NCBI GenBank assembly: GCA_950295325.1
Contig: OX485803.1
Coordinates: forward strand, 54,389,554 to 54,453,553
Source: Polytrichum commune
Lineage: Eukaryota > Streptophyta > Polytrichopsida > Polytrichales > Polytrichaceae
DNA: 64,000 nucleotides
Direction: 5' to 3'
The translations under genes and the position numbers were made by a program. The notes beneath the pieces were generated by a model. That model did no database searches. It was not told the DNA's origin and saw nothing but the letters and a program-made list of their open reading frames with translations. This document shows, one piece after another, positions 1 to 64,000 of this stretch; positions within the stretch are counted from its first letter, which is position 1, and the number at the start of each line of letters is the position of its first letter.

Positions 1-92
1 GGCATTATTTATTGAAAGGACTAGCACTTCGCATTATTTGTTGAAAGTACTAGCATTTGGCATTATATATTCACTGAAACTATTGGCACTTG
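1..92. repeat. short degenerate tandem repeat
   Basis: A unit of about 30 bases (core GCATTATTTATTGAAAG, then actagcactt) occurs two to three times with decay. Nothing else is recognisable in bases 93-439, which are AT-rich and carry no convincing open frame. Confidence 0.5.
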
Positions 93-445
93 TCACTAGT
101 CACCGACAAGCATGTGGCATGCACTAATTTTCTTGGATTCTATGGTAAATGAGCACGTATTCATGAATTTAATATAGCGTCACTCAGTAAAAATAAATAA
201 TAAATGATTAGCCCTCAATAACTTTGAGATTTGGCTAATTAGCGTGTGCTTTGGGATTTGGTACCACCCTCACTAATTGGGATAATCAATATACTGATGA
301 AAAGAAAAGAAAATAAAATTTAACATCCGTGTTTCCACCGACGTGAATTTGAACCCGTTGGCCCTACTCTATTCAAGAGTCCCCTTGTTACAATAAGAGG
401 GTTCATTGCCTATCCTCATAGTAGGTGGGCTCATTTTGGGCTCAT

Positions 446-470
446 TGTGTGTGTGTGTGTGTGTGTGTGT
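446..470. repeat. (GT)n microsatellite
   Basis: Uninterrupted GT dinucleotides near the presumed 3' end of the first LINE copy. Confidence 0.9.
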
Positions 471-1008
471 GAACATTTGTTTGTTTGTTGTTAATGTTGT
501 TGCTATTATTTGGTTATTTTGTTTTAGGAGTTGGGTGTGTGTATGTGGGGAAGTGGCTCTTATCTGGGAGGTTGTATGGGGTTTTGTTTATTATCTAGTT
601 TTCTTTTGTTAAGTACTAGATATCTGGGGTATTTGATTGCAATGTGGTGAATAGTTTTCACTAATTTCTTGATGGCGTTAGGGGGGGGTGTGTAAGGTTT
701 CTAGTAGTTTGATATATATATATTTTTTGTATGAAGCCACGAACTCTTGAGGTGATGACAATGAGGGGGTTGACTTGCTATCCTTGTGTTTTGATGGCTT
801 CTATGAGGGGGTTGTATTTGTCTCTTTTGGTTTCAATGTATGGGGTTGTGTATCTATCGTGTGTGAATGTGAATTCTATTATTCGGATGATTAGGTGGGG
901 GATTGGGATATGTGGCCTAGGTTGTTCGTATGGTGCTCCTGGGATGTATATGATGTATGGTCTTAGCCTTGCCAGGCATGTGCATTTAGTTGTTAGGCAT
1001 GAACATGG

Positions 1009-1417
1009 CACGGGGAGGTCACTTCATTGTCAAGTTGACACCACGTGCGGACAAAGTTTGCTACCCCTATATTACATGCCATATATAATTTTAAAATTTA
1101 TGATATTTTTTCTACATATACATAACCATTGATAGTATCTTTTGTATACTTTTTTGAAATTTTTAGTCATCTTTGTTTTTTTAGTAAATTTTTTAGTTCA
1201 ATTCTGTGTCATTCTAGTTAGAAACGGTATGTTTTATGAAAAAAACAAATCATAAAATTTAGTTACCACTTTTGAATATGTCATAGGTACTGTGTATATC
1301 TACTCATGAAAAAAAATTGATAAAATTTTGACCCATTTTGGTGGTGCAACTTACCAAAAGAAGATTTTTTTTGGTCGCACGTGGTGTTCAACTTGACAAT
1401 CGAGTGATCTACCCGTG
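1009..1417. mobile_element. MITE, 8-bp target duplication, CACGGG family (copy 1)
   Basis: A 409-bp element with imperfect terminal inverted repeats of about 45 bp. The ends read CACGGGGAGGTCACT and, reverse-complemented, CACGGGTAGATCACT; both continue into ATTGTCAAGTTGA and CACCACGTGCG. It is flanked by an exact 8-bp duplication GAACATGG (1001-1008 and 1418-1425). The interior is AT-rich and non-coding. It interrupts the coding part of the LINE between the zinc-finger-like motif and the C-terminal domain. Eight-base duplications fit hAT, P or Merlin transposases; I cannot choose among them. A second copy lies at 21879-22433. Confidence 0.88.
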
Positions 1418-1853
1418 GAACATGGGAGTATCCATGGCATGATGGTGGTTGATTGTCAATTTTGCCAATGTTTGTGAGTGCATGGTGTCTTGTGTGGATA
1501 CACAATTTAAGTAGGTTGGCCAGTTGGTGGGTTGCGGCATTTTGTCTTGCTATTCTAAGGCCTTTGAGGAATTTGTGGTTGCATGTAGATAGCAAGTGTG
1601 GCCATGTGTCTTTGTCATTGTTTGGGCATAGTGTGTAGTTGGGGTTGGTGAATTTGAGGGGCCAGAAGAGGTTTTTTCTATGGTTACCAATATATTGGGC
1701 GGTTCTAAATTTTAAGATTTGAGTGATTTGGGCATCTGAAGTTTGTTGTGACTTCCAAAAGGAGTTGGATAGTTTGTGGTGGATTTGGTCGTTAGAGATC
1801 TATTTTTCTGCGTAGTGGAACTGTTTGACTTTTTCTAATGTGATCCTATTGTA

Positions 1854-2432
1854 TTATTTGTTTATGAATATTTTTTGGTTCTTTATTATTTTGCAGAGGT
1901 TGGTTGTTGAGGGTGGTTTTGCAAGCCTATAGGGTGTGGTGTGTGCTATATGTATGTGTGGTATTGGGGTTATGGCAGTTTTACTGGTGCCCTCGATGGC
2001 CAATGCGTCTGCTTGTTTGTGTTTTGGATGCATGACTTTTTGTATTGTATTTCCGTATGGGTACCATGTAATGAGGTGTACTATGGAGGGGATGAGGATT
2101 TTGTATGGGTGGTTATGTTGGGAGGATGGTTGTCTTATGTGGTTGTTGAGAAGGTATATACTATTCAAACTGTCAATGAAGATGTGGACATCATGTATGG
2201 GGTTATGTATGTTGGCAAGTGTTAGCCATATAGCATAGAGCTCAACATGAAATATGTTTTGGAATCCTGGTAGTATTTCCGTTATTTGTAGGTCATTGGT
2301 TGGGTTGTAGACCCTTGAGCCTGCTATGTTTATGTTGCCTTTGCCATCTAGTGGTATGAAGGAGCCATCCGTGTATAAACTTTTTGATGGGTCGTATTTG
2401 AATGGTTTTGGGGTAAATAAATTGTGTGGCAT
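1854..2432 (-). pseudogene. LINE RNase H domain
   Basis: A 192-residue open stretch with the RNase H pattern: YTDGSF (first Asp), VELYAIWLTL (Glu), IFIDSLNSI (second Asp) and KHKQADALA (final Asp). The four acidic positions survive, so this domain is better kept than that of the second copy. In the intact element it would remove the RNA strand after target-primed reverse transcription. It is a fragment of the LINE polyprotein, not a separate gene. Confidence 0.8.
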
Positions 2433-2829
2433 GGGTGGTGTCTAGGGTGGGGTGTGGGTTATGTATGTTGTTTTAGGGACATTTGTCCATTTTTCTGACG
2501 TGTTTACCGTATATGGCTTTATGGTGATTGTGGGGTTGTGGGTGGGGAGTGATATTGCGTTTTCCTAGAATGAGTTTTTGGAGTTGGTTTGCGAGTGTTT
2601 GTTAAGTGGGTGGGGACTCTAGGCTATGTACGCATACAATTGTTGTAAGTGATGGTTCTAATTGGTTGTAGTAGAGCGACCATTGGGGTTCTGTTGAGTA
2701 TTAGAGGGCATTGGGTGGGATATTGGCTATGATATGTATGTCTTGTTGTAGTAGTGTTAATTTTTGAGGTGTCCAATCATTTTGGTTGAGAATCAAAATT
2801 GTGATGTTGTCGGGATGACGTTTAGGCAG

Positions 2830-3014
2830 ACATCACACTTTCACACACTGACCGCATACACTGCGCATCATCATGCTTGAATCTGCTCCAACGTCATTTT
2901 GTAAATGTGGCCAGCCATTTAACCAGAACGATGCATCTTGGCAGATGATTCACTGCAAAGAAACCATAATTTTATGCTGCATGGAGGAATGTATACTAAG
3001 ATCATGAAGTACTA
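2830..3014 (+). other. possible Cys-rich exon remnant
   Basis: Between the LINE end and the MITE, bases near 2890-3000 translate as FCKCGQPFNQNDASWQ followed by several Cys. The copy at 12770-12890 keeps a similar frame. It may be a decayed exon or part of an unknown repeat; I assign no function. Confidence 0.25.
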
Positions 3015-3409
3015 CACTAAATGTTGCACTTAGTGTCACAAATTCTAATTGTTTTGCTCAATACTGATTGTAAACCCTAGTGTAGTGTCACCAACACTAA
3101 ACGTTAAGTGGACATTCTTTGTCATTCCTTGTGAATTCTTTTGCGGGATGATAGACTTACAATGTTACAATTACTGTCACTTGCTAAGTGATTTTCCATC
3201 CAAATATCAATCATTCATGACAATATCTCTGTCATCACATATGTGTTAGGATGTGCAATATATTGAACCTTGTTTCACTAACTGACAGTTGGATGAACTG
3301 AAAGTAAATTGGGATGGCAGTATTTGTAAACTTATTCGTAGAAAGTGTCACTGAACAAGTCATTGCAATGTCATAAAATACCATATGCCACTAAATACAA
3401 TATTCAATG
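3015..3409. mobile_element. TA-flanked MITE, CACTAAATA family (copy 1)
   Basis: Ends CACTAAATGTTGCACTTAGTG and, at the right, CACTAAATACAATATTCAATG, preceded by TA on the left. Each terminus is itself nearly palindromic (CACTAAATA then TATTTAGTG), a trait shared by all seven copies in this window. The TA flank suggests a Tc1/mariner (Stowaway-like) source. Non-coding. The duplicated partner is at 12907-13297. Confidence 0.8.
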
Positions 3410-5520
3410 TGGGCAATATATATCCATCAAGCTGTATCTTTTATGACCCTTCAACAATTTGTTGGCAGGTCATGGTAGAGAGCTGAGTAATCTCTTGCAA
3501 CTTGGAGGCACATATAGAGTAGAGGAGTCCATAACCGATCATTTAAGAGATTCTACGCCTAATCTTGAGAAGTATAAGGTGGTGCAAATTTTTTGCATGT
3601 AGGAAGATAGAAATCATGAGGATTGCAATTTTTTTTTATGATTTTATTTCTTAAATTGAAATTAATGTAAATTTTTGAAGCCAAAAGTTGGTTTGCACAT
3701 ATTATCAATGTCTAGAGTTTGCCATAACTGCTCCATTGAACCGCTCATTTTAATTGCTCATTACTCCTCACTTTAGCACTCAATATTATGATATGTGTCA
3801 TGGCACTAGTGATTACGGCCTGCTCAAAATTTAGCCCCAACCCTGTCAAAATTCCTTTACCCTTTAGATTGTTGATGGTGTCTTGATCGGGAATAGGTGC
3901 CTCTACTATGATTAACACTCAAATAGGATTACAGGTGAAGTTGCAACATTTGCAGCACTTGGACCATGCTCGGTCTATTTACCATTTAGGGCATATGTAG
4001 AAGGGACCCGTCTCTCATTGCCCTTAGTTTTTTGAGTCACCTTGCAACCTATGTACCTTGGAAACCCAACAAAACTCAGCTTTGTAAGGTTTGGAATTTA
4101 AGGTCGAACCACCGCCACATTTTGGTGTTCTCATAGTTGACTCTACATGCTTTGGTATTACATAGGAGAAAATAATGCAAAGATACAAGGTGAGGATGTA
4201 GATTTGAAGGTAAGTAGTAGTAAAAGTGTGGTAAGTAGACTTCAGTCGCTTACTTATCTTAATCGGACACCTATATTTGAGTGATGGGTGGTTATATTTG
4301 GCCAAGGCTAGGCACCCATCTCTTTGAGTTTGGCCCCAACCACTATACTCTAAAGTAAAAACCTAATCACTCTTATTATAGCACGAACAATTATATTTTT
4401 AAACAACGTATTTGACATCATAATTAGCATTAGAGGCACCAAAGTATTCTAAACATACTCACTTGAGACAAATTAGCCACCTACATGTGGGGTTGTATTT
4501 ATTGCAAATCCCTTGACCATGGTAATAGTGGTGGGGGCCCAACTCAAGAGGTGGGCATCTAGCCTTTGCTGTTATTATATTTGAGTAGTTATGGGTGGTT
4601 AAGTGATAGGTGCAAATCTAAAAACATACACCAAAAATACATGTATGTAAAGGACATCAATGGACTAAATCGTCGAAACTTGTTATCCATTCTAGGCTCA
4701 ATAATTTACATGATTGGGGAGACCCATGTGACCTTTGATGATTCGTACCAATTTGATATTAGCTCCAAAATTTCACGGCATTGATCTTGGCTTCCTCAAA
4801 TACATTTGCCGATGCATAGAAATTCCAACCTCGTAAATCCAATTAGTATAAGGGTATGCGGGTGTTGTGCAGTTACTTTTCTTAATTAAACCCCTATATA
4901 TGATTCGGTGAGGATCAAAGAGCAAACATCAAAAAGGTCCACATTCTCAAAAGAGATCAGACTACGTCTTCTAATATCAATAACTTCTTTACATTCAACA
5001 ACAAACACAATTAGGAGGACCCATGTATCCAGTTAAGAAATTGAAAAACGTGTACTTCTAATGGCCATAAATAAAGCATGGGAGGTCCGATTCTCAATCC
5101 GATTTCTCCATATGGTTCATCGTAGATTTGCAAATGCAACATGAATTTTGTTGTGTAAATCTAATTTGTGGAAGTTGGTGAGCATGAAAAAGGAACCAAA
5201 TGAGACCCATACTCCTTACCTTAACGTAACCAACAACAATAACAAAAACTTAATCAAAACTAGAAGTCACTTCCCTCAACCGCATCAAAGACATTCGGAA
5301 CTGGGAAAGTTGGCAGCAATTAATGCAAGGAGGCAGAGCGAGAGATGAGTCGATGGGGTACTTGTCCCACAGTTTGTCATGCCCGCCGCAGTAGATTATG
5401 TGGATATCCAACCTAAAGTAGGCTTCTATCCATTGGGATGCGTCAATGAGTACGAAGGAGGCGTCAGCAGGCGATCATCACATGTTGAATTTCTGGGCAG
5501 CGAGACTGGCGGGTGCACTC
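3410..5520. other. intergenic, with dispersed-repeat segments
   Basis: Upstream flank of the first hevein-barrel gene. It holds a copy of the dispersed repeat described at 44866-45180 (pieces near 4250-4300 and 4580-4800, landmarks ATATTTGAGTGATGGGTGG and GGCTCAATAATTTACATGAT). No convincing coding region. Confidence 0.55.
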
Positions 5521-5529
5521 TATATAAAT
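5521..5529 (+). promoter_or_regulatory. TATA box of hevein-barrel gene A
   Basis: TATATAAAT in a GC-richer context, conserved exactly in copy B (26948-26956). The start codon lies about 890 bases downstream, so a long leader, probably with an intron, is implied. Confidence 0.55.
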
Positions 5530-6420
5530 ATATATGTTGTCACAGGGGTTGCCACAGACCGATCCCATTCATCTGTGTAAGTTATCCGAGGTGGGCTGCC
5601 TTTCCTTTCTTTCTTTCCAGATTTGTCCGTCACCAAGGTTGGCCTTCAATTTTCATGGATCATGGTTCTTCTACACCAGCTTAATTATAGATGCATCATG
5701 CTTCTCGATCGACCGGGTTTGTCGATGAATTGTACAAGTTACAGGAGTCTGAGCATGTCCATAGCCAGTGGTCATTCAAGTAATGAGTAAATAGCAGGTT
5801 GCTGCTCCTTGATTCTCAACCCAAAATTGTCACAGAGTAGTGTCCGTTTGCGGATAGCTAGGATCACAAGCACTCAATTCTAGATCTAAACACTTGACGG
5901 GTTTCTGATCAAGGTGCCAATTAATATGCTGCTGTCTTGATGAATCAAACTTATGGATCTGATATTGAGCCACTACACCCCCAACATCTAGCTAAGTCAG
6001 AAGTTGGGAGCATCTGTGTCTCTGAGCAATCGGCATGTCCAATATCTGCCTTCTGAAATAATCCATCATGTCTGCCCCATCAACCTGAGCTAGACTGAGG
6101 CAGATCTGCCTTTGTCGTCCCTGAAACTGTTGATCAACTAAGTGAGTATATCACAAGTTTGATTCGCATGATATATAGGGATAGATCACCACCACTTTGA
6201 GACTAATATAGTTTTCGTCCAAGCTGCTAGCGAATGGAACTCTCATCGTATCCCAGCCGACTAACGAGCACATGATGCTTTTTGGGGATAAGTCTGGGTT
6301 ACACTTGATCGGATGAAAATTATGTTCACGTATGCCTTGTTTGCTTTGAGGCTGAGCAATAACATGGACTCGTGATGTTCTACAGAAGACGACCGAAGGA
6401 GAACGTCGAGGCCTGGAGCG

Positions 6421-7868
6421 ATGGGTGAGATCATGAGAGAAAAGATGACGGTGTCCTCTGGTGCATTGGTGGGGATGATGTTCTTAGTAATCCTGCAGCT
6501 GTTGCAACTGAGCGCAGCTGAGCAATGTGGGACGCAGGCTGGGGGTGCATTATGCCCAAACAACCTGTGTTGCAGCCCATTTGGTTGGTGTGGCAACACA
6601 ATAGATTACTGTGGAGGTGACTGCCAAAGCCAATGCAGTGGAGGCGGAGGAGGCGGAGGAGGCGGAGGTGGAAGCACCGGGAAGGCCTCGTATTACACTG
6701 CTCCATATGTTCGTAAGTTTGCAACCCCGGCTAGACTCGTCGTGCCTCTTCAACCGATAGCTTGAACTTGAGCTTGAGCTTGCATGAAGTTTGGTTGCAT
6801 TCATGCTTGCAAGGTTGGTGGGTCAAGGTCAAACAATTTGAGGCCGACCTTCCCTGCATGTGCATGAGATGATGAAGTTTTTCCTGACGGTTGCCAATCC
6901 ACGCTTCTTCTTTTTTGGAGGGGGAGGGGGTGATTTCCAAGATCGTGTTCGAAGTACTTGAACTTGTAGAATTTTCAAGTTTGATGATCTGGACAAGTTC
7001 ATGTTATTCGATATCTCTTAGAAAGCTCCATCATTTTATGCCTGGCACACGTATGAAGCTGGCTCTTCAAGTTCGATGTCCACAAATTCAAGTTTGGGCT
7101 CGAACTTGAAGGTCAATCTAAAGGAGGAACCAAAGCTCCACCATTTGAGGCACATGTTAAGGTCCAAATTCTTTTGCCTTGGCCCACAAAAGTTGCAAGG
7201 TTGAGCCCAATGAGCTCAATTAGCTATGTGTGGCCGGGCCAGCTTGAGTCGACAAGCTGGGCGATTCTTGGGAGGATGCTCATGCAATTCAAAGTCATTG
7301 TCCTTTGCTTGGAGGCTATCTCACGGTTGACAACTTGAGATCCAAATTTTACTCAAAGAACTTTGCACTCATTTCCGGGGATTGTGAACTGTACTAAATG
7401 TACATTTTGAACTTGATCAAACCTCCAAACCTTTAACTCTTGTTGCATAAATTGTTCAATTTATGTGTATAATCTAACCCGGCTTACCCTCCTGTGGCGG
7501 TGATAAAATTTATGTTTTGTTGTGCTATAGCCTCGGCGTGCTATGGATATGACCCAAACCAATTCCCTAACAACCAATACTTCGCGGCTGCGGGCGACGG
7601 CAACCCCAACATATGGAACAACGGAGCCAATTGCGGCCGCAACTACCGAATCAGTTGCCAAGGTAAGGGCTGCCGCGGCGGGCCGATCACCATCAAAGTT
7701 GTGGACCGGTGTCCCAACGGGTGCAGTGGTGGAAGGGCATTCGATCTCTCCCAAGCGGCCTTCAGCGCCCTCGCGGACCCGAGTGTGGGTGTCATCTCTA
7801 TCTCCTACTCTCTTGCTTCTTCGCACGAGGGTGACGAAGAGCACCAGGTGCCGCTCAGCTTCGACTAA
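6421..7868 (+). CDS. secreted hevein + double-psi-barrel protein (copy A)
   Basis: Two exons, 6421-6712 and 7531-7868, joined in phase 1 across a GTAAGT...TATAG intron; 209 residues. Residues 1-33 form a signal peptide ([11 protein letters not shown]). Residues 34-72 are a hevein/chitin-binding domain with all eight Cys and the sugar-binding aromatic pattern FGWCGN..DY. A Gly linker follows, then from about residue 86 an RlpA-like double-psi beta-barrel ([57 protein letters not shown]) of the barwin/plant natriuretic peptide/expansin group. Barwin-type proteins are extracellular and often defence-related; binding to chitin or cell-wall glucan is inferred from the domains. The expansin HFD motif reads AFD here. 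The tail [17 protein letters not shown] follows the usual family end. No sign of decay. Confidence 0.88.
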
Positions 7869-8794
7869 TCCTTACAAGTTTCAACCGATCACACAAGGAC
7901 CATAACATAAACCAGTAACAAATATATCAGCACTTTTTCCTGGTCATGGTATGCAGGTGTGCTTGACTTAAAAAAGAATGAAAAAGGAGGGCCGGTTTGT
8001 ACATGTAAGAGGGGGAAGGTTTAGTACCTACTTGAAAGTATGGGTGCAACTACAATCGTAGTAGTGTCAGTACGTACTCGTGTAGTGATTAATGATAGCC
8101 TTGAGGTTGTACAAACTCGAGAATGACTATGGTAGCTTTTCTTCTACCTTGTCTACTCTGCAATATGGAAGCCGAAAAAAGCCACTAGGAAGTTCACTTG
8201 TACAGAAACTCGCTTTGCAATGGGACTCACTAAGTCTAACTTGGGTTAAGGGCTGTGGATCAACCACGAGTGTGGATGCGACAACATGCCTAAGTTAAGG
8301 CAGGGCTAAATAAAGAGGCTCGCCATGCATCAGGGCGGCTTTATTTTCTGCACCAGTCGACCTATAAGGTTTCTGAGAGAACGTGGATATCATTCCGAGA
8401 GGACGTGAGGCAAATATGATACATAGTTGTAGTAGAATCACAGTATACCCATCAGAGTCATGACTGATGTGTATTGTTCATAGGTTAAAACTATGACATG
8501 TCCTGCGGCTGCTAACTTTTGACCTCAAAGACAGAAGACTTTGGACACCATGGTGAGCATGAGCTGTTGGCTTTTGCAAACTGTGGGAGAAACGTAAATG
8601 AAGAGTTTTTTGTATTATGTAAGAACATCATTGTATTGCATATCCACTATGTTTGCCCAATGACCTTGTTCTCAATCATCATCCTCTAAATTTTAGTATT
8701 AGACATGCGTTCACATTGAAAGAAACAGCTTCACCTCAACATCCGAACAACACTTGAAAGGGTCTTCCTTCCTTAACCATAGTACACGGGCCCT
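7869..8794. other. 3' flank of hevein-barrel gene A
   Basis: Non-coding and closely matched by 29282-30195 in copy B. The duplication junction lies near 8790-8800, where copy A ends at CTTCCTTCCTTA and LINE sequence of copy B begins. Confidence 0.7.
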
Positions 8795-8999
8795 TTTGAT
8801 GAGGGCATTTGTCCATTTTGTTTGATGTGTTTACTCTATATGGCTTTATGGTGATTGTGGGGTTGTGAGTGGGGATGGTGATGGTGATATTGTGTTTTTC
8901 TTGAATGAGTTTTTGCAGTTGGTTTGTGAGTGTTTGGTTAGGGGTTGAGGAGTCTCAGCTATGTACGCAAATGATTATTGTACGTGTTGGTTATGGTTG
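8795..8999 (-). mobile_element. LINE fragment (duplicate of 2463-2680)
   Basis: Second copy of the LINE 5' fragment, minus strand. It resumes at 12558-12719 after the LTR-type insertion. Confidence 0.8.
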
Positions 9000-10078
9000 T
9001 GTATTTAGGTTTTTGCTATGACTTAAAACAAGAAAGCCCAGGGAACTAAGTCTCCAGGAAGACTGAGAAAGTGTCTATAAGGGTTAATGTCACATTGGAT
9101 TAAGGTTCTTAATAACATTTTATGGTGATTCTCACTCTTTACTCTGTTCAATATTAACTCATTCCATTCTTTTTCCTCTCCCTCTCTCTTTAATTCCTTT
9201 GTGATGGTTCGGTCGTGAGTGTAGTGTGTCCTATCTTCCAGGTAGGTGCTATCACTCTAAGGCTTGGACCTAGTTCAGTCGCGAAGCTCAATAGCTTGGC
9301 AAATTGTCAAGTAACTCATTGGCAGGACAACATGTCCGGGGCAACGTCTTTTGAGTAACCATCTTCGTCCCAGGTATGCAACTCCCGTATTATATGATCC
9401 TGATTATAATCACTTATAATGCGTTTTAGTCCAATATTGAGTGATACAATTTGTTTTAATGTAGGAAACCCTTGTAGCCCTTCTAACAAGGAATCCAAAA
9501 ATGTAACTATATATAAGAAATGAATATATTTTGAAGCATATAATTGCATTAAAAACCTAATTATATGATTTGTTTTAATACATGTACCATAGGTCAAACT
9601 ACCCAACTTTTTGGACTTTTTAATAAAATTTTAAAATTGTGAATGACTTATAATTTTAATGGGAGGCAACTATTCGTGGCTTATAATTCTAATTGGAGGC
9701 AAATATTCGTGTGGATTTTTTAAAATTATGTATAGGCAACTTAATGGTCTAACTGTTGGGATAGAAAAATAATGATTTGTGTTAGGATACAGTTGAGGTA
9801 TGTATTTTTAAGACCATATACATCATATGGTGCCCCGACTACTCAAGGGTATCATGGGGTATTTCGAAATATCATGGGTTTTTGGTTTAGGGTTAGGGCT
9901 TAGGGTTTGAGGCTTCTATATATTCGCTTTGAAGCTTTTGTGTTCGGTTTTGGAGCCTTTGTGTCTTTGCTTTGGAGTGTGCGGCTTTGCTTTGGAGCCT
10001 TTGTGTCGTCGCTTTGGAGTGTGCTTGTGCTCATTTGGGAGGGTCATCCTTGGCTTAATCAAACACATGGATTGTGAG

Positions 10079-10261
10079 ATGAAGCGTAGAGGCTCATGTA
10101 GTGGAGGTAGAAATAGGGAGAATGAATATGTTACACCTGTAATTGCCACAACTCCTTCCAAAAGAGGGAGACCTCGAAAGGACCCTCTATCATTTGTGAA
10201 TACTAATCCGACATCTACATTGAATACCCCTCTCAGACGCTCTACAAGGTTAAAAAACTAG
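10079..10261 (+). other. short frame with AT-hook-like motif
   Basis: Within the LTR-type insertion an open frame ends in SKRGRPRKDPLSF and LRRSTRLKN, resembling an AT-hook (RGRP core) and a basic tail. It may be a captured exon end or chance; no homologue recognised. Confidence 0.25.
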
Positions 10262-10679
10262 GCGTTTCAATATGTTATATACGTTGGAGTCTTTTTTTAA
10301 TAAATATGCAACCCAACTTTTTTTTCATCTCATTTTAATTTGATATAATTTGATATAATTTTTACAAAAGCCATCCTCTAAGCCGTTTTTAATACGATGC
10401 CCCCTGCGTATAATATGGGAGTTGTGTACCCGGGATCTTCGTCTTTATTTGTGAAGAATTATGCTTGCAAACAATTCAAATTAATTCCACTTAGACTTAC
10501 TTACAACCATCGGCAATTCTTCAAAGACCGTAACCACCATCGTCATCTTCCGATAGACCTGGCAATACATCTCAAAGAATATCCATTCCGTCAATACATT
10601 AGATATGTATAAATTTATCAGGCTATATCCCTTGATTAACAAGCTTTTATCATCCAAAATATGTGCATGCAAATAGTCT

Positions 10680-11460
10680 TATCTCACAATGTAAAGTCTT
10701 CTTCTTCCCTGACTCTGTAGTCCAGGCTTACGTCAACCCTTGCTTAATCTCCTCTCACTAGCTGGCGATATGCGACTAACTTGCTCAAGCGATATCCTCT
10801 CTCAGGGAAACTACCACAGGGAAACTACCACAGGGTCTATAGCACTCATGCTTCCCTGCACTGGCTATGGCCTGTCAGCCTCTCTCGACGACTGCCTCGC
10901 CCATCTCAGGCCTCTCTGTCTTCTCTCACTTTCTCTCTCTGCCAATAGTCCTATGGCTTAGGCTTCATCCTCTCTGCTTATCGCCACAAATTTCTCCTTA
11001 GGCCAATTGCCCTTTCATCTCCCTCATGGGAGTTACTTCCGTCTTGACCCTTTAGCGGTCATGCCTTTTCACCAACGGCTTCAGAATATGGCCTTACTGC
11101 CGTCTGTTCATCTTCACTCCCCTCTCACAGGGTAAGTGATTATCTTGCAGCTTATCGCCTGCTCAAACTTCGTCCACTCATATTAGACTTAATACTCTCA
11201 CACATTCAAACTTTACTCCATGGCCACTTGCCAAGAATATGACATTATTCCACAAAATTGACTACTTACTCATATGTCCGCTCTCGGACCTTACAGCCTA
11301 TTGCCCTTCCGGCACATAACTACGTCTTTGCCTCAGAAAGACTCTTGCCTCAACAGGCTTTGCCTTCTCCGAGTCTTTAATTCAATCACACTTCTCTCTC
11401 TCGGTCTATCGCCAAATCCTTCTTTCATTCCATCTTTTACACATTAACTTCACTCCCACT
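10680..11460. repeat. pyrimidine-rich tract with recurring ATNGCC words
   Basis: About 0.8 kb of strongly C/T-biased sequence. Words such as TATCGCC, TATTGCC, TATGGCC and ATTGCCC recur roughly every 50-60 bases (near 10866, 10979, 11009, 11091, 11154, 11221, 11298, 11409). No open frame of note. Confidence 0.4.
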
Positions 11461-12557
11461 CTATCCTGCTCCTCATCAGACTTCTTGACCGACTTACATT
11501 GGACTATCAGGTTCTTACTCATCCAGATCCTCATCACACTTCAAGACAATTGCACAGAAACACAACATAAGCTTGCGCTTCAAGTTTATCAAGAATATAG
11601 CTCTGAAATTACAACTTTACTATTACTGTTAAAGTTCCAAAAGCTACCAGAGTCCGAATTGTCGTGTAAACTAAGATCGTTAAACACAACAGATCGAGTG
11701 TCGTCATCAACATCAATTAGCAAAATAAACATAGCAAACTAATATGCTAAACAACCACCTCTTCGAGATGAGGGTTTCTCTCTCCAAGCTCAAGAAACTA
11801 AGAAGTCTTCTTACAAAGCTTAAGAAACTTTGAAATTCATACACAAGAGTCAAGCTATCTCTCACTCCACAAAGGGAGAATCCAAGAGTGCAAGTGATGG
11901 AGAAAGAATGCAAAGGCTTTACTCATGATCTACTACACCATAGCCATAAGATAGCAACAACAAGCTCTCTCTCTCTCAAAACACACTCACAAGACTTGAC
12001 TTGACAACAATGGCAAGTCAAGATGCCTTCCTCTCCACATAACCCCAATCCTATGTGGATTTCATCCATGGAGTGGATGAACAACTAACTAGGACTCCCA
12101 ATGGAGTCCATCACTCATCCAAACACACATGGACTCCTAATGGAGTCCATTTACTCCTAATTCGACGTGACTTAGCCCCCGATGTCAACTCACGTGACAG
12201 AATCACTCGGCTCTGGAAAGTCTATGTCTACACCCGCAAACATCTCACTTGGGGTTGTCTATTTGCTACCCAACCTCAAACACTGAGCGTTGGTGCTTCT
12301 ACCAGCCTATTGCACTAACTATGAGACTATGCCTGATTTCTAAGAATGATAATAGCATGTCTGCTCCTCGCTCGCCTCCTCCTTATGACGACGAAGGGGG
12401 AGGAGTCGGTTAGAGGCTATAACCGCTTCTTGATGATGATGACCTCCAACTGCCGCTTCCGATGACGTTCAGAGTCTATTCGCCGGATGAATGTCATCAA
12501 ATTTCGAAAATTGCCTAATTCAGCTAGGCGATAGCCAAGAATTGGTCTTACAGGTTG

Positions 12558-12719
12558 GTTGTGGTAGAGTGGCCATTGGAGTTTTGTTGAGTATCGGAGG
12601 GCAATGGTTGGAATGGTGGCTATAATATGTATGTCTTATTGTAGTAGTGTTAGTTTTTGAGGTGTCCCGTCATTGTGATTGAGGATCATAATTGTGATGT
12701 TGTCGGGATGACGTTTAGG
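12558..12719 (-). mobile_element. LINE fragment, continuation
   Basis: Continues the LINE piece at 8795-8999 and duplicates 2660-2829 of copy A. Confidence 0.8.
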
Positions 12720-12906
12720 CAGATATCACACTTTCACACACTAACCGCATCCACTGCGCACCATCATGCTTGAATCTGCTCCAACGTCATTTTGTAAATG
12801 TGACCGGCCAGTTAATCAGAATGATGCATCCTGGCATAAGATCGCTGCAGAGAAGCCATAATTTTATGCTGCATGGAGGAATGTATACTAAGATCATGGA
12901 GTGCTG

Positions 12907-13297
12907 CACTAAATATTGCACTTAGTGTCATGAATTCTAATTGTTTTGCTTAATACTAATTGTAAACCCTGGTGTAGTGTCACCAACACTAAACGTTAAT
13001 CGAACATTCTTTGTCATTCCTTGTGAATTCTTTGGGGGATTATAGATTTACAGTGTTGCAATTACTGTTATTTGCTAAGTAATTTTCCATCCAAGTATCA
13101 AATCATCCATGACATTTTTTCATCACATATTTGCTAGGATGCACAATATACCGAACCTTGTTTCAATAATTGACACTTGGATGAACTGAAAGTAAGTTGG
13201 GATGGCAGTATTTGTAAACTTATCCATAGAAAGTATCACCAAACAAGTTATTGCAACCACCTAAAATACCATATGCCACTAAATACCATATTCAATG
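12907..13297. mobile_element. TA-flanked MITE, CACTAAATA family (copy 2)
   Basis: The copy-B partner of 3015-3409: left end CACTAAATATTGCACTTAGTG, right end CACTAAATACCATATTCAATG. The shared position shows that it inserted before the tandem duplication. Confidence 0.8.
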
Positions 13298-13643
13298 TGC
13301 TCCAATATAATCAAGCTGTATCTTTTATGATCCTTCTACAATTTGTTGGCAAGTCATGCTAGAGAGCTGAGTAATCTCTTGCAATATGGAGGCATATATA
13401 GGGTAGAGGCGCCCTACCAATTCACTACAAATGAGCCCCCACGAAGAGGAGTACTAGCCATGACTCACAAAAAAATCCACACCTCTAAGAACATAACCAA
13501 AATCCCCACCCCAACCCACATCTCTCCTTCATTGTAAGCTTTCAAAATATCCAACAAATCATTAACACCAATCCTCATTATGAATCTATATATGCCATCG
13601 CACTCACATGACCTACACCTCAAACAACACGATATTCAATATT

Positions 13644-14369
13644 TTGAGAGAGTGGGATCGTCTCAAAATAATATTGGCCATTTGGACACCTAAAAGTCAT
13701 GTTAGGTTGATAAATACTATATTATACTTCAGACGCATAGTTTCCATTAAATTGAGAGTATGTTAAGCTGGGAAATCGACTCATTTAGGTTGAGTCGACC
13801 TAAATGAGGACAATATTTTGTCAATTTAGGTTGAGTCGACCTAAATGAGGACAATATTTTGTCAATTTAGGTTGAGTCGACCCAAATGAGGACATTATGT
13901 TGTCAATTTAGGTTGAGTCGACCCAAATGAGGACATTATGTTGTCAATTTAGGTTGAGTCGACCTAAATGAGGACAATTATGTTAGTCAATTTAGGTTGA
14001 GTCGACCTAAATAAGGACAATATGTTAGTCAATTTAGGTTGAGTCAACCTAAATGAGGACAATATGTTAGTCAATTTAGGTTGAGTCAACCTAAATGAGG
14101 ACAATATGTTGTCAATTTAGGTTGAGTCGACCTGAATATTAAGAATACTATATGTGCAACCATAATATACATGCCAATTCAGGTCAAAACCTGAACTGTC
14201 ATCCTAAATGGTCAATTTTAGGTAGCACATCACTCCGCAATTTACGGCGGAGTATCAAATGTTATTTTTTTACTTGTACTCTACAACTTTCTTGTGGTTT
14301 TCATTTCATTCTTGGATTAATAGTTTGCTTTATGTACTCTCAATTCACTGGAAAACTCTCATTTTAATG
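13644..14369. mobile_element. 726-bp insertion carrying a 41-bp tandem repeat
   Basis: Inserted in the endonuclease part of the LINE between direct repeats AATATT (13638-13643, 14370-14375). Removing it and one AATATT restores an unbroken frame (..DIQYCVIPKII..) leading into LGGDF. Weak inverted ends (TTGAGAGAGT; right end, reversed, AATGAGAGTTTT) suggest a non-autonomous DNA transposon of unknown superfamily. No coding capacity. Confidence 0.65.
13781..14137. repeat. nine-unit 41-bp tandem array
   Basis: Units begin near 13781, 13821, 13862, 13903, 13944, 13987, 14029, 14071 and 14112 (period 40-43). The core TTTAGGTTGAGTCGACCTAA is a near-palindrome with a GTCGAC centre, followed by ATGAGGACAATATG. 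Confidence 0.92.
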
Positions 14370-15599
14370 AATATTGTGTTATACCCAAAATTATAACCCA
14401 AATCAACATCCTAATAAAACATCATCCTGCACACAAAGCCATATTAGGAGGAGATTTCAGGAGAGACATCCTCATACATGGACATGTTCACGAAGGCAAA
14501 CCCCAAGCCCTCACTCGAGAAAATAGGGACTGGGCACAATGTATGCAGACCCTAATCCTACACCCATTCCAAAACATTGAAACCGTCTCCCTGTAATGAG
14601 GGCACAACTACTCATCCATGAGTCTCATTAACAGATTCTATACAACCATGCCAAATCACACACACATAACATACACAACCCACTCGGATCACTACCCCGT
14701 TAGCCTAGACCTCAGTCCCAATACACTAGTCCAAAAAGTCGATAACCCTACAAAACACATCTCAAGAATTACATACCCCATACCACCAATACTCATTTAG
14801 TTCCAAGGAGCCACCAACCTTGCCACGCAATCACTCACTCAAAAATTACACACTCCACACCTTCATCATACAAACTGGGAAGAAGCTGAAGAAAAATTTC
14901 AAGACATAATGAATACACTAAGCACATGCATTGAAGAGATGTGCCTTAACAAACAAACTCCCCACACACTATCATACAGAGCCCACCAACAAGGAGGCTT
15001 CTTCCCACGCAAACAATAGAAACTATAGAAACACCACCTTAAGATTTACAATAGTACTAAAAAATCAATCTGAACAACACACTCCATACCATTCGCAAGT
15101 TAGCTAAGTCACCCGGATATCCAACAACTATACACACTACAAAATACGACCATCCTTCCCACCCCCGCTAATGACGCAACAGTAAAGAAATGGATTGAAG
15201 GACTTGCTATCATAGGTTGTACAACTAAGATAGAAACCCACAAATTCACCACCAAACAAACCACCATCAATCATAAAAAAATTTTAAAAAAAAAAAAAAA
15301 AAAAAACCATCACAAACTATAGGCTTCTACTAAACACTAAATCTAAAAATATACATAAAAATAATTAAACCGTCAATAAACACACCCCTAGATTGCCTCA
15401 AAGACACAGATGACAACATACTTACAAATCCAATAGATATAAAACAAGAAATCCTACAAACACAATAGAGTTCCTTTAACATGATAGCCCCTCTATGTGA
15501 CGACCCCACTAACCATCCCACACTATGCCAATGCGAAGTCTAGAGATACTCATGGCTTGACCAAGTAGGATACATCATTGAGAAACGAGCCCCCCATAA

Positions 15600-17148
15600 C
15601 TCCAGAATATCGGAGAATTTCTCCCGAGAAGTGTTTGACAATAAGAAATTAGCCAGGGGAAAATCTCCGTGACCTGACAACATCCCAAACGAAATCCTCA
15701 AGGCCCTCCACCCAACCTTTCACAATAGATTATTTCTCTTCTTTCGACAATGCTACCACCAGAAAAACATACCCCAATATTGGAAACATAGCAAAACAAT
15801 ACTTCTCCACAAAAAGGCGACCCACTACTACTCACTTATTACAAACCTATTGCTTTGGTCAAGATTATTTATAAACTCTACACTAGCACACTGCCCTCCT
15901 CACAAGTTATGGCGAAAAACACAAAATAATACACTTTAGTCATGAAGGTATTAGACCACAAAGAAACACAACTAGACAAATTCAAATGATAATAGCAACA
16001 TTGGAAGACGTCCGCCTAACTAATAACGACAAATACCTTACATGTATAGACTTTAGAAATGCCTTTAGATCTATAGACCATGCAAGAATCCTTGCACTAA
16101 TGGAGGATCTCGGATATCCCTGAGACGCCGTTGAATTAATACGTAACATCTACACAAACTCAACCACCTCCTTCCATGGTAACCGCTTCGGAACAACCCC
16201 ATTCATCAAAATTAATAAAGACACCATCCAAGGCGACACCCTAAACCCCTACCTCTTTATCATATTCCTAGACTTACTCCTCTGATAGCTAGAAAAAGAT
16301 AACATAGGATACCACTTCAAGACATCATCAACTACTTGTAACACCATAGCATATGCCAATGACCTCGTCATCCTCACCGATAACATAACACATAACTAGG
16401 CACAAATCCACAAACTCCAAAAAATCTCAGATTGGGCATATCTAGACCTTAACCTCTCTAAGTGCGCGACCACAGGATGTCCAAACAAATCAAACCTGAA
16501 ACCTACTACCTTTAAAGCATACATACAAGCACAACATATCCACCTCAAAATTAAACCTTTCCTACTCTTACATAAAACAAACCATACACATATCTTGGTA
16601 TCCACCTAGTCCCCTCACAAAATGGAACATCCAAAAAAAACACCACCATGGAAAAAACCGAAAAACAAAGCAAACTATTAATGACATCCCTTGCCACAAT
16701 TAAACAAAAAATTCACATCCTAAACACAATAATAAAACCAAAATTAGCCTACACCTACTATGCAATCCCGTTCTCTAAACCAAACATCAAGAAACTAGAC
16801 AAAATCCTCAGTAAACTAACTAAAGATATATGTAATCTACTCAATAGCACAACCAACATACTAACCCACCCCTCCAACGAGGACTTTGGCATTAATTCCA
16901 CTTCCATCGTCCCCAATTACATCAATTATATTGGTAAACAACTACTAAACGCCCTTAACAACCAAGGCCAATTAGGCCAAATCTACCAAGGTCTAACCAA
17001 ATACATCATAGCAAAATATGGAGGCTCCTACCACTTCCCATGCCTAAAGTATCAAGCATGTGCAAGATCACTCATAGCCCGCACATTATACTTACTTGAA
17101 AGGGAATATGAAATTCATGTGCATACCATCATCAAAAGCTTCCCATAA
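15600..17148 (+). pseudogene. LINE reverse transcriptase region
   Basis: In-frame pieces of a LINE-type RT, interrupted by stops: NIPNEILKALHP, the DFRNAF-like segment near 16050, GDTLNP, IAYANDLVI (catalytic YADD read as YAND) and the thumb (16648-17148, TIKQKIHILNTIIKPKLAY). In the living element this would copy the RNA onto nicked DNA. The catalytic-site change and the stops make it inactive. Confidence 0.75.
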
Positions 17149-17899
17149 AATAGTGAGTAATAGAACTTGCATGATACAAACCACAGGCTATGCCTTCTTC
17201 TCCCAAGACCAAAAATCAACCACTAAAAGATACCTCAATAAACCTTACACATACGACATCACTGTCCTCAACCAAATCCAAAACCCAAACACTAACCAAA
17301 TCTTATCCCTTCAGAAATCCAAACAAAAATTCAAAGCTGCCCCAAAGCTAATCAAGGAAGCCCTGGCACAAGCCCAATTACTATTCCCACATAACCCACC
17401 CACAACCCCCAACCCTCCCTCACAACAAGTACCAACATACACCCCACCCACAAACACCAATAACCAAGTGGACCCCACAAGCAGAAAACCAATACAAGTC
17501 ATAATAAACACCAAAACTACAACATATAAAGATAAATGGGGAGCAAAAGCCATAAAACAACACTACCTATGCCAATGAACCACCCACCCAATTAGCATGA
17601 TAAAGTGTGTAGAAGCCTCACTACTCTTTTACCATGATAATACCACCCTAGACCACAACATATTCATACTCCACAAATTCCTACAAAACCAACACCCTAA
17701 CCACATACAACGCATGCATAAACTTTCTGCAATCTAAGGACCAAAGATTAATCCACCCACCCATCATAGCCCCAAACCTCAGACTAACCACCAAGGAATG
17801 CAACCCAGATAAAGATATCATCGCTACCAAACCCAACATACAAATACAAGGGACAAAATCCAATAGTTATGACCAAAGTGGAGCATACTTTTTAACCAT

Positions 17900-18580
17900 G
17901 CCACTCACAAGGCTACAATGGCTATGGGAAAGATATAACTAAAATCAAACGCACCTTATGCTCCACTTCTTAAACCCCCCGCCACAAGACTTTGCCACCA
18001 AAATTTTATGGCTAACCGAAAGATATATTACAATCCTCCCGAAAAGAAAACCAAAAAGGAAAACCTCAAATAACATCCACCAAACCCTACACTCTTCCAC
18101 CTTGCAAGCCCTAGAAACTTACAATATTACCCACTCATATTACTCCTCGCCCCTCACACGTCCAACAACATTCACTCAATACAACTCCCCACACAAAACA
18201 GACATAATATTCAGTTTGACAAGACTTGCACACTCGTCAAAGTGGAAAGGCAATGGCCTAACCCAACCCCCATACCTCAAAACTGCTCTAACATCAATTC
18301 ATTGGGCCCGCATAGCAGCCCATGAAAATTACAACACCACAACCATCATCATAATCAACCTTAAAGAGAACCCCCTCCCCATCACCCATGCAAAAATACA
18401 CAAGATAGTAACCATTCCACCTAACACCATACAATACAATTCCACATCGGAATGGCCAAAATACCTACACCAATTAGAAAACCAATACACCACCATATTG
18501 AGCATAAACAATCAAAGTCCCCCACCAGGCAACCCACAGATACCTAACAACCAACATACTTGGACTATATAATATTAAAG
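17900..18580 (+). pseudogene. extra LINE domain between RT and RNase H (methyltransferase-like?)
   Basis: Open over most of its length (17958-18572). Order: LQWLWERY, FATKILWLTERYITILPKRK, DIIFSLTRLAHSSKWKGNGL, QPPY (18264-18275), a helix TALTSIHWARIAAHEN, a hydrophobic strand TTTIIIINLKEN, then IVTIPPNTIQYNSTSEWP and a last strand TTILSI. The first LINE copy keeps the same end (ITILILNQNDW, IANIPPNAL, LTTIVCVHS). The layout of an XPP(Y/F) motif, a helix, a hydrophobic strand often ending in W, and a closing strand recalls the PCIF1-type N6-adenine methyltransferase core ((N/D)PP(F/Y)). This is an inference from pattern only; here the first motif residue is Gln. Confidence 0.45.
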
Positions 18581-18739
18581 TCAAATCATCTACACCAAAA
18601 CACCCCCCCCCCCCCCCTTAAGAAAAAAATGAAATGTTCCCACGCATGGCATAAAACCCCAAATTACAATCACTCAGAAAGCAACCACCCAACACAACCC
18701 CTACCAATAAAACTCTACAATACCCACCCCCTTAAATTC

Positions 18740-18990
18740 AAACCCCAACAATGCATATACACTGATGGATCATTTATACCCCCTGACAAAAATGGCATAG
18801 GCAATACAACTCGATCATGTGTATATTGCCCCACCAACAACATTTGGATTGTGGAGAGACTCCCAAGTCTACAAAATATCCTCAGAGCCGAACTAAACGC
18901 TATCCTAATAGCAATCCAAGGTACACAACACCATACACAAGATACCCACATCTTTACATATAGCCTTAATAATATATACCTTACATAACC
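18740..18990 (+). pseudogene. LINE RNase H domain, second copy
   Basis: CIYTDGSFIPPDKNGIGN, AELNAILIAIQ and IFTYSLNNIY align with the first copy. The second acidic position reads Tyr here (IFTYS against IFIDS), so the active site is damaged. Confidence 0.7.
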
Positions 18991-19117
18991 ACATATGACA
19001 TTCATCATCCCAACACAACCACCCGGATAAATTACTCATTGCCACTATAGTCAACCATATAACCTAGTCCACACATAAAATCATAGAGCACACACAAGCA
19101 TAATAGACAATGAAATC

Positions 19118-19570
19118 ATGGATCAACTAGCAAATGATGAAGCCCTCCTAGACAAACCCGCCAACACCCCCAAGATATATAGAGCCCATACTATGCCATA
19201 TTGGCTCAATGGGGTCCCAATAGGTATCCACACGGGTGCTATACGCAACCTACAAACATACATCAACAAGAAACACAAGACTCAAGAATTAAGACTAGCC
19301 AGATCAAAATTCACATACATAGACAAATGGACATCCAATGACCAAATCAACCACGAACTCTTCAACCAATTTTGGAAAAACCCTGAGACCACAAATGCCC
19401 AAATCACACAAACTCTAAAATTCCGATATGCCCAGTATATGGGTAACCACCATAAAAATAACTTTTGGCCTAACTTACACCCAAACCCGAATTGTATACT
19501 ATGCCCTAATAATGCCATAGACACATGGCCACACTTACTTTCTACATGCTCAAACCCCAACATAAAGTGA
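19118..19570 (+). pseudogene. LINE post-RNase H segment with zinc-finger-like motif
   Basis: A 150-residue open stretch ending in CILCPNNAIDTWPHLLSTC, a C-x2-C...H-x4-C arrangement typical of the end of many plant LINE ORF2 proteins and probably involved in nucleic-acid binding. The first LINE copy has the same motif. Confidence 0.7.
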
Positions 19571-19899
19571 TTATGTACAGCATGCCATAATAAAGTAGTC
19601 CACCAAATCGTGCATACACTAAAAATCAAATAAACATACGAGATACTACACACTCGTAAACGCAGGCAACCAAAATTCTAGATCCCAAGATAACACAGTT
19701 CCACAATGGTTATTCCAATGCACATGCTCCACTATACCATGTGCATGCCTAGCCACACTTAGACTGGACATATTATGCATACTAGGCGCCCCCATGGATA
19801 ACCAACCCCCAACGCCAGCCTCACCAAATGTCATACAATTCATTGAATTCACTTATTGTCACGGCAGATTCCCAAACACCGCACATAGAAAAAAAATAT

Positions 19900-20159
19900 T
19901 GGAATCAATTTGAAATAAGATTGCACAGCATAGACATCAAAGGTTTATGAACAATGTTTGTAGTGACATGGTCTCATTCTTTCTTTGCTTTGCATTTTAT
20001 TGTTTTTGTTTTCTCTTCATTGGTTCACACAAACAATATGGGATAAGTCTTATTTCTCTTTGGACTAGCATGATAGCTTTATTTTAATCTTAGTTTTTCT
20101 CATACCTCTTTCATTTTATTTCTATTGACTAAAAGCAATCTAATGCTCTACCCTCTACA
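19900..20159 (-). repeat. copia 3' LTR
   Basis: About 260 bp, direct repeat of 23147-23415. It shares blocks such as CTCTTCATTGGTTCACACAA and GCAATCTAATGCTCTACCCT. Confidence 0.85.
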
Positions 20160-21878
20160 CTCCCACTTTGCAAATATTCAAAGGGTCTCACTTGGACGCA
20201 TTTCATTCATCCTTCATTCCAACGCTTGTGCCATCCTTTATGAATACCACGTCTTAACTTTTTATGATCTTTTTAATTTCTAAACACATTACCCAATAGG
20301 CCTTAGTCTCTTCACAATAACCCAAAAACAAACATTTTGTACCCTTTGCATCGAGTTACTCATTTGTTCATCTGACACCATTACGTAGGTGACGCATCCA
20401 AGCACATGCATATGTGCAATGCAAGGCCTCCTTCCGCTCCACACTTCCTTAAGCGTACTGGAACCCAATGCCCTTGTTGCACAACAATTTTGTGTGTAAA
20501 CCGCATTAACCACCATTTCCGCCCAAAAATGATTTGTCGAGGTTTTGAGCATGATACATGTTTTTTGCCATCTTCACGATCATACAATTCATACACATCC
20601 ACCACTCCATTTTGTTGAGGCGAATACTGGGTAGACGTTTGCTTCTAACCCTTCAAAAATGATTGAATGCCTTGGAAATAAACTCTCCGTCATTATCCAA
20701 TTGAAACGTTTTGATTTTATGCTCTGATTGTGTTTCAACAAGTGCCTTGAATTCCTTGAATTTTTCAAAGAAACCTCCTTTAAATTTCAATATATATAAT
20801 CATACCTTCCTTGAAATATCATCAGTGAAGGTTACAAAATATCTTGCACCACCCATGAATGTAGTCCTTATGGGACCACACACATCGGGATGCACGATTT
20901 CCTGAGGTTTGGATGCTCGCCTTCCCCCCTCGTTCAAAAACACACCCCTATGTTGTTTGCCTTCAATGCACGCTTCACAAAGCACCGAGGATATGGAACA
21001 AGAAAATTTTCCAATGTTCATATTACTTACTATGTTTTGAAAGGTATGAACATCCTTCACGTTCAAATGGCCAAGGCGGCGGTGCCAAAGTTCAAGTACG
21101 ATATCTCCTATAGGAAAATCCACCAAGTTGCATTCGCGTGGCGCAATTGGAATGGTTTTACCATCGCAAGTTTTCAAAATATATTCATTAGGTTGAATTA
21201 GACTTTTAAACCATTCGACACAAGTTTGCTCACCGAGAACAAATTGACATGCAATTTAGATACGTAGAACACATCTTTGATCCAAAATTGGTTGATTTTA
21301 TTTTCCAAGATTGCTTTCACGACAATGGATCCCATTCCGATAGATTGGACAACGATATTATCACCCAAATGTATATTTCGTGGAGTAATTACCTCATACA
21401 TGTCCAATGTGGCCCTATTCGAAGCTATATGTTTGAAGGCTTATGAATCCATGATTCACTTACACATGCTTCTGGAATGTGCTTTATTAGGCATCACAAA
21501 TGCATAGTCATCATCGACCTTCACATTCTTTGTTTGTTTTTCCTCCTTGTGTCATCTTTTGTATAAAAAACGCGCAATGTCGTCCGGTTTCTCATAATAA
21601 AATACGATTTTGTACCTTGGCGTGAAAATGAATTGTCGTCTTTGCTTTGTCACAACACCATGGCAACATCTTCACCATGGGGCTTCTTCTTCTTGCCCTT
21701 CGACATCTTGTGCATCAAACACGCCGTCACGTAGCCAATCATAAGTTTCTTCATTGGAATCATCTTCGTGGCGATAATCAAGTATTCATACGATGCCGAC
21801 AAACTCTCGAACAAGGTCATGACAATGTTTTTGGCTCTCATAGGTACCTCCAAACACACAAGTTGATCTGCGAGCGCC

Positions 21879-22433
21879 CACGGGTAGATCACTCTAAGGC
21901 ATTTTTGTGCACCACGTGCGGCTGGGGGTTTTTTGTTTTGGGGCTATTTACCTTTCAAGGGTTGAATTAAAGCCTCCCTATAATTACTTAAATTTAAAAA
22001 ATGGCCCATTTGTTTGCACCCTTCCATTACTTATATTATCCAAGTCACTGCAATTTTTTGTACTCTATATTTCTTTTAAGTAATAAACGGGCGTGGGGAA
22101 GACGACCCCAACGACAGTGCGTTCCCTTTTCATCCATTTTTGGACAGACGGAAATCTCAATTATCATCCATCGCCGTGAGTCCTAAACCCATTTACATAC
22201 CATACTAAACATACCTTCTAGGATCCTTATCTTCAGTCCCTATATTAATTTTACAAAAAAAATAATGGCCCACGTTTTATGTCCATCTAACTTACTTATA
22301 ATGGGATTGTCTACATTTAATGGCCCCTTCATTATTTGGAATTCCTTTATAATTTTTATTTCAAAAATGATTTTAATCCTCTCTATATTATGCCGCACGT
22401 TGTTTTTAAAATGCACTAAGTGATCTACCCGTG
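21879..22433. mobile_element. MITE, 8-bp target duplication, CACGGG family (copy 2)
   Basis: A 555-bp element with ends CACGGGTAGATCACT on both sides (inverted), running on to ACGTGCGG, and an exact 8-bp duplication CGAGCGCC (21871-21878, 22434-22441). Same family as 1009-1417 by its ends, but with a different interior. It inserted into the gag part of the copia fossil, so it is the youngest layer in this nest. Confidence 0.88.
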
Positions 22434-23146
22434 CGAGCGCCTTGATCTTGTTGACGTGGTCCAACAAGTTGTCGACCTTTTGCATCTTGTATGTAAAAAA
22501 ATTGCGGCGAATGAAGAGAATATTATATAAACTCTTCGTCTCATGAATGTTGCAAAGGGTTTTCCATGCCTCCATGGATCCTTTATAACTCTTGATAAGC
22601 ACAATTAAGTTGTCCGCCAAATTGAGACCGATAACTGGCATGGCCTTCTTGACAAGTCTTTGATACTCCTTCAATACTTTGGAATTCGTATTGGAAGGTG
22701 GAGGTTTCTCGGATCTGTTCACAATATCCCAAGATCTATGGATGCCAACAACATTTTGATTTTAAACTTTCAAAGGTTGAACTTCCTTTCATTGAACTTG
22801 TCAATGATTCTAGCAGCCTTGCTCTTAAATGATGTAATCGTACACTCGGATATACCCCTAAAATATTCAAACAATATATTTTTCACCCTAAATGCTTCAA
22901 GTCTAAACATCTCCAAACCTCTCAAATAAACCTCTCAACACTCAAGAAACTCAAATCACGTGCTCTTACATCAAACATACATTCAAGCAAAAGCAAAAAC
23001 AAAAACAAAGAAATACTTACAACAACAAAATGCGCCGTCAGACACCTCCAACGCTCTGTAGTGCCAACTCCTCAAGATCCACTTCGCAAACTCAAATGCA
23101 ATCAAATTTCTAGGCACTTCACTTGCATGGTGGGCCCATAACCTTT

Positions 23147-23415
23147 TGGAATCAATAGAAGATAAAATTGCATAAGCATAAACACTTATACAAAGGCATA
23201 TGAACAATGCCGGGAGTGAGATGGTCTCATGCTCTCCTTGTTTTGTTTATTATTGTTTTTCTTCTCTTCATTGGTTCACACAATCAATATAGGATAAGTC
23301 TTATTCCTCTTCAGACTAGCATATATGGTAGCCTTATTCTAACCTTATTATTTCTCATGCCTCTCCCATTATATTTCTATTGACTACGAGCAATCTAATG
23401 CTCTACCCTCTACCA
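23147..23415 (-). repeat. copia 5' LTR
   Basis: About 269 bp, with the primer-binding site three bases beyond its end. Confidence 0.85.
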
Positions 23416-23421
23416 AAAAAA

Positions 23422-23700
23422 TCACTAAATACAATCCACTCACACAAACACTTTAAAAAACTGCCGATTGGCAAATTAACCCTGTCATCACCATCACATC
23501 AGGTGTCAGAAGGGCTATTCACAAACAACCAATTAAAGACTTAGAAAGACTCAAAATACCCAAAAATGAGATCAAAACAGTTATGAAACAATTGGACCAA
23601 ATTGTCATTAAATACCTCACATACCTAATATTAAACAAAAGGAAACTCGACAACAAACAAACCCCTGTTGATCCCCCCTAGATGTTAGGGATCGCGCTTT
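23422..23700 (+). pseudogene. LINE C-terminal domain, 3' part
   Basis: The LINE frame resumes after the copia element: TKYNPLTQTL, VITITSGVRRAIH, then IVIKYLTYLILNKRKLDNKQ and a stop near 23700. The same domain, better preserved, lies at 58435-58870. A 3' UTR of about 145 bases follows to 23846. Confidence 0.75.
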
Positions 23701-24162
23701 TCTTGAAAACTAAAGGACCCCACCTTCTGAGAGGGAGGAAGTATCCTTACGGTGATGCTTGGTTAAACATGAACATGGTATAGAGGAACATGCTCCCATT
23801 TATGTCGGTGTAAAAACCAAAACCCTGACACTACTTTTATTTATTTTAGAGGTGCCCATAACCAATCACTTAAGATATTTTACGCCTAATCTTGAGAAGT
23901 ATAAGGTGGTGTAAGTTTTTCGCATGTAGGAAGATAGAAATCACGAGGACTAAATTATTTTGGTAATTTTATTTCTTAAATTTAAATTAATGTGATTTTT
24001 TGAAGGCAAAAGTTTGACCAATCATATTATCAATATCTTGAGTTTGCCGTAACCACTTATTTTAACCGCCCATTTCTCCTCACTGTAGCACTCAAGATTA
24101 GGACATGTATCATGGCAATAGTGATTATGGCATGATCAAAATCCAATCCCAACCTTGTCAAA

Positions 24163-24865
24163 AATCTAATACTGAAACATGTAGAATTTTCCCATGACTT
24201 CTACAAACTCATCTTTCCTATAGATATGAATCAGACTTCATCTCCAGAAGCTCAAATGTGCATGCATGCTACTAAAGACGTGACCTTTACTTCATGATTT
24301 CTACGAACAAGGAGACTAGATTCTCTCAAACGACTTGTGGAGCCAGAGCTCAACATTAACCCACGAAATCCATGCACCGAACTTGGACTACATTTCACAA
24401 CTTCTTCATTCGAACTCTACTCATTGAAACACATTGTCATATGTATCCACACTGCCTTCACAATAAGAACGTATATCCATGCCTTACAACACTCCAACTG
24501 CGAGCAGAGTAACCACTTTATTCCATCAAAAAAGGTCCATCAGAGGCGAGCTTGGAACTTGTTTCCGACACATGGAAAGCTCCAAGCTATCCTGTAGCAA
24601 ACATTGGGGAGAGGGAGAGAGAGAGAGAGAGCCAGAGAGAGGTAAGTAGGGTCCTTTGTATTCTACCAGGGGTCGATTTTTGGCATGTTTGGTTACCATG
24701 TCCGTTCTTGCTCACAATTTTTTGGGTAAAGAAGAGGTGAGAGACGGAGGTTGTTTGAACAAGTGTCATCCAATAATCAGAGAAAGAATTTGGTAACTAA
24801 TGAGTGAGATAGCAAGTGAAAGACACAAAAAAAAGTTGGTAAAAAGGAAGGGTTATCAGAACCCT
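24163..24865. other. stretch present only in duplication copy B
   Basis: Has no counterpart in copy A near 3850. It contains a GA-rich microsatellite (24609-24632) and no convincing gene. It may be an insertion here or a loss in copy A; I saw no clear terminal repeats. Confidence 0.5.
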
Positions 24866-26947
24866 ATATATAGATTGCCAATGGGGTCTTGATCGGGAAT
24901 AAGCACCTCTACTATAAGTTACACTCAGGTAGGATTACAAGTGAAGTTGCAACGGATGCAGCACTTGGACCATGCTCGGTCTATTTACCATTTAGGGCAT
25001 ATGTAGAAGGGGCCCATCTCTCTTTGCCCTTAATTTCTTGCGTCATCTTGTGACCTACAGTAGGTACCTTGCAAACCCAACAAAACTCGGCTTTGTAAGG
25101 TTTGCAATTTAAGGTCGAACCACTGCCACATTTTGATGTTCTCCTCATAGTTAACTCTACATGCTTTGATATTACATAAGGAAAAGAATGCAAAGATACA
25201 AGGTGAGGACATAAATTTGAAGGTAAGCAGTAGTAACAGTGTGGTAAGTATAATTAATTAGCTTACTTATCTTAATCGGACGCCTATATTTGAGTGATGG
25301 GTGGTTATATTTGGCCAAGGCTAGGCACCCATCTCTTAGAGTTTAGCCCAAACCACTATACCCCAAGGTAAGAATCCAGCCAATTCTACTATAGCATGAA
25401 TATTTCTTATTTTACGCAACATATTTGACATCATAATTAGCATCAAAGGCCCCAAATTATTCTAAACAAACTCATTTGAAATGAATTAGCCACCTACATG
25501 TGGGGGTCTTATTTTTCACAAACCCCTTTACCTTGGTAATAGTGGTGGGGCGGCCCGACTCAAAAGACAAGGGCATCTACCTTTGACGTTATTATATTTG
25601 AGTAGTCATGGGTGGTTAAGTGATAGGTGCAAATCTAAAAACATACACCAAAAATACATGTATGTAAAGGACATCAATGGACTAAATTGTCGAAACTTGT
25701 TATCCATTCTAGGCTCAATAATTTACATGATTGGGGAGACCCATGTGACCTTTGATGATTCATACCAATTCGATATTAGCTCCAAGACCTCGCGGCATTG
25801 ATCTCGGCTTCCTTAGATACATTTGCCGATGCATAGAAATTCCAACCTCGTAAATTCGACTAGTATAAGGGTATGCGGGTGTTGTGTGGTTACTTTTCTT
25901 AATTACACCCCTATATATGATTCGGTAAGGATCAAAGAGCAAACATCACAAAGAGCAAACATCATAAAGGTCCACATTCTCAAAAGAGATCGGACTACGT
26001 CTTCTAATATCAATAACTTCTTTACATTCAATAGCAAACACAATTAGGAGGACCCATATATCTAGTTAAGAAAGCGAAAAAACATGTACTTCCGATAACC
26101 ATAAAATCAATAAAGCAAGAGAGGTCAGATTTCTACATAGTACGGTTCAACTGCATACGGTTCATCATAGATTTGTGTATGCAACATGAGTTTTCTTGTG
26201 TAAATCTAATTTGTGGAAGTTGGATAACATGAAAAAGAAACCAAATGACACCCACACTCCTTACCTTAAGGTAGCCAATAACAACAACAAAAACTTAATC
26301 AAAACTAGAAGACACATCCATCAATCACACCAAAGAGATTCAAAATTGGAGAAGTTAGCAACAATTAATGGAAGAAGGTAGAGCGAGAGATGACTCAATG
26401 GGGCCAATGTTCAAGAATGAAGACCTCATATGAGTTTGAATTCATTTTAAAGGGCTCGTCTAAATCCAAGATGCCAATCTAAGAATATAGAAATGAAATA
26501 CAAAAATCATATTAAACTTGTGCATGAATTATATGATACATGTTTCTAGTACAATGTGAAGAATTAAGAATCAACCATCTAACTTCACTTCTTGTAGTGA
26601 CAGTGACAATATCCTACGCTTGTTGGTTCTTGTGGTGGGCAGATTATATTGAGGACTTCAAGTGATGTCTTCATTTTCAATTTGGGATTGCGTTTTGAAG
26701 GGATGTTTTGAGAGAGGTATATTTTGTAGAGCCAAATCGCGTTTCAAGGGCATTGATGACTTCTATCTTGAACACTGGATGGCGCACTTGTCCCACACTT
26801 TGTCATGCCCGCCGCAGTAGATTATGTGGATATCCGACCTAAAGTAGGCTTCTATCCATTGGGATGCGTCAATGAGTACGAAGGAGGCGTCAGCAGGCGA
26901 TCATCACATGTTGAATTTCTGGGCAGCGGGGACTGGCGGGTGCACTC
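24866..26947. other. upstream flank of hevein-barrel gene B
   Basis: Matches 3870-5520 of copy A, including the dispersed-repeat pieces (25260-25310, 25590-25800). Bases 26397-26783 have no counterpart in copy A. No coding region seen. Confidence 0.6.
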
Positions 26948-26956
26948 TATATAAAT
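26948..26956 (+). promoter_or_regulatory. TATA box of hevein-barrel gene B
   Basis: TATATAAAT, identical to that of copy A with the same surroundings. The start codon is about 890 bases downstream. Confidence 0.55.
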
Positions 26957-27842
26957 ATATATGTTGTCACAGGGGTTGCCACAGACCGATCCCATTCATC
27001 TGTGTAAGTTATCCGAGGTGGGCTGCCTTTCCTTTCTTTCTTTCCAGATTTGTCCGTCACCAAGGTTGGCCTTCAATTCTCATGGATCATGGTTCTTCTA
27101 CACCAGCTTAATTATAGATGCATCATGCTTCTCGATCGACCGGGTTTGTCGATGAATTGCACAAGTTACAAGAGTCTGAGCACGTCCATAGCCAGTGGTC
27201 ATTCGCGTAATGAGTAAACAGCAGGTTGCTGCTCCTTGATTCTTAACCCAAAATTGTCACAGAGTAGTGTCCGTTTGCGGATAGCTAGGATCACAAGCAC
27301 TCAGTTCTAGATCTAGACACTTGACGGGTTTCTGATCAAGGTGCCAATTAATATGCTGCTGTCTTGATGAATCAAACTTATGGATCTGATATTGAGCCAC
27401 TACACCCCCAACATCTAGCTAAGTCAGAAGTTGGGAGCATCTGTGCCTCTGAGCAATCGTCATGTCCAATATCTGCCTTCTGAAATAATCAATCATGTCT
27501 GCCCCATCAACCTGAGCTAGACTGAGGCAGATCTGCCTTAGTCGTCCCTGAAACTGTTGATCAACTAAGTGAGTATATCACAAGTTTGATTCGCTTGATA
27601 GGGATAGATCACCACCACTTTGAGACTAATATAGTTTTCCTCCAAGCTGTTAGCGAATGGAACTCTCATCGTAATCAGCCGATTGAGGAGCACATGATGC
27701 TTTTCGGGGATAAGTCTGGGTTACACTTGATCGGATGAAAATTATGTTCACGTATGCCTTGTTTGCTTTGAGGCTGAGCAATAAATTGGACTCGTGATGT
27801 TCTACAGAAGACGGCCGAAGGAGAACGTCTAGGCCTGGAGCG

Positions 27843-29281
27843 ATGGGTGAGCTCATGAGAGAAAAGATGACGGTGTCCTCTGGTGCATTGGTGGCGATGA
27901 TGTTCTTAGTAATCCTGCAGCTGTTCCAACTGAGCGCAGCTGAGCAATGTGGGATGCAGGCTGGGGGTGCATTATGCCCAAACAACCTGTGTTGCAGCCA
28001 ATATGGTTGGTGTGGCAACACAATAGATTACTGTGGAAATGACTGCCAAAGCCAATGCAGTGGAGGCGGAGGAGGCGGAGGTGGAAGGACCGGGAAGGCC
28101 TCGTTTTACACTGCTCCATATGTTCGTAAGTTTCCAGCCCCGGCTAGACTCGTCGTGCCTCTTCAACCGATAGCTTGAACTTGAGCTTGAGCTTGCATGA
28201 AGTTTGGTTGCATTCATGTTTGCAAGGATGGTGGGTCAAGGTCAAACAATTTGAGGCCGACCTTCCCTGCATGTGCATGAGATGATGAAGTTTTTCCTGA
28301 CCATTTCCAGTCCACGCTTCTCCTTTTTTGGAGGGGGAGGGGGTGATTTCCAAGATCGTGTTCGAAGTACTTGAACTTGTAGGATTTTCAAGTTGGATGA
28401 TCTGGACAAGTTCATGTTATTCGGTATCTCTTAGAAAGCTCCATCATTTTATGTCTGGCACACGTATGAAGCTGGCTCTTCAAGTTCGATGTCCACAAAT
28501 TCAAGTTTGGGCTCGAACTTGAAGGTCAATCTAAAGGAGGAACCAAAGCTCCACCATTTGAGGCACATGTTAAGGTCCAAATTCTTTTGCCTTGGCCCAC
28601 AAAAGTTGCAAGGTTGAGCCCAATGAGCTCAATTAGCTATGTGTGGCCGGGCCAGCTTGAGTCGACAAGCTGGGCGATTCTTGGGAGGATGCTCATGCAA
28701 TTCAAAGTCATTGTCCTTTGCTTGGAGGCTATCTCACGGTTGACAACTTGAGATCCAAATTTTACTCAAAGAACTTTGCACTCATTTCCGGGGATTGTGA
28801 ACTGTAATAAATGTACATTTTGAACTTGATCAAACCTCCAAACCTTTAAGTCTTGTTGCATAAATTGTACAATTTATGTGTATAATCTAACCGAGCTTAC
28901 CCTCCTGTGGCGGTCATGAAATTTATGTTTTGTTGTGCTATAGCCTCGGCGTGCTATGGGTATGACCCACACCAATTCCCCAACAACCAATACTTCGCGG
29001 CTGCGGGCGACGGCAACCCCAACATTTGGAACAACGGAGCCAATTGCGGCCGCAAGTACCGAATCCAATGCCAAGGTCACGGCTGCCGCGGGGGGCCGAT
29101 CACCATCAAAGTTGTGGACCGGTGTCCCAACGGGTGCAGTGGTGGAAGGGCATTCGATCTCTCCGAAGCGGCCTTCAGCGCCCTCGCGGACCCGAGTGTG
29201 GGTGTCATCTCTATCTCCTACTCTCTTGCTTCTTCGCACGAGGGTGACGAAGAGCACCAGGTGCCGCTCAGCTTCGACTAA
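27843..29281 (+). CDS. secreted hevein + double-psi-barrel protein (copy B)
   Basis: Exons 27843-28125 and 28944-29281; 206 residues, same intron position and phase as copy A. Signal peptide to about residue 33, hevein domain ([20 protein letters not shown], then YGWCGN..DY) with eight Cys, a Gly linker a few residues shorter than in copy A, then the barrel ([48 protein letters not shown]). Changes between the copies include SPFGW/SQYGW in the sugar-binding face and [24 protein letters not shown] in the barrel. Both frames are intact, so both copies may be functional. Role as for copy A: probably extracellular, wall- or chitin-binding; the exact activity is unknown. Confidence 0.88.
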
Positions 29282-31123
29282 TCCTTACAAGTTTCAACCG
29301 ATCACACAAGGACCATGCCATAAATCAGTAACAAATATATCAGCACTTTTTCCTGGTCATGGCATGCGGGTGTGCTTGACTTAAAAAGAAAGATAAAAGA
29401 GCGCCGGTTTGTGGATGTAAGAGGGGGAAGGTTTAGTGCCTACTTGAAAGTACGGGTGCGACTACGATCGTAGTAGTGTCAGTACGTACTCGTGTAGTGA
29501 TTAATGATAGCCTTGAGGTTGTACAGGCTCGAGAATGACTATGGTAGCTTTTTTTCTACCTTGTCTACTCTGCAATATGGAAGCCGAAAAAAGCCACTAG
29601 GAAGTTCACTTGTACAGAAACTCGCTTTGCAATGGGACTCACTAAGTCTAACTTGGGTTAAGGGCTATGGATCAACCACGAGTGTGGATGCGACAACATG
29701 CCTAAGTCAAGGCACGGCCAAATAAAGAGGATCGCCATGCATCACGGTGTCTTTAATTTCTGCACCAGTCGACCTACAAGCATTCCAAGAGAACATGGAT
29801 ATCATTCCGAGAGGACGTGAGGCGAATATCATACATAGTTTTACTAGAATCGCAGTATACCCATCAGAGTCATGACTGATGTGTGTTGTTCAGAGGTTAA
29901 AACTATGACATCTCCTGCGGCTGCTAACTGTTGACCTCAAAGACAGAAGACTTTGGACGCCATAGTGAGCATGAGCTCTTGGCTTTTGCAAACTGTGGGA
30001 GAAACGTAAATAAAGAGTTTTTTGTATTATGTAAGAACATCATTGTATTGCATATCCACCATGCTTGCCCAATGGCCTTGTTCTCAATCATCATCCTCTA
30101 AATTTCAGTATTAGACATGTGTTCACATTGAAGGAATCAGCTTCACCTCAACATCCAAACAGCACTTGAAAGGGTCTTCCTTCCTTATACATAGTACGCA
30201 GATAAACCAAGATTTAACCAAGATAAAGATTTTGAGCTGAAAGCTCTGCATGGTGGGGAAATGGTGCTGAAACATTTTCAGGTTAAGCAGTATTCCCCAT
30301 AGATTGCAGTAACAACAATAAAACTTTGTCAATAGAACAGAGTCAAAATACAACTATGCCTGCAACCCCTGAAGGCCATACTTGAAGCTTAAAAAGGCAA
30401 GAGGCGTCTATGTAACTCTAAGACAAACTCACGTCATGGAAAAGTTGTGATTAAACTTGTGAATGGTAGTGATAAAACATTTCAAGAGTATGAGACAATG
30501 AGGCTGAGATATGCCCTTGAATGGAACCGTTATCTTTTATGAGGGTGAATAAAAGCAATCCACAAATTGATACAGAGATGGCACACCTCGCTGCCATAAA
30601 CCTTCTAATAAGATTTAGCGGAGTGCCTTTATAAAACTACATAGGTGGTTAACACACTTTGAATGGTCTATCACAACTAAGGAAGAAGGAAAAAGGTCTA
30701 TTCTGCATCCTTTCTTTTACCCTATGTACCAAATGAATATTTAAAGGACACTAACAACTAAAACAAGAACGGTGTGTCATAGCCTCTAACTCGTCTGGAC
30801 TTGGCAGAGAATAGATGGGATACTCAGTTCTTGGGGCACAGCAAAATGAATATACATTGGCCTTCAGACCTCTGCTGAAAGGGTGGACTCTTTCTGGCAA
30901 TTCCCTGTTCCAAAGCACAGGTTCCATGAAAGTTAAGTAGGCTCATGCATCTTCTGTGTAACGTTTGGCAAAAAGTCCCACAAAATGATCTCCAATAATA
31001 CACAAACAAGAACTCCAGTTATAATGTGCTACAGCATTAAATATATCAGAAATTGAAACTATGGACTGCATCCTCTATTTACAATGCACCAACAATAGTG
31101 CATCCAACATATGCCATCAAAGC
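29282..31123. other. flank between hevein gene B and the S-acyltransferase gene
   Basis: Up to 30195 it matches the 3' flank of copy A. From there to 31123 the sequence is single-copy here, AT-rich and without a convincing frame; it probably includes the 3' UTR of the minus-strand S-acyltransferase gene. Confidence 0.5.
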
Positions 31124-34100
31124 TTAGGTGTCTAACATAATTTTCACAAGGTTTATTAAATGATTTGATATTAAACAGACATCAAGTGTCCAATCAGTGT
31201 AATCTCTCCACATTTTATCAGAGTCCTCTGTATGTTTTGGAGGATTCAGAAGGTTCAGTTCATCAGAATCTGCCTCTTCATTTTCAACAGCCCCTAGCCT
31301 AAATTTTCTGAACTTTAAATTAAAATCACATGACAAACAGGATCCATACTTCCTCTTCTCAACTTCTACCCGCAGTAATAAAACAAAAGAGACACAAATC
31401 AGAAAGAATGAACATTCAGAAGTTAAGTGCTCCATACCTAAGATATGGGATGCGTTTTCGTCTTGTCATCTCCCAGGTGGTTTGGTTTGTAAGTATCAAG
31501 AAACTGCAATTGAACACAGTTAATAAGTTTCTAATCAAAGTATCTTTGGCTCTACCAGGAATTTGAACGTAGGGAATGATCTTATGAACGTTAAGATGAA
31601 ATTGCTAGGGTTTTACATTGTTCCAACAGAGAAATTTCCAGCCCTTTCCAGATAAAACTGCTTCTTGAATTTTGACCTATATGAATATCTGGATAACTAT
31701 AACTACAGCAATTGATGCATCCCACTGTCTGTCCTCATCAGTGACAAATACACCTATTGCAGGTGCATATTTAGCACCAATTTTACCAAATGCAAGCCAG
31801 TCATTTCCCATAATCCTAACCCAGACAAAAGAGGCAGAATTGGAGAGCCTAACTGACCTGTGAAATAAAAGTAGAGTGACCAAGAAGCACTCCGTAATGC
31901 AGAGAGCAATTATCACAATCAACTCAAACGAATCCTCCACCAACCTATTCCCACAGTATAGAGGACTCATGAGAATGAAAATACAAATTTTGCTGCACCA
32001 AGACATCTGTAAAGTCAAACAAACACATACCTTCATATTTCATTGACTTTCATTATGGTAAGCACATTTGATTGATCAAGAAAAAAAATGACTCACAAAT
32101 TGGGCATCACCAAGAGAACTTCAATGTATTCATTCAGCTCAAACAAGAGATCCCCAAAAATCACATTAAAAGTCTCTATCAACAACACAATCATGCAGTG
32201 TAGGTGAGGTGACTGTTGACGTCACCAAAGTAAAATATTCTATTTGCCAATTCAATGACCCCAAAATAGTGAAGCTCAGAAATGCAGGGATCTGCACTTC
32301 AAATTTACAAAAACATTGACAAAAGTTAGCAAGCTAACCAGCGATCTCCAACAACCATCCCAAGAGCTCTGATATAGAGAACAATTGTCCACAGCACAAG
32401 TGATGTCTCTAAAAAAATGTACCACCTGCACAGACATAGTACTTTAGATACTCAATGTCAAAGTGCTGAACAATTTACTGTCTACCATCTAACAAGTACA
32501 AACTAAGCTCCAAGTTTATCCATATTCAAGTGACAATGTAAGCCATGGAAAGAACCCACACTTTTTCATACGAACTTTGACAAACCTCTAGATTGTCTTC
32601 ACTTAAATGCATAATTGGTGTGAGCCATCTAATTCTGAACACACCCACATACATTTGTTTCCATACACACGTGTGCTTTCCTGGTTAAGTTGTACTACAC
32701 AATGACACACATGTGCTTATTACTTACCAACCAACCCTTGTTGAACACACATTCTAATAATACATTTTACTGTGTTCAAGCTCAAATAAGTGACTACATA
32801 ATTAATAAGTCAGAAACACCTAGGATTGGACAATGGGAACTTAAACTTTGCTACAAGAATTGGACTTACCAAAATCTGCAGTGGTTACGTTGGCCGACAC
32901 ATGTTCCAAGCCATGTGCAATGATGGTCGAATCGCAGAACACATTTGTCACAGTCATGACAATGCTTTGTTCTCAAAGTCTGCGTCAAAAATTTCAAACA
33001 TTTTAATTTAATAAATTGGATGAAGATTGCTCATAATGACTCTAACTGATTATTGATAAGAGTTCACAGCTCGTTGATTAAAAGCATAAGAACACAAAAC
33101 ATTTTGAATATTTTTGTCACAAGTCAGCACATCAGGCTATCCTCAGCCACACACACGCAGTTGCAACTTAGCTAAAGAGTAAATGTACCTGCCACAGATG
33201 GCAATCGCGGCAACGCCAATTGCTGCAACAACACAGAACACATAACCCAGAGGTTGTTTAAGGTAGAGCTCCAGCCAATCCCAGTGCTACATCTCATCAA
33301 GAACTGCACCACAGCCAAATATCTATAGATTCCTACTACACTAAATATCTGATTTAGCATGGCCCAAACTATTCAACATCAACCCACATTGATTTGTCTT
33401 GCAATCACAGGGTGGCAACTAGAGAGGGTGTCATATGACATTTGCTGCTACATGACAATGGCCACGAAGACCACTCTAATTAACATGGCAAACCAATTTA
33501 ATGCCACCCTACATCAGATGTTTAGGGTACTTTTGTCATCACACTACACAGCGGCAACAGTTAGTAATAGACCTGCCATCGCTTAGATGCATGCTGTTGG
33601 AGGCCCTGACTAGGTGGCGGCCATCCGACACACTCGACGTATCTCGTTTCAAGTGGGATGAGTTTAATAGCAGTGGACTGGACTCCGTGATATGTCCACT
33701 GCCTCCATTCTCTCTTGATATCTGTGAGGATGATCCCAAAGCTCGGCTGCTCTCAGCAGCATGATAGGATACACGTACACTCCGACCAGCTTCCGCTGCT
33801 GATAATGATCCTCCCAACCTTTTTCCAATGTTCCATGAACAAGTCAGTACCACATCACTAACCAGTAGCATAAATAATACCACAAATTTGAGATGAAGGT
33901 ACTCACTCTACTAGCAGCAATGCATTCCTGCACCTTCATATTTTCATAAACCCATTGCAGAGAAATTTAAACCGCAGTTACTAATTCCATATTATGGATG
34001 CCCATGGATTTCTCACCCTATTAATAGTACACTAGAATAAGGGAAGTTAGTTCCACCTGGCTCAGTATTTTAAAAAGGTACAAGAATGTCCATTATACAA

Positions 34101-35454
34101 TTCAGTGACATAACTCACATCAATAGGATAAAGAATACTACAAATTTCAGACGAAGGTACTCACTTTCCTAGAAGCAAAACATGTCTGTACCTTTGTATT
34201 GATAGACCCAATGCAGAGTTATGTAAACCTTAGGGTTTAACTACACTTACTGATTACACATACTGGACGCCCATGGATTTCTCACCTAATTTTGGGAGTA
34301 CACTAGAATAAGAGGGAGTTAGTTCCACCTCACTCAGTGCTCTGTACAACTAAAGAAAGTACCTTGAACGTCCATCTGCAGCAGCCTTTATCCTGTTTTC
34401 AAATTCCTGATCCTCTTTTATAGCATCCAATAAGTAACTGCCAAACCCCAACACCCAACAGTCATGTAATGAGCTTCTTGCTGGTATTGCACTTCACGCA
34501 ATGGATAAGTACTCTAACATTGCCAGGAATACATCCTGTCCAGAACAGAACTGTCTCTCTTGAAGTTCAATTTACCATAAATTTTGAACTACATCGTCAT
34601 GTGCAATGGAAGTTAGCAACACCTGGGGCACTGAAACGATCTACATTACTGATCTAAATATAAAAAGGAACAAAGAACATGAACGAAGACAATTGAGAAG
34701 AAAAGGACCCAGATATTAGACAAATGGCCTAAGAGAAGGAGAACAAAATTATTTGACACCAAAGAAAATGTCAACCTGATTTGTGGAACACCAGGACTGT
34801 CAGCAAGTCAAGAAATGAGTAAGCTGAGCTGTCTTCTACTTTTCACTATTAATCAACCACGATCTTCCCTCTGAATGTTTTCAGATGGTACGGCTCATAA
34901 ACTTTTGGTACAGATAACATACCCAGGTGATGATCCAGCAGTGCAGCTGTATTGCACAATTACAGTCAAAAACAGAACGTAATAGCCTGCTGCCCACCTG
35001 AATTCCAATTACCCAGAAATTCCTATCCATCAGGGCATTCTTTGTTATAAAAAAGTCCAGAACATCAAAAGAACATATTATTCCAGACCCAACCTAACAT
35101 ATCTTTGACAAGCAAATCTACCTTAATATAGTAACACCAAAATGTCATCCTACTGACCAAATGTGAATGTGGTTGGATAACACTAGCCAAATCTAGAGTT
35201 CATTCGAGTGATACTACGCAACATTGGCAATATGAGAACAAATTCGAAGAGCAAGCATTGGAGGTGTATGATTACCATGAGTAGGCCAGAGTCTGACGGC
35301 GTAGGTCAGAGTCCAAAAACAGAAGGCCACCCAACCCTATTGCGTGTACCAATACCCACATTAACTTCAAACCCCATCCTACCTGCCACGCTACCAAATT
35401 CCCACGATCCAGACCCCTTAGTATGCACTGCATGTAGAAAAATGCCCTGTTCAT
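31124..35454 (-). CDS. PAT10-like: DHHC protein S-acyltransferase, PAT10-like
   Basis: Ten exons in minus order: 35454-35276, 34997-34923, 34437-34363, 33818-33573, 33222-33189 (34 nt), 32979-32870, 32425-32339, 31944-31858, 31503-31438 and about 31417-31124; about 417 residues. All phases fit. It adds palmitate to Cys of membrane proteins. TM1 ([16 protein letters not shown]) and TM2 ([11 protein letters not shown]) precede AGSSPGY; a Ser-rich linker follows (residues about 110-190); then the zinc-binding CRD ([41 protein letters not shown], catalytic Cys in DHHC), TM3 ([12 protein letters not shown]), TM4 ([20 protein letters not shown]), the TTxE motif ([10 protein letters not shown]) and RIPYLR. 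This order follows Arabidopsis PAT10, a Golgi/tonoplast enzyme. The start (MNRAFF) and the last exon's 5' border are least sure; an upstream exon is possible. Confidence 0.88.
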
Positions 35455-38180
35455 ACTTTCAGGCTTATACCTGAACCACCCCACAGGTCTCAGGTCATGA
35501 TGGCCAATAAAATTACTCCAACATCAGCTATCAAATCATGGTCAATATTCCATGAGCACTCTATTCTCTGTGTTTGTAGTGTGAATCCTGTTAGTGGCAA
35601 AGGTAGGCAGGCCTAGAATGACACTTTCAGCTCTGCACCCACTTCTCCCAGGATATGAAACACATGATTAGTGCAAGATAATTCAAATCGAAGCCATAAA
35701 AAAATTTCCTCGTAAATTTGGAGCTCAAATGAATATCTTATACATGAACAAAGTGAAAAACCCCAATCATGTTGACTATTGAGCCTAGGATTGTTAACAG
35801 ATTTTGAGCATACAGTCCACCCTCACTTAAACACATGTGTTTTTGGAGTCCGTTCTTAGATCCACACCTAAGCACACACCACTCAAATATGCATGTCTGA
35901 TTTAGATACATAACCAAACTAGGCACCCTTACCTTTCAATGAATGGTAACAATCAATTTCACAGTTTGAGATACCAGAATAATCAAGGTTTTTTATATCA
36001 CACTGTCTGGAAAAGCATAGTGAACATCAATAAAACTAGGGCTGAGATGGACAGAGAACTAACCATACTTGTCACAACCTTGCATTGGACCTGCTAGCAC
36101 TCTACTGAAAGACTTTCCTCGATGAGATTTTGCTGCACCACCTTCCACCTTCATACTAAATCACCGGCATACTCGCTCTTTTGCCCACAACTCTTTGCAT
36201 TAGACCACAAACTTTGGCCACTAACAATACCAGAAAATTTATTGTATTAGAGGTTTGGCCAGAGCACTACCCACAACACTGTATTACAGAATGCACCATA
36301 ATGTGGCCTATCTTGGTTGCTCATAACCTACCTCACGCCACTCCAAATATTTTTGGATCTTCTCAACCTCCTTCACGCCCATTCATACACTACTGTTGCA
36401 TATGACCTACTCAGCAATTTCAATCTTGGCTAACCAATCTCCAGAATTACCTTTCAGAAGCCACTCCCCACATGTATCTAGTGAGTTTTTTAAATAACTG
36501 CTCTGGGTTCTGCTTTAACTTAGTTTGGAAGAACACACCAATCTTATAATTAATCACAGTAAATCACCAAGTCCTTCTGAGAAATACTCTTTTAAAAACT
36601 GGGCCGCCCTAGTACAATGATTGATTTTGGGCCATCTGCTATGAGTGTCTACGAAACATTGTAGTATGTATTGAATAGAAGATAATCAATACAATTTAGA
36701 AAAATCTTCACATACTGTTCACTGATAGTGGAAAATGTTAAAATCACAAAGGATGGTCAATGCAGATAGAAACAAATTGACGAATCTCAACAATCTTGAA
36801 GTTGGCTCACCGGTGTCCACTGCCTGTGATGTTGCCCTTCCTTACTTTTTCAGTTCACACCATTTTTTATTTTTTTTGAGAGCCCTATTTTTCCCATAAA
36901 TTCATACGCTTCCAACAACCTGCGGAGACAGCAAATCAGCCACGTCATTCAGAATCCAGAACAATCTTCCGTGGCTTCCCCACACATCAGATCATTGCTG
37001 CCAAAACTCGACCAAAGTCCATTGAAACGGACAAATCGCACCTAGAAGGCATCGTCACAACGTTCGAAATTGATATTCCTGACTCTAGGAATTACCAAAA
37101 AAAAGAGAAAGAAAAACAGCACCATGGTCTAATTCAAATCTCTCTAGGTTCGTGTCAGACCCAAAAGCTTGTGAGATTCATCAACTCACAGCCAATCTCG
37201 GACAGTGGAGAAGGAGACGATCGCGTGTGTAAGAGCAACGCCTTCAGCTTCAAGTAAACACGCACAGCTTCAAACCTTTTTTAAAGAAATTCTTTCGTGC
37301 TTACTGCAATTCTTGTGATCCTCAAAGATTGCATTTACTCCCTTAAGTAGAGAATTCTAGGGTTTAAGCCCCTTTCCTAACTGTTTACTTGATTCAAATA
37401 CGTTCCTGAATCATTCAAAAGTACCTCCGAGATTCCATAAATACGTTCCTGACCTCAAATCCCAGCAACATATCTACACAACCTTCTCTCCTGCCAAATT
37501 CTCTCGTACCGAAATCTGGCTCCAGAAGCACAGAAATAGAAAAACCAAAGGGTTTCTGCCTTCAATGCTTCCATTCTCGACCAAAATGCACACAATTTCT
37601 TCCAGCAAGTGACACCTTCCATCACAGATCTCGGTGCCCCGAGAAAAAACAGAATCCCACACCCATCATCCTGGACTCTGAATCATCAGGATCTCAACCC
37701 ACATATATCTTGTACACTCCGAATTACTTCACCGAATGACCTAAACACACTCTCCCCACACATACAATCCAAAATCCTTCTCAAAACGCCCACAAACACA
37801 CAAAACACATACTGGTTGGAGTTGATAGCATCTCCCGAAGCCTTCGGAGACAAGCTCCACGAGATCTGTGTGTGTACGAGGAAACAGAATCCAGAAATTC
37901 CCTTCCACTGTCGCACCCTTACCTTTGGGTACAGCTTTAGTGAATGGTGTGTTGTTGGCGATGATGCCGTGCTGAGGTTTGTGTAGCGACCATGGAATCA
38001 GATGCCCTCGCTGATGCTACCTTTGGCTGGCAGGCAGGAGCACCCGAGGAGCTCAATAGAGCCTGTCCATGATTGATGAGAGAAAGAGTGGGCAAAATGG
38101 ACGCATGTGTGGTGTGATCTGGACCTAGTGAATGCCCGCAAACGCAAAGCACTCATCTGGCAACAAAGCAAAGCACGGAA
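35455..38180 (-). promoter_or_regulatory. upstream region/leader of the S-acyltransferase gene
   Basis: No gene clearly recognised. A possible leader exon (minus, about 36152-36055, reading MKVEGGAAKSHRGKSFSRV) has a GTTAGT donor but its phase does not fit the next exon. C-rich sequence at 37100-38150 with a GTAAGG donor near 37921 looks like a plant 5' UTR. A dispersed-repeat copy lies at 35705-35935. Confidence 0.35.
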
Positions 38181-38291
38181 GACAAGCCTAAACCCTAGCT
38201 AGCCATAGCCACAGCGCAATGACAACAACCCAACTCCAGCTCACCCCTTTTTGTCTCCCTTTTTACTTCGCTCTGGACTTACCTAGTATGG

Positions 38292-38341
38292 TTTATTTAT
38301 TTATTTGTTTGTTTGTTTGTTTATTTGTTTATTTATAATCA
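38292..38341. repeat. (TTTA/TTTG)n simple repeat
   Basis: Tetranucleotide runs of TTTA and TTTG. Confidence 0.9.
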
Positions 38342-38526
38342 TTTATATTTAATAAATATTTATATAGTAACTTGGATTAGATTCCATGGTACCCACCCGT
38401 CGCATGAGTGATGAGAGGGAATTTGAGGCTTTGTAAATCCATCCATTCATCCATGGGCTCTAAGTGAAAACAAGTCCCTCTTAAATGTTGAGAGGAGGAG
38501 GGCAAACCGACCCATACACTACACTA

Positions 38527-38746
38527 CACTAAATATGATATTGAGTGTCACTTATTATTTGGATTTACACGTTGGTATATTTTTTTAATGTTCATGTAAT
38601 TTTTTTATCAAGTAAAGTTGTTAGTGTTCTACAATATCCAAACAACCAAATAGCATTTTTTTCCGGTAAAATATGAGACATACAATAAACAGATATAGCA
38701 TTACGTGATTCCAAATAGTAAGTGACACTAAATATCATATTTAGTG
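38527..38746. mobile_element. TA-flanked MITE, CACTAAATA family (copy 3, short form)
   Basis: 220 bp with near-perfect inverted ends: CACTAAATATGATATTGAG against CACTAAATATCATATTTAG on the right. TA lies on both sides. The best-preserved copy in the window. Confidence 0.88.
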
Positions 38747-39190
38747 TAGTTTCTTGTTGAATGATTGTAGCCCCGCCTCCAAGGTATCAGTGTACGGATT
38801 TGTTCATCCCAGCATGTTCACAGTTGATTCCTTCCGATGGAATCTCACCATAGAAATTTGTGGTCTCTAATGTTAAAATGTGGAGTTGAACCTATTCCTA
38901 AACCACGCAAGTGTTGAGAGGAAATTTGTGTCTTTGTAAATCCATCCATTCATCGTGGATGAAGGGGGCTCTAGTGGAAACAAGTCCCTTACATGTACAA
39001 GGTTCACATGTTGAGGGTTGATTTATTCCTTTGAATCTCATTATATGGATAAATGGCTTATGATGTTATATAAAGTGGAACTTAGTCTTAAATCTTGCAT
39101 GGCCATAACCACAATGCAACAATACCAACCCAACTAGTAAAGATATGTATTGACCTAGAATAGATTTCATGGTACCCACCTACAAGTCTA

Positions 39191-39663
39191 CTATTTATGA
39201 TATTTAGTGTCATGTACACCACTTTGCAAAGGGCCTAAACCATATGCCTAGAGGTCTCAAAGTGTCACACCTGCTTGCCAATATGATTTCATTTTTCAAC
39301 ATAAGTAACTTCTTTAAGTGAAAAAATATTTACATTGTGACATTTAGAGTAGCACATTGGGATATGTTAAATGATAGTGTTGTTTTTTAGTAAGCAAGGG
39401 GAAGATCTTTTTCAGCGTACTAATGGCAAGTGTCATTTGTGTACAATTTGGTCAACTAGAACACCATTGTGTAACATAGGGATACACCTCATAAACATTA
39501 TTGAACATACTCAAGCCAAAATATTAGTAAGGGCACTTGAAAGCCAAGTGTCATGAGTCGACACTTATGATGAAGTTGTTAATCATCAAAGTAACCTATC
39601 ATACGCCTCAAAATAGGGTAAGTGATACTATTATGCATGTGACACTAAATACCATAAATGGTG
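39191..39663. mobile_element. TA-flanked MITE, CACTAAATA family (copy 4)
   Basis: 473 bp, TA on both sides. Ends CTATTTATGATATTTAGTG and CACTAAATACCATAAATGGTG. Its interior differs from the other copies. Confidence 0.75.
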
Positions 39664-39828
39664 TAGCGAGAGGGGATTTTTAATCCATGTCCTAAAGCCA
39701 TCCATTCATTGTGGATGAAGGGGCTCTACTGAAAACAAGTGCATTACATGTCAAGGGTTGATTCGTTTCAATTGAATCTCACTATATTAATTTGGGGTCT
39801 ATGATGCTAAATATGGAGTTCGGACCTA

Positions 39829-40207
39829 CACTCAATATTGTATTTAGTGTCACCAATTCTATTCGTCTTGCTCAACACTAATTTTAAACCGCCCATGTAT
39901 TGTCACCAACATTAAATGTATACCTAACATTAGTTCTCAGTCCTTGTAAAAGAACTTGGGCGTAGAGTTGCAATGTTGCAAGTGTTGTCACTTACTAAGT
40001 GATTTCCATCCAAATTTCAATCATCCATGACAATGTTATTAGGATGCATAATATACCAAAAATTGTTTCAATAATTGACATGGATTTCATTCAGATTTTC
40101 ACCATCCATCATCCGTGATAATTCAAGTAATGTTATTCATAAGAAACGTCATTAGAAAAGTTACCACAATGACATAAAATACCATGTGACACTAAATACA
40201 ATATGTG
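39829..40207. mobile_element. TA-flanked MITE, CACTAAATA family (copy 5)
   Basis: 379 bp, TA on both sides. Its interior matches copies 1, 2 and 7 (shared blocks TGCTCAACACTAAT, CACTTACTAAGTGATTT, TCATCCATGACAAT). Confidence 0.8.
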
Positions 40208-40388
40208 TAGTCCTAAACCCTAGCTAACCATAGTCATAGTCATAGTCATAGCTAAGCCATGTGTATATATATATACACATTGACTTAGATTCCGTAACAC
40301 ATGTTCCATGCAAGTGGTGAGAGGAAATTTTATCTATGTAAATTTATTTATCATGGACAAAAGATCTCTAGTGAAAACAAGGCTCTTA

Positions 40389-40694
40389 GGGCCGCTTCAC
40401 ACTATGGTTGAAGGCCGAGAGGCTGTCAATTCTTTTTCATAAAAAGAATAAAAAACTGACATGATCTTGGCCGTTAGATTGGAGGGGTTGCTTTGGACAA
40501 GGAATAAAGTGGGATGCTCCTTCTTCCTATGGAATTTGGGCTTGGCCTTTGGAAGCTTCACACTATGCCCACCCGAAGGCTTCAAATCCTATATTTTATT
40601 GGTTATTTTCAGCCCATTTCTTTGGACTCTCAACAAAATTTGGCCATTCAATCCCACGGCCTCTCGACTTGGATAGCCATAGTGTGAAGTGGCC
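40389..40694. mobile_element. PIF/Harbinger-like MITE (copy 1)
   Basis: 306 bp with 19-bp inverted ends GGGCCGCTTCACACTATGG / CCATAGTGTGAAGTGGCC. TTA precedes the left end; the right flank is altered. Related to 57146-57619 by its ends. Confidence 0.7.
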
Positions 40695-42436
40695 TGTACA
40701 TGTTGAAGGCTTTCATGTTCAAGGTTGATTCACTCCAATGGAATCTCACTATACTAATTTGGAGTATTTGATGTTGTTTTTGGTGGTGAACCTAGTCCTA
40801 TAGTCATATGTGCAACAACGACAAGTCAACTCCGCTTCATTCCTCTCTACCTCTTTTATTTTACCTTTTTATTTCATTGTTGAGTTGATAATAAGGTTAT
40901 GATTTTTATACTAACTCGGACTCCATAGCACCCATCTAGTGCACTTGCAAGTGGGGAGAGGGGAGATTCGTTTCCCAACACCTACCATGAAACGAACCCC
41001 CATTAGATTTTACACGTTGTTGATTCATCCCAATCTAATCTCACTATACCAATCTAGGGTTTGTACCCATGATTTAAGTGTTAATTTGGCTTAAAAATAA
41101 GGCTTCATGGGCTCTACATATTAATAAGCGTTTTTGTCCTCCCCCCTAGGTGTTGTGAAACATCATGTAGACTCATCCATCATGGATGAAGGGACTTGAA
41201 TTCAAATGAGTCCTCTACATGAGACAAGCTATTTGATTCCAATTGAGTCCCATTAGACTAATTCAAGTGATCGAGGACCATTTTAGTTCAACTAATTAAA
41301 CCATTTTGAAATATAAATAATCATAAAAAATAACTATGTTCACATGCTATGAAATGACTCGTTGCAATTTCACCTTCCTAATGGATGAGTTTACACATAC
41401 ATCACGAATCCCTAACCCCGCAAGTTGTCGTGGTACTAGGCACTAGCTTTTGTTGCAATATCCTCGTACAAACTTAACCCTTAACTGCCCAAGCCTATGA
41501 AAGGGTTGTTTTGAGTGCATTTCACTCAATGTTGGTTGTGAAAATCTCATGGACATGTTTTGAGGTCAAAATGGGATTTATCCATAGGATCTCAGAACAC
41601 ATGGGAGATGAGCTATTTTGAGGGGGGGAATGGGCACAAATGATACTTTGAAATATTACATTACAACAAATGAAGGAAGTGATGCACAATGGAATGGCTT
41701 GTTATATCCCCCGAACAAATACCTTTGACCAATCAAAGTCACTTGAGAAATGAACAGAATGCTCGTGTGATCCACCATATGGGAATGACTCAATAGTTGA
41801 GCACCTTCATCAATTCTCATGTCAAAATGTGCAAACCACAACAGGCTAGCCACCTTGTGTTTGGTATATGTAAATTGGGTGTAAACTGTCCCATATTTCT
41901 AACCACACATATGCAAAGAACTCCTCAAAAATCAAAGAGTGTCCAAATGTTAAACTGAACGATTGATGTGAGCACAAAGGTCAATTTTACATGAACGTTA
42001 ATAAACATTTCACTTTTATGAACATCTTCAATGTTCGTGCAACGTTTGCATTGGAGTGGCAACCATCAATTAAGGTCCATACCCTCACACAAGCTCTCAA
42101 CACAACAAAAGCATTGCAACTTTCTACTTCATTTTTTTTATATACGTTCTAATCGTCTTCAAATTGCATGGGTCATGAGATTATGGGATGATATCCATAT
42201 CGGCTTGATGTTTGTAGTTATTAGATTGCGGATGAATGAGCTAGGTGGGTTAATGTAAGGTTGATTCATCCATCAACCATAATTGGGTTGCTTAAAAGTG
42301 AGTTGGCCTCGTAGTTACCATGTTACAATACACATGGTCCTCAAATTCCTAATCCTAATCCTTTTACTTTTTTACTTTACTGTGTATATATATTAACTTA
42401 GGTTCCATGGTACCCGCCACAAGTTCTTAAGTACTA

Positions 42437-42656
42437 CACCGTTTATGGTATTTAGTATCACCTACTATTTGGAGTTACACATTGCTATAATACTTGATTG
42501 TTAGTGCAGTTTTTTACCAAGTAAAGATGCTAATGTTTTATTGTGTCCAGACAACCAATTTGACATTTGCTAGTAAAAGAAACTAAAATCTACAAGAACA
42601 AATTATAGCACAACGTAACTTCAAATACTAAATTACACTAAATACCATAATTGGTG
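42437..42656. mobile_element. TA-flanked MITE, CACTAAATA family (copy 6, short form)
   Basis: 220 bp, TA on both sides. Ends CACCGTTTATGGTATTTAG and CACTAAATACCATAATTGGTG. The same short form as 38527-38746. Confidence 0.82.
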
Positions 42657-44865
42657 TAACACCTTATGTTACACTAAGTTATCCCACACAACTTATTATC
42701 CACCATCCTTATCTTTACGGAATCTAAAGAGGTCGTACGGATACCTATGCATCAAATTTGAGTCCATCTCGTAACTTACTAGTTTACTACGACACACCAA
42801 TTTATACGTCCACCCTTAACCCCTAAGCGTCTAAGAGGCCCAAATTGTCATGCCTCTCCCAACAACAAAATAAAATAAAATAGCATATTTGATTTACATA
42901 GTTTCACTTTAAATAGCTAATTATGTCATAAATGACTTTGTCTGAAAATCAATTTATTCTTCTAGTGCACTTTTTGAAAAAGTCAAACGCTTTCATGTTG
43001 TTGAAGCTTTATGCAACATGGGTGCCCTTGGATCCAAGTGCAAATGTTTGATCATCGATATATAGTATAAGTATATTTATACTTTCTCTTTAACATTAGA
43101 CAATGTATATAATGAGGCTTTAAACACATAAAATATGTTCGTGAAGCATGTACAAATTGTGTATATAACCGTACATTGAGACCTCACATGGTTTAAAGGT
43201 AAAGTGTCCAAAAAGCCCAAACTGGTTTTCTCGAGTATAGTTTATATATTTTAAGGCTATGTAGGTATATCGTATGCCCAAGCTGCTAGAGAGCTACGGT
43301 GATTGTATACAAAAGCTCCAACCGTATCGATGTGAATTCTTAATACATGTAAGAGTCTCCCACATCATTATGCCAACTTGGCTCCTTCTTCTTCTTTGAA
43401 ACCCCAAAAAAAACAAATAATAAAATTGGTTATTTAATATGGTATCCTTTACATCAAAGCTCAAAGTTGGACTCACTTGAGCTTGCAAATTCTAGGTTTT
43501 TTATTTATTTTATGCTTGGATTTCACAAGGTTTCATCCAAAGCTCAATCTATTGCGAGATTGAAGATTGGTCAAGCTCTCAATAGTTTAAAGCAAGACTA
43601 AAGTGTGTGCACAAAAGCCTTACAATAATATCAAGGAAGGACTTATCTTCAACACAAAAGATTCCATGACAAATCAAAGAACACTCAAAGTCCATTGGCT
43701 CGTGGTCCATTGGCAAAACGAGAGTTTGAACTCTCAGCATTCTTAAGCGACGTTCACAAGGTAGTGTAGGATATTACCAAGAGTTTGTCATTGACATTCC
43801 ACGTGGGATCCATGTAGGTGTCACTTAAGCGTTGCCAAGCTTAGTAAACATTATTCAACCTCTTAAGTTGAAGGAAATCATGTAAAATGGACTTGAACAA
43901 ACAAACATCATTGAAAGGTGGACTCGACTTCAGTTCATGTTATCCCTCAAAGGTATAAATGTTCCAAAATGGGACATTCAACTTCAAGTGGATAGACTTC
44001 ACTCAACAAAAGATAAATTTAACAAAGTGTTTCTTTTTCCACGCAAAGCTAATAAATTTCTAGCACCTCCAAAATTTTGATTTTTTTTAATCAATGATCG
44101 ACCTTTATATCTCATGAAGTGTCCACAACATGAATGATATTTTGATATTGTTATGCACTTGAAAAACATATCATGTTTGCAACTTCCTGTCACTCTCATG
44201 ATATTTACAATTTGCCCAATGACATGAAGTCTCTCATCAAAACTCCAACTCATGTTTTATTTATTTATGATAACAAAGTCTAAGTTATCCACTCCTAACT
44301 TCGATAATGGTGCAAGAATCAAAAGCATCATTCTTAATTTTAACCACATAAAGTATGATCCTTTGAGTTGTGATCGTTCTTGAAAGTCCTTGGAAACATG
44401 CTTCTAAACTAAAGATTGTGCACTATGTATGTACCTACTCCCTCGTCCTTTAAACCCTAAAGCTCTGAAAGGCCCATTAAGGACCTCGAGACATTGTACG
44501 GAGGTGTTTAAGGTGCAACATTGATATTATAAGTTGAACATGTCAAAAGTGACCCCACCTAATACAAACACATGTATCCATAGAATTCTTGTGATTAGAG
44601 CACACGCATAGTTGAAAGAAAGTATCATAATATTTGAGCTTGTGCAAATGACCTAGACTCAAATGGACACCATGCATATCTCATTACCAAGGTCATGTAT
44701 GACCATATTTTCACTCCCTCTTGGTTGTAGATTATGTTAAGTAAAGTTCCGACCTTATAGGCATAGTGAACTTTGACTTTCATGCTTGTTTGAGGCTCAC
44801 ACGAAGCACGATGTAGACCCTAGAAAGTCTATTTGGTGACCAATATAATTTCTTACTAGGATAAT
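42657..44865. other. intergenic, nothing recognised
   Basis: AT-rich sequence with short, unconvincing frames. No terminal repeats or known protein remnants recognised. Confidence 0.5.
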
Positions 44866-45180
44866 ATACACGTGCCTAATCCGGTTACTTTTCTTTATCA
44901 AACAAATATATTTGAGTGGTAGGTGGTTCGGTGCGACTCCAAGAATGGACACCGAACAAATATGCATTTTGTAAGAGATTGGATTGCGTGTTCAAATGTT
45001 GATAACCATTCTTGGCTCAACAATCAACATAATTGGAGGGATGTATATGACCAGTCAATGAGCACGACAATGTTCACTTTGACAATGAATAAGATATTCA
45101 TATGAGCTCCAAAAACTATGAGGAAAGTGATTATGGCCTTGGTTTAGATTTGTTAACCATCTCGAACTAACATTGCCCGT
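44866..45180 (+). repeat. dispersed repeat, best copy
   Basis: Landmarks in order: CCGGTTACTTTTCTTTATCA, ATATTTGAGTGGTAGGTGG, GACTCCAAGAATGGACACC, GATAACCATTCTTGGCTCAA, CAATGAGCACGACAATGTTC, AAGATATTCATATGAGCTCC, GTTAACCATCTCGAACTAAC. Related pieces: 4250-4800, 25260-25800, 35705-35935 (-), 56475-56560, 57622-57880, 58020-58150 (-), 58876-59040 (-), 61230-61500 and 63895-64000 (-). No coding capacity or terminal repeats are evident; the class is unknown. Confidence 0.7.
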
Positions 45181-45247
45181 CCTTTTGTTGCCAAAATACA
45201 TCGAAGTAAGTACATGGTTGATGTGTGTTTGCTAATTTAAATAAATA

Positions 45248-45310
45248 GTAAATCCCTCCCTCCCTCCCTCTTATTCTCTCCTCCCCTCTCTCCCCTTCTC
45301 TTCCAACCTT
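45248..45310. repeat. (TCCC)n/CT-rich low-complexity tract
   Basis: TCCC and CTCC runs. No gene nearby. Confidence 0.8.
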
Positions 45311-46299
45311 GATGCCTTCCTCCATGGGTCTTTCTTGCCCTCTTATAGCAACATTGTGTTTATTGAAGCTCCAATAAGTTCCGATATTATGAACATATGC
45401 TAAGGAGAAAGTAGAGGTCTGCAAGATGCAATGATATAACCAAGGAACATAGAACCCAAGTTACTACTACTATAATGGCTGACAAACGAAACCATGGTTA
45501 TAGTCATCAAAGTTGTCAACTGATATTTCATCTTCACATTCAAACATAACATTATTCAAATCCATAACAATGTTCTGTGGGACTGACAATATCCCACGTA
45601 ATATTCCTGGATATTCCCCACATTCAGATTGAATGTGAATGTGAATAATGTTATGAGGATAACGTGTTTCTAACAACCACACAAAAACACTCACTTCATC
45701 TCTACTACAAATTCACCTCTACTCCATAAAAAATAATCTCTCCATGCTTTTGGAACCAATAATGCTGGAGATCTTATACATCACGTATGTATTTTGAAAT
45801 TATACAATGTGAATATAGACCGTGACGTGAATTTTCGGTAATAATAAATGGCTTGTTGTATTACAAGGTTGCACTTCTTGACACCAACACAAATTAACTT
45901 AGGCAAGAGTTTGATGCAATTTTCTTATCATCCAATGTATAGAGAGATCACACGATTAGTGTGGACATGCTAAACATGTTTAAGGTTTAACCCATTTAGA
46001 CCAACTTTGGTTGACTGCCACATATTAATTGTAAGTATTTATGGTGCTTATTAGCCATGACCCTATGGAGCACATATTTGGGCCACTTCACACACAAGAA
46101 TGAGCCCATGACCATTGCACTTCAAGCACTCTCATTGGTGGAAAAGGCGGAGCCAATTCAACTTTGCTTTACACTATACTTGAGGGACCACTGGAGTATG
46201 TGAATGCAAGATGGATGTAAAGTCTACATGGATTCCTTCCTACATGGCATCAAATGGATCGTGTTTCACTATCTATTGGATTAGTTTAAAAAAAAACTA
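45311..46299. other. intergenic, one small stem
   Basis: A short inverted repeat (CATAACATTATTCA near 45545 and its complement near 45645) is the only structure I saw. No gene. Confidence 0.4.
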
Positions 46300-46676
46300 C
46301 ACTTAATATGCTATTTTGTGTCACCAATTTTGTTTCTCTTGCTCAATACTAATTGTGAACCATAGTATAGTGTCACCAACACTAAATGTGAACCCAACGT
46401 TATTTGTAATTCCTTGTAAAAAATTTGGGGGATATTAGATTTACATTTTTGCAGTTACTGTCACTTACCAAGTGATTTTACATACAAATTCCAGTCATCC
46501 ATGACAATATTTCATCACAAGTTGCTGACAAGAGAGGGTAGGGTTTTGGCCAATGGATGAACTCATCCATCATCCATGGCAATATTTGTTCAACTCATTC
46601 ATAAGAAGTGTCATCCGAAACGTTATCACAATTGATGGCATTATATACCATATGAGACTAAATATTATGTTTAGTG
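46300..46676. mobile_element. TA-flanked MITE, CACTAAATA family (copy 7)
   Basis: 377 bp, TA on both sides. Ends CACTTAATATGCTATTTTGTG and a right end AAATATTATGTTTAGTG. Interior as in copies 1, 2 and 5. Confidence 0.8.
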
Positions 46677-48228
46677 TATTTCTTGGAGATAGGCTTAACA
46701 CAAAACCGGAAGACCATGGGACTCCAAAATCTCACAACCATTGATTTATTATATATTATCATGCATGAGAACCCCACATATATAGATTCAACTCATTGAA
46801 GTAGCATTTGGTTGAGGGCCCGGTCACATATGTCTTCACACTACACTTGAGGGCCCGTGACCACATTTCATGATTTTGGAAGTGTCTCGGGGACGGCCTT
46901 TGGACACTTCTTTTGGGCTCTCACAATTTCATGGTCACGGCTCTTGGCTCGTGTATGAGGTGGCCCTTAGCACCTACAGTAGTGAGATCTTGAAAACGAG
47001 GTGTTGTAAAATATCCACCCAGTACATACCCGGACTTGCTGGTTGGGATCCGGGTACCATGCACCGGGTATTGGGTGGTTTGAAGAAGGCGCCAAACTTC
47101 GCAGACAAACCATGGCGATGGCGAAACACGGTTTGCCTTCTGTGATTCCGCAATCATTTCGATGACAATACACGCGCCACAAATTCAGTAACTTGCTCTC
47201 ATCAATTGCAACTGGGGAAATTCCCATTCCTCTTATGTTTTCAGGTGCACAATTGGTTCTAGAAGAACATAATGTGCATACTATGCCTGTGCCTGTGTTT
47301 GTTCCTGTGCTTTTGGAGTCTCAATGTCGTTTTGGGAGATAGTGGGTCACAATTTTCGTATAATTTCATTTCTCCTCATTAACTTTAACACGAGATTTTC
47401 AATTCGACTCATGTGAATTCATTCAACATTGATTCAAGAACAACGATGGTCACAACGACAGTTATAGGTCCTTGGCTACGTTGAACCATCTAAACCCCAA
47501 ACCCTAGTTATCCCACATATGTAATCCTTGGTGCCAATAATTTGTTTTGAAATAGAGTGTTAGTCGGTGTATGCTCAAAAACGAGTCCAGAAATACCAGA
47601 GCCGCTTCTAAAGGTTTCCCTTGGTTGACTTGATAGCAATTACCTATGAGGATTAAACCCTAAACCCGGCGTTGGATCACTGGATACTTGAAGATCTTTT
47701 GAGCCTGTAGGAATTCTTAATCATTTTAATCTATGTGATATATTGTGGTAGATCATGGGAATGGTATTCATTTGCTCTTACCCATGTGAATAAGTTGGCC
47801 TCCTCGTTTTCTTCTGTACCATGTGCTTCATTCAGAATTGCCTCAGCTATGGTTCCGAAACACAAGCTTACTTGTAGGATATGAAGGTCAAGTCTTACAT
47901 TTAGACCACAGAGATTGAAAGGGTTTAATCATGCATGCTGATTGAATTGTCAATCGGTCACTCAAAGCCCTGAGAAGCTTACTTGAAGATGTCATTGATG
48001 TAGCAAATTCATGACCTGGTGGAATTCATCGAGAGAAAGGAGAGTGTCAAGAGAGGGTGTGAACTGAAAAAGTAAAGAAAGCGGTATCATTAATAGCAGA
48101 TATGCGATCCTTTATGGATGTCGGCATGATTTTTTTCATGGATGCCTCGTAGGAAAGTGAATTCGAAGCCAATCCTAAGGCTACCAGGATCATCATAGGA
48201 ATTTTTGGCAATCCGTTACGGGCCAGCC
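46677..48228 (+). promoter_or_regulatory. upstream region of MMS21 with telo-box motifs
   Basis: No gene recognised. Two AAACCCTA telo-box words occur (about 47500 and 47655); in plants such boxes are common upstream of replication, repair and translation genes. A leader exon cannot be excluded. Bases 46800-46975 contain decayed PIF-like end sequences. Confidence 0.4.
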
Positions 48229-50096
48229 ATGGCAACACCAGGGATGGACAGGGTGCCCTCTGCAATGCGGAGTTTGCTAGGCAACACAAAGGGCATGATT
48301 CAGGTACTTACGTCCATTCCAATCAGATTGCAAACTGCAAAATCAATGTTTCTAGATGCAAGATTTATGGGAGGAGAATATAATGTGAACTCCATGACTT
48401 TGTGAACAGGATCTGGATAGCAGTGTCCTGTTAACGAAAATCGTTGCTGAGGATCTGGAGAAAGAAAATGATGCTGAGTCTGTAAGACATACATTCATCT
48501 GCCTCAATGAGAATTCAACCTCTCCCAGCTCATTTAATTTCCGCACCTATTTTGTAATACGCCTAATTTTGTTTCGTAACTCATGAAACATTGCTTCTGA
48601 ACCTGCTCTTACCACTGAATCTGTGTGCAACTTTATAAGATCTTTGAAACCCTGTAAGTCGGAACAACTTGTAGCGACATTTAGTTCACAAGTAGACTTT
48701 ACCCTGAAGCTGTTGCAATACATAGGGTTGCTTCAATTCTATGCAACATCATCTCTTTGATACTAAATGCTTGTGACGAGCTTGTTTCTTTTTATTTTGA
48801 AAGGACATTCATCTGAATTGGCTGCTCTTACTATCATATCAAAACGTTTGATGGGTCTATGAAGGGCTAGTTTTGAGTGTATATTCATTACTTTGTGCTG
48901 TTGGCCTTTCAGTGCGCACACACTGACTATATAATGCCTGAACTTTCTACATTAGTCTTGTTATACTTTTTCTACACAAGGCATGTCTTTCCATAGACTT
49001 TGGTGACCAGTTATAGTAGTTTAGGATAGTATGTAGGCAACCTGCATTTTAAACATGGTGTCACCACCTTATAGCTGAGGGCAGAAGCAAAGAATAAGAT
49101 GTTCCAGCTAAAGAAGTTCAAGAAAGGGGAACAGCTGGTCATATTGATTTACATAGTTCTTCCACTTGCTGCATGGAAAAGGTGAAGGAGCTGGAGCAAG
49201 CAACTTTGGACATCATCAAGTTTACAAACAAGCTCCGCAACCACTCCTTTGCTCTAGAAGCTTTGAGTACGACCTATCAACCATCCGCTGAGGTATGTTC
49301 TATTAATCCTCTCCGTTGTGTACACAAAGTATCTTCCTGGAATAAATGTGGGTGCAAAAGGTTTAGGGTTTAGGCGTGGGCAATAGGTGATACAAGACCC
49401 TGACCTACCATGGTTTAGTAACAGTGTTTTCAGTTCTTCTAAGTAAAAATTGCTTACTCCATGAAGTGCAGCACAGATACTTATAATGAAAATTTCCTAG
49501 GAGAGATTAAGGTTCACCACAATTCTTTATTGAATCCACAAGTTTTTTGCTGGCAATGAATTTAGACAAATGCTGCACTTAGAAAACCACTACATCTTTC
49601 TTCATGTAGATGATTTTAGTAAAACCTATTTCGTTTTGACACCATTGGAAGTTTATATTTTGTAGCTATCTTGTTATCTACTGAGAAGTTTTCATAAGTC
49701 TTTGTCTCATAAGTGCTGTTTGCATGTTTGAGGAGAGAAAAGGGGACAAACTTTAAACGAGTGCTCAAGGATCATATGAAGGAGCTGGAATCTCAATCAC
49801 CAATTGATCCAGAGAAGCATCAATTTTTCAAGCAATTCAAAGAAGCTGTCTGGGTGTGTTTTGCATATCTGCTGAAACTCCCTTCCCATGATTTTCTCAC
49901 TTTCCCAATTGCTGCAGTAACCTAACTTAGAAACATTTTAAGGTGGGCGAATCCTTTTGGACACTTCCAGAAATCACTTGCTTGCGTTGAGCTGGAGAAT
50001 GCTAACTAAATACTTAGAGATTAGCAAATCCATTAGAAGGCCGATGCAACTCAGTCCATGAATTATGCGTACTTTGATTAGGTGTTCAGATGAATA

Positions 50097-50139
<43 letters not shown>

Positions 50140-51617
50140 GAAGATTCAGTAATTTCATTGAATATCATTGACCTATGAAGGTCTTGTAGACAATATTTCA
50201 GAAACAAATTGTGGGTGCTCTGGTGGATGTTGCAAATAGAAAGTACATCATGCTGGAGAGCCCATGCCAGGTCAGGAGCAAGATGATATCGTCATGCTTG
50301 GTACTCAGGCGCTTGCCAATTTTGCTTGTCCAATCAGTGGAAAGCCTGTAGATCATATTACAAATCCTGTGCGCAGGTGAGAGTTGATAACAGCAGCCTG
50401 AGTATTTTTGTGTGATGTTCCTGAAAGTGAGGCTGCAAATGAAAAGCTTAGATGTAGGTGTAGAATCAAAGATAGAGTGTTGTAGCAACTTATCATTAGA
50501 ATGCTGAGGGTGAAGTTCAATATTCTGCATTCTGACCACATAGCCGCTTTGCCTTATACTGACTTGAATCTGGCATAAATCTAGTGAGCTTGTTACTTGT
50601 TTCTCTCAACGTCCTATTCTTTACGGTGATGTATCTGACATTCTCAGTGTAACCTTGCACTTTCCAAGTCTTGTAGGATTTAAACTAATTTTCATGCCTG
50701 TGAAACACACACAACCAGTAAATATTAAGTGCTGGTGGACGGACAAATCTCTATCCTTGGGCAATTTTGGCTGCTCAAAATGTACGGTGAGGCTGAAACT
50801 TTGAGGTGGTTTTGTTGCGACAGCCAACTTTGCAGACACATATATGATAATGAGGCAGTAGTCAACTACATCAGAGCACATGCTGCACGAACTAGAAAAA
50901 ACATTCGCCCAGTGCCCTGCCGGTGTGCTGCAGCTGGTTAGTTTTCTTTGCCTCTTGACTGCACTTGCATTTTATTTTGTGTGTTACCTTTTCACCTTTG
51001 AACACAACCTCTGGTCAGGGAAATGGCCCTTCGTAGTTTCTGTTCCTTTTTATCTCCTATTAAGGGTCTGATCCTCACAGTTGTTAGAAAGACCTCTACC
51101 AACAGAGAGATACAATGTTAAAAGAGTAAGGTTCTTTCCTGTTTTAAAAGTGTACTCTCTGCAGAATGTCCTTGATAAGGTCGCATTGACATCCAACAAA
51201 TTAGCAACCTCCCCATCAAAATAACTTGCTGCTTTGTGTTAATGGGTTCTTTGTGTAAATCAAAGAAATTCTTGACGGACAATTCTAGTGGCTTGTGTAA
51301 TTTTATAGGGTAACACGGTCAGGGATTATGTGAATAAATGTCACTTATCTACATGACAACATGTTGTTCTGTTAGAACTTTGAGGCTAAGTTAAGAAATG
51401 CTCAAACTGGGCTGGTTCTAATCACATGATTGGTCTTGTGTATGCAGGTTGTCCTAAGGTCTTGACAGAAGAGATATTAGTGTGTGATGAATCCTTAAAG
51501 TTGGAAATCCAGGAGTATGCTTTGCGACAGAAAGGCTCAAACATGGACACTGTAGCTGACTGTACATACCTAGAGGAAGATGACGATACTCCATTAAAAG
51601 CTCATAATATGCGCTAG
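48229..51617 (+). CDS. MMS21: SUMO E3 ligase MMS21/HPY2 (NSE2 of SMC5/6)
   Basis: Seven exons: 48229-48303, 48410-48481, 49182-49292, 49743-49853, 50240-50376, 50824-50936 and 51448-51617; 789 nt, 262 residues (Arabidopsis HPY2 has about 250). All phases join. It attaches SUMO to substrates, docks on the SMC5/6 complex and acts in DNA repair, replication and meristem maintenance. The N-terminal half is helical (LTKIVAEDLEKEND, VKELEQATLDIIKFTNKLRN, YQPSAE, FFKQFKEAVW) and binds SMC5 in relatives. MPGQEQDDIVMLGTQ leads into the SP-RING: CPISGKPV, NPVRSQLCRHIYDNEAV and CAAAGC supply the Cys/His zinc ligands. The C-terminal tail ends EEDDDTPLKAHNMR. Convergent with the Nudix gene. Confidence 0.93.
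50101..50137. repeat. (CT)n microsatellite in an MMS21 intron
   Basis: Uninterrupted CT repeats in the intron before exon 5, within its pyrimidine-rich part. Confidence 0.95.
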
Positions 51618-52666
51618 TCTTCCACATAAAGCCCAATGCTCAATAGTTACTTGCTAGTGGCATGCAAGAAGTTGTATATTTCTGTGAGATCAAGGTGTAT
51701 ACTTCCATAGATAAAGTGTGAAATCCAATGAGTCTGGGGAGAATACATATTCATATGGTAACATGGTGGTAGGAATTTACAAACATGCTGGTCACACTAA
51801 TTGTCAATGCTGATGTCATTCATCCTTTCATTTTATACTTTAACGATCTATTGGATTGCATATTTTTACTGATCAGCAACTACCAACTGTAGTTATTTGT
51901 AATCAAGAGCTCCTGATCTTGGTCTTTGTCTCAGATTGTACAAATCCAATTAGAATTCAATGCTTTCAAAATGGAAATGCCACACACTGCATACTGGCTT
52001 CATCATTGTATAATTGCTAATGTGAATCCAGAAAATAAAAATTGTAAGAATGCCACCACTTGTAGGACACGCGGGCTTCCTCTCAACGAAACTAAATTGT
52101 CCTACTGAAAGTCAATTGGCAATCGTTAAAATATATGACAATGAATAATATGTTACACACCAGTGCATACTTTAAAGCAAATTAGAGCACACTAAATGTC
52201 TCTTACTGCACTCAACTCCACCCATGACCAAGAGGTAGAAGTGTATACCTTTAATACTGACATGCACATATGCACAAATGAAAGTCATCAGTGACGACAT
52301 CACCCTTCAATTTCAGATGCCTTCATATTCATAAGTGAAGATGCAGTCTGTTGCCTTCCTTGGAGCAGATTCTTCACCCAATGGTGGAAAATTGTGTAAC
52401 TGAAACTCTAAATTTTATTGACATTCACCACTTCGCAAGCTCTGTAGAAGGTGCAAATAGCCAGGTTGATCTGGATGGATATATCTACAGACAAAAATCA
52501 TGGCGCTGGATCAGAATTGAGAGCAGGAAGACTGATCAGGTCTTGGAAGTTTTTTTTGCCCAAGAAACAGAGCTTGCAAAAAGATTAGCTAAACCACCCT
52601 CTTGCATTCACTGTCCCTGTCACTTACAGAAGGCACTGTAAACATGATTTCAAAAATGAGGAGAAA
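51618..52666. other. space between convergent genes
   Basis: Probably both 3' UTRs. A 96-residue plus frame at 52351-52641 contains LDGYIYRQKSWRWIRIESRK. It looks protein-like but I do not recognise it; it may be a remnant of a third gene or chance. Confidence 0.35.
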
Positions 52667-55600
52667 TTACCCATGACGGAAGAGAAAGTCAATGACAACC
52701 AGAGCACAGTTGGGCTTGTACTGCCGAGAGGTGCGAATTATTTCAGCTACTTTAGAAACAGGTAGCAATTCAAAGTACTCGACTTCGCCATCTACATCGA
52801 AATGAAGCACAGTGCATTTAATCACGATCGTATCTCCAATTCGCCAACCACTGACATCATCAGCAAAATCCACAAAAATTCAGGGTCACAAAAGACTCAA
52901 CATTCTGCAACAGGGGTAGGGCTTGGAAAACCTTTGTTATGAGGTTGAAAATCTATTGGGAGCTCCAAATCGTAACAAAAAAGCACGTCCCTCTTACAAG
53001 TTTCACCTTTGAATAGCTGATAACTTACAGCCCCTACAGCAACAGCCCTACACATGCAATGCAGTGTCAACAAGACTTCAATCAGTACCTCAATTGTGAT
53101 GCTGCAAAATGTATCAAAAAAGAGTAGCACAAATATTGGGAGAGAAACAATCGCTAGATTAGTATGCACCCATGAGCATAAAGCTCCTCAAAAGCTAAGA
53201 GGATGTTCTGACGACTAAAAAACGTTGAAGGTAATACATTTTTGGCACTGGTTCTTGTACTGGTTCACTGATTGTAGCTGAAACTGAATTGATTGATGTT
53301 GTGCGACTCCAACTTCAAATTTGAAAAGATTTTGAAGTGGCTAGAAATATGGGTAGAAATAAGAGTCTGGTAATCTTACTTGCTAGCAAGAGCAGCAGGT
53401 ATTGCTGCCTCCTCATCGCACTCTTTGAGAAGATTTTCCTTGCAGCTAATTCCTTCACCCTGTATTTTCCAAAGAGTCACTACAGAACAACAGCACTGAT
53501 TAGAACAGTTGTTGCGGATCTTCTAGTGAAATCCATTCACAAAAAGCTTTGTATTATGTAGAGAAAGATGACATATAAAATACTCACATTGGGATAATTG
53601 TGGAGCAAGAACCACGCATCACCTATCACTCCACACAGTCAATATTCTAAAAATAAAAGAGAATGAACCCAGCATTACAAATAGGAGGAGGCAAATAAAA
53701 ATCAAGGTATTTATCGAATGCATAACGACAACATCAAACCCTAAAGCACACTGTGAGCAATGATCAGCTCAAATCACCAAGCGCCTTTCGCATCTCACTA
53801 TGCAACTCTGTGAGCTTATTAAGCTTGACAATTACCCCAAATTTTCACTTTAAAGACAAACTCATTGGAAGGAGAGCTGACCTGCCCACCAGCAACAAGA
53901 TGGTCAAGCATGCCAGGATAAGTTTGCTTGGTAGCGCTTCGTTTTGCGACCCACAAATGCTTTTCTCCACCAAAGTGAACATATCCATTCATGTGAATCC
54001 CATATGCCTGAATTTTTTCACATACTTCCCATGAGCTTGTGGCTAACAAGACAATTGGTCTTTCAACTAGCCCACAGGGTAATGTGAATTTTTCCAAATT
54101 ATAAACTTTAGGGTATAAGTTTATGTCACATTTTTTGTGAAAAGAAAAAAAGAAAAAAAAGAAAAACACCAAATATTGCCCATGTTGGTGAAAGTTTACC
54201 TTTGTACCAAAAAAAGGTACAGCTGCTCGCTCTAAATTAAAGTGAGTTTGTCCACCAAAACTTGACACAACTGGAAAATGCTGGAGACATGGAGACAGAG
54301 GCAACCAGGTTTGCAACCCAGATACACAAAAACAAACGGTAAGAATAAGTTCTTCAAATGTCCAGAAACTTATGCAACATCATGAACGCAAAGAAATCAT
54401 GACAGAGGTTTGGTCATCATTTTTCTTAAATCAACCCACCTACAGAACAAGTTTCGAAGTTAGCAACATGCCAATATGATAGCATTGTTTGGTGTAGAGT
54501 TACCTCATTTCTCCAGCCAGGAATAATTCTTTCTTGTTCCAGAGTGTGCATCACACTCTCAACTACGTTTGTGCGCTCTTCTGATGTTTTAAGTGATGTA
54601 TGCAATGTTACCCAACCTTCCTTTGTGCCTACCATCCCATTACCTTCGACCGAAATACTGAAAACCTCAGGAAACCGTTTCAAGTGTTTCACAAATCTGT
54701 AGAACACAGTGAAAAAGGATGGTTACTTGGGGCGTCCTGTTTGGAAAAGAACAGCTACTTAAACATTCTTCTGCAAAATAGCTAACATCACAAGCAAGAG
54801 AAAAATGAGACTCCAATTGCTGACAGACATTTGTCCTCTTAATACCTATACGGAGGAGCTCACCTTCCAAAAAGACCAGCCATAACTTGAAGGAATTAGA
54901 ATAAAAATCACATAACGAAGCAGAAGACAACAAAAGAGGCACAGGGATTACTACTATTTCACCATACCTTGGGTGGAGATATCCAACAGTGGTTCCGTCC
55001 AGAATGAATGGCAAAAACTCTCCCTGTTTCTCCTACAGAAGAAGGAAAAACCCACCATTATAATGACATTTTTCATCGAAGATGAAATTGGTGCTACGAT
55101 CTGCTCTTCGCATCCCAAGCAGTTTGACTCCTGAACCCTTAGAGGACTGAGGTGATAAGTTGAATGTCGCGTACTCAGGAACTGGGAAATGTAACCTTCT
55201 GTGTTAATATTGTGAAGCGAAATTCGTGAAGTGAAGTGAAGCCCGAACCCAATTTTTGTTCTCTGAGAACCCAAGTCTTCGTACATTGGCAAAACTCATT
55301 CAATCACCCAATAATTTGTTAAATTCAGATGATGGAAGAGGCAGATGTTTCATACATACATACTTGGCAACTATTGCAAATTTCGACATACTTGCCAGTA
55401 TCCTAGAGTCCGTGTAGACAACAATTAAGCTCATCGACTCATCAAATCCCAAGCATCTGAAACCCTTAATTGTTTAAAGGACTTAGGTGTTCAGTTGAAT
55501 GTCACGTACTCAGAAACTGGAAACGTGAGCTTGTGTATAAATTCTATGGAGCGAAATTCGTGTAGTGAAGTAAGCCCTGACCCAAGCATTTATACATTGG

Positions 55601-56335
55601 GAAAGCTCAATCAATCAATCACCCAAGAATTTTGTTAACTTCAGAAGATGACAATGAGGCAGATGATGCACACATACTCGGTCTCCATTGCAAATTTGGA
55701 CATGCTGCCAGTAGCCTAAAGTCCATCTAAACCAACAAACCGCAAGTGTCTGGTCGCCTACAGTTAAGCTTATCGACTCGTCACATCCCAATCATCTCGA
55801 TCCTTAACCCTTGAAAGGATTGAGGTATTAAGTTCAGTGTCACATAATGTGGGCTTCTGTTTCAATTTTGTAGAGCGCAAATCGTAAAGTGAAGTATGCC
55901 CAAAACCCGGATTTGTCTCTGAGAACCCAAGCATTCGTACAAAGGCTAAGCCCAATCAATCCATCAACCCATCAATCAATCAATCCATCAATCAAGCAAA
56001 CGACAAATCCATCCATCAATAAAGCAATCGACCAATCAATCCATCCATCATTCACATAGGAATTTTGTGAAGTGAGAAAAATGAGAAAGAGGCAGATGAT
56101 AATGCTGCACACATACTCGGCCACTATTGCAACTTTGGACATGCTGCCAGTAGCCTTGTAGTTGGCCTTCGTGGTGGTTCTCAATCGCAGAGGAAGCACA
56201 TAAGCATTGCACTTGTAACAAGTTGGGCACTCTTGAATTGCGTGGGCGGTGGAATCCGAGCATGGGCTTCGTTGCAATGGAAGGGAAGCCAGAAAAATGC
56301 GTCTGCCATCCGCAACAAGAGAACAGAGACGCCAT
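52667..56335 (-). CDS. NUDT20-like: Nudix hydrolase, NUDT20/24-like, organelle-targeted
   Basis: Eight exons in minus order: 56335-56117, 55032-54968, 54696-54504, 54280-54200, 54007-53882, 53459-53380, 53047-52932 and 52791-52667; all phases join. Plant members of this family (N-terminal DUF4743 plus Nudix) hydrolyse damaged thiamine diphosphates. The first exon (MASLFSCCGW..) looks like a plastid or mitochondrial transit peptide. DUF4743: EFLPFILDGTTVGYLHPRF, FPEVFSI, ERIIPGWRNE. Nudix part: FNLERAAVPFFGTKAYGIHM, NGYV, KQTYPGMLDHLVAGGQ, the Nudix box GISCKENLLKECDEEAAI (catalytic EE kept; the usual final Gly is Ala), AVGAVSY, KRDVLFCYDLELP, DGEVEYFELLPV and the C-terminus CALVVIDFLFRHG. An alternative upstream start exists at 56356. 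Confidence 0.9.
55100..56165. repeat. threefold intragenic repeat copying an exon end and splice donor
   Basis: Three units of about 300 bases, landmarks near 55140-55420, 55480-55715 and 55790-56165. Each holds GAGGCAGATGATG-type sequence followed by the complement of an exon end. The outermost unit contains the true end of Nudix exon 1 and its GTATGT donor (56117). The middle unit keeps a copy reading GYWQHVQICNGDR before GTATGT (near 55678). The innermost one is decayed. Confidence 0.75.
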
Positions 56336-57142
56336 GCCTCTTTCCTTTCCTCTCAATCCCTCTCTCTCTCAAGAATGCACGCTGCCAAAAGATGAAAGGG
56401 ACACAGAAAGCGCTCACGGCATTCACCTGCCAGCCCTCACTTGCCGCGCAGTCTCCACACTTTTCCGGTACACATGTCTAATTCGGTTACTTCTTCGAAT
56501 AAAACACCTATATCGGAGTGGTATGTGGTCACCTGTGCAGTGTCCGGGAGATTTCTGGGCATAATCGGTCAAAATCCTAGTCTTTCCAAGTCTGACCACT
56601 TACGTGGTGTGCTCTTCCGGGTATTTTTTTTATTAACATGAGGTACATTCCATAGATTCTTCCCAACCGATCGATATTTATTCTGAGGTCTTGAATTTCA
56701 ATCGATCATTTTTCAAACTCAACCGGTTCACATGAAACTGGCAATCTGTTCACCCTTGTTCATTGTCGGTGTGGCTCCAAGAACGAATACCAAAAGGCAT
56801 CATGTAATAGGTAATGCATGATGGGTGTGCATTATGGGTGATGTGGGCAATGTAGCTCGGTTATGCATTCTCCATAATGCACCCCCCTCATGTGTTACTA
56901 GACATAAAGAATAAGCCCAGATTTCGACCGCTGCGATTTGCTTCGTTGTTCAAATACTACATCTGTAGGTGCTTGACGGTTGGGAGGGCACGACGTGAAA
57001 ATGTAATGCATTGCTAGCATTCGTAATGTCCTGCCCAACAACGTAATGCACTCCACGTTACCCGGTGTTTAATTATAGTATATAAAAGTACGTCCAATTA
57101 CATACAAAAATCTAGACTTATTCTTTACATGTTTAAAAGAGA
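56336..57142. promoter_or_regulatory. upstream region of the Nudix gene
   Basis: Non-coding. It contains dispersed-repeat pieces (56475-56560, about 56755-56800) and several GTAATGCA words with a small stem (GGTGTGCATTATGG and its complement, 56833-56885). Confidence 0.4.
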
Positions 57143-57145
57143 TTA

Positions 57146-57619
57146 GGGGCGGTTTACACTATGGACCATGAAGTTGTCCCACGTAAGAGGCTTATTTTGC
57201 GTGGGACGACTTCATGGGACGACTTCCATGGTCCGAGTTACTAAAATAATAGTTTTCATGGTTCATGGGCCCTTCACTAGGTGTAAACCGAATGTGGACC
57301 ATGAAGAATGACCATGCGGCAAGAAGTATAAAAAATAATAAAAAATAATAATTCGGCCAATGGCTGATTTTCAGCCTTACGGCTCCCTTGATTTCCGTTG
57401 AGTCGAGCATTTTGCCTCGCCTCAACGGAAAAGCCGTTGGACCATGGCACATTATCCAAATGGCATATTTTAGTAGTTTTTGGGGACCTCAAAGTTAGTG
57501 GTCATTCTCCTTTTTTCAAGGTAGTGTAAAGCCAAATGGGACCAAGAGCACTTTACTCTCCAATCACAGATTTTAGAATTTCATGGTCATGGCTCTTGGT
57601 CCATAGTGTAAACCGCCCC
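57146..57619. mobile_element. PIF/Harbinger-like MITE (copy 2)
   Basis: 474 bp, inverted ends GGGGCGGTTTACACTATGG / CCATAGTGTAAACCGCCCC, extended by GACCA, with the TTA duplication on both sides (57143-57145, 57620-57622). TTA targets and G-rich ends fit PIF/Harbinger (Tourist-like). Non-coding. Confidence 0.88.
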
Positions 57620-57621
57620 TT

Positions 57622-58150
57622 AGATTGTGTGTTCAAATTATGATAATCATTCTAAGTTCAATAGTCACCATGATTTGGGAGAGGAGGGGGGGGGGGGGGG
57701 AGAGAGAGGTGTATATGACCATTTAATGAGCATGGGGTATCATCACTTTGATAATAAATAAGATTTTCATATAAACTCCAAAAATGAGGAGGAAAATGGC
57801 CACGGCCATGATTTGGATTGTTAACCATCTCGAACTTATCACGTGTTTCACATCGTAGGAGAAGTAGGTTTATTAGGACAAAAAGGAACCTAACCAATTA
57901 AGACCCATCTACTGTACTCTCGAACAACCCGGCATGAAGAAGTTCCATCTTTTTTACCCACCGATGTAGTACTAAACGGATGACTCACTCCTCATCCTCA
58001 CTGTACATAGTCTAAATATGCAATTTGTGCAAGATGATTAGCAAATCTAAATAGTGCATGTAATCATAATTTGTCTCGTAGATTTTGGAGCTCATATGAA
58101 TATCTTATCATTATCAAAGTGAACATTGTTGTGCTCATCGAGTGGTCAGA
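57622..58150. repeat. two dispersed-repeat pieces
   Basis: A plus-strand piece (57622-57880) and a minus-strand piece (58020-58150) of the family described at 44866. A poly-G run at about 57684-57701 lies inside the first. No gene. Confidence 0.6.
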
Positions 58151-58329
58151 GAGAAAAAAGAGAAAAACTTTGGTCTCCGGAGGAGACCGATGTGAATGGA
58201 GTGTATGTTCGATCCTCCTCCAATCCAATGCCCACAGGACAAAGGTATGGAGGTAAAGATCTACTCCTCCCTTTCGAGAGTAGACACTATAGTCACCAGT
58301 CACTAGTAACAAGAACCAAAATGGTTAGT

Positions 58330-58875
58330 TATTAGGGGGGGGGGATTGTTAGTATGATTTGGGTCGTCAGGTCTCTAGTGCATTGTTAGTGGATGGGGTG
58401 GAGTGGCTTAGTTGTTAAGGTTTTATGGCTTTATCTATGGGGGGTCTAGTGTTTGGGGCAGTGGTTGGTGGTTTTCTATTCTTCTTTTGTGTAGGAGGAT
58501 AGCCATGGCATATTTTATAGCGATAGTATTGATGTTTTTAAAGGTATTTTTAATGATAGGCATAGGTATTTTAAATTTATTTTCGAGTGATTTCATTGAA
58601 GGAATGTGTGTAGTGGCTCTAGCGCCAACGGTGATTATAATAAGGGGGTCAACTTTCCATCCTCTAGCAGCAATACTATCGATTAATGATTTGTATTTGT
58701 TATTTTTTGCTTCGAGTGTTTCTGGAGAGAATCTATCATTACAGTATGTAAATTCGATGAATTGTATGGTGAGGTTGGGGTCCAAGTCTGTGGGGGGGGG
58801 GGGGGGGTCATTTTGGTATGGTAATCCTCTAACACAGAGGATGTTAGGTCTAAATCTGGAGTTACAATGGCATCT
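58330..58875 (-). mobile_element. LINE 3' end, C-terminal domain best preserved
   Basis: Minus strand. The frame is open from the dispersed-repeat junction to the stop at 58435: TIQFIEFTYCNDRF, NKYKSLIDSIAARGWKVDPL, IIITVGARATTHIP, FKIPMPIIKNTFKNINTIAI and LLHKRRIENHQ. A poly-G tract (about 58792-58807) interrupts the region encoding a Pro run. It is a truncated copy of the same LINE family and lacks everything before this domain. Confidence 0.78.
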
Positions 58876-59040
58876 TTGCATCGAGTGGTCATATAAGTCT
58901 CCGCAATCATGTTCATTATTGAGCTTAAAATGATTAGCATATTTTGAGCACATAGTCCAATCTCTTTAAACATGTGTCTTTCTGGTGTCATTTCTTAGAT
59001 CCACATCTAACCACATACTATTCAAAGCATAAGTGTCCAA
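58876..59040 (-). repeat. dispersed-repeat piece
   Basis: Minus-strand copy fused to the LINE 3' fragment, so that one open frame runs across both. Landmarks: CATATAAGTCTCC, GAGCACATAGTCCAATC. Confidence 0.65.
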
Positions 59041-59347
59041 ATTATTGTTGTGTTCGATTTGGGCACGTCTACCTTAAGCTATCATCTATACAATTTGAAA
59101 ATTTGGAACATGATTCGGTTCAAAGCAAGGGTGATTCTAAACAAGTAGCACCTATCAGGGGGAAGGTCAAAATGTTCGTTTGTACTATGTTGAGCTCACT
59201 GATTGCTATTTTAAGGAAAACAATGATTAATTTGGGATCAAAGACCCTAAATCAAGGTTGTGTGGTTAAACTAGGACGAATGATTGGCAAATCTATACGG
59301 GGTGGGTTATTACCACCCTCTTGGTGATGGAAAACTAATTCCTCACA
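59041..59347. other. spacer, nothing recognised
   Basis: Non-coding spacer before the first hairpin element, with a faint dispersed-repeat match near 59280. Confidence 0.4.
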
Positions 59348-59356
59348 CCACCTATT

Positions 59357-60724
59357 GGCTAGGGTGAACCAACACCTACACTCGTACCTTCGGGGGATGA
59401 AGGCCTCGCGGATGACACTGAAAACGTCATCCTTCTTTATGGGAAAGCCCCCCGACATTTTTTCTGCACCCAACCGAAAACTGCTGCCCGCCCGCCCGAT
59501 TTCGAAAAAACTAGTGTACTTGCATTTTTGAAGGCTACTTGTCCACAAATCCCATATTGAGTGCACTTCATTTTCAAGGTCTCCAATCCAATATATATGT
59601 TCACTTCCATTGAGTAAATAAGCAATTGACTAGATTTCATTTTCAAAGTGAAACCATCAATAAAGCATGCAATTAACTTGGAAGTCAAAAACATTACAAA
59701 ATCCTCATTAATACTGAGGTTATAATTTTTGTCACTTACAATTGAAAGGGACCTTGTCATTCTAAAATGAAACTAAAATTCATGATTTATTTTATTTTAA
59801 ATATAATGTATTATAGTATAATATATTTTAAATATAGTATATACTATACTATACTATACTATTATATAATATATTTAATACCTTCTACAATCACAAAGTT
59901 TTCATACGCATATAAACTAGTAAAGTAAGATTGAATGCAACTAAGTCTAATAATTTCTGGTTAATCCTAATGAATCGTATTCAAGCCCAATTAAATCAGA
60001 AAATATGCGTACCAAATTAATTAACCCTAATTAATTATAAAATGTACTTACTGGAATTAGTCATGATTTAAATGGAATTAACTCCAGTAAATATAATTTA
60101 TGATTAATTAGGCATAATTAATTTGGTAAGCATATTTTCTGATTTAATTGGGTTTAATTAGGATTAATCAAAATATATTAGACTTAGTTGCATTCAATCT
60201 TACTTAACTAGTTTAAATGCATATGGAAACTTTGTGATAGTAGAAGGTATTAACTATATTATATTAAAATATTTAAAATAAAATAAATAAATCATGAATT
60301 TTAGTTTCATTTTAGAATGACAAGGTCCCTTTCAATTGTAAGTGACAAAAATTATAACCTCAGTATTAATGAGGATTTTGTAATGTTTTTGACTTCCAAG
60401 TTAATTGCATGATTTATTGACGGTTTCACTTTGAAAATGAAATCTAGTCAATTGCTTATTTACTCAATGGAAGTGAACGTATATATTGGATTGGAGACCT
60501 TGAAAATGAAGTGCACTCAATATGGGATTTGTGGACAAGTAGCCTTCAAAAATGCAAGTACACTAGTTTTTTCGAAATCGGGCGGGCGGGCGGGCAACAG
60601 TTTTCGGTTGGGTGCAGAAAAAATGTCGGGGGGCTTTCCCATAAAGAAGGATGACGTTTTCAGTGTCATCCGCGAGGCCTTCATCCCCCGAAGGTACGAG
60701 TGTAGGTGCTGGTTCACCCTAGCC
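59357..60724. mobile_element. hairpin (foldback) transposon, 9-bp target duplication
   Basis: 1368 bp, almost entirely two inverted arms of about 650 bp around an AT-rich centre near 60050. Ends GGCTAGGGTGAACCA; exact 9-bp duplication CCACCTATT (59348-59356, 60725-60733). A 9-bp duplication with long inverted arms fits Mutator-like elements. The outer 250 bases of each arm are GC-rich (GAAAGCCCCCCGACA, GCCCGCCCG); the inner part is AT-rich. Frames in the arms mirror one another and look non-coding. Confidence 0.88.
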
Positions 60725-60733
60725 CCACCTATT

Positions 60734-60788
60734 GAGGGTGAGGAGGGGGGGGGGGGGGGAGATTAGAAACCCGACCCCTATAGATTTA
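60734..60788. repeat. 55-bp spacer with poly-G run
   Basis: Short spacer between the two hairpin elements, with a long G run (about 60744-60759); it ends in the 8-bp duplication TAGATTTA (60781-60788) of the second hairpin. Confidence 0.7.
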
Positions 60789-61958
60789 GGGGATCGCTAT
60801 TTCCACACCTTTTTTGGCTAGATTCACACCTTTTTGCCGGTTCGGTTGCCGTGTCACTGAGGCGCTATATATGAGATTCTTCATGGTGCATCCGGACCGT
60901 TGACCCACCAAGGCCCATCCAAGGACCTCAATGATCCTAGGTGGCGGTGGGGTGAGGGGCGGGGGTGGTGCTTGCCACCAAGGCGGGGTGGGGCCGTGGG
61001 CCTCATGTCTTTTTTGGGGAGGCCGGATTTAGGGTGGTGTCGGGCCTAGTGGCTAGGCGGGCCCAGTGGCTAGGCCTACTTATTATATAACTAGTTGGTT
61101 ACCCTTACTCTACTTACTAAATAACTAGTTGGTTAGCCTTACTCTACTTACTAAATGACTAGTCGGTTAGCCTTACTCTACTTACTAAATAACTTGTCCC
61201 GGAATTGATGGGAACTCGTACCCGTTAATGTAGATGGGTCTTAAATGGTTAATTTTCAAACTAGCCTACTTATGGCATGATATGAAACAAGTAGGTTAGT
61301 ACGAGATGGTTAGCAAATCCAAATCAAAATTTAGGAGCTCATATGAATTTAGGAGCTCACATGTATATTTGAGTGATATATGTGATAATGACTAAGATAT
61401 TCATATGAGCTCCTAAATTTTGATTTGGATTTGCTAACCATCTCGTACTAACCTACTTGTTTCATATCATGCCATAAGTAGGTTAGTTTGAAAATTAACC
61501 ATTTAAGACCCATCTACATTAACGGGTACGAGTTCCCATCAATTCTGGGACAAGTTATTTAGTAAGTAGAGTAAGGCTAACCAACTAGTTATTTAGTAAG
61601 TAGAGTAAGGCTAACCAACTAGTTATTTAGTAAGTAGAGTAAGGGTAACCAACTAGTTATATAATAAGTAGGCCTAGCCACTGGGCCCGCCTAGCCACTA
61701 GGCCCGACACCACCCTAAATCCGGCCTCCCCAAAAAAGACATGAGGCCCACGGCCCCACCCCGCCTTGGTGGCAAGCACCACCCCCGCCCCCCACCCCAC
61801 CGCCACCTAGGATCATTGAGGCCCTTGGATGGGCCTTGGTGGATCAACGGTCCGGATGCACCATGAAGAATCTCATATATAGCGCCTCAATGACACGGCA
61901 ACCGAACCGGCAAAAAGGTGTGAATCTAGCCAAAAAAGGTGTGGAAATAGCGATCCCC
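60789..61958. mobile_element. hairpin (foldback) transposon, 8-bp target duplication
   Basis: 1170 bp, two inverted arms of about 570 bp. Ends GGGGATCGCTATTTCCACAC; exact 8-bp duplication TAGATTTA (60781-60788, 61959-61966), as for hAT-type elements. Each arm holds three to four units of a tandem repeat (about 34 bp, ACTAGTTGGTTAGCCTTACT and on) and a G/C-rich block. The centre (about 61230-61500) consists of dispersed-repeat sequence in inverted orientation. Non-coding. Confidence 0.9.
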
Positions 61959-62139
61959 TAGATTTATGGCTTATTCATCTCGGTTTATACTTTAGCCTAA
62001 TCTAGGGTCTCCAATCCGAATTAGGTATTGATATGGTTTAAAATGATAATCCCTAGGTTCTACATAGTAATCAATGTTTTCACCTTTCCTTTGGTAGGTG
62101 TTGTGAAACTTCACCCTTGGGAAAAGGTTAGGGCATTGG

Positions 62140-62230
62140 TGTCGACATCATCCCAATCTTTTCAAGAATTTGGCCATGGACAATGACATGTTGAGTAGAT
62201 GATGCATGATGGATAAGGGCATTAATCATA
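62140..62230 (+). repeat. direct repeat, left member
   Basis: About 90 bases (TTTGGCCATGGACAATGACA, TGTTGAGTAGATGATG, GGGCATTAAT) recur with changes at 63812-63900. Confidence 0.55.
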
Positions 62231-62540
62231 TGTACAAGTGCAACAACAATGTAGTCCACTAACCAAATAGCCCACACACTTTAATCCAACAAATACACAA
62301 GATGCTACACCCTCATTAATGAAGGAAATCGAAATTCTAGACCTCAAGACATCACAATCCCATAAGGGTTAATTCAATGTACGTGCACAAACCCCATGCA
62401 TATGCACGGAAAAACTAAGACTGGACATTTGATGTGTACAAGGAGCCCCATATGATAGCCAACCCCCACTTACCTTAACCCCACCAAACACTATGCAATT
62501 CATAGAATTCACTTACTGCCATGATAGACTTCCCAAGTTT
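62215..62540 (+). mobile_element. LINE 3' fragment
   Basis: Plus strand; matches 19590-19870 of the second LINE (shared words CAAGATGCTACACCC, CATGCATATGCACG, CAATTCATAGAATTCACTTA). Heavily decayed, no open frame. Confidence 0.65.
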
Positions 62541-63198
62541 ACAGTATTCCATATCCTACCTTGGGGTGAGGCCTTAGCATAGCCTTGTTCACCAATATTG
62601 CTTGATGAGGCAACACTAAATGAGGTTTTATAGTTATCGAGACGGTTGTTGTATGTCTAAGAAAATTAGAATCACAGAGGTGTGTTGAAATACCGGTATG
62701 ACGGATGTGGCACTGGTAGAAATGGAAACGATCAAACGAGCTTGACAATCCCCATGCCTTAAAATTGAAAGCCACTCACAAATTTTATTGGACCCTTGCT
62801 AAAACTCATGTTCCCTCACCCTAGGTGTACATGAGAATAATACATCCAAGGCCCGGAAATTAAATTGTTGCGATTCTCAAAAAATGATAGCCTAAGTCTT
62901 AGTGCCATGGCAAGGTCCCCATGGAACATGGAAAATATGTTATCTAGCAAGTGTGAGGGAACATGAGGTTGAGCAATGCTATTATTTTCTCCCAATTACT
63001 TTTAATTCTCACTACAGTATAGAGATTTATGCCTCTTGGCAGGTGATTAGGGATTTAGATTGTGTGTGCCCATTGGACTAGAAACTAATTTCATTTCTCA
63101 TTTGATCACCTCAAACCCACCAACACATTGAGGACTCACACCCTATCTGTTGCTTTGTAGTTGTTAAGCTATGATTGTGGAGACGAATCTTTGATTCA
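62541..63198. other. upstream of the IFT22-like gene
   Basis: No coding region recognised. It should contain the promoter and leader of the gene starting at 63199. Confidence 0.4.
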
Positions 63199-64000
63199 AT
63201 GGAGGAAAAACTTGTGAAAAACATAATGGCAATGAGGACGTCGTCTTCTGTAAATCCCAAAGAAAAAATTGTCAAGATTTGTGTGGTGGGTCCAAAGGGT
63301 TGTGGCAAGTCATCTATCACAAGAGCAATGGTTGATTGGAATCCAAAAACAATGCGTTATACTCCCACTGCAGGGGTCAGGCAAGTGTCATCTCTTTTCA
63401 ACTCCAAGAGACTTTTGTATATGTAAGTCTATCAAGAAATATGTTTTCCCATTGTTGTCTACTATTCCTACTAATGATGTTCAAAAGTATTGCAATTTGA
63501 TATGGAAGATATAATACAATGTTAGCAGTCTATTGTGAGGTAAATCCAACATGATTCAGGTTTGAAAAATGCAAGATAACCAAAGTGTACAAGTTGTTGG
63601 TGTTTGATGAGACACGAGTTTAATTTACATGTTAGGGTTTCTTCTATAAGTGAGAACAGGATACAAGAGGTGGAGAGGAACATTGCAGATTGTCCTCACA
63701 CATGGTCAATACAAATTTGGGATTGCTCAGGGGACTACAGGTTGGTCCCTCCTTCCAATATCTATTATACATTTTGGAAAGGGTGAAGAGCAAGGGCACA
63801 TGGGCATTGCCGCAACCACCAGTCCAAAGTTTCGAAATGGTTGGCCATAGACAACGACATGTTGAGCAGATAATGAGGGGATGATTAGGACATTAATTCA
63901 TGGTTCGGAGATCATGTGAATATCTTATTCATATTCAAAGTGAAGATTATCCTGCTCATTGAGTGGTCATATAGGTCCTCCCAATCATGTTGAATATTGA
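63199..64000 (+). CDS. IFT22-like: IFT22/RABL5-like small GTPase, 5' part (runs off the window)
   Basis: Exon 1 (63199-63380) reads KEKIVKICVVGPKGCGKSSI (P-loop), then YTPTAGVR, and ends at GTCAG before GCAAGT, a typical GC-type donor. Further pieces: from 63560 (FEKCKITKVYKLL) and about 63630-63740 (NRIQEVERNIADCPHTWSIQ, IWDCSGDYR) before a GTTGGT donor. IFT22 relatives have the same layout: a P-loop GP....GK, Y.PT.GVR, and an LWDC(G/S)GD motif. IFT22 is a Rab-like part of intraflagellar transport complex B. The join between the second and third pieces is unclear and no later exon is visible before the window ends. Another Rab-like GTPase remains possible; decay cannot be excluded. Confidence 0.6.
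63812..63900 (+). repeat. direct repeat, right member
   Basis: Partner of 62140-62230 (GGTTGGCCATAGACAACGAC, TGTTGAGCAGATAATG, GGACATTAAT). Confidence 0.55.
63895..64000 (-). repeat. dispersed-repeat piece cut by the window end
   Basis: Minus-strand copy with GAGTGGTCATATAGGTCCTC and CCCAATCATGTTGAATATTG. Confidence 0.65.

Follow-up and report, generated by a model that had tools for sequence, protein, structure and literature searches.

The window, the whole stretch of 64,000 nucleotides of Polytrichum commune DNA that was analysed, contains a broken copy of a LINE, whose pieces, with frame changes between them, run on the plus strand from 13442 to 19895 and are followed by a further piece at 23412-23678. 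They were traced by tblastn with the protein of L009, a copy with a long open frame. Remains of an APE-type endonuclease lie at 13442-15262 (L009 residues 291-654), interrupted at 13621-14378, and a frame-broken reverse transcriptase (RT) region lies at 15337-17145 (residues 669-1278). A chromodomain-like stretch at 17532-17665, with approximate limits, is placed by the match of L009 residues 1294-1461 at 17189-17680 and by comparison of the alignment A3 with the PDB. It is followed by a conserved stretch at 17730-17942, which in the long-frame copies reads ECNPDKD...WLW, and by a predicted PCIF1-like methyltransferase-fold domain at 17970-18512, for which the relation to PCIF1 is taken from other copies of the element. 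Remains of an RNase H extend from a YTDGS motif at 18758 to about 19150, and those of a zinc knuckle and a restriction-like endonuclease, placed by tblastn, by motifs read by eye and by the alignment A5, from about 19490 to 19895. The last C-terminal piece (L009 residues 2218-2305) is located some 3.5 kb downstream and is probably part of the same LINE copy, split by an insertion. Near both ends of this gap (19895-23412) is a direct repeat, 20070-20158 and 23325-23413 (87%), a pattern as for an inserted LTR-type element. Within the interrupted LINE there is also a tandem repeat of a near-palindromic unit of about 41 bases (13783-14155).

An open frame of 209 amino acids at 17943-18572 holds the features that had drawn attention to this LINE, namely QPPY (18264-18275), the hydrophobic strand TTTIIIINLKEN and TIPPNTIQY (18411). 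All of these are present as the initial annotation had described them. The segment, which had been placed between RT and RNase H, is indeed located there; it is longer than had been supposed, since the related region spans about 17730-18512 (L009 residues 1482-1747), and it does not separate the two enzymes alone, as the chromodomain-like stretch lies between them too. QPPY falls on the site of the NPPF tetrad of PCIF1, and a degraded FSLTR (18210-18224) stands where most other copies have FGSxG and PCIF1 has FGSRG. The end of the segment was said to recur in a first LINE and its duplicate, and both were found by tblastn on the minus strand. The first LINE (566-2805) comprises the end of the PCIF1-like domain, RNase H and the C-terminal region, and its domain end at 2805-2629 is 53% identical to L009 and contains ITILILNQNDW. 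The duplicate of this end, at 12698-12537, has 45% identity and is also seen in the direct repeats D2/D9. Other repeats in the window are two stretches of several kilobases, at 3520-8270 and 23847-29682, which share blocks of 79-98% identity at a distance of about 20-21 kb. Nested inverted-repeat arms that are 86-99% complementary lie at 59357-60724, and at 60780-61967 a pair of 569-nt arms, 50 nt apart, is 98% complementary.

Taken alone, the window copy gives no Pfam match at all, and its structure is predicted with a pLDDT of 33.6, too low to lend support to any fold. The genome (407.8 Mb searched, in 64 contigs) contains at least 150 relatives of the translated segment, as all 150 candidates that were scored, from 1998 in the first look, match it (E 6.1e-137 to 2.8e-46), a recurrence far beyond chance. 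Many of them sit inside long open frames. The window lies on contig C1 (54389554-54453553), one of the contigs C1-C7 of 42-78 Mb; contig C8 has an intact rbcL, whose best PDB matches are Rubisco chains of the plant type, with a frame behind it that by eye resembles accD, which points to a land plant, perhaps a bryophyte. Fifteen long-frame LINE copies were considered, and in seven of them the frame measures 2038-2422 amino acids. In L009 (2305 amino acids) and L012 (2123 amino acids), an APE nuclease, an RT, the PCIF1-like domain and an RNase H are found in frame. The Pfam families PF03372, PF14529, PF00078 (residues 831-1099) and PF00075 are all above their cut-offs in L009, and PF14529 is just under it in L012. 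An RNase H also lies behind the domain in L024-L031, L048 and L050, while shorter pieces end before it. In the C-terminal region, C-x2-C, H-x4-C and RPD...E...KY can be read by eye in all four copies aligned in A5; as for the restriction-like part, a search of the PDB at E up to 10 gave no matches. LINEs of the Dualen/RandI type are described as encoding both an APE and a PD-(D/E)XK-type nuclease (PMC3636483, PMC4640811, in the parts available). The element resembles them in that one LINE frame comprises APE, RT and RNase H, with the CCHC and RPD...E...KY motifs read by eye at the C-terminus, and on architecture alone it may be called a Dualen-like LINE. Ahead of the APE domain, in the N-terminal part, GD[IV]xxNPGP is present in 12 of the 15 loci (L009-L018, L020 and L022), each of which has between one and three copies. 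We take this to be a 2A-like peptide motif, through which the N-terminal part may be released as the protein is translated.

The roughly 70 residues that precede the domain were compared with the PDB as an alignment of 11 rows (A3). Four CDYL2 sequences are matched at E < 0.001, with an E of 2.6e-4 for the CDYL2 chromodomain. At E up to 10, 24 of the 30 sequences matched are chromodomains, the other six having E >= 0.31. The Pfam Chromo family is found in 4 of the 29 copies of the broad alignment A1 (best E 0.027). At the positions that we assume to be those of the methyl-lysine aromatic cage, the Trp of the second is invariant, the third, a Tyr in CDYL2, is aromatic in none of the 11 rows, and the first falls outside the alignment. 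A chromodomain-like stretch likewise lies behind the RT and ahead of the PCIF1-like domain in L009, L025 and L026. Its presence in a LINE deserves attention because the reports of chromodomain capture by retrotransposons, in the texts available, concern LTR elements (PMC5348765, PMC6338049).

Several lines of comparison converge on PCIF1. The Pfam family PF12237 (PCIF1_WW) scores 25.5 bits in L009 and 27.7 bits in L012, two frames of subfamily A, both under the cut-off of 31.1, and 48.5 bits, above it, in L025, a member of a second subfamily. At E up to 1, it matches 28 of the 29 copies in A1 (best E 1.7e-13, 51.0 bits). Chromo follows in 4 and GATase_5 in 3 of the 29, and among the 15 Pfam families found in these copies at this limit there is no methyltransferase family besides PCIF1_WW. 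A search of the whole genome with PF12237 put all 150 scored candidates above the cut-off, so that there are at least 150 such places (697 in the first look), and the same family has no matches in 14 control genomes. With the human PCIF1 stretch as sole query, 150 places were obtained from 158 candidates at a limit of E 10, three of them at E 0.001. The best match has an E of 1.6e-4 and 38% identity over query residues 31-128, the NPPF included. The part of PCIF1 used in these comparisons begins at about residue 296 of 6irv. Aligned by hhalign with human and zebrafish PCIF1, A1 gives a probability of 93.5, an E of 2.2e-7 and 28% identity over 130 columns, which span SPLxC, FGSxG, the place of NPPF and the region up to the following strand; for the alignment A4, the E is 7e-7. 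On rerunning, A1 scored 56.6 and A4 52.3; the highest scores among 100 column-shuffled versions of each were 20.9 and 23.6, and the reversed profiles reached 17.7 and 10.9. A PDB search with A1 gives one PCIF1 sequence at E 0.29 (limit 1), and one with A4, at E up to 10, gives both PCIF1 sequences (E 0.0081 and 0.2) and nothing else.

These comparisons show that the domain is related in sequence to PCIF1, the cap-adenosine N6-methyltransferase, and we infer that it has the PCIF1 methyltransferase fold. The proposal of a domain related to N6-adenine methyltransferases in this LINE family is thus borne out by Pfam, by the single-sequence search, by hhalign and by the PDB. It had been suggested to compare a profile of the segment with PCIF1, MT-A70 and Dam; PCIF1 was matched and the other two were not. 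MT-A70, Dam and other methyltransferase families do not occur among the Pfam or NCBIfam matches of the 29 copies. The likeness to PCIF1/CAPAM (PDB 6irv and 6irx; PF12237), at the 28% profile identity given above, goes together with clear differences: in the LINE the NPPF is replaced, the domain is part of a LINE protein, and within the L009 and L012 frames no WW family is found at E up to 1. A cellular PCIF1 of the host was not seen either. All places that were read, 63 of the 150 found with PF12237 (at the motif region) and 4 of the 150 found with human PCIF1, represent the same domain as in the LINE, a result that an intron-split gene could escape.

The place of the tetrad is where the element departs from PCIF1. 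In the hhalign alignment with A1, the NPPF of PCIF1 falls on HPPN of L025. The tetrad was read in 108 distinct copies, made up of 43 of the 150 places of the segment search, 63 of the 150 PF12237 places and 2 human-PCIF1 places. The duplicates L001, L048 and L050 were removed, L051-L054, which are without the domain, were left out, and L083, split by the aligner, was counted as His from its second row. In these copies, several of which are near-identical and which do not represent independent events, the first position is His in 86, Phe in 18, Tyr in 2, Leu in 1 and Gln in 1, the latter being the window copy, and Asn or Asp in none. The second position is Pro in 104 of the 108, and the fourth, a Phe in PCIF1, is Asn in 52, Asp in 34, Thr in 16, Tyr in 5 and Gln in 1; neither NPPF nor NPPY occurs. 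QPPY as a conserved catalytic motif is ruled out by these 108 copies, and a PP(Y/F) motif as a sign of catalysis is not supported. The initial annotation had suggested looking for Asn or Asp at the first position of younger copies. This expectation fails because the copies with long open frames carry His or Phe there, their tetrads reading FPTD, FPKD, HPTD, HPKD, HPPN, HPHN and HPHT. The QPPY of the window is best read as the result of decay, because the relatives of this copy have HPPN (L002), HPPD (L007 and L008) and HLPY (L004); it looks like a decayed HPPD or HPPY. The window copy also lacks FGSxG. Elsewhere the scaffold around the tetrad is well kept, FGS and SSPxTC being invariant or near invariant in A1 and aligned with FGSRG and ASPLNC of PCIF1. 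We take this FGS to resemble a SAM-binding motif.

What such changes do to related enzymes is known from the cellular proteins, as far as the available texts go. Methylation by METTL16 is lost in the N184A mutant and when the PP or the F of NPPF is altered; where PP or F was altered, RNA binding, too, was reduced or abolished (PMC7927073). The APPA and SPPG forms of PCIF1 are inactive mutants, and NPPF mutants are the usual inactive forms (PMC10544176). Drosophila PCIF1 has an H for the F of NPPF, a replacement that could account for the absence of m6Am, and in honey bees the change is from F to Y, m6Am being likewise absent (PMC9479742). The fly protein resembles the LINE domain in its altered tetrad and in m6Am being undetected in the fly; it differs in being a cellular protein, for which the available text of the same source reports no change of the first position.

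The domain is maintained by purifying selection, less strictly than the RT. Once saturated or near-identical pairs are removed, and with pairs that are not independent, the median dN/dS in subfamily A (11 copies) is 0.09-0.11 in three segments of the domain, compared with 0.17 before it, 0.19 in the chromodomain-like part and 0.37 in the linker behind it. In subfamily B (10 copies), the domain has 0.11-0.18, the stretch ahead of it 0.15 and the linker 0.47; for the chromodomain-like part, only one pair was usable. In a separate run, dN/dS was 0.11 for the domain (73 of 78 pairs usable), 0.04 for RT (13 of 36) and 0.05 for RNase H (46 of 55). Within subfamily A, the domain core has 80% identity and the neighbouring linker 44%.

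On the basis of this information, it is possible to outline a history of the domain. A PCIF1-type domain would have been captured by the LINE before the split of the two subfamilies seen here, the direction of the transfer being the presumed one. The N6-adenine tetrad would already have been altered by the time of this split, most simply to His-Pro-x-Asn/Asp, and the scaffold would since have been kept under purifying selection. Adenine methylation in the usual manner has presumably been lost. Nucleic-acid binding seems the most likely function, because a PCIF1-type domain is maintained without its tetrad. During target-primed reverse transcription, the domain may keep the RNA of the element bound to the LINE protein, and the part of the RNA that is held could perhaps be the capped 5' end. 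The reading that we propose, a captured PCIF1-type domain that now serves as a non-catalytic nucleic-acid-binding module holding the element RNA in a Dualen-like LINE, has in our estimate about an even chance of being right.

The explanations that compete with it draw on the same observations. If the domain were still a methyltransferase, with an altered active site (HPxN for NPPF), it would mark the mRNA cap, the cDNA or another target. This would agree with the conservation of FGS and SSPxTC at the sites of FGSRG and ASPLNC, with the purifying selection, with the Pro kept at the second position in 104 of 108 copies and with the precedents for the capture of methyltransferases by retrotransposons (PMC5890265, in the part available). 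The near-invariant FGS in particular would fit a SAM-binding protein and speaks against a non-catalytic reading. Against an active enzyme stand the first position, where Asn and Asp are absent from all 108 copies and where His, Phe, Tyr and Leu vary in a way unlike a catalytic residue, the fourth, where the Phe of PCIF1 is replaced by N, D, T, Y or Q in all 108, and the end of methylation in METTL16 on changing N184 to A, the PP or the F (PMC7927073, available in part). An active methyltransferase is in our view distinctly unlikely, and the marking of the element's RNA or DNA, which the initial annotation had envisaged, is unlikely in the form proposed, given the lack of Asn and Asp at the first position. 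The domain could instead bind no nucleic acid and serve, between RT and RNase H, only as a structural spacer or as a surface for oligomerisation. The missing catalytic motif would suit such a role, as would a dN/dS roughly double the values for RT and RNase H, and RNA binding is itself made less likely because the changes of NPPF in METTL16 also harm it (PMC7927073, in the available text). A spacer would, however, hardly account for a core at 80% identity and a dN/dS of 0.09-0.11 in subfamily A next to a linker at 44% and 0.37, and we consider it somewhat unlikely.

The resemblance to PCIF1 might also be convergent or an artefact of the profiles, the segment then being a lineage-specific domain that connects RT with RNase H. 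The window copy alone, which is without a Pfam match, the weak result of the broad profile A1 in the PDB (E 0.29) and the three places only at which human PCIF1 by itself reaches E 0.001 could be read in this way. Pfam, the single-sequence search with human PCIF1 and hhalign nevertheless converge on one region, and the shuffled alignments score less than half of the real ones, so that an artefact appears very improbable. Within the preferred reading of a nucleic-acid-binding module, it could be imagined that the dead PCIF1 domain reads the cap: it would tether the capped 5' end of the element's mRNA to the RT protein, from which cis preference and full-length copies would follow, and the chromodomain-like module next to it might direct the element on chromatin. 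PCIF1 binds the m7G cap; cap binding by the LINE domain becomes less likely because the available text of PMC10544176 credits it to the helical domain of PCIF1, and we regard this extension as unlikely.

Retrotransposons with captured methyltransferases have been described before, among them SymbioLINE-Dnmt and SymbioDIRS-Dnmt3 of Symbiodinium, KnitGypsy-Dnmt3 and Dam-bearing DIRS elements (PMC5890265, available in part). Those enzymes are of the cytosine or Dam type, whereas the domain considered here is a relative of a cap-RNA adenine methyltransferase without its catalytic tetrad. Orchid Ty3/Gypsy elements carry an AlkB m6A demethylase that is active in vitro (PMC9289625, also in part). They are comparable as plant retrotransposons with a captured domain of the RNA m6A system, and they differ in being LTR elements and in that the domain is an eraser, in contrast to the writer fold here. 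In the literature searched, as far as its texts were available, no report of PCIF1 in a LINE or another retrotransposon was found; an earlier mention is possible. The known captures are of cytosine and Dam-type methyltransferases and of an m6A eraser; next to them, PCIF1 as the origin of a domain in a LINE would be new. The kept scaffold together with the altered tetrad suggests that the fold is used for binding and not for marking, and the domain would offer a way of testing how a LINE protein recognises the 5' end of the RNA that encodes it.
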